From the NCBI RefSeq assembly GCF_000166415.1, contig NC_014654.1, positions 310,001 through 374,000 on the forward strand: DNA of 64,000 nt, in the 5' to 3' direction. Below, in pieces: positions 1 to 64,000 of the stretch (position 1 is its first letter; the number at the start of each line of letters is the position of its first letter). The notes under the pieces were generated by a model. The model was not told the origin of the DNA, ran no database searches, and saw nothing but the letters and a program-made list of their open reading frames with translations. A program made the translations under genes and the position numbers. Source of the stretch: Halanaerobium hydrogeniformans. GTDB taxonomy: Bacteria; Bacillota; Halanaerobiia; Halanaerobiales; Halanaerobiaceae.

Positions 1-1
1 A

Positions 2-3000
2 ATAATTGAACCAGATCTTGAAGTGAGTAAGGACTTTGAAGCTGGAAGTTATGAAGCAGGAGATACAGTAGAATATACAATAACTATCAATCACACAGAT
101 GATTCAACAGCAGATGCCTATGATGTTGTTGTAAAAGATGTTATACCAGAGGGTATGAGTTATGTTGATGAAAGTATGACAACATCAGTTGGAGATTCTA
201 ATATAATTACAAGTACAGAAGTTGATGATCAGACTTTAAACTGGAATATTGAAGAATTTGGGCAGGATGATGGTCCAGTAGAGTTGACCTATCAAGTTAC
301 AATAGATGCAGATGTTAGAGGTTCAATAGAACTTGAAAATCAATTTGTAGTAAACTGGGATTCACAGAGTGGTAATGTAGATGAACAAAGAGAATATAGT
401 GAAAGCAGTTCAGTTATATTGACTACTATACCGGATTTAACTGTAAATGATAAATTAACGAATAATAACACACCGACAATTTCCGGTACAACAAATCCAG
501 AACAGGAAGGAAGCACAGTAACAATAACTGTAGACGGCGAAGAATATACAGGAACAGTTGAAAGTGATGGCACCTGGTCGATAGAAGTAACAGATGAGTT
601 AGACGATGGGGATTACACTGTGGATGCAGAGATTACTGATGAAGCAGGGAACAAAACAGAAGCTGAAGGTGACCTTACAATAGATACGGAGGCCCCAAGT
701 TTAACAGTAGAAGACAAAGTTACCAATAATACAACACCGACAATCACAGGAACAACAGATGAGCCGGAAGGAAGCACAGTAACAATAACTGTAGACGGCG
801 AAGAATATACAGGAACAGTTGAAAGTGATGGCACCTGGTCGATAGAAGTAACAGATGAGTTAGACGATGGGGATTACACTGTGGATGCAGAGATTACTGA
901 TGAAGCAGGGAACAAAACAGAAGCTGAAGGTGACCTTACAATAGATACGGAGGCCCCAAGTTTAACAGTAGAAGACAAAGTTACCAATAATACAACACCG
1001 ACAATCACAGGAACAACAGATGAGCCGGAAGGAAGCACAGTAACAATAACTGTAGACGGCGAAGAATATACAGGAACAGTTGAAAGTGATGGCACCTGGT
1101 CGATAGAAGTAACAGATGAGTTAGACGATGGGGATTACACTGTGGATGCAGAGATTACTGATGAAGCAGGGAACAAAACAGAAGCTGAAGGTGATCTTAC
1201 AATAGATACGGAGGCCCCAAGTTTAACAGTAGAAGACAAAGTTACTAATAATACAACACCGACAATCACAGGAACAACAGATGAGCCGGAAGGAAGCACA
1301 GTTGATGTTGTTATAACTGACGAAGAGGGTGATGAAGTCTTCTCAGGTGAAGCAACAGTAGACGAAGATGGCAACTGGTCAGTAGATGTTTCTGATGAAG
1401 ATGAATTAGCTGAAGGTGATTATACTGTAGAAGCAGAGATTACCGATGAAGCAGGGAACACAACAAAAACTGAAGGTAGTCTTGAGATAGATACAACACC
1501 TCCAGGTCTAACAGTAGATGACAAAGTTACCAATAATACAACACCGACAATCACTGGTAGAACTGATGAGCCAGATGGTAGTGAAGTTACTGTTAGAGTT
1601 AATGGTAAAGAATATACTGCTATAGTAGAAGATGGTGGATGGAGTGTTGAGATACCTGAAGGGAATGAGTTAGCTGAAGGTAATTATACTGTGAATGCAG
1701 AGATCACTGATGAAGCAGGTAATACAACGACTTCAACTGGAAATCTAAGAGTTGATACAACACCTCCAGAACTCACAGTTAATGATAAGATAACCAATAA
1801 TACAACACCGACAATCACAGGAACAAGTGATGAGATAGGTGGTACTGTAACCATAACTGTAGACGGCAAAGAATATACAGGAACAGTTGAAAGTGATGGC
1901 ACCTGGTCAATAGATATAGATGATGAACTAGAAGAAGGAATATATGAAGTGTTTGCAGAAATTACTGATAAAGCAGGTAATACAACAAATGCTGAAGGCA
2001 GACTTGAGATAGATACAACACCTCCAGATCTAACAGTAGAAGACAAAGTTACCAATAATACAACACCGACAATCACAGGAACAACAGATGAGCCGGAAGG
2101 AAGCACAGTTGATGTTGTTATAACTGATGAAGACGACAATGTAATTTTTGAAGGTGAAGCAGTTGTAGAAGAAGATGGTAGTTGGTCTATTGATACCAGT
2201 CAGGAAGGTGATTGGTCTGAGGGGGATGATGAATTCCCTGAAGGAAATTATAAAGTTGAAGTAGAGATAACAGATGAAGCAGGTAATACAACAAAAGAAA
2301 CTGGAGAGTTAGAAATAGATTTAACTGATCCAGAAATTGAAGTAGAAGATAAACTCACAAATAATAATACACCAACAATTTCAGGAACAACTGACGAACC
2401 AGCAGGAAGTACAGTTGATGTTATTATAACTGACGAAAACGGCAATACAGTCTTTGAAGGTGAAACAACAGTAGATGAAGATGGTAATTGGTCAATAGAA
2501 GTTGATGAACCTCTTGATGTTGGTAAGTATGTTGTTAAAGTTGAAATAACTGATCCGGCTGGGAATACAGCTAGTGATACTGCAGAACTTGAAGTCTATC
2601 CTACCAATATAAGGGTTAGAAAAACTGCAGCTGAAAAGCAGGTCTCAATTGGTGATTTCATAAGCTATAAAATTGAGATTATAAATGAAACTGATTTTGA
2701 TCTAGAGTCTTTCACTCTTTATGATAAACTACCAACTGGCTTTAAATTTGTAGAAGATTCAGCAGTGATGTTTGCTGGTAATGGAAGTGAAATTGACCTT
2801 GTAACTAAAGGCGAGAACCTCATAAATTGGGATGATCTTGAGCTAGCTGCCGGGAAAAGCTTGGAGCTTAGATATACACTAGTTGTTGGTAGTGGTGTGG
2901 TCAGCGATAGCTATTATGTTAATGAGGCTTATGCTCAATTTAAAGATAAGTTAATTTCCAATGTTGCTGAAGCATCAGTCTTAGTTATTGATGATCCTCT

Positions 3001-3319
3001 CTTTAATACTTCAACTATAATTGGAAAAGTCTATCTTGATCAAAATGAAGACGGAATTCAAAATGAGGGTGAAAAAGGGCTTGGTGGAGTAAAAATTATT
3101 TCTACCACAGGTCAAGTTGTAGAAACAGATGAATATGGTAGATTTCATTTCATAATAGAACCTGGCAAAACTATTCAAGCAGCTCAGACTGTTGTTTTAA
3201 AACTTGATAAGAGCAGTCTTCCCCAGGGTGCAAAGATACTAAGCAAAAATCCGGTTATACTAAAAATATCAGAAGGATTAATGGAAAAAGTTGATTTTCG
3301 GATAAAACAAACTGAATAG
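2..3319 (+). CDS. Ig-like repeat surface protein, 5' end outside window
   Basis: A large, very acidic secreted or surface protein, probably adhesive. The reading frame is open to the left edge (I-I-E-P-D-L-E-V precedes the first possible GTG at 23), so the start lies upstream. Visible order: a DUF11-type domain (about residues 1-135), then eight Ig-like modules each marked by TNN(N/T)TPTI(S/T)G, a second DUF11-like domain (about 860-985), and an SdrD-B-like/carboxypeptidase-regulatory domain with VYLDQNEDGIQNEGEKG. Three of the Ig modules are almost identical in DNA. No LPXTG or transmembrane anchor is seen at the C-terminus (ends RIKQTE), which fits a diderm cell surface or non-covalent attachment. 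The acidity fits a halophile. A terminator follows directly. The adhesin role is inferred from domain type; the domain calls are fairly secure. Confidence 0.85.
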   Translation: MIEPDLEVSKDFEAGSYEAGDTVEYTITINHTDDSTADAYDVVVKDVIPEGMSYVDESMTTSVGDSNIITSTEVDDQTLNWNIEEFGQDDGPVELTYQVTIDADVRGSIELENQFVVNWDSQSGNVDEQREYSESSSVILTTIPDLTVNDKLTNNNTPTISGTTNPEQEGSTVTITVDGEEYTGTVESDGTWSIEVTDELDDGDYTVDAEITDEAGNKTEAEGDLTIDTEAPSLTVEDKVTNNTTPTITGTTDEPEGSTVTITVDGEEYTGTVESDGTWSIEVTDELDDGDYTVDAEITDEAGNKTEAEGDLTIDTEAPSLTVEDKVTNNTTPTITGTTDEPEGSTVTITVDGEEYTGTVESDGTWSIEVTDELDDGDYTVDAEITDEAGNKTEAEGDLTIDTEAPSLTVEDKVTNNTTPTITGTTDEPEGSTVDVVITDEEGDEVFSGEATVDEDGNWSVDVSDEDELAEGDYTVEAEITDEAGNTTKTEGSLEIDTTPPGLTVDDKVTNNTTPTITGRTDEPDGSEVTVRVNGKEYTAIVEDGGWSVEIPEGNELAEGNYTVNAEITDEAGNTTTSTGNLRVDTTPPELTVNDKITNNTTPTITGTSDEIGGTVTITVDGKEYTGTVESDGTWSIDIDDELEEGIYEVFAEITDKAGNTTNAEGRLEIDTTPPDLTVEDKVTNNTTPTITGTTDEPEGSTVDVVITDEDDNVIFEGEAVVEEDGSWSIDTSQEGDWSEGDDEFPEGNYKVEVEITDEAGNTTKETGELEIDLTDPEIEVEDKLTNNNTPTISGTTDEPAGSTVDVIITDENGNTVFEGETTVDEDGNWSIEVDEPLDVGKYVVKVEITDPAGNTASDTAELEVYPTNIRVRKTAAEKQVSIGDFISYKIEIINETDFDLESFTLYDKLPTGFKFVEDSAVMFAGNGSEIDLVTKGENLINWDDLELAAGKSLELRYTLVVGSGVVSDSYYVNEAYAQFKDKLISNVAEASVLVIDDPLFNTSTIIGKVYLDQNEDGIQNEGEKGLGGVKIISTTGQVVETDEYGRFHFIIEPGKTIQAAQTVVLKLDKSSLPQGAKILSKNPVILKISEGLMEKVDFRIKQTE
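509..1291 (+). repeat. three tandem 261-bp repeats encoding Ig-like modules
   Basis: The sequence starting GGAAGCACAG recurs at 509, 770 and 1031, exactly 261 bp (87 codons) apart, and again at 1292, where the following sequence diverges. Copies 1 and 2 look identical; copy 3 differs at about two positions (a C/T change near 1195 and another near 1245). Near-identity at silent sites points to recent duplication or gene conversion, so the repeat number may vary between strains. Confidence 0.9.
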
Positions 3320-3334
3320 TTGAAGATGATATTA

Positions 3335-3367
3335 AGAGTGGGATAGTTACTATCCCACTCTATTTTT
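3335..3367 (+). terminator. intrinsic terminator after surface protein gene
   Basis: An 11-bp perfect stem, AGAGTGGGATA/TATCCCACTCT with a GTTAC loop, is followed by ATTTTT. It lies 15 bases after the stop codon of the surface protein gene. Confidence 0.85.
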
Positions 3368-3496
3368 AAATATTTTAAATTAATATTTTTTAGTATTTAC
3401 ATTAAAAAAGTTGCAGCTAAAAGAGCTGTTGTTGACTACGAATTTTAGATTATAGCGGGAAGAACTAAATTTTTATCTGAAAGAAAGGTGGTAATA

Positions 3497-4324
3497 ATGA
3501 AAAATATCTTAATAACGGGTGCAACAGATGGTATCGGTAAAGAAACTGCCAGACAATTAGCCGAAAAAGGCTATAGAATAATAATCCATGGCCGCAGTGC
3601 AAACAGAACTCAGAAAGTTTTAGAAGAACTTAATATGATTAATTCTCAGGCTAATCATAAAATAGCCTTAGCAGATTTAGAGTCACAAAAACAAGTTTTA
3701 GAGCTAAGTATCAACTTAAAAGAAGCAGAGGACAAAATAGATGTTTTAATCAATAATGCTGCTTTACACAAACAGGAGCTGGAGCTCAATGAAGCAGGTA
3801 TAGAAAAAACAATTGCGGTTAATTATCATTCCCATTTTATTTTAACCCTGCTGCTTATTCCATTATTAGAAAAATCAGAAGATAAGCGCATAATTAATCT
3901 TGCTTCTATGGCCCATTCCGATAATATAGATCTTGATAGGGTCTGGAATCCAGATAATTATGAAGGCAGTCAGGCTTATTATGATTCTAAATTGGCGATG
4001 CTTTTATTTACTTTTAAATTGGCAAAAATATTAGATGACTATGATGTTAACACACTTCACCCTGGTGCGATAAGTACCAAATTGCTGCATCAGGTTTGGG
4101 GTGCAGGTGGAGACTCTGTCAAAAAAGGAGCAGAAACACCGGTTTTTCTAGCCACTTCTGATAGGGTAAAAGGCGAGAGCGGTCATTTTTTTGTCGACAA
4201 AAAGAAAAAGGAAGCCACTGCAGCTGCTTATGATCAGGATCTGCAGGAAGAATTGTGGGATCAAAGCATAAGAAAAATAAAGTACCAGGAAATATTAGAT
4301 AAAATTCCTGACAGATTAATCTAA
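3497..4324 (+). CDS. short-chain dehydrogenase/reductase (SDR)
   Basis: A 275-aa NAD(P)-dependent oxidoreductase of the classical SDR family, retinol-dehydrogenase-like subgroup; substrate unknown. The Rossmann motif TGATDGIG is at the N-terminus, NNAAL stands for the NNAG motif, and YYDSK supplies the catalytic Tyr-x-x-x-Lys. The ATG at 3497 is chosen because it follows the AAGAAAGGTGG ribosome site at a good distance; the in-frame GTG at 3488 lies inside that site. It stands alone between the surface-protein terminator and the c-di-GMP riboswitch, so the context does not show its pathway. Confidence 0.8.
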   Translation: MKNILITGATDGIGKETARQLAEKGYRIIIHGRSANRTQKVLEELNMINSQANHKIALADLESQKQVLELSINLKEAEDKIDVLINNAALHKQELELNEAGIEKTIAVNYHSHFILTLLLIPLLEKSEDKRIINLASMAHSDNIDLDRVWNPDNYEGSQAYYDSKLAMLLFTFKLAKILDDYDVNTLHPGAISTKLLHQVWGAGGDSVKKGAETPVFLATSDRVKGESGHFFVDKKKKEATAAAYDQDLQEELWDQSIRKIKYQEILDKIPDRLI

Positions 4325-4530
4325 GCTGTCTGAAGAATCGAAGTTAATTTTAGCCAGTCAATTTAATTAAATTAGCTATATCTTGTTAGTATTGAGCACT
4401 TAATTTAAGCTAATCGGCTTTATCAGTCTATTTTGGAGCTTTAGCAGTTTAATTGTCGACCTTTCTTTTCGATACTAATACTAGATAATAAACTTCAATC
4501 GACTGGTAAAGCTTAATCTAATTTAAATTT

Positions 4531-4630
4531 TTAGCAGTTAAATATAAAAGCAAAATAGTTGAAAGACTATCACGCAAAAGCTTGAGTCTAAAGGGTTTTA
4601 ATATTCTATGATCGTCAAGCCTGCCTCGGG
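4531..4630 (+). promoter_or_regulatory. cyclic di-GMP-I (GEMM-I) riboswitch
   Basis: The sequence follows the c-di-GMP-I aptamer plan. AAAGCAAA is followed by a GAAA-loop hairpin (ATAGT...ACTAT, 4555-4570), the conserved CACGCAAAAGC (4571-4581), and GAGTCTAAAGG, which resembles the tetraloop receptor. A second helix closes with GCTTGA (4580-4585) pairing TCAAGC (4615-4620). GCAG (4534-4537) can pair with CTGC (4621-4624) as a short P1. A terminator hairpin and the diguanylate cyclase gene follow, so the regulated gene makes the ligand itself. Whether ligand turns expression on or off cannot be read from the sequence. Confidence 0.82.
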
Positions 4631-4637
4631 AATCAAC

Positions 4638-4669
4638 AGCCAGTGCTTTTATTTCGCTGGCTTTTTTTG
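4638..4669 (+). terminator. riboswitch-associated intrinsic terminator
   Basis: AGCCAGTG (4638-4645) pairs with CGCTGGCT (4655-4662, one G-U pair), followed by a run of T residues. It sits between the c-di-GMP aptamer and the GGDEF gene and is the likely expression platform. Confidence 0.8.
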
Positions 4670-4731
4670 TTTATATATGAATATTAATTATTAAAATTAT
4701 GATTTCAAAAGGAAGTACTGGAGGGAAAAAT

Positions 4732-5589
4732 ATGCCCGATAAAAGTTATAATCATAGAAATATTATTGAAAATATGCCTCTTGCTTTTGCCTATCATAAA
4801 GTTATTTATAATAAGGACGATAAAGCAGTGGATTATATTTTTTTAGAGGTAAATAAAAAATTTGAAGAACTAACCGGTTTAAAAAGAACTGAGATAGTTG
4901 GTAAAAAAGTAACAAATGTTTTAGAAAACATTATTAAAGATGATTTTGACTGGATTAAATTTTATGGAGAAATAGCACTTTCTGGAGCAAGTAATAATAT
5001 AAGACAATATTTTGAGCCTTTAGATAGGTGGTATAAAATTAAAGTTTACAGTGATGAAAAAAACCATTTCACAACAATTTTTTCTGATATAACAGATGAA
5101 ATAAAAAAAGAAGAAGAAAAGGTGAAATATCTGTCATTCCATGATGAAATGACTGATTTATATAATAGAAGATATTTTGAGAATGAGTTAAAACGTTTGG
5201 AGTCTTCCCGTAAATATCCAATAACAATTGTGATTGGAGATTTAGACAGGCTTAAAACCATAAATGACAGTTACGGTCATAAAAAAGGTGATAAATTCCT
5301 GATTAATGCAGCAAATATCTTAAAATCAACTGCTCGTACAGAAGATATAATTGCCCGCATCGGTGGTGATGAATTCGCTATAATTTTGCCATCAACAAGT
5401 GAAAAAGAGGCAGAAAGTTTCTGCCAGAGAATACAAAATAATATTAAAGACTTTAATAATGATCATAAACCGGTAAAACCATTATCAATTTCTTTGGGGG
5501 TTGCAGTAATGTCTGACAGCAGTCAGAAATTATGTGATGTTTTTAATGAGGCAGATCAAAAAATGTATGCAAATAAAGGAAGGAAGTGA
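4732..5589 (+). CDS. PAS-GGDEF diguanylate cyclase under a c-di-GMP riboswitch
   Basis: Makes cyclic di-GMP from two GTP. The 285-aa protein has an N-terminal PAS sensor domain (about 10-125) and a C-terminal GGDEF domain (about 130-285). The catalytic GGDEF motif is intact (about 211-215). RTED lies five residues before it and fits the RxxD inhibitory I-site, so product inhibition is likely. No membrane segment is seen. The start at ATG 4732 follows GGAGGG; an earlier in-frame ATG (4699) lacks a ribosome site. The PAS domain resembles the one in the HD-GYP protein at 8346. The stop codon TGA lies inside the right end of the IS605 copy, so the last residues may be truncated. Confidence 0.9.
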   Translation: MPDKSYNHRNIIENMPLAFAYHKVIYNKDDKAVDYIFLEVNKKFEELTGLKRTEIVGKKVTNVLENIIKDDFDWIKFYGEIALSGASNNIRQYFEPLDRWYKIKVYSDEKNHFTTIFSDITDEIKKEEEKVKYLSFHDEMTDLYNRRYFENELKRLESSRKYPITIVIGDLDRLKTINDSYGHKKGDKFLINAANILKSTARTEDIIARIGGDEFAIILPSTSEKEAESFCQRIQNNIKDFNNDHKPVKPLSISLGVAVMSDSSQKLCDVFNEADQKMYANKGRK

Positions 5590-5760
5590 ACCTCTCCACC
5601 TAAATCAAAACCAAGATTTAGAGGGAGCTTTTAACTGCTTCATATAGATTAAAGTTCAACCTATATTACTAGGTCAGTTTACAAGATGTTTGGCTTTTAA
5701 GTTTTGCTCCTAATAGTTTAGGATACCCTTAATCTTGAAGGATTGTCCACAAATCCATTA
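5586..5760 (-). ncRNA. possible omega-RNA region at the right end (copy 1)
   Basis: In IS200/IS605 elements the tnpB 3' end and right end are transcribed as the guide (omega) RNA, whose guide is the sequence just outside the right end. That region is intact here, with a strong terminal hairpin (5594-5628). The guide would come from the complement of about 5570-5585, the end of the GGDEF gene. This is inferred from family knowledge only; RNA boundaries are unknown. Confidence 0.35.
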
Positions 5761-7035
5761 TCTCTCGCCTCTTTGATAGGTCTGAGAATACATTTATCGT
5801 TATGGTATTTACGAAGTATATTAAAACTACCATTCTGATCAGCATTAATTAATAGGCCCTCGTTAGTTTTAAAGAGACCTCTAGTAATTCTTCTGGATTT
5901 ATCATAGTTACTTTTATTTATTTTTTCCAGATCTACTGAATAGCGGCCAAATCGAATACGGTCATACTAAAGCTTACCTTGCGTAATTAAAATTAAAAGC
6001 TTTAGTACATCCAGAAGTATAGCTTTCATCAATTTCAACAACTTTGATACCTTTTAGTTTAGCTTTGTATTCAATTAATTTTTTTAATCTCTGGATCGGT
6101 ATTTGGACAAAAGATTTAAGTTTGCTGCATTGTTTAATATTTTTTATATCTCCAATTACAATAGTTTCTACTTGATTTTCAATTGCTAAATCAACTATTT
6201 TGCAGCTAGCTTTATGGAGATAATCTCTAATATAATTTCTTCTCTTTAATCTCAGATATTTTATTCGTTTAGTATCTCTAATTTTACTGGTAGCTAACTG
6301 CCTCATTCTAATGCTTTGTAGTCTGGCAATTTCTTTATTAAAATAAGAATTTTTGGATTTAATAGTTTTACCATTGATAATATAACAATCAGAATTATCT
6401 TTAAATGTTAGTACAGCTAAGTTATCAAGGCCTAAATCAACTGCCATTATGTTAGATTTCTTACTTTCTTTTGCCTCTTTAACTTTGTAGATAATTAAGA
6501 GATACCATTTTTTAGAGATATGATCTTGCTTTATCTTTATCTGCTGGACAGCATCTAAATCTATAATGCTTTGAACTGCTTCAGGCAGCTCAAAATTAAG
6601 AGCCTTCACATTATATTTAGATTGTATCTTTTTAGATAAGGATAAGAGTAATTTGTTATCTCTAATTCTAACAGCTAAATTGGTAAAAATTATTTCACAG
6701 GAATTACTGTTCATATGTTTAAAATTAGGTGACCCTGGCTGCCCCTTATATTTTTGAGGATTCTTTTTATAATCTTTGAGAGAATAAAAAAAACTTTTCC
6801 AGTCCTTAGCTAACTGCTTTAATGCCTGTTGTCTGTTATGGGAGTGAAGGTAGTCATTATGCCAGTTATTTTTATATCTAGTTTCTAATTCAGTATAGAC
6901 AGCTTTTACATCTTTATTATTTTTAATCTGATAATTGACTGTATTATATAATTTAGAGCAATGCCAGGCTAATTCATTAATTATTACTAATTGCTTATGG
7001 CTTAATTTAGGCTTGAATTTAAATGATAATCGCAT
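5718..7035 (-). pseudogene. tnpB: TnpB RNA-guided nuclease, broken by a 43-nt insertion (copy 1)
   Basis: TnpB of IS605 elements is an RNA-guided DNA nuclease with a RuvC fold. The intact frame (7035 to 5974, 353 aa) contains the RuvC-I Asp in MAVDLGLDNL and continues to DESYTSGC, then runs into a stop. The rest of the family C-terminus lies one frame over (5718-5964): YDKSRR, then RGLFKTN and INADQNGSFNIL, whose Asp is the usual RuvC-III catalytic residue. A 43-nt segment with 11-bp inverted repeats (5965-6007) separates the two parts. Where many TnpBs have a RuvC-II Glu this one has VIGDIKNIKQ. As written, the protein lacks RuvC-III and should not cut DNA. The same lesion is present in copy 2. 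Confidence 0.85.
5965..6007 (-). repeat. 43-nt inverted-repeat insertion in tnpB copy 1
   Basis: TACTAAAGCTT and AAGCTTTAGTA form 11-bp perfect inverted repeats around a 21-nt centre that holds the tnpB stop codon. Removing the 43 nt in silico rejoins SGC to DRIRFGRY in one frame and restores the family C-terminus. An identical segment lies in copy 2 at 44286-44328. Confidence 0.75.
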
Positions 7036-7114
7036 TAATTTTTCACCTCCATCCTACTATAATTATATCATACATATGTTTGCTTGTAAAAGAAAAAATG
7101 GAGGTTTGATCTTT

Positions 7115-7235
7115 ATGAATAGAGACTTAAATAACAATTATCATTCTGTTTATAGTCTACAATATCATTATTGTATCTTCTGGTGGTGCTACTATTGAGA
7201 CAATTAAAAAGTATATTGAAAATAAGAATAAATAG
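7115..7235 (+). pseudogene. tnpA: TnpA Y1 transposase, internally deleted (copy 1)
   Basis: The N-terminus MNRDLNNNYHSVYSLQYH is typical of the IS200 Y1 transposase and follows a good GGAGG site. The next bases jump, in another frame, to VSSGGATIETIKKYIENKNK and stop, which matches the family C-terminus. About 100 residues, including the HUH motif and catalytic Tyr, are missing. The same deletion is present in copy 2, so neither element can transpose on its own TnpA. Confidence 0.82.
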
Positions 7236-7299
7236 CCAATTCATCTCCAGCCAATGCATAGCTTGGATGGAGTTTTCTTGGCAATTTTAGATAAAAAAT

Positions 7300-7395
7300 T
7301 TGAGTTTTAAATATAAAATAATTGCTCTTGTGCTTACAATCATCATAATTCTAACTGTGACATTATTCAGGGCTATTATTATAGCAAACCTTTAG
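7300..7395 (+). pseudogene. possible membrane-anchor remnant of a lost sensor gene
   Basis: A 31-codon open stretch beginning SFKYKIIALVLTIIIILTVT reads like the N-terminal membrane helix of a sensor or cyclase, then stops. It starts just outside the left end of the IS. Coding-like text in other frames follows to about 7500 (for example DITKSSELANNLCRELKIRN). I read this as debris of a disrupted signalling gene; the call is weak. Apart from it, 7236-7507 holds only the IS left end and the ribosome site of the next gene. Confidence 0.35.
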
Positions 7396-7507
7396 CAGCA
7401 GAAAAGATAATTAAGAATATGAAGATTCAAGGATATTACAAAAAGCAGTGAACTGGCAAATAATCTTTGCAGAGAACTAAAAATAAGAAATTGTAGAGGA
7501 GATAACC

Positions 7508-8332
7508 ATGGCTAATATTTTAATAATTGATGATGCTGCACTGATAAGGAAAAGGATGAAAAATATTTTGCTCTATGATGATCACGAAGTATTTGAACTC
7601 GATACCGGCAAATCTATTAGAAATAATTCTTTTTCAGAAGAATTTAGTTTAGATGATATCGATGTAATATTTTTAGATATTTATCTTAAAGATGAAAATG
7701 GTTTCGATATACTGAAATATTTGAGCAAAAATAATCCTGATATCGATGTTATAATTGTTAGTGGTGAAAATAAAATAAGTACTGTCACAAAAGCAGTCGA
7801 ATTGGGTGCTAAAGATTTTTTAGCTAAACCCTTTGACAATCAAATGATACTAAAAAAATTAGAAAAGATCCTTGATAAAAAGGCTATCAGCAAAAGCAAA
7901 AAAAGTCTGGTTGAAGATTTAAATAATGAATTAAGCTCATTTAATACCGACCTAAATCTTGAGTTAAATAGATCTTTAAGATCAGGTTTGGCTTTATCAA
8001 TTATAAAAGTTGATTTTCACAACATAAGCCAAAATGACACTTTTTTAAAAATAAAAAATGATATCACAACCAGCATTAGAGATATAGATAGAGTATATTT
8101 TGTTGATCATAAAGAATTATGTTTTTTGCTTCCATTAACCGATAAAGAAGGCAGAAAAGTTTTTCGTAAAAAATTAGAAAATACAATTTTAGAAAAAGAT
8201 GTTTTAATTCAGTATATTACCTTTCCTGCTGATATTATTGGAGAAGAATCGTTAGAGTTAGATTTTTCCCAGCAAAATGATTACAAAAAAGTGATTTTAA
8301 ATAAGTTGGAGATTAATTTTGATGACAAATAA
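7508..8332 (+). CDS. response regulator, receiver plus degenerate GGDEF-like domain
   Basis: A 274-aa two-component output protein. The receiver domain (1-120) has the acidic pair in IIDDAA, a phospho-acceptor Asp57 in IFLDIYL and the conserved Lys107 in LAKPF. Residues 150-270 resemble a GGDEF fold (RDIDRVYFVDHKELCFLLP aligns with the usual R..D..R.GGDEF..LLP pattern), but the GGDEF loop is replaced by DHKEL, so no cyclase activity is expected. A role as c-di-GMP or GTP sensor, or as a scaffold, is possible. Its last codons lie just before the HD-GYP gene, so the two are probably cotranscribed. No cognate kinase is present in the window. Confidence 0.8.
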   Translation: MANILIIDDAALIRKRMKNILLYDDHEVFELDTGKSIRNNSFSEEFSLDDIDVIFLDIYLKDENGFDILKYLSKNNPDIDVIIVSGENKISTVTKAVELGAKDFLAKPFDNQMILKKLEKILDKKAISKSKKSLVEDLNNELSSFNTDLNLELNRSLRSGLALSIIKVDFHNISQNDTFLKIKNDITTSIRDIDRVYFVDHKELCFLLPLTDKEGRKVFRKKLENTILEKDVLIQYITFPADIIGEESLELDFSQQNDYKKVILNKLEINFDDK

Positions 8333-8345
8333 AAGGTGGTTTGAG

Positions 8346-10439
8346 ATGAATAAAGTAGAATATAATAGAGATATTCCAGTTGCAACCCAGGCTAAGTGGC
8401 AGAAAATTTTAAATATACTTGTTAAAACAGCAGATAGTTCAGATGCTTTAATCACCAGGTTTGACCCCCCATTTCTTGATGTTTTTAAAGCGAGTGAGAA
8501 TATTGAGAATATATTTAAAGAAGGTATGAGAGTTAAAGTATCAGGGCATTATTGTTATGATGTTATTAAAAATGATAAGAAAATTATGATTGTAAATGCT
8601 TTAGAAAATAAAAAATGGAAGGATTATACTGATGCTCAATCTGGTTTTAATGCCTATCTAGGATATCCTTTGAAATGGCCTGATGGCAAAATATTCGGTA
8701 CGCTTTGTATCCATTATAAAAAAGCACATAGTTTTTCTGAGCAAACTCAAGAGGTTATGGGGGAATTTAAAGAACTTATAGAGTCTCAACTTGAGATTAT
8801 CGATAAAAATAAAAAAAATGAAGTATTTCAATTAATTCACAATAATATAAAACAAGGAGTATGTTTACACAAATTAATTTACAAAGATGATAAAGCAGTA
8901 GATTATAAGATAATGAACGCTAACCCTGCTTATGAAAAAATATTGGGTATTCCCTTAAAAAAAGCAAAAGGTTCTTTAGGGTCAGAGATTTATAAAAATG
9001 ATAAGGCACCATATCTTAAAACTTATTCCCAGGTTGCGGAGACAGGTGAATCGCTAACTATTGAAAAATATTTTTCTCCTCTGAATAGATATTTTAATAT
9101 CACTGTTACTTCTCCAGAAAAAGGAAAATTTATCACCCTGTTTGAAGATATTACAGAAAGGAAAGAGAAAGAAGAAAAAATTAGTGAACAAAAAGAACAG
9201 CTTTCTGTTTCTTTTGAGCAGCTAAGCGCTTATAATGAAGAAGTTATGGCTATGAATGAAGAGTTAGAGCAATCTTTTGAAGAAGTAAATTTACTTAATC
9301 AAAGATTTGTGAATATGATTGAGCTTGTATCTAATATGGGAGACAAAACATTGCTCAGTAAAAAAGAATTCTTTTCTGATTTACTAAAAAAAGCTATAGA
9401 GATAATTCCAGAAGCTGATTATGGAAAATTATGCATAATAAATGATCAGGGCAAATGCCAATTTATAGATGCAGTTGGGCATGATATAAAAGCTCTGGCA
9501 AAAATAGCTTTTGATAAAAATTTGCTGTTTAATATTGAGAGTAAAGATATAAATGAGTCTCAAGGTTATTTTTTTAATTTAGATATGATGGAATCAGATA
9601 AAAAAGAACTCTTTTTGAAAGCATTAAAACCGATTAAAAGTTCTTTATATATAAATATTGTGATCGATGAGCAAACTTTCGGTCGAATCGGTCTTGATAT
9701 TAAAAATAAAAGCAGCTTAGATTTTAGTGATACAACTAAAAAAGTTTTAAAATCATTTTCAACTTTAGCTTCTTCTTTTTTCGCTTTTAAAAGATTCGAT
9801 GATTTACAGACTAATTTCACTAAAGAATTATTAACTTCAATTATAAAAATCATGGAAATGTATGATCTTTATACTAAGGGTCATTCAGAAAATGTAGCAA
9901 AGTTAGCTTCAGCAATAGCTGGAGAGATGAAGTTGTCTAAAAAAGCAATCAAAGATACTTACTGGGCAGGGTTGGTCCACGATATAGGTAAATTACTTAT
10001 TCCCCTTAATATTATTAATAAACAGGAAAAATTAACCGATCAAGAATATGAATTAATAAAAAAGCATCCAGTCTGGGGAAATAAGGCTTTAAGCAGTTCT
10101 AAAATATTAAAACCAATTGCTTATTTTATTCTGCATCATCATGAGAGATGGGATGGCAGAGGTTATCCTGAAGGGCTTGAAGAAAATGAGATTCCTTTAA
10201 TTTCACAAATTTTAGCAGTTGCAGACGCCTGGGATGCTATGTTATCTAAAAGAGCCTATCGTCAGTCATTAAGTTTTGAAGAGGCATTAGGGGAAATAAA
10301 AAAGAACAAAGAAACCCAATTTTCTCCTCAAGTCGTAGATGCATTTGTGAAAATTCTTGAAGATGATAAAATCGAAACTCTTCAACAAGATGTTTTAGAT
10401 AATGCAATTAATAAATCTAAAAATAGTGTTTTCTTTTAA
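8346..10439 (+). CDS. GAF-PAS-GAF-HD-GYP cyclic di-GMP phosphodiesterase
   Basis: A 697-aa protein that probably hydrolyses cyclic di-GMP. Order: GAF domain (about 5-150, with GHYCYD and LGYPLKWPDG), PAS domain (about 155-275, ending FEDITERK), coiled coil (about 275-325), a second GAF-like domain (about 330-480), and an HD-GYP domain (about 490-680). HDIGK lies at about residue 545 and HHHERWDGRGYP at about 597, matching the metal-binding HD-GYP consensus. The ATG at 8346 follows AGGTGG; earlier in-frame codons overlap the upstream gene. With the GGDEF gene upstream it forms a synthesis/breakdown pair, and the two PAS domains are alike, suggesting related inputs. Confidence 0.88.
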   Translation: MNKVEYNRDIPVATQAKWQKILNILVKTADSSDALITRFDPPFLDVFKASENIENIFKEGMRVKVSGHYCYDVIKNDKKIMIVNALENKKWKDYTDAQSGFNAYLGYPLKWPDGKIFGTLCIHYKKAHSFSEQTQEVMGEFKELIESQLEIIDKNKKNEVFQLIHNNIKQGVCLHKLIYKDDKAVDYKIMNANPAYEKILGIPLKKAKGSLGSEIYKNDKAPYLKTYSQVAETGESLTIEKYFSPLNRYFNITVTSPEKGKFITLFEDITERKEKEEKISEQKEQLSVSFEQLSAYNEEVMAMNEELEQSFEEVNLLNQRFVNMIELVSNMGDKTLLSKKEFFSDLLKKAIEIIPEADYGKLCIINDQGKCQFIDAVGHDIKALAKIAFDKNLLFNIESKDINESQGYFFNLDMMESDKKELFLKALKPIKSSLYINIVIDEQTFGRIGLDIKNKSSLDFSDTTKKVLKSFSTLASSFFAFKRFDDLQTNFTKELLTSIIKIMEMYDLYTKGHSENVAKLASAIAGEMKLSKKAIKDTYWAGLVHDIGKLLIPLNIINKQEKLTDQEYELIKKHPVWGNKALSSSKILKPIAYFILHHHERWDGRGYPEGLEENEIPLISQILAVADAWDAMLSKRAYRQSLSFEEALGEIKKNKETQFSPQVVDAFVKILEDDKIETLQQDVLDNAINKSKNSVFF

Positions 10440-10555
10440 AAAGCAGAAGTTGGTATATTAAGCTTGGATGAAAGATCCAATATAATTAGGGCAGATAATT
10501 ATTCTATTATTCATCAAAATAAAGAGATTAAAGTCATTTTTGCTATTTACATTTT

Positions 10556-10883
10556 ATGTTTAGAGATATTATAATAATATTGAAATATCAGAATAAATTT
10601 GAAGAAGATTTTATCTGGATTTCTGCCTGGATATTAGGGAATAAGCTGGTTAAAGACAAAATATGTGATGAAGAAATAGAACAAAAAATATTTGATGGAT
10701 ATGGAAGTTTAAAAAACAATAAAATAACAGAAGCTTTTGGTTCCTGGCTTAAGTCAGTTCATGGAAATAATTTCTGATCCTGACCATGAAGATCATGAGA
10801 TGATGACTGAGTGGGCTGAGAGTCAGGGTTTTAAAGAATATGACTCTGAGCAAATAAAAAAGAATTTAAGATTTTATCTATAA
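10556..10883 (+). pseudogene. broken hypothetical gene fragment
   Basis: Two adjacent frames read as one acidic protein. 10556-10777 encodes FEEDFIWISAWILGNK through LKSVHGNNF, and 10761-10883 encodes SDPDHEDHEMMTEWAESQGF through LRFYL, with a one-base frame change near 10765-10780. No ribosome site or upstream frame continuation supports the N-terminus (a stop lies just upstream), so the gene also looks 5'-truncated. The family is not recognised. The stretch 10440-10555 holds nothing that I can identify. Confidence 0.5.
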
Positions 10884-10913
10884 TATTAGAAATTGTTAAG
10901 GAGTGGTAGCAGG

Positions 10914-11459
10914 ATGGATAAAATAAAACTATCAAAAACGCTTTCCTATATTCTTCGCCACCATCCAGAATCATTTGATTTGAAATTGGCTGCTGATGCT
11001 TCAGTAGAAACAGATGAGCTTTTAAATTCTCTAAAAAATAAATTTAAAAAAATAACTAAAGACGACCTGATCAAAGTGGTAGAAGCTGATCCTAAAGGTC
11101 GTTTTAGCTTTTTAGATGAGCAAAAAAGGATTAGAGCAAACTATGGTCACAGTATAGAAGGTGTCAATCCAGAATATGAGGCGGTTAAACCACCTGAGTT
11201 CCTTTATCATGGCACAACACCTGAGGCGAAAAATAAGATCTTAGCTGAAGGAATTAAACCGATGGGTAGAAATTATGTCCATCTAAGCGTAAATATTAAA
11301 GAGGCAAAAAAGGTTGCTCAGAGAAGAACAAATAATGAGCTAATATTTAAAATCAGGGCCTTAAAAGCCTATCAAGCTGGACAGGAGTTTTACAAAACTG
11401 CTGAAAATATATATTTGACCGATCAGATTGCTGCAAAATACCTCTTTTTTATAAAATAA
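10914..11459 (+). CDS. kptA: RNA 2'-phosphotransferase (KptA/Tpt1)
   Basis: A 181-aa protein of full family length. It moves an internal RNA 2'-phosphate to NAD+, giving ADP-ribose 1'',2''-cyclic phosphate. In eukaryotes this finishes tRNA splicing; the bacterial role is unsettled. The family signatures are present in order: LSKTLSYILRHHPE at the N-terminus, RIRANYGHS in the middle, YHGTT, and VHLS in the C-terminal NAD-binding part. The start at ATG 10914 is chosen because the protein begins MDKIKLSKTL as in homologues. No RNA ligase or splicing partner is nearby, so the context gives no help. Confidence 0.9.
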   Translation: MDKIKLSKTLSYILRHHPESFDLKLAADASVETDELLNSLKNKFKKITKDDLIKVVEADPKGRFSFLDEQKRIRANYGHSIEGVNPEYEAVKPPEFLYHGTTPEAKNKILAEGIKPMGRNYVHLSVNIKEAKKVAQRRTNNELIFKIRALKAYQAGQEFYKTAENIYLTDQIAAKYLFFIK

Positions 11460-11569
11460 TAAATGGAGATAGCAAAGGTTAATATATTTTTTTATAGAAT
11501 ATGTTTTATATAGCAGATTTTTGTGAAATAGATTAATCTTAAAAAGTAAAAGGCAGGAAGGTGAAAAAA

Positions 11570-12190
11570 ATGGCCACAAAAACAGAACTTCTGCTCATCA
11601 GACATGGTGAAACAGACTACAACAAAAACTCTATTATCCAGGGCCAGACGGATACAGAGCTTAATGAAAGCGGCATCATAAAAGCTGAAGAAACAGCTGA
11701 ATTCCTAAAAAATTATGAATTTGATCATATTTACAGCAGTGATCTTAAGCGGGCTAAAAAGACTGCATCATTTATTGCAGATAAGCTTGAGCTTGAGATC
11801 AAAGAAAGTAAAAAGATAAGAGAAATAGATTTTGGTGATTGGGAGGGCTTAAAACTCGAAGAAATAGTTGATCAATATCCTGATGATATGGAAGCCTGGA
11901 GAATTGATCCGCTGAACAATGGAGCACCTGGAGGAGAGAATATCACCCAGTTTGCAGCCAGAATAAAATCTTTTTTTGATCAGCTTTTAGAAAAACACAG
12001 GGGAGAAAAACTGATAGTTGTCACCCATGGTGGTGTGATAAAATTATATTTGCGAGAAGTTTTAGCAGTACAATCTAAAAGTTTTAAACAGTTTCAGGTA
12101 GATAATACATCGCTTACCGAAATTAAATTTTATGATGATGATGCTATTTTAAGCAAACTGAACTACGTGGTTGGAGAAAATTTTAAATAA
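11570..12190 (+). CDS. histidine phosphatase family protein (phosphoglycerate mutase-like)
   Basis: A 206-aa cytosolic phosphatase or mutase of the CobC/GpmB branch. The phospho-acceptor motif LIRHGETD is at residues 8-15 and the second catalytic His lies in VTHGGV near residue 152. YSSDLKRAKKTA is the typical third motif. ATG 11570 follows GGAAGG with good spacing; GTG 11561 is too close. The gene lies 14 bases before ilvE and is probably cotranscribed. The substrate cannot be decided; a CobC-type alpha-ribazole phosphatase is possible, but no B12-synthesis genes are in the window. Confidence 0.82.
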   Translation: MATKTELLLIRHGETDYNKNSIIQGQTDTELNESGIIKAEETAEFLKNYEFDHIYSSDLKRAKKTASFIADKLELEIKESKKIREIDFGDWEGLKLEEIVDQYPDDMEAWRIDPLNNGAPGGENITQFAARIKSFFDQLLEKHRGEKLIVVTHGGVIKLYLREVLAVQSKSFKQFQVDNTSLTEIKFYDDDAILSKLNYVVGENFK

Positions 12191-12204
12191 GGAGCGAACT
12201 ATCC

Positions 12205-13230
12205 ATGAAAAAGAAAGAACTAGATTGGGAAAAACTTGGCTTTGATTACCGAGAAATTGATAAAAGATATGTAGCTAACTATAGTGACGGAAAATGGGAA
12301 AATGGTACTTTAAGCTCTAAGTCAGATATTGTAATTAATGAAAGTGCAGGTGTTTTACAGTACTGTCAGCAGGTATTTGAAGGATTAAAGGCCTTTACTA
12401 CTAAAGATGGAAGTATTGTTACATTCAGGCCTGATTTAAATGCGGAGCGGATGATGGATTCTGCAGAAGTACTGCAGATACCACCTTTCCCCAAAGAAAA
12501 GTTTTTGGAGGCGGTTGATCTGGTTGTAGAGGCTAATGCTGAATGGGTTCCACCCTATGGAACAGGGGCAGCATTATATCTACGTCCCTTTATTTTTGCT
12601 TCAAAACCTGTGATCAGTATTGAGCCTGCTGAAGGATATCAATTCAGGCTTTTTGGAACTCCAGTTGGCCCCTATTTTAAAGGAGGAGTCAATCCTTTAA
12701 CCCTCTGTGTAAGTGAATATGATAGAGCAGCTCCCAGGGGTACAGGTAATATAAAAGCAGGCTTAAATTATGCTATGAGCTTAAGGGCCCATATTGAAGC
12801 ACATGAAAATGGTTTTGATGAAAATATGTATTTAGATGCTGAAACTAGAACATTTGTCGAAGAAACAGGTGGAGCTAACTTCATCTTTGTAACAAAGGAT
12901 AAGGAGATTGTTACACCAAAGTCAGAAACTATTCTTCCTTCCATAACAAAGAGATCAATCCTTTATATAGCTGAAAATAGGCTTGGTCTAAAGGTAAGCG
13001 AGCGGCCTGTAAAGTTCGAAGAATTAGAGGAATTTGCAGAATGTGGAGTTTGTGGTACTGCAGCAGTTATCTCACCGGTCGGAAAAGTGGTTAATGAGGA
13101 TAAAGAGATCACCTTCCCAAGTGGTATGGAAGAAATGGGAGAGGTTACTAAAAAGCTCTATGATACACTAACTCAAATCCAGTTGGGAGATATTGAAGCA
13201 CCTGAAGGCTGGATCAGGAAGATTGTTTAA
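12205..13230 (+). CDS. ilvE: branched-chain amino acid aminotransferase
   Basis: A 341-aa PLP enzyme that transfers amino groups between glutamate and the keto acids of leucine, isoleucine and valine. It is of the longer class II BCAT type: YCQQVFEGLKAF near residue 55, RPFIFASKP near 130, the PLP-lysine in GTGNIKAGLNYA near 186, and ETGGANFIFV near 220. A clear AAGGAG site precedes the ATG. It lies in a run with a histidine phosphatase, an unknown helical protein and aroC, suggesting an amino-acid biosynthesis operon. Confidence 0.92.
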   Translation: MKKKELDWEKLGFDYREIDKRYVANYSDGKWENGTLSSKSDIVINESAGVLQYCQQVFEGLKAFTTKDGSIVTFRPDLNAERMMDSAEVLQIPPFPKEKFLEAVDLVVEANAEWVPPYGTGAALYLRPFIFASKPVISIEPAEGYQFRLFGTPVGPYFKGGVNPLTLCVSEYDRAAPRGTGNIKAGLNYAMSLRAHIEAHENGFDENMYLDAETRTFVEETGGANFIFVTKDKEIVTPKSETILPSITKRSILYIAENRLGLKVSERPVKFEELEEFAECGVCGTAAVISPVGKVVNEDKEITFPSGMEEMGEVTKKLYDTLTQIQLGDIEAPEGWIRKIV

Positions 13231-13269
13231 GCAGAGATATTAAAATAATGATGCTAAAAGGAGAAAAAG

Positions 13270-13599
13270 ATGCAGAATTATAGTAAAGATTTAAAAAAAG
13301 AAATCAGGCAACTAGCAAAAATAGCCCACAAAAGGGAACTGGAAAATGAACTTTCAGATCTGCAGGAGAAATTTAAAGAATGGGAAGATAAAAAAATGAA
13401 TGTCTTTGAATTAGACCATGAGATCTACATCTATCATGTCAAAATCTCGAGGGCTATTTTCAAACGCTATAATAATGACGGCCAACTAGATATGGTAGTA
13501 GCTTCTGCAGTGGCAAGGGGTATTATTGAAATTGAAGAACTGAGTGAAAAACTTCTTGATAGTCTTAAGGCTATCATAAATAGATTTGGTGGTGTTTAA
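13270..13599 (+). CDS. conserved helical protein of unknown function
   Basis: A 109-aa, highly charged and apparently all-helical protein with no signal or membrane segment. Recognisable stretches include KKEIRQLAKIAHKREL at the N-terminus, FELDHEIYIYHVKISRAIFK in the middle and VASAVARGIIEIEELSE towards the end. Small size next to aroC invites a chorismate mutase call, but I do not see the conserved chorismate mutase residues. It starts after GGAG, and its stop lies two bases before aroC, so cotranscription is very likely. Confidence 0.65.
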   Translation: MQNYSKDLKKEIRQLAKIAHKRELENELSDLQEKFKEWEDKKMNVFELDHEIYIYHVKISRAIFKRYNNDGQLDMVVASAVARGIIEIEELSEKLLDSLKAIINRFGGV

Positions 13600-13601
13600 A
13601 G

Positions 13602-14699
13602 ATGTCAGGTTCAGTATTAGGTGATTTGTTTAAAATTTCAACCTGGGGTGAATCTCATGGCAAAGGCCTTGGTGTAGTTATAGATGGCTGTCCCGCCGGC
13701 CTGGAATTGAATGAAGAAGATATACAGTCTGATTTAGATAGGAGAAAACCCGGGCAATCTCCTTTTACAACCCCAAGAAAAGAAGGAGATAAGGTAGAAA
13801 TCTTATCAGGGGTATTCAAAGCTAAAACAACAGGCACCCCGATTTCTCTTATAATATATAATAAAAATCAGCGTTCCAAAGATTACACAAAGCTTAAAGA
13901 TGTTTATCGACCCGGACACTCTGATTATAGCTATGATCTAAAATATGGTTTTAGAGATTACCGGGGTAGTGGTCGGGCTTCAGGCAGAGAAACAGCAGCC
14001 AGGGTAGCAGCAGGAGCTGTTGCCAGGAAAGTGCTGGCGGAACTGGGAGTTAAAATCAGGGCATATACTGCCTCTATAGGTCCGGTGAAGATCGATCCCG
14101 AGAACACAAAGATTGAAACCAGGCTGGATAATTTTCTCTATATGCCTGATCAGAAAGCCGCCAAAAAAGCCGAAAAATACTTAACAGAGCTGATGGAAGA
14201 TAATAATTCCTCAGGTGGAACCATTGAATGCAGGGTTGAAAACATTCCAGAGGGACTGGGAGAGCCTGTTTTTGATAAAAGTGATGCTCTACTGGCCAGG
14301 GCAATCATGTCGATTGGAGCGGTAAAAGGTGTTGAGATTGGGAGTGGTTTTAAAGCTGCTGAGATGACAGGTCATCAGCACAATGACTTTTATCAGTACG
14401 ATGAGGATCAAGAAATAAGCAAGCTGACGAACAATGCCGGTGGTACTTTAGGTGGGATAACTGATGGTAGTGAAATAGTTTTAAGAGCTGCGGTTAAAGC
14501 TACTCCGTCAATAGAGAAAACACAATCGACGGTCAACAAAGCTGGAGAAAATATTGAATTGAATATCCACGGTCGTCATGATCCGGTAATAGTACCGAGA
14601 GCTGTTGTTGTGGTGGAAGCTATGACAGCTTTGACCCTGGTTGATTTACTTTTAAAACAGATGACAACTAGACTGGAATATATTAAAAAGGTCTTTTAG
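13602..14699 (+). CDS. aroC: chorismate synthase
   Basis: A 365-aa enzyme that converts EPSP to chorismate with reduced FMN, the last step of the shikimate pathway. The N-terminal signature GESHGKGLGVVIDG, RRKPGQSPFTTPR near residue 47, RPGHSDYSY with GFRDYRGSGRASGRETA near 105-130, and TNNAGGTLGGITDG near 277 are all intact. Length matches the family. No other shikimate genes are next to it. About 120 bases after the stop the cobalamin riboswitch begins, so the next genes are a separate unit. Confidence 0.95.
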   Translation: MSGSVLGDLFKISTWGESHGKGLGVVIDGCPAGLELNEEDIQSDLDRRKPGQSPFTTPRKEGDKVEILSGVFKAKTTGTPISLIIYNKNQRSKDYTKLKDVYRPGHSDYSYDLKYGFRDYRGSGRASGRETAARVAAGAVARKVLAELGVKIRAYTASIGPVKIDPENTKIETRLDNFLYMPDQKAAKKAEKYLTELMEDNNSSGGTIECRVENIPEGLGEPVFDKSDALLARAIMSIGAVKGVEIGSGFKAAEMTGHQHNDFYQYDEDQEISKLTNNAGGTLGGITDGSEIVLRAAVKATPSIEKTQSTVNKAGENIELNIHGRHDPVIVPRAVVVVEAMTALTLVDLLLKQMTTRLEYIKKVF

Positions 14700-14814
14700 A
14701 ATCTCAACTTAATTGCTAGAAATTATTTAAAAGTTGTTGTAATAGTTTTTAAATTATGATAATATTTTTTTAGATTAGGAATTTTTGATTAAAAATTAAA
14801 TATAATTAAATGGG

Positions 14815-15020
14815 TGAGCGGTTAATTCAAAAAGAAAATTTTTAAGTTGACTGCTTTAAAAGGGAAATCTGCATGAGTTAAAGCTGAGTGCTGCTTGTGA
14901 CAGTGCGGTCCCGCCACTGTAAGCGATAAAAGGGTCTTTCAATTACCACTTGATTATTAAAATAATCGGGGAAGGTGAAAGGTTAAGGTCGTGAGCCAGG
15001 AAACCTGCCTATTTAATCTG
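14815..15020 (+). promoter_or_regulatory. cobalamin (B12) riboswitch
   Basis: All main landmarks of the AdoCbl-type aptamer are visible in order: AGCGGT...ACTGCT, which can pair (14817-14854), AAAAGGGAA (about 14857), GCGGTCCCGCCACTGTAA (about 14905-14922), GGGGAAGG (about 14968), and the B12 box GCCAGGAAACCTGCC (14994-15009). A terminator follows at 15055, so B12 most likely causes early termination of the dehydrogenase/TrpD-like operon. The rest of 14700-14814 is A/T-rich sequence without an identified feature. Confidence 0.93.
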
Positions 15021-15054
15021 CAGTTTATTTAAATTGCTAGTGAATTATGGAAAA

Positions 15055-15090
15055 GTTCACAGCTCCTTAAGGGAGTTGTGGACTTTTTTT
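15055..15090 (+). terminator. terminator of the cobalamin riboswitch
   Basis: GTTCACAGCTCC pairs with GGGAGTTGTGGAC around TTAA (a few G-U pairs), followed by seven T residues. It lies between the B12 box and the dehydrogenase gene and is the likely OFF-state structure. Confidence 0.85.
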
Positions 15091-15125
15091 GATTTTAATA
15101 ACTAAACTAGATGAGGAGGCCAATT

Positions 15126-16175
15126 ATGCAGGCAGCAATATTAAACGAAAAAAAACAATTAGAACTAAGAGATCTGCCCAGACCAAAAATTGTACCAGGT
15201 GGTGTTTTAATTAAAGTAGTGGCAAGTGGACTCTGCGGTGCTGATTTAAAAATGATCGATAAAGGCCATAAAGCACTCACTTACCCCAGAGTTTTAGGCC
15301 ATGAGATCACAGGGATTATAGTTGAAAGTGAAACTAAAGAATTTAATAAAGGAGATAGAGTTCAAATAGCACCAGGTATAGTCTGTGGGGAATGTTATTT
15401 TTGTCAGCAGGGGATTACAAACCACTGTCAGGAGATTGAGATCTTTGGATTTACTGTAGATGGTGGTTTTAGGGAGTACATAGCTATTCCAGAGAAAGCC
15501 ATCAAAGCTGGAGTTTTAAATATAATTCCTGATAACTTAAGTTTTTCTGAAGCGGTTTTTGCCGAACCATTAGCCTGCTGTATTAATGGATTGGAACTGG
15601 CTCAATTTACTGAAAATGAGAGTGTTTTAATAATTGGAGCAGGTCCTATCGGTTGTTTAAAGGCAATGCTGGCTAAAAGTTATGGGGCAAAAAAGATAAT
15701 CCTAGCCGATAAATTAGCTAAACGGCTGGACTTTGCAGCTTCTCTAGAGCTTGATTCTTTGATTAATGTTGAAGAAAAGGCATGGCATGATATCGTAAAT
15801 AAAGCGACTGATGGCCGGGGGGTTGATTTGATAGTTTTGGCATCAAGTCATGTAAGTGTTGATCATTCTTTAACAGGATTATTAAATAAGCGGGGTAAGA
15901 TCTTATTGTTTTCGGGTTTTGCTGATGGCAAAGAAAACTTAGAGATCGATGGCAACTTATTTCATTATGGTGAAATGGCTTTAATTGGAGCTTATGGCTG
16001 TACTGTTAAACAGAATAAAAAAGCTTTAAAGCTGATGGCTAAGCAAAAAATAGCAGTAAAAAAATTGATAACAGATCAAATTTCATTAAACGAAATTTTT
16101 AAAGGTGTAGAAAAAGCAAGAAATAAAGAAACAATCAAAGTTATCATCAAAGAAAATGAAGGAGGAAATGGATGA
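15126..16175 (+). CDS. zinc-binding medium-chain dehydrogenase, B12-riboswitch controlled
   Basis: A 349-aa MDR-family alcohol/polyol dehydrogenase (sorbitol or GatD-like). The catalytic zinc ligands lie in SGLCGADLK and LGHEITG; structural-zinc cysteines are seen in CGECYFCQQGITNHC near residue 91. The NAD-binding motif is GAGPIGCLKA near residue 170. ATG 15126 follows AGGAGG. It is first in the riboswitch-controlled unit and overlaps the TrpD-like gene at ATGATGA, so the two are translationally coupled. The substrate is unknown. B12 control suggests a pathway that is unnecessary, or replaced, when B12 is plentiful, or a role in B12 itself. Confidence 0.85.
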   Translation: MQAAILNEKKQLELRDLPRPKIVPGGVLIKVVASGLCGADLKMIDKGHKALTYPRVLGHEITGIIVESETKEFNKGDRVQIAPGIVCGECYFCQQGITNHCQEIEIFGFTVDGGFREYIAIPEKAIKAGVLNIIPDNLSFSEAVFAEPLACCINGLELAQFTENESVLIIGAGPIGCLKAMLAKSYGAKKIILADKLAKRLDFAASLELDSLINVEEKAWHDIVNKATDGRGVDLIVLASSHVSVDHSLTGLLNKRGKILLFSGFADGKENLEIDGNLFHYGEMALIGAYGCTVKQNKKALKLMAKQKIAVKKLITDQISLNEIFKGVEKARNKETIKVIIKENEGGNG

Positions 16176-17287
16176 TGAATGAAGTAGTAAACAGCAAGCA
16201 GTTTGGCCAAAGTATAAGTGGATTAATCGAAGGAAAGGATTTTTCCCGAGCAGAGATGGAAGGACTTTTTACTCAAGTGCTTTTAGACCAACAATCAGAA
16301 ATGCAGCAGGGAGCTTTTTTAGCTGCATTAAAAGCAAAGGGAGAAACGGTAGAGGAAATAGCTGGAAGCTGGGATGCAATCTATAATTTAGATACCATCA
16401 AATTAACTCCTCAGCTGGAACAGCCTTTAGTAGAAAATTGTGGGACAGGAATGGATAAGCTAAATACTTTTAATATCAGTACTGCTGCCTCAATCGTTGC
16501 AGCAGCTGGAGGTGTAAACATGGCCCGGCATGGTTCAAGAGCGATCACTTCTAACTGTGGTACAATCGATATTTTAGAAGAATTAGGGGTTGGAGTTGAG
16601 TGTGCCCCAGAACTTATAGTAAAAAGCATCGAAGAAGTTGGAATTGGAGTCTTAAATGGTATGGACTCTAAAATACACCCTACGGCTTTAGGCAGGATAC
16701 TTGCCAGAATTTCCTTTGGCACAACTTTAAATATTGCAGCTTCTTTAGCGAACCCTGTTTATCCGAAATATGGGGTTCGGGGAGTATACAGCAGAGAGCT
16801 ATTAAAACCGGTAGCAAAAGTCATGCACAAAATAGGTTATAAAAAGGCCATAGTAGTTCATGGTTTAGCAGAAGATGGAATAAGCGGGATGGATGAAGCC
16901 TCAACTCTGGGCAGAAATCATCTGGTTGAAATTGATGAAACAGGTCAGCTCAAAGAGTACTCCATTGATCCACGAAGTCTGGGGATAGAAAAAGCAAGTA
17001 GCAAAGATATTCTTCCCTGCCAGGATAGGCAAAGTGAGGCTTTAGAGCTGATTAAAGTATTAAAAGGTGGGGGAGAAAAGGCCCGCTCAGATATTATAGC
17101 CCTCAATACAGCTCTGATCTTTTATCTAATGGATTATCATGATCAGCTTAAAACTGCCTATGAGGCAGCCAAAGAGATCATTAACTCAGGTAAAGCAATT
17201 AATAAGCTTAAAAAATGGGTTCAGGTGCAGAATTCAGAGCCTGAAAAGGGATTAAAAAAGCTGGATAGATTATTGGCAAAAATCTAA
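16172..17287 (+). CDS. TrpD-like phosphoribosyltransferase of uncertain substrate
   Basis: A 371-aa member of the nucleoside phosphorylase/anthranilate phosphoribosyltransferase fold. PRPP-binding motifs are clear: CGTGMD near residue 90, NTFNISTAASIVAAAGGV, and MARHGSRAITSNCGTIDILE. The metal-binding Asp-Glu lies in VHGLAEDGISGMDEAS. The region that contacts anthranilate in TrpD is changed: IHPTALGRILARISFGTTLN replaces HPA...VRRELGIRTIFN, and ASLANP replaces GPLTNP. I therefore doubt that it makes phosphoribosyl-anthranilate. No trp genes are near, and it sits under a B12 riboswitch with a zinc dehydrogenase and a 67-aa protein. A CobT-like role for another base is possible but unproven. 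Confidence 0.78.
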   Translation: MMNEVVNSKQFGQSISGLIEGKDFSRAEMEGLFTQVLLDQQSEMQQGAFLAALKAKGETVEEIAGSWDAIYNLDTIKLTPQLEQPLVENCGTGMDKLNTFNISTAASIVAAAGGVNMARHGSRAITSNCGTIDILEELGVGVECAPELIVKSIEEVGIGVLNGMDSKIHPTALGRILARISFGTTLNIAASLANPVYPKYGVRGVYSRELLKPVAKVMHKIGYKKAIVVHGLAEDGISGMDEASTLGRNHLVEIDETGQLKEYSIDPRSLGIEKASSKDILPCQDRQSEALELIKVLKGGGEKARSDIIALNTALIFYLMDYHDQLKTAYEAAKEIINSGKAINKLKKWVQVQNSEPEKGLKKLDRLLAKI

Positions 17288-17299
17288 AGGAGGTAAATA

Positions 17300-17503
17300 A
17301 TGCAGCTCTATGCTCTAAAATCTGAACAGGGTTATTTAAAAGCTGACAAAAAAGATGGTTATCAACTCGTTAATTTAAATAAAGCTTCAGTGTTTTCCAG
17401 TCAGCATTCTAAAAAATTAATTGAGCTACAAGAAAAAGCTAAGCACGATAAGCTAGCTAATTTGAGATTAGTAGAATTAGAGATCAGAGAAAAAGAACTT
17501 TAA
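17300..17503 (+). CDS. small protein in the B12-riboswitch operon
   Basis: A 67-aa protein beginning MQLYALKSEQGYLKADKKDG, with an AAGGAGG site in the 12-base gap after the TrpD-like gene. The first half reads like a small beta-sheet unit (YALKSEQGYLK, YQLVNLNKASVF); the second half is a charged helix ending in LRLVELEIREKEL. No cysteines, signal or membrane segment. I do not recognise the family; its position suggests it works with the two enzymes upstream. Confidence 0.65.
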   Translation: MQLYALKSEQGYLKADKKDGYQLVNLNKASVFSSQHSKKLIELQEKAKHDKLANLRLVELEIREKEL

Positions 17504-17632
17504 GCTATTAAATAAATGTAGTTTAACTCAGTGTTAAATATTGAAATTGTAAAAAGCTTAATTTAATTTTTTCTGATAGAAGAGTATAATACTATCTGAA
17601 ATAGCATAGATTATTTATTTGAGGAGGGTCTA

Positions 17633-18505
17633 ATGATGGATAAGAATAGATTGTCAGCAATATATCTAAGTTTGATTGGAGACGCAATTTCTTTAGGTTC
17701 CCACTGGGTTTATGATACAGATAAAGCAAAAAAACATTTTCCAGGTAGAATAACCGAGTACACCTCACCTGAGATTGCTAAATTTCATCAAGGTAAAAAG
17801 GCTGGAGACTTCACCCATTATGGTGAGCAGTCTTTTGCTCTGTTGAAATCGATTTATAATAATGAGGGTTTTGAGCTGGAAAAATTCAGAGAAGACTGGA
17901 TGGAATATATTCAAGAAAATGAGATGTTTATGGACCATTCGATGAAGGATGCCCTGCAGAAATTCAAAGGATCTGATAGTCTTGTTGGTACAGAAAATGT
18001 AGAGCTGGGAGGTCTGGCCCGCAGTGCCCCTATGTTTCTTGATAATAGTATAAGTAAAGAGGATTTTTTAGCTCAGATACATCTAACCCATAATGGAGAG
18101 ATAGTAGAGCAGAGTTCTGAATATATCTATGAGGTTATGGAAGATATTTTAAATGGTAAAGATTACAGAAAGGCTTTACTCGATAACAAGGATGTAAATG
18201 ATTATATCAGTGAACTCTTTGAAAATATCAGTTCAAAAGACGAAGTAGTAAAAATGGCAGATAAAAGAGGACAGGGTTGTTCTACTGCCCAGGGATTCCC
18301 GATTGTGCTTGATGTTCTCTTAAATTACTCTGATCCTGTAGAAGCATTTTCTGTAAACATCAGGGCAGGTGGGGATACTGCCGCTCGGGCAATGATAATT
18401 GGAATGATCCTTGGTGCCGATCAGGGTTTAAAAAATCTGCCTGATAATTTGATCGATGGCTTTAACAGAGCCGGTGAGCTCAAAGAAATGATAGTTAAAC
18501 TATAG
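17633..18505 (+). CDS. ADP-ribosylglycohydrolase family protein
   Basis: A 290-aa DraG/ARH/J1-crystallin-fold protein. The metal-binding N-terminal motif appears as GDAISLGSHWVYDT and the C-terminal one as RAGGDTAARAMIIGMILGA. Classical ARH hydrolases have GGDTD; here Ala replaces the second Asp, which I recall as usual in the subgroup with SLG.HW.YD. So ADP-ribosyl-arginine hydrolysis should not be assumed; another N-glycoside may be the substrate. A GAGGAGGG site precedes the ATG. It lies 130 bases after the B12-regulated operon with no terminator seen between, so read-through is possible. Confidence 0.75.
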   Translation: MMDKNRLSAIYLSLIGDAISLGSHWVYDTDKAKKHFPGRITEYTSPEIAKFHQGKKAGDFTHYGEQSFALLKSIYNNEGFELEKFREDWMEYIQENEMFMDHSMKDALQKFKGSDSLVGTENVELGGLARSAPMFLDNSISKEDFLAQIHLTHNGEIVEQSSEYIYEVMEDILNGKDYRKALLDNKDVNDYISELFENISSKDEVVKMADKRGQGCSTAQGFPIVLDVLLNYSDPVEAFSVNIRAGGDTAARAMIIGMILGADQGLKNLPDNLIDGFNRAGELKEMIVKL

Positions 18506-18546
18506 CTTAAAAAAGAGCAGCTCAAGAATAATGTTAAATTCAATGG

Positions 18547-18595
18547 CCTCATCTACTGGAATTTCAATCAAAGTAGATGGGGTTTTATATTTTTT
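18547..18595 (+). terminator. intrinsic terminator
   Basis: CCTCATCTAC (18547-18556) pairs with GTAGATGGGG (18573-18582, one G-U pair), followed by TTTTATATTTTTT. It ends the unit before the helicase-nuclease genes. Confidence 0.8.
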
Positions 18596-18644
18596 GGATA
18601 TAAATTGCAGGACTTTACTGGTTAATTGAGGAATTAATTAGCTA

Positions 18645-18677
18645 TGACACCATGCTGTCAGAAGAGTATGTTATAAT
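18645..18677 (+). promoter_or_regulatory. palindromic operator with extended -10 promoter (site 1)
   Basis: TGACACCATGCTGTCA (18645-18660) is a TGACA-N6-TGTCA inverted repeat. Eleven bases on lies TATAAT (18672-18677) with an upstream TG (TGTTATAAT). The same 16-bp palindrome, with the same 11-base spacing to TGTTATAAT, stands at 27714-27746. The palindrome fills the -35 region, so a repressor or activator there would control the helicase-nuclease genes. It does not match the common Firmicute LexA box as I know it. Confidence 0.65.
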
Positions 18678-18743
18678 TATAGTTGAAGTAAAATTAATCT
18701 TTTGAAATTCGGTAAAAACCAAGCTGAAAAGGAGATGTTTAGT

Positions 18744-21353
18744 TTGGAATTTAATTATTTAGATTATGGAGAAGATCTAATAGAAGAAAGTGTTTCTTTA
18801 AAAAAACCGGCTGTTTATGTTTTTGATAACTTTGCAACAATGGTTGAAGCTCAGGGCTATTATGATAAAAACAAAGAACTTTTCAGTTCTGATAGTCTAT
18901 TTATAATGAAAGAAGATTTATGGGATAAATTGTTTTTCAGTGATAAAACTCTTATCAAAGAAGACAAATTAAAACTTATTTTTTATGGTATTTTAAGTCA
19001 GAAAGATAAAGAATTTTTTAAGATAGATAATTATTCTGAAAGCATAGATACAGCATATGAATTCTTTCATTTTTATGATTTTTTAAGTCAACATAAACTT
19101 GAGCCAGCTGAATTTAAACTACAGGCAAAGTGGCAGCAGCAAAGATTGGAGAGATTTGCAGAGATAAGAAAAAGATATGAGGCTTATCTGGAGGAGAATA
19201 ATTTAATTGATAGAAATTTAAAAAAAGATTTTAAGAACTTTTCGACTCAATATATTGATAAATTTAAGCATATTAATTTTATCAACATCCTTTATTTCAA
19301 CAACTTTGAGGAAGAGCTTTTGCAAAGCTTAGAAAATGACGGTAAAAATATCACCCATATTTTACAGCTTAAAGAAAGTGATTTTGACAAAAATAAGTTG
19401 AGGATGAACGCTTTAAGCTTCCCTGGAAGTCTTGATACTGAGATAAAAATCTATCAAAGCAAAGAAAGAATACTGGAGTTAGTTAATGCCCTGGCAAAAA
19501 TCGATCTGGAAACAGATATAACTGAAATAATAGATTTGAGTGATCAAGAAGATAGTTTGGAGAATATACTTTCTCCAGAATTGATTAAATTTGAAAAACT
19601 TTTATCTTTTAAAGAGAGCGGTATTTACAGATTTTTAGAGGAGCTTTATAAAAACAGCTTGAGCTTTAAGATCAATAGAGATGGTTTTAAGCTTGACTTA
19701 AATCAACTGCTTAAAAGCAGCTATAATAAAAAATTCCAGCTTTACTATAACTTGAATGAAAAAGATCTTCAGGATTTGAAATCTTTTTCTAATTATGAAT
19801 ATGTATATCTTGACCGAGAAAAAATAAATTATTTGGATAATGATAAATTTAAACGGATAATTTCTGATCTTAAAACTTTAAAAACGATCAATAATATTGA
19901 TGATCTGATAGATTATTTAAAAGAGCTGAATTTAGAAGTTCTCAAAGAGGATAAATATCAAAACAGGGATTTAGAGCAGCTTTATGATTCACTGATGGAG
20001 CTTAAAACCATCTCACTGCTGGAGTTAGATAATTTTTTAAAGTCGGAAAGCAGTAAAGCAGTACAGTTATTTAAATTAATGCTTGATTATATTGGCTTTA
20101 AAAAACTAAAAAGCAGAAGCAATGAAGAAAGTCTTAAAGCGGTAGTAAAAAAAATGGAGCAGACCCCCTATAAAAGCAGGGAAAGAGTGCTGATGATCAA
20201 TGCAAATCAGGGTTGTTTACCCAAAGAATTTAGGATCGATACTTTTTTAAGTGAAGCTGACCTAAAGGGGCTTGATCTGGAATTAAAAGAAGTAAACTAC
20301 CTTAAACAAAAGTATGATTTTTTCTCTCATATTTTTAATGCAAAACAGAGTGAATTATTCTATATTGAAAATATAGATAATAACACTACTTCCAGTCCTT
20401 TTATCGAAGAACTTAAATTGAGATATCAGATAGAAGATACAGAAAGTGAATATCAGAGCAGCAGACAAAAAGAAATTCTGGCCCGGTTATTTAAAGCAGA
20501 TGGTTATAAAAACTATCAAAGTCAGTTTAGTAAAAAATTACTGCAGGAAGATGAAATGCTTATAGAGCTAGAAGATTTCCCCCAGCAGAAACTTTCTATA
20601 AGCCATTATCGCTTGGAAAATTTAAAGCGCTGTCCTTTTAAATTTTATATGAATGATATAGCCAATATAGAGTCAGAAAAGCTTGAGGTGGACAGACAGC
20701 TAAGTATGCTGATGATCGGCTCTATAGCCCATGATTTTTTTGAGCACTGTATAGAAGAGTTCGGTATACCACTTAAAAACTGCAGCAGGACTAAATTAGA
20801 AGCAATCTTAAAAGAAAAGTTGGAAAAATATGACCTGCAGATCCACGACTATTTTAAAAAATATTATCATGCCATCCTATTTGATAATTTAATCGATTCT
20901 CTTTTTAGTTTAGATAAAAGTATTAGCAGTCGAATCGAAAAAATTGTTGAAGCTGAAACCGAGCTTAATCTAAAAAAACATGATATCTTCAAAAGTGAAG
21001 AAGGTATCTCAGCCTATATAAGTGGTCGACCAGATATATTGATCGAGGCTGAAGATGGCAGCAATTATATAATCGATCTTAAAACCGGGAGCGGCAGCAT
21101 GGAACAGCTGGCCCTTTATTCACTGATGTTGAACTTTAAAGACAGGGATTTCAGCACGACTGTAAAAGCTATTTATAAGATAATGGATAATGAACTGGAG
21201 ATCGACAGAAAAGACCGAGAAGAGAAATTAGAAATTAAAATTAAAGAAGAATTGAGCGAACTTTTCGAAGAACAGAGATATAAAACGATCTATAAATCGG
21301 ACTGCAAGAAACATTGTGACTACTATGAAATATGCAGGGTTGTGGTAAAATGA
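18744..21353 (+). CDS. AddB-like PD-(D/E)XK nuclease/helicase-related protein
   Basis: An 869-aa partner of the downstream UvrD-type helicase, probably the AddB/RexB-like subunit of a double-strand-break processing complex. The C-terminal nuclease domain is clear: GSIAHDFFEHC, then GRPDILIEAEDGSNYIIDLKTG, supplying the Asp and DLK catalytic pattern. Cysteines in CPFKFY and in DCKKHCDYYEIC could bind the iron-sulfur cluster typical of AddB. No Walker A motif is obvious, as expected for many AddB proteins. Start: TTG 18744 lies 8 bases after AAGGAG; ATG 18735 abuts that site and TTG 18702 lacks one. It is shorter than well-known AddB (about 1150 aa). The stop overlaps the next start (ATGA). Confidence 0.78.
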   Translation: MEFNYLDYGEDLIEESVSLKKPAVYVFDNFATMVEAQGYYDKNKELFSSDSLFIMKEDLWDKLFFSDKTLIKEDKLKLIFYGILSQKDKEFFKIDNYSESIDTAYEFFHFYDFLSQHKLEPAEFKLQAKWQQQRLERFAEIRKRYEAYLEENNLIDRNLKKDFKNFSTQYIDKFKHINFINILYFNNFEEELLQSLENDGKNITHILQLKESDFDKNKLRMNALSFPGSLDTEIKIYQSKERILELVNALAKIDLETDITEIIDLSDQEDSLENILSPELIKFEKLLSFKESGIYRFLEELYKNSLSFKINRDGFKLDLNQLLKSSYNKKFQLYYNLNEKDLQDLKSFSNYEYVYLDREKINYLDNDKFKRIISDLKTLKTINNIDDLIDYLKELNLEVLKEDKYQNRDLEQLYDSLMELKTISLLELDNFLKSESSKAVQLFKLMLDYIGFKKLKSRSNEESLKAVVKKMEQTPYKSRERVLMINANQGCLPKEFRIDTFLSEADLKGLDLELKEVNYLKQKYDFFSHIFNAKQSELFYIENIDNNTTSSPFIEELKLRYQIEDTESEYQSSRQKEILARLFKADGYKNYQSQFSKKLLQEDEMLIELEDFPQQKLSISHYRLENLKRCPFKFYMNDIANIESEKLEVDRQLSMLMIGSIAHDFFEHCIEEFGIPLKNCSRTKLEAILKEKLEKYDLQIHDYFKKYYHAILFDNLIDSLFSLDKSISSRIEKIVEAETELNLKKHDIFKSEEGISAYISGRPDILIEAEDGSNYIIDLKTGSGSMEQLALYSLMLNFKDRDFSTTVKAIYKIMDNELEIDRKDREEKLEIKIKEELSELFEEQRYKTIYKSDCKKHCDYYEICRVVVK

Positions 21354-24300
21354 ATAAAATATTAAAGGCAAGTGCAGGTACAGGTAAAACTTACAGGCTT
21401 TCTCTGGAATATCTTAATGCTGTATTTGAAGGCACAGATTTTAGAAATATTGTTGTGATGACCTTTACCCGTAAGGCAACAGCAGAAATACGGGAAAGAA
21501 TAATAGAACATCTGAAGAACTTAAAAGAAAATGGAATAGATTCTGATGTCTACGAAGAACTTAAAAAAATAAGCTCACTTACGGGAGAAAAAATACTGCT
21601 GCAGGTGGACAGTGTTTTTGAAGAAATATTGAGCAGCAAAGAAAAAATAAATGTCTATACAATAGACAGTTTTGTCAACAAAATTTTCAAACGTTCTATA
21701 GCTCCTTATTTAGGTATCAAAACCTATGAAGTAACCGATAAAGATGAAGAGAGTGCGGAAAAAGTATTTAAAAAAATCTTAGAAGATGAGCAGGTCTTTG
21801 CTCAAATGGAAGGTTTTCTAACAGAGAACAGGAGTCGGAGGATAAAAGATTATACCGATATCATAGCTGATATAATCAATCAGCGCTGGAAGTTTGAACT
21901 GATAGATTATCAGCCGAGAAAAGCTAAGACCAATACTGATTTTGTCAGCAAGCTTGATAATTGTCTAGATATTATCATTGAGATAGCTGAAGCAAAGGCT
22001 AAAGAATTTGACAGCAGCTATTTTAGAAAAGAATTTAAAAGAAGCTTAGAAAAATATCTAAATCTCAAAAGCAAGGCTGAGAAAAAAGAGTTGATCTATA
22101 AAGAACATAAGCTATTTTTATCAAAGCACTTTTGGAATGGTCGTAAATTGAGGGGTAAGGCTGTTCAAGAGCTGAAACTTGAGTTGGAAAATGAATATGC
22201 TCTGATGCAGGAATCACTGGCAAATAAAGCCTTTAATAAAGAGGTTATAGAATATGAAAAAGAGGTCTTTAGTTTTATAGAAAAGATATTTGAATTTTAT
22301 GATCAGATTAAATTTAAAGAAAAGATATTTAGCTACAGTGATATCAGTAATTACACTTATCAATATTTAAGAGATGAAGATTTAAATCTTTTAGAAGGCC
22401 AAAAAACAACCCAGTATTTTAATGATCTGCTGGGGATAGAGATAGAGTACCTCTTGATAGATGAGTTTCAGGATACCAGTGTTCTACAGTGGAAGCTCTT
22501 AAAACCAATTATCAATAATACTGCCAATAAGATCATCGTCGGTGATGAAAAACAATCTATTTATGGCTGGAGGGGTGGAGAAAAAGAACTCTTTGCAAAG
22601 CTAGAAAATATAATAGCTGCTGAGGTAGCTAATTTAAATCTCTGTTATAGAAGTGATGGTAAAATTCTTGATTTTGTAAATATTTTTTTTAAAAACCTTC
22701 ATCCAGACTGGGACTACGAGAATGTAGATGTTAGTTCCGAAAGAACCGAACTGGGTTATGTACAGATCTTAGTTGGAGGGAAAAGCAGTATAAGTTATTT
22801 TGATAAAGACATAGAAAATGCAGGATCTGCTGAAGAAAAGAGCCGACTGGAAAATATTCAAAATACAATAGTCAAAGACCTCAAATCTGAAATAGCCTCG
22901 CAGATAGAAGAATATAAGGATGATTTAGGAAACATAGCAGTAATAGCCCGTAAAGGTTCTGACCTGGAAGAAATAGCTGAAGAACTAGATCGGAGAAATA
23001 TCAAATATATTCGGGGTAGTTCAAACAGCATCATAGAACATGAAGCTGTAAAACCGATTTACAATCTGCTTAAATATCTTTATGCAGGTGATTATCTGTG
23101 TTTGCTTAAATTTTTAAGAAGTGACCTGATAAAAATTAATCACCAGACTTTAAAATATTTACTTAGAAATAAGGCAGATATAGAAAAAGCATTAAACTCT
23201 GAAAAAGAAATAGTTCATCAGGATATTTCAGAACTGCTCAACTTGATTAGAGATCTTAAAACAATGGATTATGAAGAAGTTATTCACAATCTTTTCAATA
23301 AGCTGGCTTTGTTCGATATCTACCAGGATCAGGCTTCAGCCCTTAAGAATATCTACTTCTTTTACGAATTATTAAATCGATTTAATTCTTTAAATTTATT
23401 AATTCAATATGTTGAAGAAAATAAAGAGTCAGAAGAACTGCAGCAGCTGGGAATAGAAGATGAAGATGCAGTTAAACTTTCTACAATTCATAAAGCAAAA
23501 GGCCTGAGCTTTGAAAGCGTATTTTATTATTTTTCACCTAAACTATCAGCTGGGAGCAATAATAACAGCATTAAAATATATATTGATTTTGATGAAAGTT
23601 ATCAAGAGATTGAAGAGTATTTACTTACAAATACAAAATATAATTTCATTTTAGAAAGTCTCTCCTATAATTTTATCGAGGAAGAAAATGAAAAAGAACT
23701 GATGGAAGAGATCAATAATGATTATGTGGCGATGACCAGGGCCGTTAACAATCTCTTTGTTTATGTAGAAAACCCCCGCAAACTTAGACTGGATCAGAGT
23801 TTGTTCTGGGAAGGCAGTAATTATGAATTTTATGAAACAGCTCTACTCAATGCAGCTAAAAGCAATAATTTGATAGATTTAATCGAAGTTAAAAAATTTG
23901 GCACACTGGATAGGGTTGATAGTAAAAGCATAGAAGCAGAAGTTGATTTAAAAGATTTAGCTAAATACTTTAGATTTGAAATAACAGAAACTCCAGCCGA
24001 AAAGAAGAGCTTAAGTTATGAACAGAATAAGTATAGACTGTTGGGGACAATAGTCCATGACTATCTGCAGCATATTCATTATGATAAAAAAGCAGAACAT
24101 AAGCTAGCTGCAAATATTATCAGTGATAAATATGTAAATATTCTTGGCCAAAAAGTAATTGCTGAGCTGATAGATTCACTGCAGAAGTTTACCGCAGCCA
24201 ATCCAGAACTATTTGCTGAAAAGTATGATGTTTTTACAGAATACACCCTTTTTGATGGAGATGAAATGAAACGAATAGATAGGTTGATGATTGATCAAAA

Positions 24301-24469
24301 ATCTAAAGAAATTTTGATTATAGATTACAAAACAGGTCAAAAGTATCAAGATGAACAGCTTGAAGATTATGCGATGTTGATTAAGAGCAAGCTTAAAGAA
24401 GATTATGATATCAAAACAGAATTTATAGATGTTAAGGTAATCAAAGATTTAAAAATTATTGATTTGTAA
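21350..24469 (+). CDS. addA: AddA-like UvrD/Rep helicase-nuclease
   Basis: A 1039-aa SF1A helicase with a C-terminal RecB-type nuclease. Walker A is ASAGTGKTY at the N-terminus, motif Ia is VMTFTRKATAEIRER, Walker B is LLIDEFQDTS near residue 370, motif III is VGDEKQSIYGWRGG, and motif V is STIHKAKGLSFE. The nuclease motif near the end is REILIIDYKTGQKY-like (LIIDYKTGQ). With the AddB-like protein it should unwind and resect broken DNA ends for RecA. The ATG overlaps the upstream stop, giving translational coupling. Expression is probably set by the palindromic promoter at 18645. Confidence 0.88.
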   Translation: MNKILKASAGTGKTYRLSLEYLNAVFEGTDFRNIVVMTFTRKATAEIRERIIEHLKNLKENGIDSDVYEELKKISSLTGEKILLQVDSVFEEILSSKEKINVYTIDSFVNKIFKRSIAPYLGIKTYEVTDKDEESAEKVFKKILEDEQVFAQMEGFLTENRSRRIKDYTDIIADIINQRWKFELIDYQPRKAKTNTDFVSKLDNCLDIIIEIAEAKAKEFDSSYFRKEFKRSLEKYLNLKSKAEKKELIYKEHKLFLSKHFWNGRKLRGKAVQELKLELENEYALMQESLANKAFNKEVIEYEKEVFSFIEKIFEFYDQIKFKEKIFSYSDISNYTYQYLRDEDLNLLEGQKTTQYFNDLLGIEIEYLLIDEFQDTSVLQWKLLKPIINNTANKIIVGDEKQSIYGWRGGEKELFAKLENIIAAEVANLNLCYRSDGKILDFVNIFFKNLHPDWDYENVDVSSERTELGYVQILVGGKSSISYFDKDIENAGSAEEKSRLENIQNTIVKDLKSEIASQIEEYKDDLGNIAVIARKGSDLEEIAEELDRRNIKYIRGSSNSIIEHEAVKPIYNLLKYLYAGDYLCLLKFLRSDLIKINHQTLKYLLRNKADIEKALNSEKEIVHQDISELLNLIRDLKTMDYEEVIHNLFNKLALFDIYQDQASALKNIYFFYELLNRFNSLNLLIQYVEENKESEELQQLGIEDEDAVKLSTIHKAKGLSFESVFYYFSPKLSAGSNNNSIKIYIDFDESYQEIEEYLLTNTKYNFILESLSYNFIEEENEKELMEEINNDYVAMTRAVNNLFVYVENPRKLRLDQSLFWEGSNYEFYETALLNAAKSNNLIDLIEVKKFGTLDRVDSKSIEAEVDLKDLAKYFRFEITETPAEKKSLSYEQNKYRLLGTIVHDYLQHIHYDKKAEHKLAANIISDKYVNILGQKVIAELIDSLQKFTAANPELFAEKYDVFTEYTLFDGDEMKRIDRLMIDQKSKEILIIDYKTGQKYQDEQLEDYAMLIKSKLKEDYDIKTEFIDVKVIKDLKIIDL

Positions 24470-24567
24470 ATTGATTTACTGATAAATCAGGAAATATTAA
24501 TTAAAATTATTTTTATATTTACATCTTATACTAATTATACTAAAATTTTAAAGAAGGAGTCGATAAT

Positions 24568-25632
24568 ATGAAAAAAATTCTATTTTTTCTTTTTCTTTTT
24601 TCACTGCTTATTCTGCCGTTAAGTAATGTTCAGGCAGCAGGGGCAGATGTACATGTGAGTATTTATCCGATCTACGAAATAGCTGAGAGAGTTGGTGGAG
24701 AAAGATTGAATATCAATCAGGTTACTCCAGATGGAGTAGAGGTCCATGGATTTGAACCTTCACCAAGAGTTTTAGCTCAGCTTGAAAATACTGATCTATT
24801 TATTTATATTGGTCAGCAGCTGCAGGGATGGACTGAAAATGTAGCGGATAATTTAAGAGATGAAGGGATCAAAGTCATCGACCTAACTGAACATGTAGAT
24901 CTAATTGAATATGATGGACACCACCATCATGATGATCACCACCATGAACATGAAGAAGATGCACACCATGATCACCATGAACATGAAGAAGATGCACACC
25001 ATGATCACCATGAACATGAAGAAGATGCACACCATGATCACCATGAACATGAAGAAGATGCACACCATGATCATCATGAAGATGGACATCACCATGATCA
25101 TTCTCATGGAGAATATGATAACCATATCTGGCTAGATTTTAATAATATGATTGTGATAACAGAACTGATGGTAGAAGAATTCTCTCAACTAGATCCAGAG
25201 GGTGAAGAAGTATATAGGGCAAATGGAGAAGCAGTTATCGAAGAACTAAAAGCACTGGATCAAGCTTATGAAGAGGGGCTTCAGGATTTAAAAAATGATA
25301 CTATTATTGTTTCTCATGCTGCTTTTGGCTATCTTGCAGAAAATTATGGTTTAAAACAAAGAGCAGTAACAGGTTTAGATCCTCACTCAGAACCATCATC
25401 ACAAACCATTAGAGAGTTAATTGATCTTTCCAGGGAAACAGGTCAGGAATATATCTTTTTAGAAGTTCTTGCCAGTCCTCGGGCAGTGAATGTAGTTGCT
25501 GAAGAAGCTGGTTTAGAGATATTAACCTTAAATCCGGCTGCTGGTTTAAGAGAAGAAGACATTGAAAATAATGAAAACTACTTTACAATAATGTATGATA
25601 ATCTTGAAAACTTGAAAAAAGCATTAAAATAA
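24568..25632 (+). CDS. znuA: zinc ABC transporter substrate-binding protein
   Basis: A 354-aa periplasmic Zn-binding protein of the ZnuA/AdcA cluster A-I family. A Sec signal peptide ends near VQAAG (residue 24) and has no lipobox Cys, so the protein is probably free in a periplasm, as in diderms. Metal-ligand contexts are GVEVHGFEPSP (His near 63), HIWLDF (near 188), VSHAAFGYL (near 250) and the Glu/Asp region LDPHSEPS. Between them is a long His/Asp/Glu-rich loop (about 115-180) built from four 33-bp repeats. It has its own terminator, then znuC and znuB follow. Confidence 0.92.
   Translation: MKKILFFLFLFSLLILPLSNVQAAGADVHVSIYPIYEIAERVGGERLNINQVTPDGVEVHGFEPSPRVLAQLENTDLFIYIGQQLQGWTENVADNLRDEGIKVIDLTEHVDLIEYDGHHHHDDHHHEHEEDAHHDHHEHEEDAHHDHHEHEEDAHHDHHEHEEDAHHDHHEDGHHHDHSHGEYDNHIWLDFNNMIVITELMVEEFSQLDPEGEEVYRANGEAVIEELKALDQAYEEGLQDLKNDTIIVSHAAFGYLAENYGLKQRAVTGLDPHSEPSSQTIRELIDLSRETGQEYIFLEVLASPRAVNVVAEEAGLEILTLNPAAGLREEDIENNENYFTIMYDNLENLKKALK
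24940..25071 (+). repeat. four tandem 33-bp repeats, His-rich loop of ZnuA
   Basis: The unit starting CACCATGAACATGAAGAAGA recurs at 24940, 24973, 25006 and 25039, coding HHEHEEDAHHD each time. Copies look identical or nearly so. The repeats keep the frame and extend the metal-binding loop; copy number is likely to vary by slippage. Confidence 0.9.
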
Positions 25633-25643
25633 TTATAGATAGA

Positions 25644-25686
25644 GCCTGGCTTGTTGCAGATTTAATTTAAGCCAGGCAATTTTTTT
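25644..25686 (+). terminator. terminator after znuA
   Basis: GCCTGGCTT pairs perfectly with AAGCCAGGC (25644-25677), followed by AATTTTTTT. It separates znuA from znuC and may favour higher expression of the binding protein. Confidence 0.85.
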
Positions 25687-25771
25687 GATTAGAAAGCTGC
25701 TTTTTAAAGGAATGTTGTTAAGTTTATCGAAATTTAAATATAGCAGCTAAAGAAAATTTGGGGGAAATCAT

Positions 25772-26518
25772 ATGAAGGTTCTAGAAATAAATAATGTTAG
25801 TTTTTCCTATGAACAGGAAGAGGTCATAAAAGATATTACATTATCTTTTGCCAAAAGTGATTTTGCGGCTTTTGTTGGGCCAAACGGTTCAGGGAAAAGC
25901 ACTTTAATCAAAATGATCACCGGTAATTTAAAGCCCGATCAGGGAGATATAAAAATCTTTGGAAAATCGATTACAAATTATAGTGATTGGAGTAGGATAG
26001 GTTATATATCCCAACAGGTTAGGGATTTTAACCAGAGTTTTCCAGCTACGGTTAGGGAGATAATTGCCAGCAATCTCTATAATAAAATGGGATTTATCAA
26101 AATAATGAATTCTGAATTAGAAACGAAGATAAATAAAGCTTTAAAGCTTGTAGATATGGAGAATTATTTAAATAGAAAGATCGGGAACTTATCTGGTGGT
26201 CAACAGCAGAGAGTTTTTATCGCCAGGATGATGGTTAATGACCCGGATCTTATTTTACTTGATGAACCCTTAGTTGGGGTTGATATAAGGGCTCAGGATG
26301 ATTTTTATCAGATTATTGGTGAGATAAATGATAATCTGGAGAAAACGGTTATTATGGTATCCCATGATGTTAATTTAATCAGTAAACAGGCAAACAAAGT
26401 TATCTGTTTTGATAATGGTGAAGCATATTCTCATGATTCAAGTGATTTTAGTTATCAAAATTATATAGAAGGATTAAGAGATACATCGATAAGAATTATT
26501 CCGGAACATGGTCATTAA
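25772..26518 (+). CDS. znuC: zinc ABC transporter ATP-binding protein
   Basis: A 248-aa ABC ATPase that powers the zinc importer. Walker A is GPNGSGKST, the Q-loop lies near GYISQQ, the signature is LSGGQQQR, Walker B is LILLDEP and the H-loop is VSHD. It ends in PEHGH. Length and context between ZnuA and a ZnuB-type permease fit ZnuC; a manganese or iron transporter of the same family is less likely given the His-rich ZnuA. Confidence 0.88.
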   Translation: MKVLEINNVSFSYEQEEVIKDITLSFAKSDFAAFVGPNGSGKSTLIKMITGNLKPDQGDIKIFGKSITNYSDWSRIGYISQQVRDFNQSFPATVREIIASNLYNKMGFIKIMNSELETKINKALKLVDMENYLNRKIGNLSGGQQQRVFIARMMVNDPDLILLDEPLVGVDIRAQDDFYQIIGEINDNLEKTVIMVSHDVNLISKQANKVICFDNGEAYSHDSSDFSYQNYIEGLRDTSIRIIPEHGH

Positions 26519-26528
26519 GGAGGTGTTG

Positions 26529-27335
26529 TTGCTGGAATTTTTAAATTATAGATTCATGAAAAGAGCTTTGCTTGCCGGTAATCTTGTCGGCATAGTTGCT
26601 CCACTTGTGGGAGTTTTTTTGAGTTTGAGAAGACTTTCTTTAATCGGTCATGCTCTTTCACATGTGGCACTGGCAGGGGTAGCTATAGGTCTTTTTGCAG
26701 GATTTTTACCGATTTATTCAGCAATTGTAGTTTCGATTATCGCTGCTTTAGCAATAGAGAAATTGCGTAGGGATTATTCTGATTATGCCGAATTATCACT
26801 TGCAATAATTCTTGCTGCAGGTTTAGGGGTTGCAACGATTTTAATTAACCTTTCTCAAAGAAGTGCTGGGATTCAGAGCTATTTATTTGGCAGTATTTCT
26901 TTGGTTGGAAGCAGAGATATTTATATTATCTTATTTTTAACTATAATAATAATTGCAATTATTGTTAAATTTTATTACGGTTTTTTCTTTCTAGCATTTA
27001 ATGAAGATGAAGCCAGGTTGGCAGGGGTCCCGGCCAAACCATTAAATATAATTTTTATGATTGTTACCTCACTTACTGTAGCACTTTCAATCCAGATAGT
27101 GGGAACTTTATTAATTGCATCTTTAATCACAATCCCGGTTGCAACGGGGATGCTTTTGGGTAAAAGCTTTAAAAACACTATTTTTTACAGCATCTTTTTT
27201 AGTTTGATTTCTGTAAATTCTGGTATAATATTATCTTTTTATTATGATCTTGCTTCAGGAGGAACGATTATTTTAATTAGTGTTTTTCTTTTATTGGTCG
27301 TGATTTCTATAAAAAAAGTATTTCATATAAATTAA
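26529..27335 (+). CDS. znuB: zinc ABC transporter permease
   Basis: A 268-aa ABC-3 family membrane protein with about eight transmembrane segments. The start is set at TTG 26529, five bases after AAGGAGG, because this gives MLEFLNYRFMKRALLAG, the normal family N-terminus; the ATG at 26508 would add residues inside znuC. Motifs seen include GHALSHVALAG in the N-terminal third and GTLLIASLITIPVATG near the C-terminus. The gene starts 10 bases past the znuC stop and is translationally linked to it. A terminator lies at 27412. Confidence 0.87.
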   Translation: MLEFLNYRFMKRALLAGNLVGIVAPLVGVFLSLRRLSLIGHALSHVALAGVAIGLFAGFLPIYSAIVVSIIAALAIEKLRRDYSDYAELSLAIILAAGLGVATILINLSQRSAGIQSYLFGSISLVGSRDIYIILFLTIIIIAIIVKFYYGFFFLAFNEDEARLAGVPAKPLNIIFMIVTSLTVALSIQIVGTLLIASLITIPVATGMLLGKSFKNTIFYSIFFSLISVNSGIILSFYYDLASGGTIILISVFLLLVVISIKKVFHIN

Positions 27336-27411
27336 ATTATTTAAAAGCTTTATTAACAGCTGATACTCCTGCAAATTAACAAAGTGTGAAATCTAATATA
27401 TTTACAATCAG

Positions 27412-27436
27412 ACCTGCTGAAAAGCAGGTTTTTTTC
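27412..27436 (+). terminator. terminator after znuB
   Basis: ACCTGCT/AGCAGGT, a 7-bp stem with a GAAA loop, followed by TTTTTTT. It ends the zinc-uptake unit. Confidence 0.85.
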
Positions 27437-27525
27437 TTATATCAGTTATTAATTTACATCATAATTTTTGAAATATTGATACAATTTTAATAACATTATC
27501 GAATAATAATTATTTAGTGAGGGAG

Positions 27526-27619
27526 GTGAAATTTTTATATAGTTAGATTTTCGTTAGGAAAATATACATCTAAGTCAGAAATAGATCAGGTCTTAAGCCA
27601 GTTAAAATTATTAAGTTGA
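27526..27619 (+). pseudogene. cysteine desulfurase remnant
   Basis: 27536-27619 reads YIVRFSLGKYTSKSEIDQVL and a few more residues to a stop. This is the usual C-terminus of NifS/IscS-type cysteine desulfurases (VRFSLG..T...EID). Just upstream, GGGAGG and GTG 27526 give the start M-K-F-L-Y-S and a stop, so the gene seems to have lost nearly all of its middle while keeping its ends. A further 20-codon frame (27636-27698, after GGAGAGG) may be debris or a tiny peptide. Confidence 0.6.
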
Positions 27620-27713
27620 TTTATTTCTGGAGAGGATGGATGAGGATAAATTAGCTGAGCACCTAAAAAAAGCGGAAGAATTTTTAGCAAAAATATAAAA
27701 AAACATTAGTTTG

Positions 27714-27746
27714 TGACATAATGCTGTCAGACTGCTGTGTTATAAT
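27714..27746 (+). promoter_or_regulatory. palindromic operator with extended -10 promoter (site 2)
   Basis: TGACATAATGCTGTCA (27714-27729), then 11 bases, then TATAAT (27741-27746) within TGTTATAAT. It matches site 1 at 18645 in the palindrome arms, the ATGC centre and the spacing. It precedes the two small genes at 27799 and 27956, which are probably controlled by the same factor as the helicase-nuclease pair. Confidence 0.65.
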
Positions 27747-27798
27747 AATATTAAGCTTGATTAGATTTTAATTTAATTAACTGCTGAGGTGAAATAAG

Positions 27799-27945
27799 AT
27801 GGCAAAATTGGTATCTTTTCTTTACAAGCTGGCCAGGAAGGCAAATGATGTGGAGACTTTGAGTAGTGGAGATCCCAAGCGGGTTGCAAAAAGAGCCAAA
27901 AATAAAGTTATTGGCAGATCATTGATCAAAAAACTAATGAAATAG
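27799..27945 (+). CDS. small basic conserved protein, 48 aa
   Basis: MAKLVSFLYKLARKANDVET begins a 48-aa, Lys/Arg-rich protein that continues SSGDPKRVAKRAKNKVIGRS and ends KKLMK. It follows a GAGGTG site and the palindromic promoter. The pattern (FLYKLAR.ANDVE.L..GDPKR..RR.KNK..GR) is one I associate with small conserved proteins of anaerobic Firmicutes, function unknown. The charge would suit nucleic-acid binding. Its stop lies 10 bases before the next gene. Confidence 0.7.
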   Translation: MAKLVSFLYKLARKANDVETLSSGDPKRVAKRAKNKVIGRSLIKKLMK

Positions 27946-27955
27946 GGGGCTAAGT

Positions 27956-28141
27956 ATGGAAGAAATTTTAGATGAACTCAAAATCGGCGAAAAATTAACT
28001 ATGGGTGTAAGTGCTTCAGAAGATGAAATCGGTCTTTTTTTAGCATCTGAAGATATTTCAGCAAGCTGTGCTTTTAGAAAAGAAGAATGGGATAATTTTG
28101 TAGCAGCAGTGAAAAAAGCAGACAAACAAATCAATTCTTAA
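27956..28141 (+). CDS. small acidic hypothetical protein, 61 aa
   Basis: Begins MEEILDELKIGEKLTMGVSA, preceded by GGGGG, and ends KKADKQINS. A compact acidic protein with one Cys and no membrane segment; family not recognised. It follows the 48-aa basic protein closely and both lie behind the palindromic promoter, so they are probably one unit ended by the terminator at 28150. Confidence 0.65.
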   Translation: MEEILDELKIGEKLTMGVSASEDEIGLFLASEDISASCAFRKEEWDNFVAAVKKADKQINS

Positions 28142-28149
28142 CGAGATGA

Positions 28150-28171
28150 GCCGGGATTTCCCGGCTTTTTT
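28150..28171. terminator. bidirectional terminator between convergent genes
   Basis: GCCGGG/CCCGGC with an ATTT loop, followed by TTTTTT on the + strand. It lies between the 61-aa gene and the convergent HD-domain gene and probably serves mainly the + strand. Confidence 0.75.
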
Positions 28172-28740
28172 CAACTAAATATCTGGGCTACAGTTATTTT
28201 AAATTCTCTGTACATTTCCATTCCTTCCAGTGATTCTAAACTATTAATTAAAGCCTGATAATACCACCTTTGATCTTCTTTTCCGGCATTAAATTTCACC
28301 CAGAAAGATTCTATATCCTCTGAATCTAGATTTCTCAGCATACTTCTGCTATTGCTTAACTTATCTGCACAGGCAATGGCCTTAACTTTAAAATTGGCTT
28401 CATTCTTTAAGTAATTTACAGTGTGTTCTTTTCGCTTTTTCCAGGAGCGGTTTTCTCTACCTGCCAGTTTTTCGGAGGCAGCTATAACAAGATTTAAAAT
28501 TTCTTCACCAAATTCTGCTTTGATATCTTCTTTTTTTACTGCTGTATCTTCTAAAAGATCATGGAGAAGTCCGGCAGCTATAACTTCTTCGGTAAATGCA
28601 TTTTCTTTTAAGATCATTGCAACTTCAAAAGGATGAACTATATAGGGTATTTTACTCCCTTTTCTATTATCACCTTTATGATTTAAAGCTGAATATTCTA
28701 AAGCTTTTATAACTAGTTTATTTTTTAGCATTTCAATCAT
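28171..28740 (-). CDS. HD-domain hydrolase, MESH1/RelA-SpoT hydrolase-like
   Basis: A 189-aa protein similar to the hydrolase half of RelA/SpoT and stand-alone MESH1 enzymes, which remove pyrophosphate from (p)ppGpp. The motifs are present: HPFEVAMIL, AGLLHDLLEDT (the HD...ED metal site) and ACADKLSNSRSM. There is no synthetase domain, TGS or ACT domain, so it would be a small alarmone hydrolase or related phosphohydrolase. The second ATG (28731) has better spacing to AGGAGAGG than the first (28740). The IS3 remnant lies right upstream and may have displaced its promoter. Confidence 0.78.
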   Translation of the reverse strand: MIEMLKNKLVIKALEYSALNHKGDNRKGSKIPYIVHPFEVAMILKENAFTEEVIAAGLLHDLLEDTAVKKEDIKAEFGEEILNLVIAASEKLAGRENRSWKKRKEHTVNYLKNEANFKVKAIACADKLSNSRSMLRNLDSEDIESFWVKFNAGKEDQRWYYQALINSLESLEGMEMYREFKITVAQIFS

Positions 28741-28829
28741 CCTCTCCTATATGTCTTTTCGGTTCAACCCCCTAAATATGGAAAATATGTTTGTTAAGCT
28801 CGCTCATTCTTAGTTTCTCATTTTTTGAT

Positions 28830-29790
28830 TTAGGCGAGTACTGGTTCAGCAACTATTTTTTCTGCTTTAGCCAGTTTATAAAATTTTGCTGGAGGCATAT
28901 CATTAAGACTGCCATGACGGTATCTGTTGTTATAATAATTCATATACTCACTGACTTTTTTATAGGCGTCAATAAAACTACTGAATTCATTAATTGAATA
29001 ACAATCTTTTTTCTAAAACCGAATGAAATGATTCTATATGAGCATTCATATTAGGTGTTCTAACTGGAATTCTCTGATGCTCTACCCCCAGTTTTCACAG
29101 GTGTCTCCAAATAATTTAGAGACAAATTGTGGTCCATTATCTGTTCTAATTTTAGGCAAATTCATGCCTTTATACAGCTTTCTTTTATTTAAAGCAGCCT
29201 TTAATACCCTGCAGGTATCTTTAGCTTTACAGCTTAGTCCCAGGTGATAATCTATAACAGTCTTATCAAAGACATCAATTACTGACATCTGGAAAAAGAA
29301 CTGATCTGTTCCATTTATGTAGCCGTATTTTAAATCCATCTGCCAGAGTTGATTTGGTTCTGTAATTTCTTCCTGTTTTGCAATCTTTTTAGGTCTAAAT
29401 TTTTTGATTTTTCTTTGCGATCTTAATATATCCAGTTCTTTGCATAACCTGTATACTTTTTTCTTATTTATTTTCAAGTTATAGTCTTCTTTTAAACAGA
29501 CTGTAAGTTTCCTGTAACCATAAGGGAAGCCATCTCCTGCAACCAGTTCTAAGAGCCATTCTTTAATCTGTTCATCAGATATTTTTTCACCTGATTCAGT
29601 TAGAGAATACCCCAGGGACAGGTCTTCCTTGAGGATTATTGGAATTGCTGCTATTAGTACTTTCACTCTCAGTTTTTCTATTTATATTACTGTAGTAAGT
29701 GGAAGAATTAAGCCCAACAAAGTCTAAAACAATAGAGATTTTGTACCCTTTATTTATCCACTTTGATGCAATCTGAACTTTGAGGGCTAT
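28830..29790 (-). pseudogene. IS3 OrfB transposase, several frameshifts
   Basis: Reading in pieces on the minus strand: ALKVQIASKWINKGYKISIV (start), a shift near 29650, then YGYRKLTVCLKEDYNLKINK, the first catalytic Asp in LWQMDLKYGY and the second in KIRTDNGPQFVS, a shift near 29085, GVEHQRIPVRTPNMNAHIES with the catalytic Glu, a shift near 29010, and finally MNYYNNRYRHGSLNDMPPAK to the stop. At least three frame changes make it a dead rve-type DDE transposase. Confidence 0.82.
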
Positions 29791-30097
29791 CGGGGGTTTA
29801 CTTTACCTCTCAACTCCCTTAAAATCGCTAATTCTAATTCTTTTTCTGCTACAATTTTTTTGAGCTTATCATTTTCATCGCTCATTTTACTTAATCTATT
29901 TTCTATCTCTTTCATTTGCTTTTTTCATCTTTAGGAAGAGATCTAACTGATCCTGTTTCTTTAGCTTTTTTGACCCAGCTGTAAACAGTATGCTTAGAAA
30001 TATTATGTCGTCTTGCTACAAGAGCCGTGTTACCTATTTCGCGACATTCTTTTACAATTTGTTCTTTAGTTTCATCGGAATATTTTCTGTTTGCCAT
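29787..30097 (-). pseudogene. IS3 OrfA helix-turn-helix protein, frameshifted
   Basis: Starts MANRKYSDETKEQIVKECRE, with the HTH ARRHNISKHTVYSWVKKAKE, then breaks after KDEKSK at about 29912. The coiled-coil end (QMKEIENRLSKMSDENDKLK to RELRGKVNPR) continues in another frame. Normal OrfA supplies DNA binding and joins OrfB by a -1 frameshift; here an additional shift inactivates it. Confidence 0.75.
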
Positions 30098-30363
30098 TGG
30101 TGTTTCCCCCTTGTAATTAGAGTATATCACTTTCAAACTTTTTCTCCAATTCTGTTAGGGGGCTATATAGTTTTTTGATATTTCCCGATTATTTGTGAAA
30201 GTTGTCTTATCATTTTGTTTAGATTGTGGTATAATTTTCATAATGTTAAACTCTATTATGATATATTATTGTTTGATTACTTTAATTATATCAGATAGCA
30301 GGATTTGATGCTATTTTAGCAAATTTAATTTGATTTTAAAATCTACAAACAGGAGGTTTTATA

Positions 30364-30846
30364 ATGAATATCCGGCATAGTGAAATACCTCGAGTTGGTC
30401 ATAAATATACAATAAGTACTAAGAACGGTTCACAGTTAGTTTTGATTTTTTATCGTTCTGGAAAAAGAGAATTTTATTTTAATAAGGCTAAAGGTGATGA
30501 ACCAGAATTAGCTTTAACTATAAATGATGAGGAAGCTAGAATTTTAGGTGCTCTACTATTAGGAGTAGACTATGAGGCTGATAAAAGTAGTATTGATTCT
30601 AACATAAGTGATAATATTGTTGTTGAATGGATAGATCTTTCTCCTAACTCTAAATTTGCTAATAAGAGTATAATAGATTCAGAAATCAGAAGTGAAACTG
30701 GAGTGACTATTATTGGAATTAAAAGAGGTGATAAGGTTCATGGAAGTCCAAATATAACTGAAAAGCTTCGTCCCAATGATAAATTAATGGTCACTGGAAC
30801 TGAAGAAGATATCAAAGAGTTCGAAAAAATATGTGAAGGAGAATAA
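30364..30846 (+). CDS. khtT: K+/H+ antiporter regulatory subunit (KhtT-like)
   Basis: A 160-aa cytosolic protein with an N-terminal domain of the KhtT/YhaT type (HSEIPRVGHKYTISTKNGSQ) and a C-terminal RCK_C/TrkA-C ligand domain (about 75-155; ITEKLRPNDKLMVTGTEEDI). It should gate the downstream membrane antiporter in response to a ligand; in Bacillus KhtT responds to pH and nucleotides. It follows AGGAGG, and its stop is two bases before the antiporter start. An extended -10 (TGGTATAAT, 30227-30235) lies upstream in the 200-base gap after the IS3 remnant. Confidence 0.82.
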   Translation: MNIRHSEIPRVGHKYTISTKNGSQLVLIFYRSGKREFYFNKAKGDEPELALTINDEEARILGALLLGVDYEADKSSIDSNISDNIVVEWIDLSPNSKFANKSIIDSEIRSETGVTIIGIKRGDKVHGSPNITEKLRPNDKLMVTGTEEDIKEFEKICEGE

Positions 30847-30848
30847 GG

Positions 30849-31985
30849 ATGTTAGTCTTAGACTATCCGATCTTGCTTGATTTAGGAATTAAAACTTTAA
30901 TATTTGCTTTTGTACTTTTAGCCTGCTTAAAACTCAAGATAACAACCGTCCCTGTTTTTATTCTTGTGGGCTTAATATTAAGTCCTGTAATCATTAGAGA
31001 AGGAGCACTGTTGGGAATAGCAGAAACCGGTATAGTTTTACTTTTCTTTTTGCTGGGCTTAGAATATCCTTTATCTAAAATGATTAAAATAGCAAAAAAG
31101 ATATGGTTTGGGGGAGTGCTTGATTTTGCAATAAACCTTATTATCCCAATGCTTGTAGCCTACTTTTTTTCTTTAAGCTGGCCGGCTGCATTTCTACTTG
31201 GTGGAGTAACATATGCCAGCAGTTCTTCTATAACCCTAAAAATGCTTGAAGATAAAAAACGTTTTGCTAATCCTGAATCTGATTACATGATAGCCCTTTT
31301 GATTTTCGAAGATATAGTAGCTCCAATTGCAGTAACTTTGATTACTGTCTTGTATGTTCAGGGTGATTTTACCCTTATTACAGGAGTAGGAGTATTTGCA
31401 AGAGTAATTGCTTTAATTGCATTTTCATTAATTTTAGCAAAATTTCTTTTTGCTCGTTTTGCTGATCAATTTGATCATAGGCTAAATGAACAATTTGTAC
31501 TTTTATTTGGTGCTTCAATGGCTTTGATATTTTCAGGTTTGGCTTTGTTACTTGGTCTTTCAGAACTTTTAGGTGCTTTTTTAGCTGGAGTTATGCTTTC
31601 AGAACTTGAACATCCGGAAAAGTTTGATAAGGTTATTCTGCCGGTCAGAAATATAACTTTACCCTTCTTTTTTGTTTGGTTTGGAGCAGGAATAGAACTT
31701 GGTGCAGGAATTTTATCAATTCCACTTTTAGTCTTTTTGCTTGTCTGGGCGATAGTGGGTAAAATAATTGTTGGTATCATCGGAGGTAAAGCCTTTGGGT
31801 TAAGCAAAAAAGCTGCAATGAGAGGAGGCTTTTCTTTAGTACAGAGAGGCGAATTTTCTGTTGTTATTGCTGCTCTGGCTGCGGCAGAGTTGAGAAGTTT
31901 TAGTGGTATTTATATTGTTTTAACAGCTTTTATTGGAATGCTCTTTTTTGCTAAAGCATCAAGCTGGACAAATTATATAACTTAA
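30849..31985 (+). CDS. khtU: cation/proton antiporter (CPA2, KhtU-like)
   Basis: A 378-aa inner-membrane protein with about 11-12 hydrophobic segments of the monovalent cation:proton antiporter-2 family. LLFFLLGLEYPLSKM near residue 60 and LLIFEDIVAPIAV near 150 are typical CPA2 motifs. There is no C-terminal RCK domain, which fits control by the separate KhtT-like partner upstream. It probably exports K+ (or another cation) in exchange for protons, relevant for a salt-adapted cell. Confidence 0.85.
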   Translation: MLVLDYPILLDLGIKTLIFAFVLLACLKLKITTVPVFILVGLILSPVIIREGALLGIAETGIVLLFFLLGLEYPLSKMIKIAKKIWFGGVLDFAINLIIPMLVAYFFSLSWPAAFLLGGVTYASSSSITLKMLEDKKRFANPESDYMIALLIFEDIVAPIAVTLITVLYVQGDFTLITGVGVFARVIALIAFSLILAKFLFARFADQFDHRLNEQFVLLFGASMALIFSGLALLLGLSELLGAFLAGVMLSELEHPEKFDKVILPVRNITLPFFFVWFGAGIELGAGILSIPLLVFLLVWAIVGKIIVGIIGGKAFGLSKKAAMRGGFSLVQRGEFSVVIAALAAAELRSFSGIYIVLTAFIGMLFFAKASSWTNYIT

Positions 31986-32018
31986 CAGAACGATTATTTC
32001 ATAAAGGAGCTGTTAATT

Positions 32019-32417
32019 ATGGTAAAAAAAGAATCTCCCTCAATAGATCAGTTGCTTAAAGAAGCAAAAGCAGATCCTGATGCTTCAGAAGTAGGAATGT
32101 TTTTAGTCCATAATGGTGTTGTGCGCAAAACCCCAAGAGCCAAAGTCCGCCAAGGAATAGATGATGGTTCAGAAGTAATGGGGATGGAATTTGATTATGA
32201 TCCCCTCAAGGTAGAAGAGGCTATCGCAGAAACCTACAAAATGGATGGCATTTTTTATGTAAAGACCTGGTTAAACAAGGGGCAGCTTGAAGTTGGGGAT
32301 GATATAATGTATGTTTTAATTGGAGGAGATATTAGACCTAATGTTATCGCTGGCCTGCAGTTTTTGGTGGGCAAAATCAAAAATGAATGTGTGAAGGAAA
32401 TCGAGCAGAAAAAATAA
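32019..32417 (+). CDS. MoaE-like protein
   Basis: A 132-aa protein similar to the large subunit of molybdopterin synthase. MFLVHNGVVRKTPRAKVR, MEFDYDPLKVEEAI, WLNKGQLEVGDDIMYVLIGG and the late LVGKIKNE line up with the MoaE pattern. The usual HR.G.L and PIWK catalytic Lys/Arg features are weak or missing, so it may belong to a divergent MoaE-like group. No moaD or other cofactor genes are close. It follows AAGGAG and lies in a run of small genes after the antiporter. Confidence 0.65.
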   Translation: MVKKESPSIDQLLKEAKADPDASEVGMFLVHNGVVRKTPRAKVRQGIDDGSEVMGMEFDYDPLKVEEAIAETYKMDGIFYVKTWLNKGQLEVGDDIMYVLIGGDIRPNVIAGLQFLVGKIKNECVKEIEQKK

Positions 32418-32445
32418 CTGCTTTCAAAGATGAGGAGCATCTAAA

Positions 32446-32802
32446 ATGAGTAAACTTAAATTGAGGCATCTCATAACCACAGGTGCACAGGAAGCAGAGA
32501 TGATTAAAGCGCTACTGGAGGATAACGAAATAGCGGTAATAGAAAAACATCATGAGGTTGGTGCTTACGCCAATATTTATATGGGCTTCTCTGCTTTTAA
32601 TGTGGAACTCTATACTTCAGTAGAGGATTATAAAGAAGCTAAAAAATTAGTTTCTGAACTGGAATTCGTTGATGATCAGATGCTGAGGGAAGAAGCAGAA
32701 AACTCAGATCAGGATAAAGAAGTATCTTATTATCTAAAAAACGCAGCAAAAATAATAATAATTTTGTTTTTGCTGATCAGTTTTTTTTTCTTATTCATTT
32801 AA
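32446..32802 (+). CDS. DUF2007-like small protein with C-terminal membrane helix
   Basis: A 118-aa protein. The first 75 residues (LITTGAQEAEMIKALLEDNE, then FNVELYTSVEDYKEAKKLVSE) match the pattern of small putative signal-transducing proteins of the DUF2007 type. A linker is followed by a C-terminal hydrophobic helix (IIIILFLLISFFFLFI), so it is tail-anchored. Function unknown. It starts after GAGGAG. Confidence 0.65.
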   Translation: MSKLKLRHLITTGAQEAEMIKALLEDNEIAVIEKHHEVGAYANIYMGFSAFNVELYTSVEDYKEAKKLVSELEFVDDQMLREEAENSDQDKEVSYYLKNAAKIIIILFLLISFFFLFI

Positions 32803-32861
32803 TTATTATTGTTGAAGCTGATTAATGTTTTTGGCTCAATTTAATAAGGAGGTCGTGAATA

Positions 32862-33164
32862 ATGCCTATAGCAGAACTAACAGTAGTACCTTTAGGAACA
32901 AAGGAGACCAGTTTGAGTAAATATGTTGCCGACTGTCATCAAATCTTAAAAGAACAGGATAAGGTAGAATACCAGTTGACACCGATGGGGACAGTACTTG
33001 AAGGTGATTTGGAAGACATTTTTGCCATAACCCAAAAGATGCATGAGGTACCTTTTGAAAATGGAGCCTTAAGGGTTACCACCAGTCTTAAAATTGATGA
33101 CCGCAGAGATAAAAAAGGCAGCATGAAACAAAAATTAGATTCAGTAGAAAGCAAACTCAAGTGA
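32862..33164 (+). CDS. MTH1187-family thiamine-binding protein
   Basis: A 100-aa protein of the YqgV/MTH1187 (formerly DUF77) family, small ferredoxin-like proteins shown to bind thiamine or its breakdown products. Family pattern: AELTVVPLGTKETSLSKYVA at the N-terminus, LTPMGTVLEGDLEDIF in the middle, and RVTTSLKIDDRRDK near the end. It has a good AAGGAGG site and is followed by a strong terminator. Confidence 0.85.
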   Translation: MPIAELTVVPLGTKETSLSKYVADCHQILKEQDKVEYQLTPMGTVLEGDLEDIFAITQKMHEVPFENGALRVTTSLKIDDRRDKKGSMKQKLDSVESKLK

Positions 33165-33201
33165 AGTATTAAGTCTGGCTAAATTTTAAATAATTATATT
33201 A

Positions 33202-33259
33202 AAAGCTTCCTGAAGTACAGCGAACTTTTTAAAGCTGGCTTCAGGAAGCTTTATTTTTT
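33202..33259 (+). terminator. strong intrinsic terminator
   Basis: AAAGCTTCCTGAAG (33202-33215) pairs perfectly over 14 bp with CTTCAGGAAGCTTT (33239-33252), then ATTTTTT. It ends the run of small genes ahead of the convergent MATE gene. Confidence 0.88.
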
Positions 33260-33330
33260 AGAGCTGCTTATCCATTCCATCCATGAAAAGGCTATTTGAA
33301 AAGTTTCAAATACCTTTGAATGCTTTATTC

Positions 33331-34758
33331 TTAAACTAATCGCTTTGAGTAAATTTGATCCCGATTGCTATAAGCTTTTAAAAGAACAGGATTTGCACTT
33401 TTAAAAAGAAAAACGAATACCATAATTCCGGTAACTCCTTCTGCGAATAATGTAGTTAACCAAATGCCGGTCGCTCCCCAAAATATCGGAAATACAGTTA
33501 AACCAATTATAATCAATATTAGCCCTCTTAAAAGTGCTATCGTTAAGGATTTTAATGCCTGTTCCAGGGCTGTGAAATAGGCAGAGCCAAGAATTCCTAT
33601 AGACATAAACAGAAATGACCAGCTTATATAACCTGCTACTTGAATAGCTAAAGCTAATGTTTCTGGATCATGTGGGATAAAGATTCCAAGCAAGTTCTCA
33701 GTCTGAAAACGAATAAGCAGAAAGAAGAACAAAGAAATTATGAAACCTGTACCCATAACTCTTTTCAATGTTCCCCTTACTCTTTCATGGCAACCTCCAC
33801 CATGGTTATAACTTAAAATAGGTTGAACACCAGTTGCCATTCCCATAAGAATCTGGGATGCAAGAGCTAGAAAATACTGGATTATAACAAATGCTGCCAG
33901 CCCTGATGTGCCAGCATATTCAATAATTTGACGATTATATAATAGAGTTGTAACTCCAACAGCCAAAGCACTAAACAATTCAGAAGATCCGTTGGCAGAA
34001 ATTCCTACTATTTCAGACCAACATCCCTTGGGAGATCCTATTTTCAGACCCTGATGATTTTTCAAGGTCTTACGAATAAAATATGCTAAAAAAATAGATG
34101 CCCCAAGTGATTGGGAAATTCCTGTTGCAATTGCAGCTCCACCAAGTCCCAGGTTTAATGGGAACAAAAATAAATAGTCCAATCCTATATTAAGCAAAGA
34201 TGTGAAAATCATTACTCCGGTTGCAAGCTTTGGACGACCATCAGTTCTAACGGAGCGTTCCAGAATGAAAAGTAGAATAATCGGTGCAAAAAATAAATAA
34301 AAGCCTTTTAAATATTCTCCTGCATAGGCTCCCAGCTCAGCGTTAGTGCCAAGAAAATTGAGAATTCTATCAAATCCCAAGTGAATGCTAAGACTTGTAA
34401 ATAATCCAATAACAATACCTAAAATGAGCACAACACTGAACACACCTCTTGCTTTAGAAATCTTTCCTTTTCCCAGAAGAACTGCAATTTTTGCATTTCC
34501 ACCAACACCTACCATTGTAGCCAAACCGATGGCAAGTGCCAAAACAGGAAATAACAGGTTCACTGAGGCCATAGGTCCTGGCCCCAAACGTCTGCCAATT
34601 AAAATACCGTCCACAATTCCATAGAGACCCATCATTACCATCGCAGCCATAGAAGGTAGAAGATTTTTTGTAATTAATTTAGCTAAAGGTTCAGTCAGAA
34701 AGCTTTCTCTTACAGGATCATAATTAGTTTTTATTTCTTCGAATTTATTTTTTTTCAA
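33331..34758 (-). CDS. MATE-family efflux transporter
   Basis: A 475-aa inner-membrane protein with about 12 transmembrane segments, exporting drugs or metabolites in exchange for Na+ or H+. The N-terminal pattern (GLYGIVDGILIGRRLGPGP, then MVGVGGNAKIAVLLGKGK) and the mid-protein PILSYNHGGG fit MATE proteins of the MepA-like branch. It starts at TTG, eight bases after GGAGG. A TGAATGAAT palindrome lies between it and the tetR gene upstream, and a matching one precedes tetR, so this regulator very likely controls the pump. Confidence 0.88.
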   Translation of the reverse strand: MKKNKFEEIKTNYDPVRESFLTEPLAKLITKNLLPSMAAMVMMGLYGIVDGILIGRRLGPGPMASVNLLFPVLALAIGLATMVGVGGNAKIAVLLGKGKISKARGVFSVVLILGIVIGLFTSLSIHLGFDRILNFLGTNAELGAYAGEYLKGFYLFFAPIILLFILERSVRTDGRPKLATGVMIFTSLLNIGLDYLFLFPLNLGLGGAAIATGISQSLGASIFLAYFIRKTLKNHQGLKIGSPKGCWSEIVGISANGSSELFSALAVGVTTLLYNRQIIEYAGTSGLAAFVIIQYFLALASQILMGMATGVQPILSYNHGGGCHERVRGTLKRVMGTGFIISLFFFLLIRFQTENLLGIFIPHDPETLALAIQVAGYISWSFLFMSIGILGSAYFTALEQALKSLTIALLRGLILIIIGLTVFPIFWGATGIWLTTLFAEGVTGIMVFVFLFKSANPVLLKAYSNRDQIYSKRLV

Positions 34759-34781
34759 CTTTTTTCCTCCTTACATTTTAG

Positions 34782-34807
34782 TGAATGAATATTATTTTAT
34801 TCATTCA
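34782..34807. promoter_or_regulatory. operator between tetR and the MATE gene
   Basis: TGAATGAAT-N8-ATTCATTCA, a 9-bp perfect inverted repeat with spacer ATTATTTT. It matches the palindrome in front of tetR (35431-35460). It gives the pump gene its own TetR-controlled promoter or roadblock. Confidence 0.78.
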
Positions 34808-34829
34808 TATAAGTTTTTAAAAAAAGGCC

Positions 34830-35408
34830 TTATGGTTCAAGACCCCTGACAATGAATTTTATGAGATCTTCAAGGAGTTCTGGAAAATATTCCTCTCCAA
34901 TTTCATCTTTGTGAAGATCAATAAATGCGACAGAGTTGAATAAGGCCAGAATATACTCTTTATCCCAATGCTGATCTAACTTTCCTTCAGATTGCCATTT
35001 TCCTACTATTTCTAAAAAGAAAGAATAAAATGCATCTCCCTCATTGACCTCATCTACATAAGGCTCTCCCACTTTTTTAGTGATAGTTTTAAAATCTTCT
35101 TTTTTATACCACTCAACTAATATTGGGTTGTTTTTCATTCCTTCATGCAGCTTTTTAATAAGCTCTTTAACTACAGTAGAGATATCTCCGTCAAAATTGA
35201 TAGAATTTTTAATACGTTTTTTCAGTGCCTGATCTTCTTTGACAAAAACATCCATGAATACTTCTTCTTTTGAAGAGTAAAAGTTGTAAAAGCTTCCAAC
35301 TGCAATCCCAACTTCAGCTGTAATTTCTGATATATTGGTTTTTTTAAATCCTTTTTCAATAAATAACTCTCTTGCTGCATTAAAAATTTCCTGTTTCGTT
35401 GTTTGCAT
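34830..35408 (-). CDS. TetR-family repressor of the MATE pump
   Basis: A 192-aa regulator. The N-terminal HTH (IFNAARELFIEKGFKKTNIS, then VGSFYNFYSSKEEVF) is typical of TetR; the remaining two-thirds should bind an inducer. It lies directly upstream of the MATE gene on the same strand, and both are preceded by the same palindrome. Autorepression and repression of the pump, relieved by a pump substrate, is the expected scheme. The start ATG follows GGAGG at a suitable distance. Confidence 0.88.
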   Translation of the reverse strand: MQTTKQEIFNAARELFIEKGFKKTNISEITAEVGIAVGSFYNFYSSKEEVFMDVFVKEDQALKKRIKNSINFDGDISTVVKELIKKLHEGMKNNPILVEWYKKEDFKTITKKVGEPYVDEVNEGDAFYSFFLEIVGKWQSEGKLDQHWDKEYILALFNSVAFIDLHKDEIGEEYFPELLEDLIKFIVRGLEP

Positions 35409-35430
35409 AAGAATAACACCTCCAGAAGAA

Positions 35431-35460
35431 TATGAATGAATATTTATTTATTCATTCATA
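35431..35460. promoter_or_regulatory. TetR operator in front of the tetR-MATE unit
   Basis: TATGAATGAAT-N8-ATTCATTCATA, an 11-bp perfect inverted repeat with spacer ATTTATTT, just upstream of the tetR ribosome site. It shares the TGAATGAAT-N8-ATTCATTCA core with the site at 34782. Confidence 0.82.
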
Positions 35461-35510
35461 TAATATCATAAGAAATTTCTTCTGTCAATAAGGTATGAAG
35501 AAATATTTTA

Positions 35511-35864
35511 TTAGAAATTATTTCTTAGAGCTGCTATTAAAAGAAGTAGAGAACCTAATATTAAAAAGATCCAGCCGTATTCATAAACAAGCAGGTCCAC
35601 ATTTTCACCAGCATTTTCTCTGAGCTGGACAAAAGTATAGGTGTTGAAAGCTAAAGCACTTAAAGCGGTGATCACTAGATGTTTGTAATATTTTTTTATA
35701 GTTAAAAATAGGGAAATAAGAGCCAGCATAAAAATAAAGAAAGCTCCACCTAAAGCATCTCTGAAATATGTAATTTGTCCGATCATCGGAGCAGTAACTA
35801 AAGGAGTAAAAATACCAATAATCAATGTAACTATACCCAGTAAAGAAATATATAATTTCTTCAA
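35511..35864 (-). CDS. small four-helix membrane protein
   Basis: A 117-aa inner-membrane protein with four predicted helices (near LYISLLGIVTLIIGIF, GGAFFIFMLALISLFL, LVITALSALAFNTYTF and GWIFLILGSLLLLIAAL). The start is set at TTG 35864, since AAGGAT lies at good spacing and residues further upstream look non-coding. The family is not recognised. It lies between two tetR genes and is transcribed away from the right-hand one; no functional link is shown. Confidence 0.6.
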   Translation of the reverse strand: MKKLYISLLGIVTLIIGIFTPLVTAPMIGQITYFRDALGGAFFIFMLALISLFLTIKKYYKHLVITALSALAFNTYTFVQLRENAGENVDLLVYEYGWIFLILGSLLLLIAALRNNF

Positions 35865-36002
35865 ATTATCATCCTTTCTTTCACTATAAAAACAGTATAT
35901 TATATTTAACTGTAACTTGCAATTGAGAGCAAATTTAACTCTTATTATATATCTCAAGTAAAAGCTCCAGATATAATTTTCAGAAAAATTACTCAATAAC
36001 TC

Positions 36003-36064
36003 TTGACAGCCTTAAATAAATATAATATAATGTGACTACAAAGTCATATGACCTAATAGTCATA
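36003..36064 (+). promoter_or_regulatory. consensus promoter with operator repeats before tetR
   Basis: TTGACA (36003-36008), a 17-base spacer and TATAAT (36026-36031) form a perfect sigma-A promoter. Directly downstream are overlapping palindromes, TGACTACAAAGTCA (36034-36047) and GTCATATGAC (36043-36052), with a further AGTCAT (36059-36064). This fits negative autoregulation by the TetR protein encoded next. Confidence 0.78.
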
Positions 36065-36087
36065 AAATATAAATAGAGGTGATAGAG

Positions 36088-36732
36088 GTGCCAAAACAAA
36101 CTTTTTTTAATCTGCCTTCAAAAAAGAGGGAGAGAATTTTGCAGGCCGGAATGGAAGAGTTTTCTGCTTATCCATATTTAAAAAGCAGCACAAATAGAAT
36201 TATTGAAAATGCAGATATATCCAAGGGAAGTTTTTATCAATATTTTGATAACAAAAAAGATCTTTATAAATATATTATCAAAAAAGCTACTGATGAAAAA
36301 ATAGAATTTTTAAATGAGCAGCTGGTAGATTTTGAAAAGCAGAGTTTTTTTGATTATTTAAGAGAATTATTTATTGGTGGAATTAAATTTAAAAAACAGT
36401 ACCCCTTACTTTCTAAAATCGGAGATAGATTATTAACAGGTGATAATGAGAGTTTAAAAAAAGAAGTTTATGATGAAAGCAGACCTAAGAGCAATCAGTT
36501 CTTTTTAAATATACTTAAAAAGGCTGCTGTAAGGGGAGAATTAGACCCGGAAATTGATATCGAAATGACCGCATATATGCTGACAGATTTTTCAATAAGT
36601 ATAATTGACTATTATTTTAAACAGTATGAACCAGAAAATAATGACAGGGTAGTAGAAGAACTAGAACAAATTCTTGAATATGTAGATAAAATGATCTATA
36701 TTATGAAAAATGGAATAGCAAAAAAGTGTTAA
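36088..36732 (+). CDS. TetR-family regulator of the export cluster
   Basis: A 214-aa regulator. It begins VPKQTFFNLPSKKRERILQA, and the HTH includes NRIIENADISKGSFYQYFDN. The GTG at 36088 is used, being well spaced from GAGGTGA. The protein lies 13 bases before the ABC ATPase gene and in the same orientation, so it is the likely local regulator of the export cluster, acting on the palindromes that overlap its own promoter. The N-terminal style is close to the YcfQ/AcrR-like 'FFNL..EKR.RI' subgroup. Confidence 0.87.
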   Translation: MPKQTFFNLPSKKRERILQAGMEEFSAYPYLKSSTNRIIENADISKGSFYQYFDNKKDLYKYIIKKATDEKIEFLNEQLVDFEKQSFFDYLRELFIGGIKFKKQYPLLSKIGDRLLTGDNESLKKEVYDESRPKSNQFFLNILKKAAVRGELDPEIDIEMTAYMLTDFSISIIDYYFKQYEPENNDRVVEELEQILEYVDKMIYIMKNGIAKKC

Positions 36733-36745
36733 GGGGTGTTTAAAA

Positions 36746-37458
36746 ATGGCTCTGGTTAAATTAATCGAATTAGAAAAAATATATCAGCAGGGTAAAATTG
36801 CCGTCCCGGCTTTAAGGGGAATAGATATGGAAATAGAGTCTGGAGAGTTTACAACTATTTTTGGTCCTTCTGGTTCAGGAAAAACAACCCTGCTTAATAT
36901 GATCGGCTGTCTGGATAAGTCTACTTCGGGAGAGATTATCTTTGCCGGTAATTCCATTAATCAGCTAAATAGAAACGAGTTAGCTGATATAAGACGCTAT
37001 AATCTAGGGTTTATCTTTCAAAGCTATAACCTTATTCCGGTTTTAACTGCTTTTGAAAATGTAGAATTTGCGATACGATTGATCGATAAACATACGAAAA
37101 AAGAGCGCCGCGAAAAAGTAATGCATATTTTAGATGAGGTTGGCCTGGCAGATATGGCTTATAGAAAGCCAAATGAATTATCAGGTGGACAAAAACAGAG
37201 GGTAGCGATCGCCAGAGCTTTAATCAAAGAACCAAAATTGGTTCTAGCAGATGAGCCAACTGCCAACCTGGATTCTGAAACCAGTGAAGAGGTGCTTGAG
37301 ATAATGAAAAAAATGAATAAAGAATTAAATACTACCTTTATTTTTCTACTCATGATCCTCAGGTTATGGAATATGCCAAAAGATTGGTAGAAATAAAAGA
37401 TGGTAAGATCACTAAAGATCAGATGACAGCAGGTGAACATGAAGAAGGGAGCAGATAA
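36746..37458 (+). pseudogene. MacB/LolD-type ABC ATPase with a frameshift
   Basis: The frame from 36746 reads as a normal LolD/MacB ATPase: Walker A GPSGSGKTT, Q-loop IFQSYNLIPV, signature LSGGQKQR and Walker B LVLADEPTANLD. At the T-run 37341-37345 it drops into another frame and stops at 37390. One base over, the expected end continues: FSTHDPQVMEYAKRLVEI (with the H-loop His) to a stop at 37456-37458, one base before the next start. A single lost T would explain it. It may be a real inactivation, programmed slippage or a sequencing error; the rest of the operon is intact. Confidence 0.8.
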
Positions 37459-38703
37459 ATGTTTTTGATTAAGCTGGCCTTAAAGAATCTTAAGCGCAGA
37501 AAAAAAAGAACTTTTATTATGGCAGTCATTTTAGCAACTGCAGTTATATCTTTTCTGCTTTTAGACTCCCTTATGATAGGAATGATGGATTTATCATTTG
37601 GAAATGTCATTGACTTTGAAACACCCCATATTGAGATAGCTCAGAAAGAGTTTTTTGCAGAAATAGATGAGGATGAAGAACCACCTTTAGAACAGGCTTT
37701 TATTCCTGAACGATCAATGCTTGATGAATTAAGAGAGGTTGAAGGCTTTAGAGCATTAACTTCTGTGATAGACTTTTCAGCAACATTTATTTCAGGCAGA
37801 TATGATTTTCCAGTCCTGGTTAGGGTAATAGATGAAGAAAGTTTTAAAGATGTATTTCGTCATCATGAACATTTAGAAAAAGGAGAATTTATATCTACTG
37901 GGGATTCAGGAGTTGTGATAGGTAAAGATTTAGCAGAGTTTTTTAACTTAGATATTGGAGATTATTATACCCTTAGATTTAGAGATAAAGATAATTACTT
38001 TAGTACAATAGAGGGTGAGATAAGAGGTATAATTTCAACTCCTCATCCAGAAGTTAATCAAAGAACAGTTCTGATCGCCAGGGATCAGGCAGTAGAAAGA
38101 CTGGCAGTTGAAGAAAATAGTGTGACCCAGTTGATGCTGAGAATGGATAATCGTGATCTGGCTTTAGATAAAACTGATCTATTAGCAGCCAGTTTTGCTG
38201 ATACAGACTTTGAAGTTCGTTCCTATAGAGATGCTTCTGAGATGCTTGTAGCGATTGAGGCCTGGGGCTATTTAGAAACATATTTTATTTTAGCACTCAT
38301 TTTATTGGTAGGAGCCATCGGTATAATAAATGCCATTGTATTATCTGCCTTAGAAAGGGTAGGGGAAATCGGAATGATGAAAGCGATGGGATTAAAAGAA
38401 AAAGAGATTGTAAAAATATTTATTATTGAAGCAGGTGGAATCGGAGTAATAGGTGCACTGTTAGGCTGTCTTGTTGGCGGGATATTAAATGCTATTTTTG
38501 TTCAATATGGTATCGCTCTAGAAGGTTTATGGGATGCTGAAGCCCTTGGTTTACCTTTAACTGGAAGACTTTATGGAAGCTGGAGTTTATCTTCTTTTAT
38601 TTTTATATTTATCTTTGTAATTATAATAACCGTGATTGCCAGTATTATACCTTCATATTGGGCAGCACGCAAAGATCCAGCAGATGCCATTCATCATAAA
38701 TAA
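37459..38703 (+). CDS. MacB/FtsX-family ABC permease 1
   Basis: A 414-aa inner-membrane permease of the LolC/E-MacB type. One N-terminal helix (TFIMAVILATAVISFLLLDS), a large extracytoplasmic domain (about 45-270), and three C-terminal helices in the FtsX domain (about 275-410). ALERVGEIGMMKAMGLKEKE is the usual coupling region, and the protein ends YWAARKDPADAIHHK, as typical. It starts immediately after the ATPase frame and works with the second permease. Confidence 0.88.
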   Translation: MFLIKLALKNLKRRKKRTFIMAVILATAVISFLLLDSLMIGMMDLSFGNVIDFETPHIEIAQKEFFAEIDEDEEPPLEQAFIPERSMLDELREVEGFRALTSVIDFSATFISGRYDFPVLVRVIDEESFKDVFRHHEHLEKGEFISTGDSGVVIGKDLAEFFNLDIGDYYTLRFRDKDNYFSTIEGEIRGIISTPHPEVNQRTVLIARDQAVERLAVEENSVTQLMLRMDNRDLALDKTDLLAASFADTDFEVRSYRDASEMLVAIEAWGYLETYFILALILLVGAIGIINAIVLSALERVGEIGMMKAMGLKEKEIVKIFIIEAGGIGVIGALLGCLVGGILNAIFVQYGIALEGLWDAEALGLPLTGRLYGSWSLSSFIFIFIFVIIITVIASIIPSYWAARKDPADAIHHK

Positions 38704-38717
38704 CATAAGTTCTGGAG

Positions 38718-39986
38718 GTGAGAATAATCTATTTATTAAAAGTTGCCTGGCGTAATCTAAGCCGTAATAAGGTGAGAACCTTTGTTTCAGTTCTGGCAAT
38801 TACTGCAGTTGTGATGATCGTAATCTTTGCCAGAGGCTTGATGCTGGGGTTTACCGAATCAAATTTTCAAACATATATAGATAATAGTTTTGGCCATGTT
38901 AGGATAACAGAAGAGGAGTATCAAATTAGAGAAGCTTTATTACCTCTTGAATATACTGTAGATGGTTTTGCTGGAGCGGGAAAAAGTGAGATGATCTCTG
39001 AAATCAAGACCCTTGATCGGGTAGAACATGTTCTGCCAAGGATTCGTTTTGGAGCTATGGCCAGTATTGATGATAGATTAATCAGGATGTCTGGAGTGGG
39101 AATTGATACTGCTGCGGAAAATGAATATGGGGCCTTAAAAGCAGATCTTAAAGAAGGAAGAATGCCTGAATCAGATAATGAAATATATGTAGGTAGTGGA
39201 TTAATGGAAAAATTAAATGCTGATTTAGGTGATAGGGTAACTTTTTCCTTTGCTGATGCCTATCAATCATTAAGGGGGCGCAGCTTTAAGATTGTAGGTG
39301 TAAGAGAATCGGGAGTCGTACAGTTAGATGACAATTTCTTTTATCTACCCTTAAGCACAGCTCAGGATATGTTGTGGATGGAAAATGAAGCAACTGAATT
39401 ACTGGTCTTTGCTGCTGATGCTCAAGAGGCAGAACGGCTGCAAACTGATATAAATACACTTCTAAGCGAAAAAAATGCTGAAAACTATACATCGGTCATC
39501 TGGAATAAGGCTGATCCATTAATAGAAATATATAATGAAGTAGGTAATTTGATGAATCTAGTTTATGTGTTATTTATATTGCTTGGTACAATAGTAGTGA
39601 CCAGCAGTTTAAATATGATTATTAGAGAAAGAACTTCTGAAATTGGGATGATGGCTGCCCTTGGTTTAAAAGAAAAAGAAATAATGAAAATATTTGTTTA
39701 TGAAGGTTCTTTTATGGGAGTAATCGGCAGTTTGATGGGTGTGATTGGTGGTGGAATAATAACATTTTATTATTCTATTGAAGGTATATATGTAGATGTA
39801 TTTGCAGATGCTATGAAAGAATTAGATGTCCTTGTAGAACCTGTTTTTTATCTTATTTTTAATTTTGAGAATTTGCTTATAAGTTTTGTGCTTGGAGTAG
39901 TTGTGGTTACTTTAGCCTGTCTGTTCCCTGCCTATAAAGCTGCAAAAATGGACCCTGTAGATGCATTACATTATATTGATGAATAA
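38718..39986 (+). CDS. MacB/FtsX-family ABC permease 2
   Basis: A 422-aa permease with the same plan as the previous gene: N-terminal helix (VSVLAITAVVMIVIFARGL), extracytoplasmic domain, C-terminal FtsX domain with RERTSEIGMMAALGLKEKE, ending AAKMDPVDALHYIDE. The two form a LolCE-like heterodimer. Start codon is unclear: GTG 38718 overlaps the GGAGG site, while ATA 38724 or ATC 38727 would be spaced normally, so a rare start codon is possible. It probably moves a lipid, lipoprotein or similar hydrophobic cargo. Confidence 0.87.
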   Translation: MRIIYLLKVAWRNLSRNKVRTFVSVLAITAVVMIVIFARGLMLGFTESNFQTYIDNSFGHVRITEEEYQIREALLPLEYTVDGFAGAGKSEMISEIKTLDRVEHVLPRIRFGAMASIDDRLIRMSGVGIDTAAENEYGALKADLKEGRMPESDNEIYVGSGLMEKLNADLGDRVTFSFADAYQSLRGRSFKIVGVRESGVVQLDDNFFYLPLSTAQDMLWMENEATELLVFAADAQEAERLQTDINTLLSEKNAENYTSVIWNKADPLIEIYNEVGNLMNLVYVLFILLGTIVVTSSLNMIIRERTSEIGMMAALGLKEKEIMKIFVYEGSFMGVIGSLMGVIGGGIITFYYSIEGIYVDVFADAMKELDVLVEPVFYLIFNFENLLISFVLGVVVVTLACLFPAYKAAKMDPVDALHYIDE

Positions 39987-40003
39987 TTAAGGAGGGTTTC
40001 AAT

Positions 40004-40771
40004 GTGATTAAAAAATTAAATTTATATCTTTTTATTTCTCTAATTCTATTTTTGCCATTGCTCTTTAGTTTTTCTTTTAATGTAGCAGCTGAAGAGCTAA
40101 GCGCTGAGCAAATAATGCAGAGAGTTGATGAAAATGAATATATAGAATCAGGTAGAATGGAAGCCGAAATGATAATTGAAGACCGTGGTAGAGAGATCGT
40201 CAAAGAGATGTTTTCCTTTATTGAAGGTCATAATAATTTAACCGAATTTACTAATCCCAGGGATAGGGGTACTAGATACCTGAAATTAGATGATGACCTC
40301 TGGATGTATTTTCCGGATGCTGAAGATTTGGTCAGGATTTCTGGTCATATGATGAGAGAAGGTATGATGGGCAGTGATTTTTCCTATGAGGATGCACTTG
40401 AATCACAGAGGCTGAGCGAACTATATAATTTTGAATTAGAAGGTATAGAAGAGATCAATTCCAGAGAAGCATATATTATTTCCGGTCTTGCTCGTGAAGA
40501 TAAAGATGTCTCTTATTATGAGAGGAAGATCTGGGTTGACAAAGAACGTTTTGTAATCCTGCGTGATGAATATTACAGCACTGGTGGAAGGATGATTAAA
40601 GAATTAGATGTAAAAGAGTTAAAAGAATTTGAATCCGGACGCTGGTTCCCGGTCATAGCTGTTATGAATGATAAGTTAAAAGAAGAAAGTCAGACTACTT
40701 TAAAAGTATTAGAATTAGAATTTGATTATGATATTCCAGAAGGTAAAATTTCTCTAGAAGAACTACAGTGA
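40004..40771 (+). CDS. LolA-like outer-membrane lipoprotein-sorting protein
   Basis: A 255-aa exported protein of the COG2834 type. The signal peptide (LYLFISLILFLPLLFSFSF) ends near NVAAEE without a lipobox. The mature part has the expected carrier pattern: LSAEQIMQRVDENEY, FTNPRDRGTRYLKLDDDLWM and YYERKIWVDKERFVILRDEY. Such proteins carry a lipid-like cargo across the periplasm. It follows the two permeases and precedes a beta-barrel, suggesting a trans-envelope path. GTG 40004 follows AAGGAGG. Confidence 0.85.
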   Translation: MIKKLNLYLFISLILFLPLLFSFSFNVAAEELSAEQIMQRVDENEYIESGRMEAEMIIEDRGREIVKEMFSFIEGHNNLTEFTNPRDRGTRYLKLDDDLWMYFPDAEDLVRISGHMMREGMMGSDFSYEDALESQRLSELYNFELEGIEEINSREAYIISGLAREDKDVSYYERKIWVDKERFVILRDEYYSTGGRMIKELDVKELKEFESGRWFPVIAVMNDKLKEESQTTLKVLELEFDYDIPEGKISLEELQ

Positions 40772-40782
40772 GAGGTGTTGAA

Positions 40783-41925
40783 ATGTTTTTTAAATTAAAA
40801 AACAATTATAAATTGCTTTTGACACTCTTTTTAATAATAACTTTTCTCTTCTTTGCAGATAAAACAGCAGCAGTTGAGCTGGGAGGTAAATTAGAACTTG
40901 AAAGCTCTTTGTTTTATGATGATTCTGTAGAACTTTCTCTCAGCGGCAGGAGTGAAGTAGAATTTTTCTTTGCTGATTATTCTAATTTTGAACCCCGCTT
41001 TGTTCTGCAGTCTTCACTTGATGATGATGGGCAGGCTGAACTTGAGATAAAATATTTATATCTTCGTCATCGAAAGGATAATAAGAATTTAACCATCGGT
41101 CGTCAGCCGGTTTCCTGGTCATATGGAGCTATAATTAATCTCCTGGATTATGGCCTTGGAATAGATGATCTGGCCAGCGATACTATCGAGCCAGGTATTG
41201 ATGGCTTTCGCTATCATCATTCTTTAGGTCAGGGTAGGAGTTTACAGCTGGTTACTTCTTTTTCTGAACTTAATGTTGATGATTGGGAAGAACTTGGTTA
41301 TGGTGCCAGATTGCGACTGCCTGGATCTGGCTATGATTTAAGCTTTCAGGCCAGTTATCAACCGATTTCAGACATAGAAAATGAAAATGATGAAAATAAC
41401 GATAATTTGTTGAGAGCAGGGATGAGCTATAATAGAGACATAAGAGATCTGGGAACTTACGGCTCACTGGGTTATTTTTCTTCTTCTGATACAGATGATA
41501 TTATGCTCCAATTTGGGATTGATTACAGCTGGATGATCGGTGATCTTAGAAGAAGACAGGTCTTTTTGCAGGCTGAATATTATAGGTTTTTAAGAGATAA
41601 TTTGAGTGCAGCTTATCTAGCAGGGCTGGATATTGGTGGTGCAGAGGAATTAGGTGGAGATAGCAGTACAGCAGAAGGTCTTGCAGCCGCACTATTTGAT
41701 AATAGAGATTTTTTGCTGATTGATCTCTCAGTTCAACTAGATCATTTTTCTAAGCTTGGTGTTATATTTATGGGAGAAAGCCAGGACAATAGAAAGCTTC
41801 TCGGTTCTTATTATACAAGTGAACTAGGGGGAGGCTTTGAAATAAGATTTGACGGAAATCTAGCTAAAAATGAAGAAGATGATTACCTCTATGGAATTTC
41901 TTCAACCCTCAGTTATTATTTTTAA
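40783..41925 (+). CDS. outer-membrane beta-barrel protein (porin-like)
   Basis: A 380-aa protein with a signal peptide (about 1-30, ending KTAAVE) and alternating beta-strand sequence throughout (LELESSLFYDD, AELEIKYLYLRHR, YDLSFQASYQ, VFLQAEYYRF). It ends YGISSTLSYYF; a C-terminal Phe is the usual BAM recognition signal. Conserved strand pair LTIGRQPVSWSYGA resembles alginate/DUF1302-type porins. ATG 40783 follows GAGGTG. It is strong evidence for an outer membrane and probably the exit or receiving partner of the ABC-LolA cluster. Confidence 0.82.
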   Translation: MFFKLKNNYKLLLTLFLIITFLFFADKTAAVELGGKLELESSLFYDDSVELSLSGRSEVEFFFADYSNFEPRFVLQSSLDDDGQAELEIKYLYLRHRKDNKNLTIGRQPVSWSYGAIINLLDYGLGIDDLASDTIEPGIDGFRYHHSLGQGRSLQLVTSFSELNVDDWEELGYGARLRLPGSGYDLSFQASYQPISDIENENDENNDNLLRAGMSYNRDIRDLGTYGSLGYFSSSDTDDIMLQFGIDYSWMIGDLRRRQVFLQAEYYRFLRDNLSAAYLAGLDIGGAEELGGDSSTAEGLAAALFDNRDFLLIDLSVQLDHFSKLGVIFMGESQDNRKLLGSYYTSELGGGFEIRFDGNLAKNEEDDYLYGISSTLSYYF

Positions 41926-41937
41926 TATTGGAACAAA

Positions 41938-41993
41938 AAAGACATTGTCCTTTTGCTCTCCATTCAACTGAAGAGCTTCCGGGCAATGTCTTT
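41938..41993 (-). terminator. terminator for the minus-strand aminopeptidase gene
   Basis: AAAGACATTGTCC (41938-41950) pairs with GGGCAATGTCTTT (about 41981-41993). On the minus strand the stem is followed by TTTTTTT, so it ends the aminopeptidase transcript; it may also slow + strand read-through from the porin gene. Confidence 0.75.
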
Positions 41994-42022
41994 AAATAAA
42001 TTCAAATCTTTAATCATTATTT

Positions 42023-42976
42023 TTAAATTAGATGTTTACCTTTTTCAATTACAGCTTCACCATCTAAATAAAGGTTCGGTTCTAAGATAACTCCATCGAT
42101 GTGGATAGCTGCTTCTACATTTCCACCCATTGAAGCATTATCACCAAAAGCTATGTGAACAGTGCCAAATACCTTTTCTGCTTCAAGCAGGCTGCTTGAA
42201 AGCTGGGCTTCCTCATTCGTTCCAATTCCCAGTTCAGCAATATTGTAGACATTTTCGTCATCGGCAGAACTTAAAAGCTCTCTTATTTCAGCTGCTGCTT
42301 TTCCACCTTCTATTTTTTTTACAAGACCATCCTTGATGGTAACTACAATATCTTCATCCATATCATTAATACCTGCTATAGCACCATCTATGACAAGTGT
42401 GCCATTTGCACTACCTTCAACAGGAGCTGTAAAAGCTTCACCTGCCGGGAGATTGCCGTACTCTCCTTTGTTAACTATAATACCAGTATCTGCTGTAGCT
42501 TTGCGGCCTGCAATAGAAAAGCTGAGTTCTGTTCCCTTTGCAGTAGTGATTTTTACTTCTTTGCTTTGATCTAATTTAGCAGCAAATTTTTTGCTTAAAT
42601 TACTGATTTTATCATAATCTGCTCCAAGGGTTCTGATCATCATATCTTCTGTTATACCTGGCATAGTAGCTATTCGGGCGCCATTTTTACAGGCTTCTAT
42701 TCTGGCCTGGGTATGGGATAAAGATTTAGTTGTTGGAGCTAGAACAACATCTGCATTTTTCATGGCTGCAGCCACAAATTTTGGTGGTTCTTCCCCATGG
42801 GTTGTTCTTTCGATCATTTTGATTAGAGCTGCTTCTGCATTAACTTCCAGGCAGGCCTCTAAAAGGCTTTCTCCCACGGCTACAGATTTTGGATCAACAA
42901 TAACTAAAACATCTTCTCCTTTTTTAATCTGCAGACAATCGTTAACAACCGTTTTACTTGCTTCTTCCACTGACAT
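42023..42976 (-). CDS. aminopeptidase family protein (M29/AmpS-like, COG2309)
   Basis: A 317-aa protein of the thermophilic aminopeptidase fold. The N-terminal half (CLQIKKGEDVLVIVDPKS, then ADVVLAPTTKSLSHTQAR) and C-terminal metal-site region (AELGIGTNEEAQ, HIAFGDNASMGGNVEAAIHI) fit the family; related members are metal-dependent leucyl aminopeptidases or ring-cleaving NicX-like enzymes. It is shorter than classic M29 peptidases (about 400 aa). The left end of IS605 copy 2 lies only about 27 bases upstream of its ATG, so the original promoter has probably been displaced. Confidence 0.78.
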   Translation of the reverse strand: MSVEEASKTVVNDCLQIKKGEDVLVIVDPKSVAVGESLLEACLEVNAEAALIKMIERTTHGEEPPKFVAAAMKNADVVLAPTTKSLSHTQARIEACKNGARIATMPGITEDMMIRTLGADYDKISNLSKKFAAKLDQSKEVKITTAKGTELSFSIAGRKATADTGIIVNKGEYGNLPAGEAFTAPVEGSANGTLVIDGAIAGINDMDEDIVVTIKDGLVKKIEGGKAAAEIRELLSSADDENVYNIAELGIGTNEEAQLSSSLLEAEKVFGTVHIAFGDNASMGGNVEAAIHIDGVILEPNLYLDGEAVIEKGKHLI

Positions 42977-43058
42977 AGAATCTCTCCCTCATTGATTATT
43001 TATCTGAAACTGCCAAGAAAACTCCATCCAAGCTATGCATTGGGTGGAGATGAATTGG

Positions 43059-43179
43059 CTATTTATTCTGATTTTCAATATACTTTTTAATTGTCTCAAT
43101 AGCAGCATCACCAGAAGATACAATAATGATATTGTAGACTATAAACAGAATGATAATTGTTATTTAAGTCTCTATCCAT
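43059..43179 (-). pseudogene. tnpA: TnpA Y1 transposase, internally deleted (copy 2)
   Basis: MDRDLNNNYHSVYSLQYH (N-terminus) joined out of frame to VSSGDAAIETIKKYIENQNK (C-terminus), with the same deletion point as copy 1. HUH motif and catalytic Tyr are missing. Confidence 0.82.
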
Positions 43180-43257
43180 AAAAATCAAACCTCCATTTTT
43201 CTTTTACAAGCAAACATATGTATGATATAATTATAGTAGGATGGAGGTGAAAAGTCA

Positions 43258-44575
43258 ATGCGATTATCATTTAAATTCAAGCCTAAATTAAGCCATAAGC
43301 AATTAGTAATAATTAATGAATTAGCCTGGCATTGCTCTAAATTATATAATACAGTCAATTATCAGATTAAAAATAATAAAGATGTAAAAGCTGTCTATAC
43401 TGAATTAGAAACTAGATATAAAAATAACTGGCATAATGACTACCTTCACTCCCATAACAGACAACAGGCATTAAAGCAGTTAGCTAAGGACTGGAAAAGT
43501 TTTTTTTATTCTCTCAAAGATTATAAAAAGAATCCTCAAAAATATAAGGGTCAGCCAGGGTCACCTAATTTTAAACATATGAACAGTAATCCCTGTGAAA
43601 TAATTTTTACCAATTTAGCTGTTAGAATTAAAGATAACAAATTACTCTTATCCTTATCTAAAAAGATACAATCTAAATATAATGTGAAGGCTCTTAATTT
43701 TGAGCTGCCTGAAGCAGTTCAAAGCATTATAGATTTAGATGCTGTCCAGCAGATAAAGATTAAGCAGGACCGTATTTCTAAAAGATGGTATCTCTTAATT
43801 ATCTACAAAGTTAAAGAGGCAAAAGAAAGTAAGAAATCTAACATAATGGCAGTTGATCTAGGTCTTGATAATTTGGCTACTTTAACATTTAAAAACAATT
43901 CTGATTGTTATATTATCAATGGTAAAACTATTAAATCCAAAAATTCTTATTTTAATAAAGAAATTGCCAGACTACAAAGCATTAGAATGAGGCAGTTAGC
44001 TACCAGTAAAATTAGAGATACTAAACGAATAAAATATCTGAGATTAAAGAGAAAAAATTATATTAGAGATTATCTCCATAAAGCTAGTTGCAAAATAGTT
44101 GATTTAGCAATTGAAAATCAAGTAGAAACTATTGTAATCGGAGATATAAAAAATATTAAACAATGCAGCAAACTTAAATCTTTTGTCCAAATACCGATTC
44201 AGAGATTAAAAAAATTAATTGAATACAAAGCTAAACTAAAAGGTATCAAAGTTGTTGAAATTGATGAAAGCTATACTTCTGGGTGTACTAAAGCTTTTAA
44301 TTTTAATTACGCAAGGTAAGCTTTAGTATGACCGTATTCGATTTGGCCGCTATTCAGTAGATCTGGAAAAAATAAATAAAAGTAACTATGATAAATCCAG
44401 AAGAATTACTAGAGGTCTCTTTAAAACTAACGCGGGCCTATTAATTAATGCTGATCAGAATGGTAGTTTTAATATACTTCGTAAATATCATAACGATAAA
44501 TGTATTCTCAGACCTATCAAAGAGGCGAGAGATAATGGATTTGTGGACAATCCTTCAAGATTAAGGGTATCCTAA
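43258..44575 (+). pseudogene. tnpB: TnpB RNA-guided nuclease, broken by the same 43-nt insertion (copy 2)
   Basis: The open frame (43258-44319, 353 aa) is about 97% identical to copy 1 and ends at the same stop inside the inverted-repeat segment 44286-44328. The lost C-terminus continues one frame over (44330-44575): KINKSNYDKSRR, RGLFKTN, INADQNGSFNIL and a tail ending LRVS. The RuvC-I Asp (MAVDLGLDNL) is kept, while the RuvC-III Asp is cut off. Copy-specific changes include Pro for Ser and Lys for Arg around CEIIFTNLAVRI. As read, no active nuclease is made. Confidence 0.85.
44286..44328 (+). repeat. 43-nt inverted-repeat insertion in tnpB copy 2
   Basis: TACTAAAGCTT (44286-44296) and AAGCTTTAGTA (44318-44328), perfect 11-bp inverted repeats, with the stop TAA (44317-44319) at the inner edge of the right arm. 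Identical to 5965-6007. Removal restores the downstream frame. Confidence 0.75.
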
Positions 44576-44707
44576 ACTATTAGGAGCAAAACTTAAAAGC
44601 CAAACATCTTGTAAACTGACCTAGTAATATAGGTTGAACTTTAATCTATATGAAGCAGTTAGAAGCTCCCTCTAAATCTTGGTTTTGATTTAGGTGGAGA
44701 GGTTCAC
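44530..44707 (+). ncRNA. possible omega-RNA region at the right end (copy 2)
   Basis: By analogy with other IS605 elements the tnpB 3' end and right-end hairpin would form the omega-RNA scaffold, and the guide would start at 44708, in the end of the small DUF gene. The scaffold region matches copy 1 almost base for base. Inferred only. Confidence 0.35.
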
Positions 44708-45012
44708 ATTTCTTTATTTAATTCAACAACAAGTTTGTTGATAATACTATCTAAATTTTCTGCACAATCTTCTTGACAATCTTCTGCTAGACATTCCCTT
44801 TTTATCTCATCAAGTTCTGAAATAATCTCGTCTAAATCTGTTTCATTCTTTTCTTTTATTACATCTGCCTTTTCTAGAGTTTGATATAATTTGATCGTTG
44901 AGTCGATAAGGCGAAAAGGTCCATAACTTTTTGGCTCATCGATCAATCCTCTAGCACTGGTAGTCATATGAGAAATTAACTTTAAAACTTCTTTTTGACT
45001 TAGTTCACTCAT
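44704..45012 (-). CDS. small conserved protein (DUF6092-like), stop supplied by IS
   Basis: A 102-aa acidic protein: MSELSQKEVLKLISHMTTSA, then RGLIDEPKSYGPFRLIDST, which resembles the DUF6092 pattern as I recall it. Cysteines in CLAEDCQEDCAENL near the end might bind metal. The ATG at 45012 overlaps the stop of the nitroreductase gene, so the two are coupled. The final TGA belongs to the IS605 right end, so the original C-terminus may be shortened or altered. Confidence 0.65.
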   Translation of the reverse strand: MSELSQKEVLKLISHMTTSARGLIDEPKSYGPFRLIDSTIKLYQTLEKADVIKEKNETDLDEIISELDEIKRECLAEDCQEDCAENLDSIINKLVVELNKEM

Positions 45013-45541
45013 TATCTTCTTCACCCCAATGATTAAAATAAGATATTTTTTCAAGTTTATCCCTTTTTGGTGGAGGTGGTTCAACAAAAGAATGCCCCAC
45101 CGAGATCAATAACTCGGGTTCAATTTTATCAGGCAGTTTTAATAATTCGATTAAAGCACCTCTATTAAATGATTTTACCGGACAACTGGCAAGGTCTTTT
45201 TCTGCAGCTAAAAGCATGATGTTCTGGGCAGCCATAGAAATATCCATTCTGCTTAAAATATCTCTACCAAATTTACCTCCCTTTTGATAGGCCAAGTTTT
45301 TATCATAACAGAGAATTATTAAAGCAGGTGGATTTCCAGACAGGCCTGGACTAAAAGCATCAATCTTTTCTAGTAAAATATCATCATCAACAACGATAAA
45401 CCTCCATGATTGAATATTACCTCCAGAAGGAGCCCATATAGCAGCTTCTATTAGTTCGCTTAGGTCATCTCTTGGTATTTTATCATTACGGAAATTTCTT
45501 ATACTTCTGCGTTTTTTTATTAGATTTAAAAGCTCTCCCAC
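45005..45541 (-). CDS. nitroreductase family protein
   Basis: A 178-aa FMN-dependent oxidoreductase. RRSIRNFRNDKIPRDDLSEL at the N-terminus, APSGGNIQSWRFIVVDD near residue 37 (FMN binding), and a C-terminal ISVGHSFVEPPPPKR match the family. It probably reduces a nitro, quinone or flavin-like substrate using NAD(P)H. GTG start after GAGGTGAT. Its stop overlaps the next small gene, with which it is cotranscribed. Confidence 0.87.
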   Translation of the reverse strand: MGELLNLIKKRRSIRNFRNDKIPRDDLSELIEAAIWAPSGGNIQSWRFIVVDDDILLEKIDAFSPGLSGNPPALIILCYDKNLAYQKGGKFGRDILSRMDISMAAQNIMLLAAEKDLASCPVKSFNRGALIELLKLPDKIEPELLISVGHSFVEPPPPKRDKLEKISYFNHWGEEDNE

Positions 45542-45683
45542 TATATCACCTCTTTTGAATTTTACTAATTTAATTCTACAGCAGATAATAAGTTTTGTCC
45601 AATGAAATTTAAATATTAATTATTTTCTAATATCTTTTCTTAATACCTAAATTTCTGATATAATAATTTAGGAGGTGTTTGAT

Positions 45684-47315
45684 TTGAACCTGACAGTTGA
45701 GGCTATTTTAAAATGCGATTTTATGGAAGGGGCCAGATTGCTTGCTGGAATATCTGCCTTAGAAAAAGAGATAAAATATGTTGATATCATTGAGGTCCCT
45801 GATGTAATTAACTGGATAAATGAAGGTGGTTTTTATCTAACCACCGGTTATTCTTTTAAAGATGACCTGCAGTCTCAAAAAGAGCTTGTTCAAACTCTGG
45901 CTGCAAAAGAAAGTGCTGCTTTATGTATCAAAAAAGGCCGTTATTTTTCGGAGATTCCCGAAATAATTATCAAAACCGCCAATGAGCTTAATTATCCAAT
46001 CATCGAACTTCCCCAGGATAAATCTTATGTGGATATACTACTGCCTTTAAGTAGTATGCTTTTAGATAAAAAAACCTATTTATTAAAACACTCAGAAAAG
46101 ATCCATCAGGATTTAACAGATGTTGTTTTAAGTGGGGGTGGTTTAGATCATCTGGCCCAGACCTTATATAAGCTGATCGATAAATCTGTTTTAATCCAGG
46201 ATAGAGAACAAAAAAAGTTGGTTTTTGTTGGTGATAAAGAAAATCTCCTGGAAAATGAAATATATATTCCAGAAACGGAATTAAAAAAAATGCTTTTAAA
46301 AGAAAATATAAATTTGATCAAATTAGAAGGTCAATTCAGGTTGATTACTCCGGTTAAGGTTTCAGGTAATATATTAGGATATGTTTCCATATTTTCAGGT
46401 CAGAACAGGAATATAGAGAAGATAGATTATCGGGCTTTACAACATGCAGCAACAGTTATTGCACTTGAGATGCTGAAAGAAAAAGAAAAAAATGAAGTGG
46501 AAAAAAGGCTTAAAATTGACCTTTTTAATGATTTAATCCAGAAAAATTATAATTCTGAAGAAATAATAATAAATCGAGCCTTAAATTTGAACTGGGATTT
46601 AGAAAAAAATTATCTGGTAATAGTTTTTGAAATAGATGATTTTGAAAGTTACTACCGGGATCTAGAAGAAAGACAGGAATATCAGATCAAAGATATTCAG
46701 GATAAGATCAAGCGGATAATCAGAAGACGCTTACTGTATGAACACAAAGACCTGATCGTGATCAATAAGAGCTCCTCTTTTATTGTTTTTTATAATTGTG
46801 CCAAGCTTGATCAGGAAAATAGAAAAGCAAAAAGTCTTGCATTTGCTGAAAATATAGCAGCTGAAATCGAAAAAGAAATAGCCAGCATAAAACTATTCGT
46901 AGGCTTTGGAGGACATTATCAGGGTTTAGATGGTATTCGAAAAAGTTATCAGCAGGCCAGACAGGCAATCGAGATGGGTAAAAAAATTAATAAAGAGAGC
47001 AATCTTTTTCACTATGATGATCTTGGTATTTTTAAGGTCCTGGTAAAATTAGATAACAGGGAGTGTTTAAGCGAATTCAACAAAGAGATGCTTGGGCCAC
47101 TGCTGAAAGACGAGAACAGTGATCTTTTAAAAACCATCGAAGCTCTATTGAGCTCTTTTAATAATAAAAGGGAAGCAGCTAGAAAGCTCAACATCCACCG
47201 TAACACCCTTGATTATCGGATTAAAAAAATTGCCAAATTGCTGGATGTAGATCTGCAAAATAGTGAGAACTGGTTAAACCTATATCTAGCTTTTAAGGTT
47301 AAACAGATGCTTTAA
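45684..47315 (+). CDS. PucR-family transcriptional regulator
   Basis: A 543-aa activator. The N-terminal PucR sensor domain (about 1-120; RLLAGISALEKEIKYVDIIE, NEGGFYLTTGYSFKDD) is followed by a middle domain and the C-terminal HTH (NNKREAARKLNIHRNTLDYR near 500). PucR proteins usually control purine, amide or amino-acid catabolism located nearby. TTG 45684 follows AGGAGG by seven bases. It is divergent from the nitroreductase genes and heads the racemase/DUF1177/ABC/amidase cluster, its likely target. Confidence 0.88.
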   Translation: MNLTVEAILKCDFMEGARLLAGISALEKEIKYVDIIEVPDVINWINEGGFYLTTGYSFKDDLQSQKELVQTLAAKESAALCIKKGRYFSEIPEIIIKTANELNYPIIELPQDKSYVDILLPLSSMLLDKKTYLLKHSEKIHQDLTDVVLSGGGLDHLAQTLYKLIDKSVLIQDREQKKLVFVGDKENLLENEIYIPETELKKMLLKENINLIKLEGQFRLITPVKVSGNILGYVSIFSGQNRNIEKIDYRALQHAATVIALEMLKEKEKNEVEKRLKIDLFNDLIQKNYNSEEIIINRALNLNWDLEKNYLVIVFEIDDFESYYRDLEERQEYQIKDIQDKIKRIIRRRLLYEHKDLIVINKSSSFIVFYNCAKLDQENRKAKSLAFAENIAAEIEKEIASIKLFVGFGGHYQGLDGIRKSYQQARQAIEMGKKINKESNLFHYDDLGIFKVLVKLDNRECLSEFNKEMLGPLLKDENSDLLKTIEALLSSFNNKREAARKLNIHRNTLDYRIKKIAKLLDVDLQNSENWLNLYLAFKVKQML

Positions 47316-47447
47316 TTGTGCATAGTGCATAGTAATTATCTGAAAAGTTTTGATAAATGCACATATAATTTGCTGCTCTGCTGTGGTAAAATTATTATTA
47401 AGAATATTTAAACATAAAATCACAAATCAAAAAAGAGTTGATTTTAA

Positions 47448-48125
47448 ATGCTGCAAAAAACGATTGCTGTAATCAGGGTGGTAACTTTAGACAATGCAAT
47501 GGAGAGGAACAAGCATGCTCTAATCTTAAAAAGGCACTATCCCCAATTTAACTTTGTAACTTTTACGATACCTGATCAAAAAGAAGGGGTGCATGATTTT
47601 AAATCACATCAAAAATCTATCCCTAAAATTATCAAACTGGTTGAGCAGATAAAAAATGAGGTTGATGCAGTATTAATTAGTTGTGCTGCAGATCCAGCTG
47701 TTGCTGAATTAGAGCAGTTTTTGGATATTCCCGTCTGTGGGACCGGTGCCAGCTCAGCTCGTTTTGCCTTAAATTTAACTGATAAGGTAGCTGTAGTAGG
47801 AATGGGCAAATTTAAAATTGACGAAATTGTTGGAATTTTAGGAGATAATTTAGTAGATTATCAGCTCCTTAAAAATGCTAAAACAACCAATCAATTAAAT
47901 ACTCCAAAAGGAAAAATAGAATTAATCAAAGCAGTAAAAAACATTCACAAGCAAGCATCAGCAGTTATCCTAGCCTGTACTGGTATGTCGTCGATGGAGA
48001 TAACAGATCATCTGGAAAAAAGTTTTGAACTTCCTGTTATAGATCCCTTAGTTACAGGAGCCTTGTTTTTAAAAAAAGAGCTGCGGGCTGCTGAAGCTAA
48101 AGAATTTAGGGAGGAAAAGACATGA
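47448..48125 (+). CDS. Asp/Glu/hydantoin racemase-family protein
   Basis: A 225-aa protein of the two-cysteine racemase fold. The first Cys context is VDAVLISCAADPAVAELE near residue 78 and the second is SAVILACTGMSSMEI near residue 175, as in aspartate/glutamate and hydantoin racemases. It precedes DUF1177 with a 4-base overlap (ATGA type), so the two probably act together. Substrate not decided; a D-amino acid or hydantoin fits the downstream amidase and peptide importer. Confidence 0.82.
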   Translation: MLQKTIAVIRVVTLDNAMERNKHALILKRHYPQFNFVTFTIPDQKEGVHDFKSHQKSIPKIIKLVEQIKNEVDAVLISCAADPAVAELEQFLDIPVCGTGASSARFALNLTDKVAVVGMGKFKIDEIVGILGDNLVDYQLLKNAKTTNQLNTPKGKIELIKAVKNIHKQASAVILACTGMSSMEITDHLEKSFELPVIDPLVTGALFLKKELRAAEAKEFREEKT

Positions 48126-49042
48126 TTTTAAAAGAAGTAATCGATATTTATGATCTCTTAGACAGAGCAGATGCCAGTGGTAAAGAGCTCGCAGATTATT
48201 TAAGGGATAATGGTGCTGACAAGGTAGAAGTTACCAATATAGAAGGAGAAAAAGGTACCACCGATGGATTAAAGATAACCATTGAGGGGGCAACGAAAAA
48301 TGCTCCGGTTTTAGGGATCGTGGGCCGACTGGGTGGTATAGGTGCCAGACCAGAAATTAAAGGTTTTGTTTCTGATGGAGATGGAGCTTTAACAACTCTG
48401 GCAGCTGCTTTAAAACTTGCCAGAATGAAAAAACGAGGTGATCAACTCCAGGGTGATGTGGTACTGACAACCCATATTTGTCCAGATGCACCGACCAGAG
48501 AACACGAGCCAGTTCCTTTTATGGATTCACCAATCGACATGGAGGCCATGAACAAACATGAAGTCTGTGAAGAAATGGATGCAATTTTGTCTATTGATAC
48601 AACAAAGGGCAACAGAGTTTTAAACAACAATGGTTTTGCGATTTCTCCGACCATCAAAGAAGGCTATATATTGAAGGTCAGTGAGGACCTTTTATCAATC
48701 ATGGAAACGGTTACCGGGAAAAAAGCTTATGTATTACCTGTGACCCAGCAGGATATAACACCATATAGCAATGGATTATTTCATATAAACAGTATTTTTC
48801 AGCCTGCCGTAGCTACAGCAGCACCTGTTGTGGGAGTAGCGATTACAACCGATATGCCTGTTGCTGGCTGTGCCAGTGGGGCAAGTAATTTTTCTGATAT
48901 AGAAAGTGCAGGTAGGTTTGTAATAGAAACTGCTAAATGTTTTACAGAGAAAAAATGCAGTTTTTTTGATGAAAAAGAATATAAAAAGTTGATCAAACTT
49001 TATGGTGATTTAAAGCAGTTTCAAACAGTTGGGATCAAATAA
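48122..49042 (+). CDS. DUF1177 family protein
   Basis: A 306-aa cytosolic protein of a conserved but unassigned family. Recognisable stretches: IYDLLDRADASGKELADYL, VLGIVGRLGGIGARPEIKGF, VVLTTHICPDAPTREHEPVP and VVGVAITTDMPVAGCASGAS. His and Asp in THICPDAP and the Glu/Asp-rich N-terminal part could bind metal, suggesting a hydrolase, though this is a guess. It overlaps the racemase gene and precedes the peptide-transport genes. Confidence 0.82.
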   Translation: MILKEVIDIYDLLDRADASGKELADYLRDNGADKVEVTNIEGEKGTTDGLKITIEGATKNAPVLGIVGRLGGIGARPEIKGFVSDGDGALTTLAAALKLARMKKRGDQLQGDVVLTTHICPDAPTREHEPVPFMDSPIDMEAMNKHEVCEEMDAILSIDTTKGNRVLNNNGFAISPTIKEGYILKVSEDLLSIMETVTGKKAYVLPVTQQDITPYSNGLFHINSIFQPAVATAAPVVGVAITTDMPVAGCASGASNFSDIESAGRFVIETAKCFTEKKCSFFDEKEYKKLIKLYGDLKQFQTVGIK

Positions 49043-49143
49043 AATATTTTAAGGGAAGTGGTAATCTTCAATAACTAAATTCTTTGCAAAAAACAAAATT
49101 ATTTATTGTTATTTTATCCATTAAAAAACCGAGGAGGAAGAAA

Positions 49144-50706
49144 ATGAGTAGAAAGAGTACCTTGATGCTGACATTTGTTTTTATCTTGTCTATTTTGATT
49201 TTTTCGGCAGGCTTTGTAAGTGCTCAAAGAAATATTGTGAGCATGAGCATGAATCAGGATATTGATACGATCGATCCTTCTAAAACCACTGATTGGACAG
49301 AAGCGATGGCAATTCTTAATATGTATGATTCACTTGTAATTCCAAATCCTGATGGTACTATGGCTCCCCTTGTTGCTAGAGAATGGGATTATAGTGATGA
49401 TGGAATGAACTATACATTTTACTTAAATGAAGGGATTAAATTTCACGATGGCAGGGAGTTAACTGCAGAGGATGTAGTGTTTTCTTTTGAAAGGATGCTT
49501 GATTTGGGACAGGGTTATTCCTGGCTCTGGTCTGATGTAGTGGAAGACGTTCAGGCAGCTGATCAATATACGGTAGAGGTTAAAATGCAGGAACCATATG
49601 CTCCTTTTATTTCAACATTACCCTGGCTTGCTATTTTAAACAAAGAACAGCTCATGGAAAATGAAGTAGATGGAGACTATGGTCAGGACTGGCTCTTAGA
49701 AAATGATGCTGGTTCAGGTCCTTATAGATTTAAAAGTTGGGACAGGGGAACCGAATTGGTTTTTGAAAGATTTGAAGATTATTTTAGAGGCTGGCATGAA
49801 AATCCTGTAGATGAGGTTAGAGCCCGGATTATCTATTCTGATTCAACTGTACTTTCAGAAATGAGAACCGGTAACCTGACGATAGCTGACCACTACCGAG
49901 AGGTAGAAAGTTATGGCAGGATGGAAAGCCTGGATGGGGTAAACATTGAAACCGCTCAAACTGGAGAAATCTTTTATCTTAAAATGAATACCCAAAAAGC
50001 ACCTGTTGATGATATCCATGTTAGAAGGGCACTTTCCTGGGCTTTTGATTATGAAACCTTTAATGAGTTAATAAGTCCTGGAACAGAACAGGCACAGGGG
50101 CCAGTACCACAGGTTATACCAGGTCATAATCCGGATGTTTTCCAGTATGAATTTGATCTTGAGAAAGCTAGAGAAGAACTGGCAAAAAGTGATTATGAAC
50201 CCGGTGAAATCTCAATTGATTTTGTTTATGTAGAAGGTATGGAAAGGCAGCGTCGACTGGGTCTGATGTTCAAGCAAGATTTAGAAGAAATAGGTATAGA
50301 ACTTAACATCAGCTCTGAAACCTGGGGTAGAATAACAGATTTAGCTTCCTCAGTAGAAACAACACCTCATATAACAAATATCTATAGTGCTGCCAATTAT
50401 CCAGACCCTGATAACTATTTATTTACCGCTTACCATTCTTCAGCTTCTGGAACCTGGATGTCCATGGAGTGGCTGGAGGATGAAGAAATTGATGAATTAA
50501 TTTTGGAAGCCAGAAGGACAATGGATCGAGAAGAAAGAGAAGCAATATACCACGAAATACAAGATAAACTAGTAGATCAAGCACCCAGTATATATGTCTA
50601 TTCATTACTGAAAAGATATGCCCTGCAGGATTATCTTGAAGGTTTTAAATTTGTACCAGTAATGTCTTTTGAATATGACTTCTATAAAATGAGCATTGCA
50701 GATTAA
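49144..50706 (+). CDS. dipeptide/oligopeptide-type ABC substrate-binding protein
   Basis: A 520-aa SBP family 5 protein. ATG 49144 follows GAGGAGG; residues before it look non-coding. The Sec signal (LMLTFVFILSILIFSAGF) ends at VSAQ with no lipobox Cys, so it should be soluble in a periplasm. Family patterns include YTFYLNEGIKFHDGRELTAE and VFSFERM near residue 95. It feeds the two permeases and two ATPases downstream; the cargo may be a peptide, amide or amino-acid derivative. A hairpin follows, then the permease genes. Confidence 0.88.
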   Translation: MSRKSTLMLTFVFILSILIFSAGFVSAQRNIVSMSMNQDIDTIDPSKTTDWTEAMAILNMYDSLVIPNPDGTMAPLVAREWDYSDDGMNYTFYLNEGIKFHDGRELTAEDVVFSFERMLDLGQGYSWLWSDVVEDVQAADQYTVEVKMQEPYAPFISTLPWLAILNKEQLMENEVDGDYGQDWLLENDAGSGPYRFKSWDRGTELVFERFEDYFRGWHENPVDEVRARIIYSDSTVLSEMRTGNLTIADHYREVESYGRMESLDGVNIETAQTGEIFYLKMNTQKAPVDDIHVRRALSWAFDYETFNELISPGTEQAQGPVPQVIPGHNPDVFQYEFDLEKAREELAKSDYEPGEISIDFVYVEGMERQRRLGLMFKQDLEEIGIELNISSETWGRITDLASSVETTPHITNIYSAANYPDPDNYLFTAYHSSASGTWMSMEWLEDEEIDELILEARRTMDREEREAIYHEIQDKLVDQAPSIYVYSLLKRYALQDYLEGFKFVPVMSFEYDFYKMSIAD

Positions 50707-50763
50707 ATCAAATTACTAATTAAATGAGAATTGAATCTGGCTTTCAATTTTTATTAATAAATG

Positions 50764-50812
50764 ATATAATCTACTGGCCTTAGTGGTCAGTAGATTATAT
50801 TTTGTTTTTTTA
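50764..50812 (+). terminator. hairpin terminator/attenuator between binding protein and permease genes
   Basis: ATATAATCTACTGGCC (50764-50779) pairs with GGTCAGTAGATTATAT (50785-50800) over 16 bp (one G-U), followed by TTTGTTTTTTT. Partial termination here would give more binding protein than membrane components. Confidence 0.82.
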
Positions 50813-50839
50813 TCTCCAATTATTTTGGGAGGCTAGGCA

Positions 50840-51862
50840 ATGAAATATATTGAATATATATTAAAAAGATTAATCTATTCACTGGTGGTTCTTTTTGGGC
50901 TTTCTGTGATCATATTTATTATTTCCAGGGTTATACCTGGTGATCCGGCAAGAATGGCCCTGGGACCACATGCAACCCGAGAACAGGTTGAAGCTTTAAG
51001 ACAGTCGATGGGGCTTAACCTTTCTTTAGTAGAACAGTATTTTATGTATATCGGTAATTTATTCAGGGGAGACTTTGGTATATCCCTGATTTCTAGAAGA
51101 AATGTTTTGGTAGATTTAAGATTATATTTCCCGGCAACACTTGAACTTATAATTTATACCATTATCTGGGTAGTAATAATCGGTGTTCCGATGGGAGTTA
51201 TTTCGGCAGCAAAAAAAGACAGCAAAATTGATAACTTTTTTAAAACTCTTTCTTTTTCCGCCGTGGTAGCCCCTGCTTTTATTATCGGTCTGGCTTTTCA
51301 ATTAATATTTGGTTATGCTTTAAACATCATGCCGATTACAGGCCGTTTAAGTTCTGCTTTAACAGCTCCCCCCCGAATCAGTGGTATGCTTAGCTTTGAT
51401 GCTTTGCTGCAGGGAGAATTTCAGGTCTTTTTTAATTCTCTGCGCCATATTCTTTTACCTTCTCTTGCCCTATCGATGCCTGGTATCGGCCAGGTTTCTA
51501 GAATCACAAGGGCCAGCATGCTTGAGGTTGGCAGTAAAGATTATATTTCTGTCATGCATTCTTATGGAGTACCAGATGGAATAATAAACTTCGTTTATAT
51601 GCTAAAACCAGCCTTTATCCCCAGTTTAAACATTATCGGGATGACCTTTGCCTCATTATTGGGCAATGCCTTTTTAATAGAACAGGTTTTTTCCTGGCCG
51701 GGAGTAGCTAGATATGGTATCAATGCCCTTCTTCAGGTTGATTTTAATGCCCTGATGGGTGTTGTACTGCTTATCGGAGCAGTTTTTTTAGCTACCAACT
51801 TTATTATAGATCTGCTGATGGGTCTACTTGATCCCAGGGTCAGATTATCAGAGGAGGATTAA
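50840..51862 (+). CDS. dipeptide-type ABC permease (DppB-like)
   Basis: A 340-aa inner-membrane protein with six helices and the long periplasmic loop after the first (FIISRVIPGDPARMALGPHA). The coupling region TRASMLEVGSKDYISVMHSY and the late FSWPGVARYGINALLQVDF are typical of DppB/OppB. It starts after GGGAGG, and its stop is one base before the next permease. Confidence 0.92.
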   Translation: MKYIEYILKRLIYSLVVLFGLSVIIFIISRVIPGDPARMALGPHATREQVEALRQSMGLNLSLVEQYFMYIGNLFRGDFGISLISRRNVLVDLRLYFPATLELIIYTIIWVVIIGVPMGVISAAKKDSKIDNFFKTLSFSAVVAPAFIIGLAFQLIFGYALNIMPITGRLSSALTAPPRISGMLSFDALLQGEFQVFFNSLRHILLPSLALSMPGIGQVSRITRASMLEVGSKDYISVMHSYGVPDGIINFVYMLKPAFIPSLNIIGMTFASLLGNAFLIEQVFSWPGVARYGINALLQVDFNALMGVVLLIGAVFLATNFIIDLLMGLLDPRVRLSEED

Positions 51863-51863
51863 G

Positions 51864-52721
51864 ATGTCTTTGCTAAAAAATGAGAAATTAAAAGAAAACT
51901 GGTATAGATTTTCGCAGAATAAGACCTCTGTTATCGGTCTTATTATAGTACTTACGATCATAATTCTGGCTATTTTTGCACCATATTTAACACCTTATCC
52001 AGGTCATAGAGGGGCCCAAATTGATTTTAGAAATACTTTTCAGAGTCCCAGTCGGAGCAATATTTTTGGTACCGATGATGTGGGAAGAGATGTATTTACA
52101 AGGGTAATCTTTGGCTTTCGCTTTTCCCTCCTTTTATCTGCGATAGTGCTTTTGATTGGGGTACCGATCGGGACCATTCTCGGTCTGACAGCAGGCTATT
52201 TTGGTGGCACGGTAGAAATGGTAATCTTGAGATTTACCGACATGATGCTCAGCATACCACCTCTGGTGATGGCTCTCTCTATTAGTGCTGTTTTAACTCC
52301 GAATTTAAGAAATATGATGATAGCCCTTGGAGCTATCTGGTGGACCTGGTATACTAGACTTGTCAGGTCGATTGTTGTTTCGATTAGAAATGAAAATTTT
52401 ATTAAATCTTTGAAGTTGATGGGGGTTGGCCACCTTCATATTATGTTTAAAGAAATATTACCTAACTGCATCTCTGAAATTCTGGTCAAGGTAACCCTTG
52501 ATATAGCTTTTATCATCCAGCTTGGGGCAGGACTCAGCTTTTTAGGGCTGGGAGCTCAACCACCGAGACCAGCGTTGGGAACTATGATTGCTCAGGGGAC
52601 TTATCACCTGCCAACAGACTGGTGGATGACCGTTTTTCCGGCTTTAGCCATCCTTTTATTGGTTTTTGGTTTCAACTGGCTGGGAGATGGGTTAAAGGAT
52701 ATGCTTGATGTAGAATTGTAA
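51864..52721 (+). CDS. dipeptide-type ABC permease (DppC-like)
   Basis: A 285-aa permease. ATG 51864 follows GAGGAGG; the longer frame overlaps dppB and is not needed. FGTDDVGRDVFTRVIFGFR near residue 65 and LGAGLSFLGLGAQPPRPALG near 225 are standard DppC/OppC motifs. It pairs with the preceding DppB-like permease. Confidence 0.92.
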   Translation: MSLLKNEKLKENWYRFSQNKTSVIGLIIVLTIIILAIFAPYLTPYPGHRGAQIDFRNTFQSPSRSNIFGTDDVGRDVFTRVIFGFRFSLLLSAIVLLIGVPIGTILGLTAGYFGGTVEMVILRFTDMMLSIPPLVMALSISAVLTPNLRNMMIALGAIWWTWYTRLVRSIVVSIRNENFIKSLKLMGVGHLHIMFKEILPNCISEILVKVTLDIAFIIQLGAGLSFLGLGAQPPRPALGTMIAQGTYHLPTDWWMTVFPALAILLLVFGFNWLGDGLKDMLDVEL

Positions 52722-52731
52722 AGCAAAGGAT

Positions 52732-53769
52732 GTGTCTTTTTTGCCAAATAATTATTTGATGGAAGTTAAAGATCTTTATATAGAATTTGAAAGATATGCC
52801 GGTAGGGCTAAAGTATTAAACGGGGTTAGCTTAAATATTTCAGCCGGTGAAAGGGTAGGACTGGTTGGAGAAAGTGGTTGTGGTAAATCCCTAACTGTTA
52901 AAACTATTATGGGTCTGCTGCCGGAAAAAAGAATAAAGGTATCAGGTAAGATAAAATATAAGGGTCAGGAAATACTGAAGGCTAATGATGCAATAAGAAA
53001 AAAGATAACCGGTAAAGAGATGGTTATGATTTTTCAGGACCCGATGACCTCATTGAACCCGGTATTTACGGTTGAAAAGCAGATGATGGAAAACATCTGG
53101 TGGAATTACTATCCTCAAAGCAATGGATTTTCTCTTTTTAAAAAGAAAAGCAAAAAGAAAAAAGCAGAACTTAAAGCCCTGATAGAAAAAACTTTAAATG
53201 AGGTAAGACTTTCTGATAGTGAAAGGATCCTTAACAGCTATCCTTTTCAATTAAGTGGTGGGATGAGACAGCGAGTATTGATCGCAATGGCTCTTGCCAG
53301 TCAGCCCAGCCTCTTAATTGCTGATGAACCTGGTACAGCTCTTGATGTTACAACTCAAAAGCAGATCGTTAAATTGCTTGATGATCTGATCAGGAAAAAA
53401 GGACTGGCAACATTGATGATCACCCATAATCTGGGTTTAGTTAGAGAAAATACAGATAAGGTCTATATTATGTATGGAGGTAATATTGTGGAAAGTGCAG
53501 CAACCGAAAAAATATTTTCAAATCCCCTCCATCCTTACACGAGAGGACTACTGGACTCTGTACCAAAATTAACGGCTGAAGGAGTCGGAAGTGGAATAGA
53601 AGGAACCGTTCCCAATTATTTTGAAGTAGGGGAAGGCTGTCGTTTTGAACCACGCTGCAGTTACAGGATCGAGAAATGCAAACTGCAGAGACCGGAACTC
53701 AAAGCAGAAGAGGATGGACATTTTGTAGCCTGTTTTAATCTGCCGGGAAAGGAAGAAAACAATGGCTGA
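52732..53769 (+). CDS. dipeptide-type ABC ATPase 1 (DppD-like)
   Basis: A 345-aa ATPase. Walker A GESGCGKSL, Q-loop IFQDPMTSLNP, signature LSGGMRQR, Walker B LLIADEPGTALD, H-loop ITHN. The C-terminal oligopeptide-type domain holds EGCRFEPRCSYRIEKCKLQR, with the cysteines that often bind an Fe-S cluster in this family. Start may be GTG 52732 or TTG 52741 relative to AAAGGA. It overlaps the second ATPase gene by eight bases. Confidence 0.92.
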   Translation: MSFLPNNYLMEVKDLYIEFERYAGRAKVLNGVSLNISAGERVGLVGESGCGKSLTVKTIMGLLPEKRIKVSGKIKYKGQEILKANDAIRKKITGKEMVMIFQDPMTSLNPVFTVEKQMMENIWWNYYPQSNGFSLFKKKSKKKKAELKALIEKTLNEVRLSDSERILNSYPFQLSGGMRQRVLIAMALASQPSLLIADEPGTALDVTTQKQIVKLLDDLIRKKGLATLMITHNLGLVRENTDKVYIMYGGNIVESAATEKIFSNPLHPYTRGLLDSVPKLTAEGVGSGIEGTVPNYFEVGEGCRFEPRCSYRIEKCKLQRPELKAEEDGHFVACFNLPGKEENNG

Positions 53770-54760
53770 AAAGATCTTAGAGGTTGAAAATCTCAAAAAA
53801 CACTTTGTGCTTGAAAAAGGCGTTTTTATTAAAAAAAATAAAATCATTAAGGCTGTAAATGATGTCAGTTTTTCTATCAATAAGGGTGAGATTTTTGGTC
53901 TGGTGGGAGAATCAGGTTCAGGCAAAAGTACGGTAGGTAACTGTATTGTCGGTCTATATAAACCAACTTCTGGTAAGATTTATTATAAATCAGAGCGGAT
54001 CGACCAAATTGCTTTACAGGAAAAAGAGACAAAAAAATATCGGGATGGAATTCAGATGGTTTTTCAGGATCCAACTTCTTCTTTAAATCCAAGGCGGACA
54101 GTTAGACAGATCTTAGAAGTTCCCTTAAAAAAATATAGAAAGATTAAGGGAAGAAAAAATTTGGATAGAGAGATTAAAAAACTGATTAAGATGGTTGAAT
54201 TATCACCCGGTAATATAAATAAATTTCCTCGTTCTTTAAGTGGTGGACAAAAACAGCGGGTCTCAATCGCCAGGGTTTTAGCCTGTGATCCTGAATTTAT
54301 AGTTTTAGATGAACCCACTTCTGCCCTTGATGTTTCGGTTCAGGCTAAGGTTATTAAAATCTTAAATGAACTAAGAAAAAACATGGAGCTATCCTACCTT
54401 TTTATTACCCATGATCTAAGTTTAATGAGGAATATAGCCGATCAGGTAATGGTTATGTATTTAGGTCAGGCATGTGAATTAGCCGACAATGAAAGTTTAT
54501 ATAATAATCCATCTCATCCTTATACTAGAACATTATTAAGTGCGATACCGGTTGTATCTGAAGCAGAAGAAAAACTCAAGCCAAAGGATACAGAGGTAGA
54601 GGGTGAGATTCCGAACCCAAGTAATATACCGGATGGATGCAGTTTTCATAATCGTTGTGATAAGGCTTTTGCCAAATGTAGTCAGCTTGAACCGGAATTT
54701 ATAGAAATAGCTCCCGGTCATTTTGTTAGATGTCATCTATATGCCAAAAGGGGTGAGTAA
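53762..54760 (+). CDS. dipeptide-type ABC ATPase 2 (DppF-like)
   Basis: A 332-aa ATPase, the partner of the previous one. Walker A GESGSGKST, Q-loop VFQDPTSSLNPRRT, signature LSGGQKQR, Walker B FIVLDEPTSALD, H-loop ITHDLS. The C-terminal Cys motif is GCSFHNRCDKAFAKC. It starts within the end of the DppD-like gene and is followed directly by the amidase, so transport and breakdown are in one transcript. Confidence 0.92.
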   Translation: MAEKILEVENLKKHFVLEKGVFIKKNKIIKAVNDVSFSINKGEIFGLVGESGSGKSTVGNCIVGLYKPTSGKIYYKSERIDQIALQEKETKKYRDGIQMVFQDPTSSLNPRRTVRQILEVPLKKYRKIKGRKNLDREIKKLIKMVELSPGNINKFPRSLSGGQKQRVSIARVLACDPEFIVLDEPTSALDVSVQAKVIKILNELRKNMELSYLFITHDLSLMRNIADQVMVMYLGQACELADNESLYNNPSHPYTRTLLSAIPVVSEAEEKLKPKDTEVEGEIPNPSNIPDGCSFHNRCDKAFAKCSQLEPEFIEIAPGHFVRCHLYAKRGE

Positions 54761-55574
54761 AATTAAGCAAAGAAAACTAAAACTTGCACTTGTCCAGTTA
54801 AAATGTGAATTAGGCAATTTAAAGTATAACAAAGATAAAATTTTAGAACATCTAGGTAATGCAAAGGCCGAGGGGGCTGATATTGTCTGTCTACCTGAGC
54901 TTGCTACTACCGGCTATAATCTTGAACTTATGGGAAACGATATTTATGATTTAAGTGTTGGGCTAGATGATGATTATTTAAAATATTTTTGTAATTTTGC
55001 CAAAGAGCAAAAAATAAATATAATTTTACCCCTATCTTTAAAAGAGGAAAATGGAGATATATACAATACCGCCTTAGTTATCAACAGACAGGGGGAAATC
55101 ATCGGTAGATATGATAAAGCCCATCTTTTTTTACATGAAAAGAGATTTTATAACTCCGGAGAAAGTTATCATATTTTTGAACTTGAGGGAGTAAAATTCG
55201 GGATCATAATTTGTTATGATCTAGGTTTTCCGGAAGCAGCAAGAAAAATGGCCCTACAGGGAGCAAAAATATTATTTGTGCCTTCAGCCTGGAGAATTCA
55301 GGATATAGGTATCTGGGATTTAAACACCAGACAGCGGGCTTTAGAAAACAATTTATTTTTATGTGGGGTTAACAGGGTTGGTTCGGAGGAAGACCTCTAT
55401 TTATTCGGGGGAAGCAGGGTTGTAAATCCCCATGGTCAGATTACAGCCAGCGCCTCTCAGGGAAATGAAGAGGTACTAATCACTGAGATAGACCTTGAAG
55501 AAGTTGAAAAAGCCAGAGATTATTATCAGTATTTATTTGCAAGAAGAAAAGATTTAGATGAGGATCTGAGCTAA
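54753..55574 (+). CDS. nitrilase-superfamily carbon-nitrogen hydrolase
   Basis: A roughly 273-aa amidase with the Glu-Lys-Cys triad: CLPELATTGYN (Glu), GRYDKAHLFLHE (Lys) and IICYDLGFPE (Cys). It should cleave an amide or carbamoyl C-N bond, for example an N-carbamoyl amino acid or omega-amide. The start is uncertain: GTG 54753 overlaps the AAGGGG site, ATG 54741 precedes it, and ATT 54762 is spaced ideally just after the stop of the ATPase gene. Its place at the end of the PucR/racemase/DUF1177/ABC cluster suggests that it attacks the imported compound. Confidence 0.88.
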   Translation: MSKIKQRKLKLALVQLKCELGNLKYNKDKILEHLGNAKAEGADIVCLPELATTGYNLELMGNDIYDLSVGLDDDYLKYFCNFAKEQKINIILPLSLKEENGDIYNTALVINRQGEIIGRYDKAHLFLHEKRFYNSGESYHIFELEGVKFGIIICYDLGFPEAARKMALQGAKILFVPSAWRIQDIGIWDLNTRQRALENNLFLCGVNRVGSEEDLYLFGGSRVVNPHGQITASASQGNEEVLITEIDLEEVEKARDYYQYLFARRKDLDEDLS

Positions 55575-55650
55575 GCATAGCTTAGAGTTTTAGAGCATTA
55601 ATGTTGATGGGTTAAGATCTCAAAACTGGATAATGATATAAGAACATCAA

Positions 55651-55680
55651 AACCCGGCTCTGTCGGGTTTTTTCTTTTTT
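55651..55680 (+). terminator. terminator after the amidase gene
   Basis: AACCCG/CGGGTT with a GCTCTGT loop, followed by TTTTC and TTTTTT. It ends the long transport/catabolic unit. Confidence 0.82.
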
Positions 55681-55785
55681 AAAGCAAATAATTTTAAAAA
55701 GATTTCTAGCAGGAAAAAAGGATTTAGAAAGTAAATAATTAATTATATAATAAGAAGTTGTGATTAAATTAAAGGAGTTGATTTT

Positions 55786-56220
55786 ATGCAGTATCCAGAA
55801 GTGGTGGTTGGAGCGGTTATTTTAAACCCTGATGATGAGGTGTTAATCTGTCGTTCAACAAAATGGAATAATAAATATATAATACCAGGTGGTCATGTTG
55901 AACTGGGAGAGGGGATGGAGGAAGCTTTAATAAGAGAGGTAAAAGAAGAAACCGGGCTGGATGTTCATTCAATAGAGCTGCTTAGCCTCAAAGATAGCCT
56001 GCAGAGTAAAGACCTGGATAAGCATTTTATATTTATCGATTATCTCTGTAGGACCGATTCTTATCAGGTAACTTTAAATGATGAAGCCGACCTCTATGAG
56101 TGGGTGGATTTAAATGAAATAGAGAAATATGATCTAGGTCAATTTGTTAATTCATTATTAATTGAGCTTCGGGATAAAAATGATCCGGCCCATAAGACCT
56201 CTATATTTTACGGTTATTAA
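55786..56220 (+). CDS. Nudix hydrolase
   Basis: A 144-aa hydrolase of nucleoside-diphosphate-linked compounds. The full Nudix box is present: GGHVELGEGMEEALIREV continuing KEETG (Gx5Ex7REUxEExGU), at about residues 35-58. Substrate unknown. A single gene with AAAGGAG site, between two terminator/promoter regions; no partner is indicated. Confidence 0.9.
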   Translation: MQYPEVVVGAVILNPDDEVLICRSTKWNNKYIIPGGHVELGEGMEEALIREVKEETGLDVHSIELLSLKDSLQSKDLDKHFIFIDYLCRTDSYQVTLNDEADLYEWVDLNEIEKYDLGQFVNSLLIELRDKNDPAHKTSIFYGY

Positions 56221-56375
56221 TTAACAAAATAATTAAAATATTAAATTAATTAAAGGAAATTATTTTCAAATCATTAATTATAATAATAAGAGCAAAATTA
56301 AATTGGTGTAGGTTTAAACTCCGTCTTAAGACTTTATTGCTTTAAAATTATAAAATCAGCAGTGGAGGGATGATT

Positions 56376-57602
56376 ATGAAAAAAAGAAATTGTTTGCTTG
56401 GACAATCAGGTGGACCTACAGCAGTAATTAATTCCAGTTATAGAGGTATTCTCGACCAGGTAAAAAAATCAGCAGATTTAGATAGGATTTATGCGATGAG
56501 GTTCGGTTTGCAGGGTCTTCTAGCAGGGAAATATTTTGATCTTACAGAAAAAAGTGAAAAGGAATTAGAATTATTACAGAACACCCCATCTACCGTAATC
56601 GGTACTTCCAGGTATAAGATCGATCATTATGATGAAAATGAAGAGGATTATATTAAGTTTTTTAACTTTTTAGAAGAGCATCAAATAGCTTATGTGTTTT
56701 ATGTTGGTGGTAATGATTCGATGGATACTGTAGCAAAGTTGACCAGTTATGCTGAAGAAAAAGGAATTGATGTTAGGATAATGGGTATCCCCAAAACAAT
56801 TGATAATGATATAGTAATAACAGACCACTGTCCTGGCTTTGGTAGTGCAGCCAAATATATTGCAACTTCCGTTATGGAAATTGCCAGAGACAGCAGGGTC
56901 TATGATCTTAAAAACGTTCATATCATCGAAACAATGGGCCGCAGTAGTGGCTGGCTGGCAGCTGCAAGTATTTTAGCAGCCAACGAAAAATTATATGCTC
57001 CAGATTTTATCTATCTACCTGAGGCAGTATTTAGCATCGATAAGTTCTTTGCAGATGTTGAAAAGAAAATGAAAGAACAGAAGGCGATAACAGTCGTTGT
57101 ATCAGAGGGTATCAAAGATAAAAATGGAGAATATATTTCGGCAGGTAAAAGTACCGCCCATGATCAGTTTGGGCATAAAAAACTTGGTGGAGCAGCTTAT
57201 ACTTTAAAACCTATTATAAAAGAGAATCTCTGTAATCGGGTTAAGGCAATCAAGTTTGATGTTATGCAGAGGGCAGCAGCCCACTGTGCTTCTGGTAGAG
57301 ATATAGTGGAAGCCTATCAGGTTGGTGCAGAAGCTGTAAAAGCTGCTCTGGCTGGTGAAACCGGTAAAATGACAGCAATTAAAAGAATCTCCAATGATCC
57401 CTACCAGGTAGAGATAATAAAAGTTGAGGCTGAGAAAGTAGCCAATCAGGTAAAATTAGTGCCTGATAAATGGATTAATGAAGATCATAATGGGGTAACA
57501 GAAGGATTTAAAGATTATGTTTTACCCTTAATTCAAGGTGATATAGATATGGAGACAGAGAACTCATTACCTGTATTTTCAGAACTGGAAACTGGGCAAT
57601 AA
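56376..57602 (+). CDS. pfp: 6-phosphofructokinase, PPi-dependent type
   Basis: A 408-aa enzyme that phosphorylates fructose 6-phosphate. GGNDSMDT near residue 108 has Asp where ATP enzymes have Gly, and MGIPKTIDND near 132 has Lys where ATP enzymes have Gly (PGTIDND); both mark use of pyrophosphate, which makes the step reversible. GRSSGWLAA near 190 is also typical. ATG 56376 is better spaced from GGAGGG than ATG 56370. It precedes a class I fructose-bisphosphate aldolase gene, the next glycolytic step. Confidence 0.88.
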   Translation: MKKRNCLLGQSGGPTAVINSSYRGILDQVKKSADLDRIYAMRFGLQGLLAGKYFDLTEKSEKELELLQNTPSTVIGTSRYKIDHYDENEEDYIKFFNFLEEHQIAYVFYVGGNDSMDTVAKLTSYAEEKGIDVRIMGIPKTIDNDIVITDHCPGFGSAAKYIATSVMEIARDSRVYDLKNVHIIETMGRSSGWLAAASILAANEKLYAPDFIYLPEAVFSIDKFFADVEKKMKEQKAITVVVSEGIKDKNGEYISAGKSTAHDQFGHKKLGGAAYTLKPIIKENLCNRVKAIKFDVMQRAAAHCASGRDIVEAYQVGAEAVKAALAGETGKMTAIKRISNDPYQVEIIKVEAEKVANQVKLVPDKWINEDHNGVTEGFKDYVLPLIQGDIDMETENSLPVFSELETGQ

Positions 57603-57618
57603 ATGCAAATTGTGAAGT

Positions 57619-57647
57619 TTGTAATTAAGCCTGATCTTTAATATAAT
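57619..57647 (+). promoter_or_regulatory. promoter of aldolase gene 1
   Basis: TTGTAA (57619-57624), 17-base spacer, TATAAT (57642-57647) followed by G. The second aldolase gene has the same boxes and spacing at 60937-60965. Confidence 0.7.
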
Positions 57648-57697
57648 GTAAATAAGACAAGCAAAACTTTGGGGGATTTAGTCAAAGGGGGGTATTT

Positions 57698-58585
57698 ATG
57701 AATAAAAAGCAGTTTGAAGTAATGAAAAATGAGGATGGTTTTATTGCGGCTTTAGATCAGAGTGGTGGTAGTACTCCCGGTGCTTTAGAAGGTTATGGAA
57801 TTCCAGAATCTGAATATGAGAACAGAGACGAGATGTTCGAGCTTATTCATCAAATGCGGACAAGAGTTATTACGAGCCCTGTCTTTAGTTCTGGCTATAT
57901 TATAGGGGCAATTCTTTTCAAACACACTATGCGAAACAAGATGGAAGGAAAATATACAGCAGATTATCTCTGGGAAGATAAAGGAATAGTTCCCATTTTG
58001 AAAGTTGACGAGGGTAAAGAAGAAATAAAAAACGGTGTTCAGCTGATGAAGAAGATGACAGAGCTCGATGATTTGCTCAAAGAGGCCGAAAAGCACAATG
58101 TTTTTGCTACAAAAATGCGTTCTGTAATCCATGAAGCAAATCAAGCTGGGATTAAAGAAATAGTTGCACAGCAGTTTGAGTACGGTAAAAAAATAGCTGC
58201 AGCTGGTTTTGTTCCAATTTTGGAGCCTGAAATCAATATTCACAGTGAAGATAAAGCTGAATGTGAAAAGATAATGAAAGAAGAGATAATCAAAAATCTG
58301 GCGGAACTAGATGATGACGAGATAATCATGTTTAAACTTACCCTACCTGAAGAAGCTGATTTTTATCAGGAATTGATCGAAGACCCTAATGTTTTAAGGG
58401 TAGCTGCTTTATCTGGAGGTTACAGCAGAGATGAGGCAACAACTAAACTCGCTAATAATAACAAAATGATAGCTAGTTTTTCCAGGGCACTACTGCAGGA
58501 TCTCCATGTTGAGCAAACAGATGAACAGTTCAATATAGCGATGAAGGATGCAGTAATGGAGATTTATCAAGCTTCAATAACTTAA
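57698..58585 (+). CDS. fda: fructose-bisphosphate aldolase class I, paralog 1
   Basis: A 295-aa Schiff-base aldolase of the bacterial Fda type (staphylococcal group). It begins MNKKQFEVMKNEDGFIAALD and continues QSGGSTPGALEGYGI, the family N-terminus. The Lys in IIMFKLTLPEEADFY is the probable Schiff-base residue by analogy with other class I aldolases. It follows the PPi-PFK gene behind its own promoter. Closely related to the gene at 61016. Confidence 0.9.
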   Translation: MNKKQFEVMKNEDGFIAALDQSGGSTPGALEGYGIPESEYENRDEMFELIHQMRTRVITSPVFSSGYIIGAILFKHTMRNKMEGKYTADYLWEDKGIVPILKVDEGKEEIKNGVQLMKKMTELDDLLKEAEKHNVFATKMRSVIHEANQAGIKEIVAQQFEYGKKIAAAGFVPILEPEINIHSEDKAECEKIMKEEIIKNLAELDDDEIIMFKLTLPEEADFYQELIEDPNVLRVAALSGGYSRDEATTKLANNNKMIASFSRALLQDLHVEQTDEQFNIAMKDAVMEIYQASIT

Positions 58586-58624
58586 AAATTTAAAGAAATA
58601 AATAGCTGGATCGCTCAAATTATT

Positions 58625-58652
58625 GCCTGACATTTTGTCAGGCTTTCTTTTT
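58625..58652 (+). terminator. terminator after aldolase gene 1
   Basis: GCCTGACA/TGTCAGGC, an 8-bp perfect stem with a TTT loop, followed by TTTCTTTTT. Confidence 0.85.
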
Positions 58653-58792
58653 GTTTACTCATAAGTAGATAAAGGTTGTAAAAAGTGTTAAGTTAAGTTT
58701 AGACTTTCCCTTTCATATGATATAATCTAATTGAAATTTTAGCTAAGCTAGAGATTTGAAATTATTTAAGCGATATAAATGGGGGATAAATA

Positions 58793-59551
58793 TTGAAAAA
58801 CAAGCTAAAGAAAATAGTCAAAGAATATATTTCAGAATATCAAAGTGACTCAGATATTAAAAGTTCCTGGAGAGAACCACTGCTTGAATTTGCAGCAGCA
58901 GATGACCCTTTATTTGAAGATTTTAAAAAAATCATCAGTCCCAGTCATGTTTTACCGGAAGATATACTATCTGGTGCAAAAACTGTTTTAGCCTATTTTA
59001 TACCTTTTAGCAAAGAAATTGTTAATTCTAATTTAACTGGAGAATACAGCTCAAGAGAATGGGCGGTTGCTTATGTAGAAACAAACCAGTTAATTGCAGA
59101 TTTAAATCAGCATCTAAAGAAAAAACTGGCTGAAAAAGGCTGGCAGGTAAGCAGCATTCCAGCTACCCATCACTTTGATAAAGAACGTTTGATTAGTGAC
59201 TGGTCTCACCGCCATGCTGCTTATGCTGCAGGATTAGCTAAATTTGGCATCAACAATATGTTGATTACCGAGAAGGGATGTGCAGGTCGAGTAGGAACCC
59301 TGATCACTGATTTAAAAATAGAGCCATCACAGCCGATAGATAAAGAACTTTGCTTAAATAAGGCGGGGGAAAACTGTCAAAAGTGTGTTGACAACTGTGT
59401 TAATGATTCACTGAAGGTAGATTCTTTTGCCCGTTTTAAGTGTTATGAGCAGCTTTTGAAAAATGATCAATTTTTTTCAGAGCTGGGTCTAACAGATGTC
59501 TGTGGAAAATGTTCGGTTGGTCTACCCTGTTCTTTTAGAGCACCACTTTAA
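58793..59551 (+). CDS. QueG-like iron-sulfur protein
   Basis: A 252-aa protein related to the double-cluster ferredoxin part of epoxyqueuosine reductase. AAYAAGLAKFGINNMLITEK resembles the QueG pattern (AGLG..G.n...I....G), and the Cys spacing in CLNKAGENCQKCVDNCVND plus DVCGKCSVGLPC can hold two [4Fe-4S] clusters. It is shorter than QueG (about 380 aa) and lacks its N-terminal catalytic features as far as I can see, so the substrate is open. TTG start after GGGGGAT. Nearly joined to the HhH gene. Confidence 0.72.
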   Translation: MKNKLKKIVKEYISEYQSDSDIKSSWREPLLEFAAADDPLFEDFKKIISPSHVLPEDILSGAKTVLAYFIPFSKEIVNSNLTGEYSSREWAVAYVETNQLIADLNQHLKKKLAEKGWQVSSIPATHHFDKERLISDWSHRHAAYAAGLAKFGINNMLITEKGCAGRVGTLITDLKIEPSQPIDKELCLNKAGENCQKCVDNCVNDSLKVDSFARFKCYEQLLKNDQFFSELGLTDVCGKCSVGLPCSFRAPL

Positions 59552-59557
59552 AAAGGA

Positions 59558-60094
59558 GTGAAAATAATTAAAACAATAGATTATGAAAAATACTTAAAAG
59601 AATATGATAATACCTCAGGCCTTTACCCAGGAGCCCTTGCTGAACTGGGCGAAAAATATCATCAGAAGTCTTATCTGAGTCGGGAAGAACTTTATGAGCT
59701 GGCCCATTTAAATTCTACCAGAAGTTCCTATCATGTTAAAAAGAATCCAGAAGACAGGGTGGAAAAGTTAACCGGGATAGCCTATCAGATTGATGATACC
59801 TTTGCCAGACTGGCTTTATACAGCAGTTTAATGGGAATTGGGATTCCAACTGCTTCAGCAATTTTAACCTCATTAGATCCTGAAAACCACTGTGTAATCG
59901 ATACAAGGGTCTGGGCAACACTCTGGAGGCTAGGCTACTTTGAAAAGGAAAAAGAAAGTTTTAAAGCAGATGATTATCTAAAGATAATCGATATTGTTCG
60001 CAAAATGGCGGCAGAATCTAAGTATAATTCAGCACAAGTTGGCTATGCACTATTTGCCTATGATGTTGTTCATCGAGAAGGAAACCTACACTAA
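59558..60094 (+). CDS. HhH-type protein, DNA glycosylase-like fold
   Basis: A roughly 178-aa protein. LMGIGIPTASAILTSLDPEN followed by HCVIDTRVWATLWRLGYF matches the helix-hairpin-helix and Asp motif region seen in HhH-GPD DNA glycosylases and small relatives. The full enzyme fold would be unusually small, so base-excision activity is not certain. GTG 59558 overlaps AAGGAG; ATT 59567, eight bases after it, is the better-spaced start. It lies seven bases after the QueG-like gene. Confidence 0.62.
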   Translation: MKIIKTIDYEKYLKEYDNTSGLYPGALAELGEKYHQKSYLSREELYELAHLNSTRSSYHVKKNPEDRVEKLTGIAYQIDDTFARLALYSSLMGIGIPTASAILTSLDPENHCVIDTRVWATLWRLGYFEKEKESFKADDYLKIIDIVRKMAAESKYNSAQVGYALFAYDVVHREGNLH

Positions 60095-60110
60095 AAGGGA
60101 GTGTGAGAGC

Positions 60111-60902
60111 ATGGATTTAGCAATCAGCGGCAATTCAGCAATAGTTATCGCCTCAAGCAGTGGCCTGGGTAAGGCAGCAGCAGAATCACTGCTTAAAGAA
60201 GGAGTCAGTGTGATAATCAACGGTAGGGATGAAAAGCGGCTTCAAGAAAGTGCAGATGAGTTAAAAAAACTTCAGGCTGGTAGAGTAATTGCAGTTCAGG
60301 GTGATATCACCAAAAAAGAAGATCTTAAAAAAATTGTGCAGACAGCAGTTGATGAATACGGGAGAATTGACCACCTTGTTACTTCAGCTGGTGGACCACC
60401 TTCTCTTTCTTTTCTGGACTCTGAGGAAGAAGACTGGTATTATGCATTTGACCTCTTATTGATGAGTGTTGTAAGACTTGTTAAAGAAGCATTTCCCTAT
60501 CTAAAAAAAGATGGTGGGGGAACAATAGTAAATATCACCTCAATCAGTGTTAAAGAGGCGATTAATGACCTGGTACTCTCAAATTCTGTTAGAATGGCTG
60601 TGATAGGTTTAATGAAAACCCTCTCAAAAGAGTTGGCACCAGAGCTTAGGGCTAATGCTGTTTTGTCCGGTTTTCATGAAACTAAAAGGGTTCAGGATCT
60701 TTTTGAAAAACAGATTGCAGATGGTAAGTTCCAGAGTTATGAGCAAGCTTTAGATTCAAAAAGAAAAAACATACCTCTGCAAAAAATAGGATCACCTGCT
60801 GAGTTAGGTGATTTGATAGCATTTTTATCTTCGCCAAAATCAAGCTATATTAATGGTAGCTCGATCGTGATTGATGGAGGTTCCAGTGCTTCTAATCTTT
60901 AA
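60111..60902 (+). CDS. SDR-family oxidoreductase lacking the YxxxK motif
   Basis: A 263-aa protein. The ATG at 60111 follows GGGAG. The Rossmann start is AIVIASSSGLGKAAAESLLK, and HLVTSAGGPPSLSF stands for NNAG. The expected catalytic Tyr-x-x-x-Lys is replaced: NITSISVKEAINDLVLSNSV runs into RMAVIGLMKTLSKEL. Related SDRs with SN..R in this place form a known atypical group with poorly defined substrates. The C-terminal GSSIVIDGGSSASNL is normal. It ends the three-gene run between the two aldolase genes. Confidence 0.82.
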   Translation: MDLAISGNSAIVIASSSGLGKAAAESLLKEGVSVIINGRDEKRLQESADELKKLQAGRVIAVQGDITKKEDLKKIVQTAVDEYGRIDHLVTSAGGPPSLSFLDSEEEDWYYAFDLLLMSVVRLVKEAFPYLKKDGGGTIVNITSISVKEAINDLVLSNSVRMAVIGLMKTLSKELAPELRANAVLSGFHETKRVQDLFEKQIADGKFQSYEQALDSKRKNIPLQKIGSPAELGDLIAFLSSPKSSYINGSSIVIDGGSSASNL

Positions 60903-60936
60903 AAATTTAACAAATGATAAAAATTCTTAATAGTGT

Positions 60937-60965
60937 TTGTAATTTTGTCTGGATAATTATATAAT
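60937..60965 (+). promoter_or_regulatory. promoter of aldolase gene 2
   Basis: TTGTAA (60937-60942), 17-base spacer, TATAAT (60960-60965) followed by G, the same arrangement as for aldolase gene 1. Confidence 0.7.
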
Positions 60966-61015
60966 GAAAATTAGAATATTAATTTGAGAAATATTAACAA
61001 ATGGGGTGTATATTA

Positions 61016-61903
61016 ATGAATAAAAAACAGTTCGAATTTATGATGAATGGTAGAGGATTTATTGCAGCTCTTGATCAGAGTGGTGGTAGTACACCCGGTG
61101 CTCTTGAAGGTTATGGAATATCAGAAGATGAATATGAAGGTGAAGAAGAGATGTTTGATCTTATTCATCAAATGCGGACACGGGTAATAAGCAGTCCTGC
61201 TTTTACTTCCAAAAAAATACTGGGAGCAATTTTGTTTAAAGAAACCATGGAACGCTCTATGGAAGGAATGCCGACCGGAGATTATCTCTGGGAAGAAAAA
61301 GGTGTTATTCCCTTCCTTAAAGTAGACCAGGGTAAAGAGGAAACTGAAGATGGGGTTCAACTGATGAAAGAGATGACCGAGCTAGATCAGCTGCTCGAAA
61401 GAGCGAAAGAAAACAATATTTTCGGTACCAAGATGCGCTCTGTTATCCATAGTGCAAACCCAAAAGGCATTAAAAAAATAGTTGAGCAGCAGTTTGAATA
61501 TGGTAAAAGAATAGTTGAGGCTGGATTTATTCCCATCTTAGAACCAGAGGTTAATATCGATATCGATGATAAAGCAGAAGCTGAAGAAATCTTAAAAGAT
61601 GAGATTTTAAAACAGCTGGAAAAACTTGAATCAGATAAAATTTTCATGTTCAAACTTTCAATTCCAGATCAACCTGATTTTTATACAGAATTAATAGAAC
61701 ATCCACAGGTACTAAGAGTTGTAGCTCTTTCTGGTGGTTACAGTCAGCAGGAAGCTGTTGATAAACTAAGTGAAAATCACGGTTTAATCGCCAGTTTCTC
61801 AAGAGCGCTGCTCCAGGATCTACAGGTTGAGCAGAGTGATGAAGAATTTGATGAGGTCTTAAAAGATGCGGTTGATAAAATATATCAGGCTTCAATAACT
61901 TAA
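61016..61903 (+). CDS. fda: fructose-bisphosphate aldolase class I, paralog 2
   Basis: A 295-aa paralog of the gene at 57698. It begins MNKKQFEFMMNGRGFIAALD and ends in the same IYQASIT. The likely Schiff-base Lys is in IFMFKLSIPDQPDFY. ATG 61016 follows GGGGTG. Both copies look intact, so the cell has two class I aldolases; differing regulation or substrate is possible, but the promoters are alike. Confidence 0.9.
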   Translation: MNKKQFEFMMNGRGFIAALDQSGGSTPGALEGYGISEDEYEGEEEMFDLIHQMRTRVISSPAFTSKKILGAILFKETMERSMEGMPTGDYLWEEKGVIPFLKVDQGKEETEDGVQLMKEMTELDQLLERAKENNIFGTKMRSVIHSANPKGIKKIVEQQFEYGKRIVEAGFIPILEPEVNIDIDDKAEAEEILKDEILKQLEKLESDKIFMFKLSIPDQPDFYTELIEHPQVLRVVALSGGYSQQEAVDKLSENHGLIASFSRALLQDLQVEQSDEEFDEVLKDAVDKIYQASIT

Positions 61904-61931
61904 TTAAAACTTAAGTAGAATTATAATTACT

Positions 61932-61966
61932 AAATCCCCTGTTTTTTAAGCAGGGGATTTTAAAAT
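61932..61966. terminator. bidirectional terminator after aldolase gene 2
   Basis: AAATCCCCTG/CAGGGGATTT, a 10-bp perfect stem with loop TTTTTTAAG, A/T-rich on both sides. It serves the aldolase gene and the convergent small membrane-protein gene. Confidence 0.85.
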
Positions 61967-61980
61967 TATTGATCCATTTG

Positions 61981-62310
61981 TTAAAGATCCTTGTAGACTA
62001 TTTTTTCGCTAAAAGCTATATAGAAAACATAGAAATGGGGCAAAAACAGCATCAAAATTGCATGCCAGGCAGGCTGATTGAACTTTTTGATAAAAGTGAC
62101 AAATAATATCAGCCCAATTATCACATTGGCGATGGGGATAAAGAGTAAGATTAGCCACCAGGTCGGTTTATCGGTAATTTTTATGATGATATAGATATTA
62201 TAGATTGGGATTAGAGATTTCCAGCCCTTTTCACCTGCTTCGATAAATAGAAGCCAGATGCAGATGGTTCCAAAAAGATAATATGAGAGGCGGATAAGTT
62301 CTTCATTCAC
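61981..62310 (-). CDS. small membrane protein (DUF5684-like)
   Basis: A 109-aa protein with three or four hydrophobic helices. AGEKGWKSLIPIYNIYIIIK followed by TDKPTWWLILLFIPIANVII is the pattern of DUF5684-type membrane proteins, sometimes fused to signal-peptidase-like partners. Function unknown. It follows AAGGAG and lies 40 bases downstream of the PucR-type regulator gene on the same strand. Confidence 0.7.
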   Translation of the reverse strand: MNEELIRLSYYLFGTICIWLLFIEAGEKGWKSLIPIYNIYIIIKITDKPTWWLILLFIPIANVIIGLILFVTFIKKFNQPAWHAILMLFLPHFYVFYIAFSEKIVYKDL

Positions 62311-62350
62311 AATTTTTCAACTCCTTAAATAAAGCCTGATTAATTAAAAA

Positions 62351-64000
62351 CTAAATAATATCCTCAATTTCAAAAGCCAACTGTAGTTTTAAGCGGTCAT
62401 TATAATCATCAAAGTCAATATTTAAAATTTCCTTGATCCTGTTTAAGCGATAACTTAGGGTATTTCCATGGATATGCAGTTTTTCCTTGCTTGTTGTCCA
62501 GCTGCAGTTGCTCTGCAGATAGACTTTTAGGGTTTTGATAAGATCATTTTTAGATGAATTATTGTAATTTTTAAGTGGTTTAAGTATTTTTTCGGCAAAA
62601 GCTGCTAGTTCTTCAGCTTCGTTTTTGCTGAGCAATTTTTTGATTTCCTGTTGATCATAAAAAGCATAGTTTTTATCCTTTTCACTTTCAAGCATCGGTA
62701 GGGTATTTAAGGCCTGAAAATATGTTTCTTTAAAATCATCAATTTTTTTAAAGGAGCTGCTGATTACCATCTTATAGGAAAAATCATCTTCTTTAAAAGC
62801 AAAAATAGGGGAAAACAATTTTTTTAATTTCAAATTAAAGTTTTTGATTTTTTCTTCAGCTTCATCATGCAGTTCTTCCACAATAATAATAATCATATTT
62901 CTTTTGATCAGGGCGATCGAGTTGGGGAAAAACTCTTTGCTCTTTTTGTTGATTAGATTATAATATTTTTTCAGCAGCTTTTTGCTCTCCTGTTCATCTT
63001 TTGATTGAAGTGAAAAATCGATGACTATTATCTGATGGCTTTTATCAAAGTTAAAACCATAACTTAAAGCAGATTTTTTTATGAAAGCACAATCATTATT
63101 GATCAGCAGGCTGTCAAGGAAATCTCCCTTCAATGACTGCTCCATATCTGAGATCTCCTGCTCTTTAATTAGCTCTAAAGCGATGATCGTTGTTGCTCTT
63201 TCGGCTGTTACCGTCTCAAGTTCATCCAGTTTATTTCTGCATTCATTGACCACACAAAACCAGCCCATAACTTCTTTTTTAACGATTATCGGAAAAATTA
63301 CAAAGTTAATATCTAGTGAGTTTTTTATATAGAATGTTTTTTCTTGTCTCAAATAAGGGATCAGTTCGGCTATATTATCACTTATCTTACTTAAGTTAAA
63401 ATCTTTGGCAAAAGAATGATAGCGCAGATTATAAAAAATATCCAGGATAAAAATATCTTTGCCGATCATGTTTTTTAATTCCTGTAGTATATCTTTAATT
63501 GAAGAACCACTTAAAATCATATTGGTTAATTTTGTATGAAGACTATTTGTATATTTATATTTATTTTTTTGTTCCTGAATAATCCGGTTATATTTTTGCA
63601 GCTTTTTATTTGTTTGCAGCTGCCTTTTATAATTTCTGGCATTTATGATAGCGATGGTCGCCTGGACGGAAATATCATTTAAAAATTCTACATCTTCATC
63701 TTTAAGTGAATATTCGTCACTGGTATTATCTACAACCAGAACACCTATTACCTCATTTTTATAGATCAGTGGACAGCAGATTGCTCCCTGTATTTTTTCG
63801 GCTAATACTCTAGCCTCAATTGCCAGGCGCTTATTTTTGTTACGCATTTTGTTCATCGCTTCTTGAACAGCTTTGCTGTCTCTAAAAAACATTGTTTCTT
63901 TTTTAGAGTATGTCTGACCTGTCATCGATTCTCCGGGTTTTAACTGTACATCTTTAACAGCATCTCCCATTCCAAAAGAAGCATATACTTCTAGAAAACC
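62351..64000 (-). CDS. GAF-PucR/CdaR-type transcriptional regulator, 5' end outside window
   Basis: The frame is open to the right edge (GFLEVYASFG precedes the first Met at 63970), so the start lies beyond 64000. Visible parts: a GAF domain (GAICCPLIYKNEVIGVLVVD, then LKDEDVEFLNDISVQATIAI), a linker, a middle region resembling the PucR/CdaR cyclase-like domain (SYGFNFDKSHQIIVIDF), and the C-terminal HTH_30 (SKEKLHIHGNTLSYRLNRIK). It should sense a small molecule and activate transcription; the target is not visible. It differs from the regulator at 45684, which has a PucR-N domain in place of GAF. Confidence 0.82.
   Translation of the reverse strand, partial: GFLEVYASFGMGDAVKDVQLKPGESMTGQTYSKKETMFFRDSKAVQEAMNKMRNKNKRLAIEARVLAEKIQGAICCPLIYKNEVIGVLVVDNTSDEYSLKDEDVEFLNDISVQATIAIINARNYKRQLQTNKKLQKYNRIIQEQKNKYKYTNSLHTKLTNMILSGSSIKDILQELKNMIGKDIFILDIFYNLRYHSFAKDFNLSKISDNIAELIPYLRQEKTFYIKNSLDINFVIFPIIVKKEVMGWFCVVNECRNKLDELETVTAERATTIIALELIKEQEISDMEQSLKGDFLDSLLINNDCAFIKKSALSYGFNFDKSHQIIVIDFSLQSKDEQESKKLLKKYYNLINKKSKEFFPNSIALIKRNMIIIIVEELHDEAEEKIKNFNLKLKKLFSPIFAFKEDDFSYKMVISSSFKKIDDFKETYFQALNTLPMLESEKDKNYAFYDQQEIKKLLSKNEAEELAAFAEKILKPLKNYNNSSKNDLIKTLKVYLQSNCSWTTSKEKLHIHGNTLSYRLNRIKEILNIDFDDYNDRLKLQLAFEIEDII

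Follow-up and report, generated by a model that had tools for sequence, protein, structure and literature searches.

What might an envelope-spanning gene cluster do in a member of the Halanaerobiales, when its pump resembles the lipoprotein-sorting machinery and it also encodes a periplasmic carrier and an outer-membrane barrel? The question is raised by a unit lying within a window of 64,000 nucleotides (the whole stretch of DNA analysed) from the Halanaerobium hydrogeniformans genome, in which genes for a TetR regulator, a LolD-like ATPase, two LolC/E-type permeases, a PF17131 carrier and an 18-strand barrel follow one another head to tail on the plus strand (Table 1). The open reading frames and profile matches of the window show them to be co-directional and nearly touching, in line with an earlier note on this DNA that had described a single unit with every part of a route from the inner to the outer membrane. 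All the parts it named were found, although the TetR gene, which it placed within 36746-41925, lies upstream of that interval, and the ATPase gene is present with its reading frame broken by a one-base frameshift. Most likely, pump, shuttle protein and outer-membrane channel together export a greasy molecule; more specifically, with a probability of roughly 0.6, the unit is an inducible, ATP-driven trans-envelope exporter, whose substrate, presumably moved outward, would be hydrophobic and non-proteinaceous (a lipid or lipid-like compound). Because the genome encodes one Omp85 protein (sole match at 477555-478415), the host is taken to be diderm, and a monoderm host was set aside. No lipid-synthesis gene adjoins the unit in the window, the unit contains no additional co-directional gene, and an AmeC-like (COG4447) protein is absent from the cassette.

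Table 1. Features of the candidate exporter unit, in window coordinates.
Feature	Position	Strand	Basis
Copied head cassette (promoter, operators, TetR, ATPase)	36003..37426	+	identity to second cluster L005
Sigma-70 promoter of the TetR-led operon, TTGACA-17-TATAAT	36003..36031	+	consensus match, no mapped start site
Predicted TetR operator, half 1, 14-bp palindrome TGACTACAAAGTCA	36033..36046		palindrome scan
Predicted TetR operator, half 2, TGACCTAATAGTCA	36049..36062		palindrome scan
TetR-family regulator	36079..36732, likely start GTG 36088	+	PF00440 4.9e-11; PF21256 9.5e-8
ATPase, in-frame part of frameshifted copy	36746-37390	+	ABC_tran 5.6e-36; LolD best NCBIfam, 1e-64
ATPase remainder, other frame	37345..37458	+	H-loop and C-terminus
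Permease 1, LolC/E-type	37459..38703	+	FtsX PF02687 5.9e-18; TIGR02212 105 bits, cut-off 362.45
Permease 2, LolC/E-type	38718..39986	+	MacB_PCD and FtsX; TIGR02212 153.5 bits
Periplasmic carrier, LolA3-type	40004..40771	+	LolA_like PF17131 1.3e-48
Outer-membrane barrel	40768..41925, likely start ATG 40783	+	18 strands predicted; C-terminal SYYF

The individual parts combine a Lol-like engine with a carrier and a barrel of other kinds. The permeases are nearest to the true lipoprotein extractors LolF, LolE and LolC: against the PDB, permease 2 matches LolF best (3.1e-19), then LolE (7.2e-15) and MacB (4.2e-7), so that the earlier label "MacB-like" is less apt than LolF/LolE-like, even if a MacB_PCD domain is present. 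Among defence-system models, the ATPase and permeases match generic ATPase and LolE-like models only. The carrier starts with an N-terminal signal helix, with no lipobox cysteine seen, and its AlphaFold model (pLDDT 93.2) has its best fold matches in 4z48, 9tp6, 3buu and 3bk5. As modelled, it is of the LolA3/PF17131 type (TMq 0.74-0.77) and not a canonical LolA (about 0.4). Bacteroidota LolA3 (9tp6), among its closest solved relatives, is not the main lipoprotein carrier in the accounts drawn on here: the P. gingivalis protein lacks a conserved Arg and binds LolB weakly (PMC13103446), and F. johnsoniae without lolA3 shows unaffected gliding and T9 secretion (PMC11885536).

The barrel model (pLDDT 85.8, pTM 0.80, 18 strands) aligns by VIA-align with Occ/OprD porins at Z 24.2 and with AlgE at 23.3. 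At the sequence level, its direct Pfam match, Porin_O_P at 9e-4, falls under the cut-off, and its profile gives no direct match to PDB sequences. Pfam DUF1302 is called in 30 of 43 barrels linked to RND pumps as against 1 of the 52 ABC-linked barrels of the alignment, the window barrel itself not being called; the two groups are nevertheless homologous in profile-profile comparison (99.9%, E 4.8e-35 over 342 columns). The barrel is best described, from these comparisons and its model, as a remote DUF1302 relative with a porin-type 18-strand fold. A TolC- or Omp85-type barrel was rejected, as the protein matches neither family and, in fold comparisons, falls among Occ/OprD, AlgE and further barrels of the porin type.

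The gene order (TetR, ATPase, permease, permease, carrier, barrel) recurs, whole or truncated, across families and phyla, which rules out chance clustering. Carrier and barrel genes are neighbours in 80 of 96 order-wide matches, in 33 of the 41 rows of a phylum sample and, at a gap below 700 bases, in 67 of 80 named loci from several phyla, 57 of which have a permease adjacent as well. The barrel is therefore no bystander, and its description as a true partner in the earlier note is borne out; that note had looked to unlinked barrel and LolA-like genes in relatives as the case against it, and a search for the same order in relatives found both linked to the permeases. The named loci are 80 of 220 confirmed stretches, retrieved with a query built from ABC-type carriers and hence blind to RND units. 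The remaining 16 of the 96 order-wide carriers are without a recognised barrel, some lying near an aromatic-ended open reading frame or Omp85 and others near neither. Across the 41 of the 80 loci in which all four parts are full-length, the distances for carrier, barrel, permease and ATPase are correlated at r 0.885-0.92, uncorrected for the species tree. Within the phylum sample of 149 genomes, Omp85 occurs in 36 and the carrier exceeds its family cut-off in 32, 30 of them with Omp85; for carriers scoring at least 70 bits, a threshold picked after the scores had been seen, the count is 29 of 29. Neighbourhoods in this sample come from 40 regions picked from the carrier matches rather than from every match. 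The path is not confined to Halanaerobiales, as had been supposed: it also occurs in other diderm Bacillota, Atribacterota, WOR-3, Elusimicrobia, Spirochaetes, Sumerlaeota and Aerophobetes, as well as in Bacteroidota (Persicobacter) and Gammaproteobacteria (Vibrio campbellii), with other Gram-negative phyla represented by 12 plasmid-collection records, 6 of them opened, which attest occurrence rather than frequency.

An RND-driven counterpart exists in the same genome. The L004 cluster encodes an MMPL/HAE3 pump, a carrier and a DUF1302 barrel, the last two from the same families as those of the window unit; its pump matches MMPL at 1.7e-49 and the HAE3 model at 240 bits, below the 351.9 cut-off. 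L004 is a close analogue in this genome of AmeABCD, which PMC6394551, as far as drawn on here, describes as an RND/HAE3 exporter of apolar monoterpenes in Castellaniella defragrans whose deletion lowers monoterpene tolerance. AmeABCD is inducible, as the window unit probably is, and likewise encodes a LolA-superfamily periplasmic protein and a barrel together with an inner-membrane pump; its barrel is of the DUF1302 class, to which that of the window is remotely related. It differs in its RND pump, its DUF1329 carrier and the extra periplasmic AmeC; the window unit runs on an ABC engine and contains no HAE3/MMPL RND pump. In one Acinetobacter protein, MMPL and PF17131 are joined to a START-like lipid-binding domain, and a DUF1302 barrel is encoded after it. 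The window unit would then be the ABC-powered sister of exporters built from RND/HAE3 pump, carrier and DUF1302 barrel, AmeABCD being an example, rather than a housekeeping Lol system, its substrate presumably being handed from pump to carrier to barrel. Of the lipid or glycolipid export envisaged earlier, a hydrophobic, non-lipoprotein substrate is the better supported part, whereas glycolipid has no specific support. In a tree of 94 of the 96 carriers (those below 215 aa left out), the division into ABC- and RND-linked carriers has exceptions, the ABC-linked L016, L067 and L070 falling on the RND side, and L069 forms a very long branch. In the literature searched, no ABC-PF17131-DUF1302-like unit is described, the nearest being Borrelia BBJ23-29 (PMC13078400), a computational description which, in the part used here, likewise has a single cluster encoding a type VII ABC transporter, a carrier resembling LolA and an outer-membrane barrel. 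Its barrel is of the Omp85 type, unlike the window barrel, which has no PF01103 match; its one permease is proposed to form a homodimer, the cluster includes two TPR proteins, and its seven listed genes include no TetR.

Whether the pump can be energised depends on the ATPase. A T5 run at 37341-37345 faces T6 in the second copy of the gene in this genome, so that the in-frame part, ending at 37390, retains what we take to be the Walker A, signature and Walker B motifs and loses the presumed H-loop (STHD), which lies with the C-terminus in another frame. A sequencing error, or -1 slippage within the T run that would still yield the ATPase, is less likely than not as the account of the frameshift, and is compatible with the other explanations: the run of T is short, identity to the intact copy is about 99% over the rest of the tract, and the remaining frame runs undamaged to the stop at 37458. 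Five T residues are, however, few for slippage. Since the gene is frameshifted, the window pump probably relies on the intact ATPase encoded in the second cluster (239.7 bits against the LolD equivalog, below its cut-off of 307.75). The sister-species orthologue (L053) keeps permeases, carrier and barrel with no adjacent ATPase, and therefore implies use in trans.

Given the frameshift, the window copy could be decaying. That it is a non-functional paralogue, with only the second and RND clusters mattering, is unlikely, even though TetR and ATPase are also missing from the sister-species orthologue. Permeases, carrier and barrel stay open over about 4.5 kb, their DNA is 84.8% identical to that of the sister species (carriers 89%, barrels 85%), an intact ATPase is available, and the second cluster is itself damaged, with its TetR deleted and a frameshift in its barrel signal peptide. 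L053 matches the window at 35521-35938 and 37444-43005 and lacks the promoter-TetR-ATPase head, which is 98.9% identical to the second cluster (L005) over 726 bp and 93.4% over 227 bp; by this identity and its absence from L053, the head was copied from there recently. The earlier note mentions neither this copying nor the second cluster, the frameshift or the RND-driven paralogue.

The published alternative is that the unit is the Lol system of Halanaerobiales (LolCDE and LolA), its barrel standing in for LolB as receptor or insertase or being a bystander. Section 14 of PMC5007114 assigns the Lol pathway to this order, listing the carrier, the permeases and the ATPase without mention of a barrel, and a figure legend of PMC11784454 reads such genes in the same way; between them, the two sources take these genes as a sign that Halanaerobiales possess or acquired the pathway. 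The likeness is real, comprising a LolC/E-type permease pair, a separate LolD-like ATPase and a LolA-fold carrier, with permease 2 nearest to LolF/E/C. Moreover, a search of the genome at E <= 0.001 gives no further LolC/E-type permease and one at E <= 0.1 no PF03548 LolA, so no other lipoprotein sorter was found. Yet the absence of PF03548 also counts against this assignment, the carrier being of another family and nearest in fold to LolA3-type proteins, and all equivalog cut-offs are missed by far, both by the window permeases and intact ATPase and by the second-cluster permeases (117 and 130.4 bits against 362.45). TetR control, multiple copies and a dedicated barrel, whose porin-type fold would be too narrow for a folded lipoprotein, are likewise unlike Lol. 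The distribution is patchy rather than clade-wide: three Halanaerobium genomes (G010, G013 and G018; 99% complete, one a single contig) hold an RND-type carrier only. LolB (PF03550) has no match in the genome, a weak test as LolB belongs to beta/gamma-proteobacterial Lol and is missing from most phyla. The unit is thus probably something other than the Lol system ascribed to Halanaerobiales in the literature, an assignment we consider improbable.

Less probable still is an efflux pump for drugs or solvents on the MacAB-TolC model, in which the carrier would serve as adaptor and the barrel would be the exit duct: many efflux operons are led by TetR and permease 2 has its MacB_PCD domain, but the unit has no MacA/HlyD adaptor, the barrel is not an OEP/TolC protein (TolC-type OEPs are located elsewhere in the genome), and a LolA-fold shuttle is not known to act as a tube-forming adaptor.

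If an ABC-driven exporter of hydrophobic compounds is the correct reading, these diderm Firmicutes may lack a Lol pathway altogether, and the outer-membrane placement of their lipids and lipoproteins becomes a question to test anew. The same carrier and channel families serve two unrelated pumps, ABC and RND, and a role is proposed for PF17131 and DUF1302, large families with few known functions. At somewhat less than even odds, a LolA3-type carrier and a DUF1302-class barrel form a general lipid exporter of several diderm phyla, driven by either a LolCDE-type ABC or an RND/HAE3 engine. The diderm-Firmicute "LolCDE-LolA" would then be one arm of an engine-swappable exporter, and lipoprotein sorting may therefore be a later specialisation.

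Inducible control of the exporter would lie in its head. The promoter matches the consensus at 12 of 12 positions and is the best of 40 scan matches (29.3 expected); it is the sole site used and is backed by conserved operators. On sequence grounds TetR is a probable autorepressor of its operon, which would occupy the palindrome pair at the promoter until accumulating substrate releases it. A strict palindrome pair precedes TetR in 8 of 20 scanned TetR-ATPase clusters, the window cluster among them; 2 more carry single or differently spaced palindromes, and several others have TGAAT variants.

The unit at 36003-41925 is probably an ABC-driven version of the exporters that pair a carrier with a DUF1302 barrel, and it is spread broadly among diderm bacteria. 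The earlier note's observation that the parts form one unit is confirmed. On the + strand, a predicted sigma-70 promoter and two palindromes are followed by genes for a TetR regulator, a LolD-like ATPase, two FtsX-type permeases, a PF17131 (LolA-like) carrier and a barrel, with overlaps or short gaps, from a few nucleotides up to a few tens, between genes. Some details needed correction, including the place of TetR, which falls just outside the quoted 36746-41925 because those coordinates start at the ATPase. Just upstream lie a MATE transporter gene with its own TetR regulator (33331-35408, both on the - strand) and, between this pair and the unit, a small membrane-protein-like ORF (35511-35996, - strand); a TnpB-like ORF with Cas12f/Cas12u-model matches and a seemingly truncated or frameshifted C-terminus occupies 43258-44319.

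Features of the unit and related clusters of the host genome
Feature	Location	Strand	Remarks
Sigma-70 promoter	36003-36031	+	heads the unit; predicted (consensus match)
Two 14-bp palindromes	36033-36046, 36049-36062		putative TetR operator pair, between promoter and TetR gene
TetR	36079-36732	+	
LolD-like ATPase	36746-37390	+	
FtsX-type permeases	37459-38703, 38718-39986	+	
PF17131 carrier	40004-40771	+	
Barrel	40768-41925	+	
L004, RND-driven cluster	G000:C1:941000-957000, 4196-9668 within it		same genome; MarR-MMPL/HAE3-PF17131(+DUF1329)-DUF1302
L005, second ABC cluster	G000:C1:2575000-2591000, 6085-11711 within it		same genome

Carrier and barrel together form the conserved core of the unit. 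PF17131 is present in 37 of the 38 genomes of the order, and when the neighbourhoods of all 96 matches were read, the barrel followed the carrier in 80; the nearest pump was ABC in 36 cases and RND/MMPL in 50, with none within 3.5 kb in 10 (contig ends included). In a tree of 94 of the 96 carriers, 39 rows lie on an ABC-linked side and 55 on an RND-linked one, a split with SH-aLRT 100; the exceptions are ABC-linked L016, L067 and L070, which fall on the RND side, and L069, a very long branch. The window carrier groups with that of L053, the orthologous place in a sister species, then with loci from another family of the order, outside the L005 clade. Across a phylum sample of 149 genomes, PF17131 exceeds its cut-off in 32, 30 of them also with Omp85, which occurs in 36; at a stricter, post-hoc score threshold the PF17131 by Omp85 table is 29/7/0/113 (Fisher p 1.3e-24), a value that is no count of independent events, since the genomes are related. 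The barrel immediately follows the carrier in 33 of 41 rows from 40 regions opened from this sample. Among 80 named loci it adjoins the carrier in 67 and a permease does so in 68 (both in 57), and loci with all three include Atribacterota, WOR-3, Elusimicrobia, Spirochaetes, Sumerlaeota and Aerophobetes. Annotated or self-labelled records give the orders T-B-A-P-P-L in Persicobacter and L-P-P-A-B in Vibrio campbellii (T, TetR; A, ATPase; P, permease; L, carrier; B, barrel), MMPL-carrier-DUF1302 in Prevotella nigrescens and DUF1302-MMPL-carrier in Haliovirga. Compared pair by pair over 41 loci, the distances of carrier, barrel, permease 2 and ATPase show correlations of 0.885-0.92, with none of 2000 permutations reaching any of these values; part of this signal may stem from shared host ancestry. 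The earlier suggestion of a distinct export path in Halanaerobiales is partly supported, but the unit is not confined to that order.

Export of a greasy substrate is suggested by the RND-driven relatives together with TetR control. In the host genome, an HAE3-type RND pump adjoins the same carrier and barrel families (L004). The AmeABCD system of Castellaniella, which protects against apolar monoterpenes, combines an HAE3 pump, a LolA-superfamily protein and a DUF1302 barrel (PMC6394551). A 1216-aa Acinetobacter baumannii ORF (L226, 2070-5720), followed by a DUF1302 barrel, fuses Polyketide_cyc2 (START-like lipid-binding), MMPL and PF17131, so that a single polypeptide would unite pump, carrier and a lipid-binding domain. 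A strict palindrome pair precedes TetR in 8 of 20 clusters scanned, and TetR control through such a conserved, putative paired operator fits an inducible exporter. The L004 cluster is followed by a gene reading as serine hydroxymethyltransferase, an arrangement recurring in most Halanaerobium genomes surveyed. On a 23.9-kb Pseudoalteromonas plasmid (L222), MMPL and PF17131 genes neighbour those for gamma-mobile-trio recombination; the RND version can therefore ride on mobile elements.

The AlphaFold model of the window barrel (pLDDT 85.8, pTM 0.80) shows 18 strands plus a signal helix. Two matches tie for best, one to Occ/OprD porins (Z 24.2, rmsd 3.2 over 299 aligned residues) and the other to the alginate exporter AlgE (Z 23.3, rmsd 3.5 over 304); this would indicate a channel and gives no pointer to substrate. 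Window-type and RND-linked barrels align in profile-profile comparison (probability 99.9, E 4.8e-35, 342 columns), and 30 of 43 RND-linked barrels match DUF1302 (Pfam, E <= 0.01). The carrier model (pLDDT 93.2) scores TMq 0.73-0.77 to 4z48, 3buu, 3bk5 and P. gingivalis LolA3 9tp6, as against about 0.4 to canonical LolA.

That the unit instead sorts lipoproteins as a Lol system is unlikely, although it keeps some weight because the permeases belong to the lipoprotein-extractor lineage (the closest matches of permease 2 are LolF, LolE and LolC, followed by MacB) and no other candidate sorter was found in the host genome. Against it, this genome has zero PF03548 LolA and zero LolB matches, the LolC/E models pick out nothing in it beyond the four permeases of the two ABC clusters, which all score far below cut-off, and the intact L005 ATPase falls short of the LolD cut-off. 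In three 99%-complete Halanaerobium genomes, the only carrier is of the RND-linked kind. LolA3 proteins, which count among the closest solved or named relatives of the carrier, bind LolB only weakly (PMC13103446), and lolA3 deletion leaves lipoprotein-dependent gliding and secretion intact (PMC11885536). Halanaerobiales genes bear a Lol label in section 14 of PMC5007114 and in a figure legend of PMC11784454; judging by gene content, the cluster meant is presumably this one, and the label needs re-testing.

A similar exporter idea has been proposed for the Borrelia cluster BBJ23-29, which contains Omp85 (PMC13078400). Its layout resembles that at L070, L131 and L136, where an Omp85 match lies no more than a few kilobases from the PF17131 carrier, in some cases with ABC or RND pumps. 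The host genome, one contig of 2,613,117 bases, encodes Omp85 once.

Within the exporter proposed here, the window ATPase appears to be FRAMESHIFTED, and the operon head is a recent copy. The in-frame ATPase product stops at 37390 with an aberrant tail, while what should be its H-loop and C-terminus is encoded in a different frame, through 37458. The L005 ATPase gene differs by one substitution and one T over a shared coding tract of ~680 bases; its protein is intact and identical over the shared part. Positions 36003-37426 of the window, spanning promoter, operators, TetR and ATPase, align with L005 in two segments of 93-99% identity. L053 matches window 35521-35938 and 37444-43005 at ~80-85%, and only ~115 bases separate the two parts there; it lacks TetR and ATPase, and the permease gene comes directly next. 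The head was therefore spliced in, or re-gained, in the H. hydrogeniformans lineage, and an ATPase encoded elsewhere probably served, or still serves, the window permeases, carrier and barrel. In L005 most of TetR is deleted and the signal-peptide region of the barrel is out of frame; with TetR and barrel intact in the window, the damage of the two clusters is complementary, and the window unit may well share the L005 ATPase.
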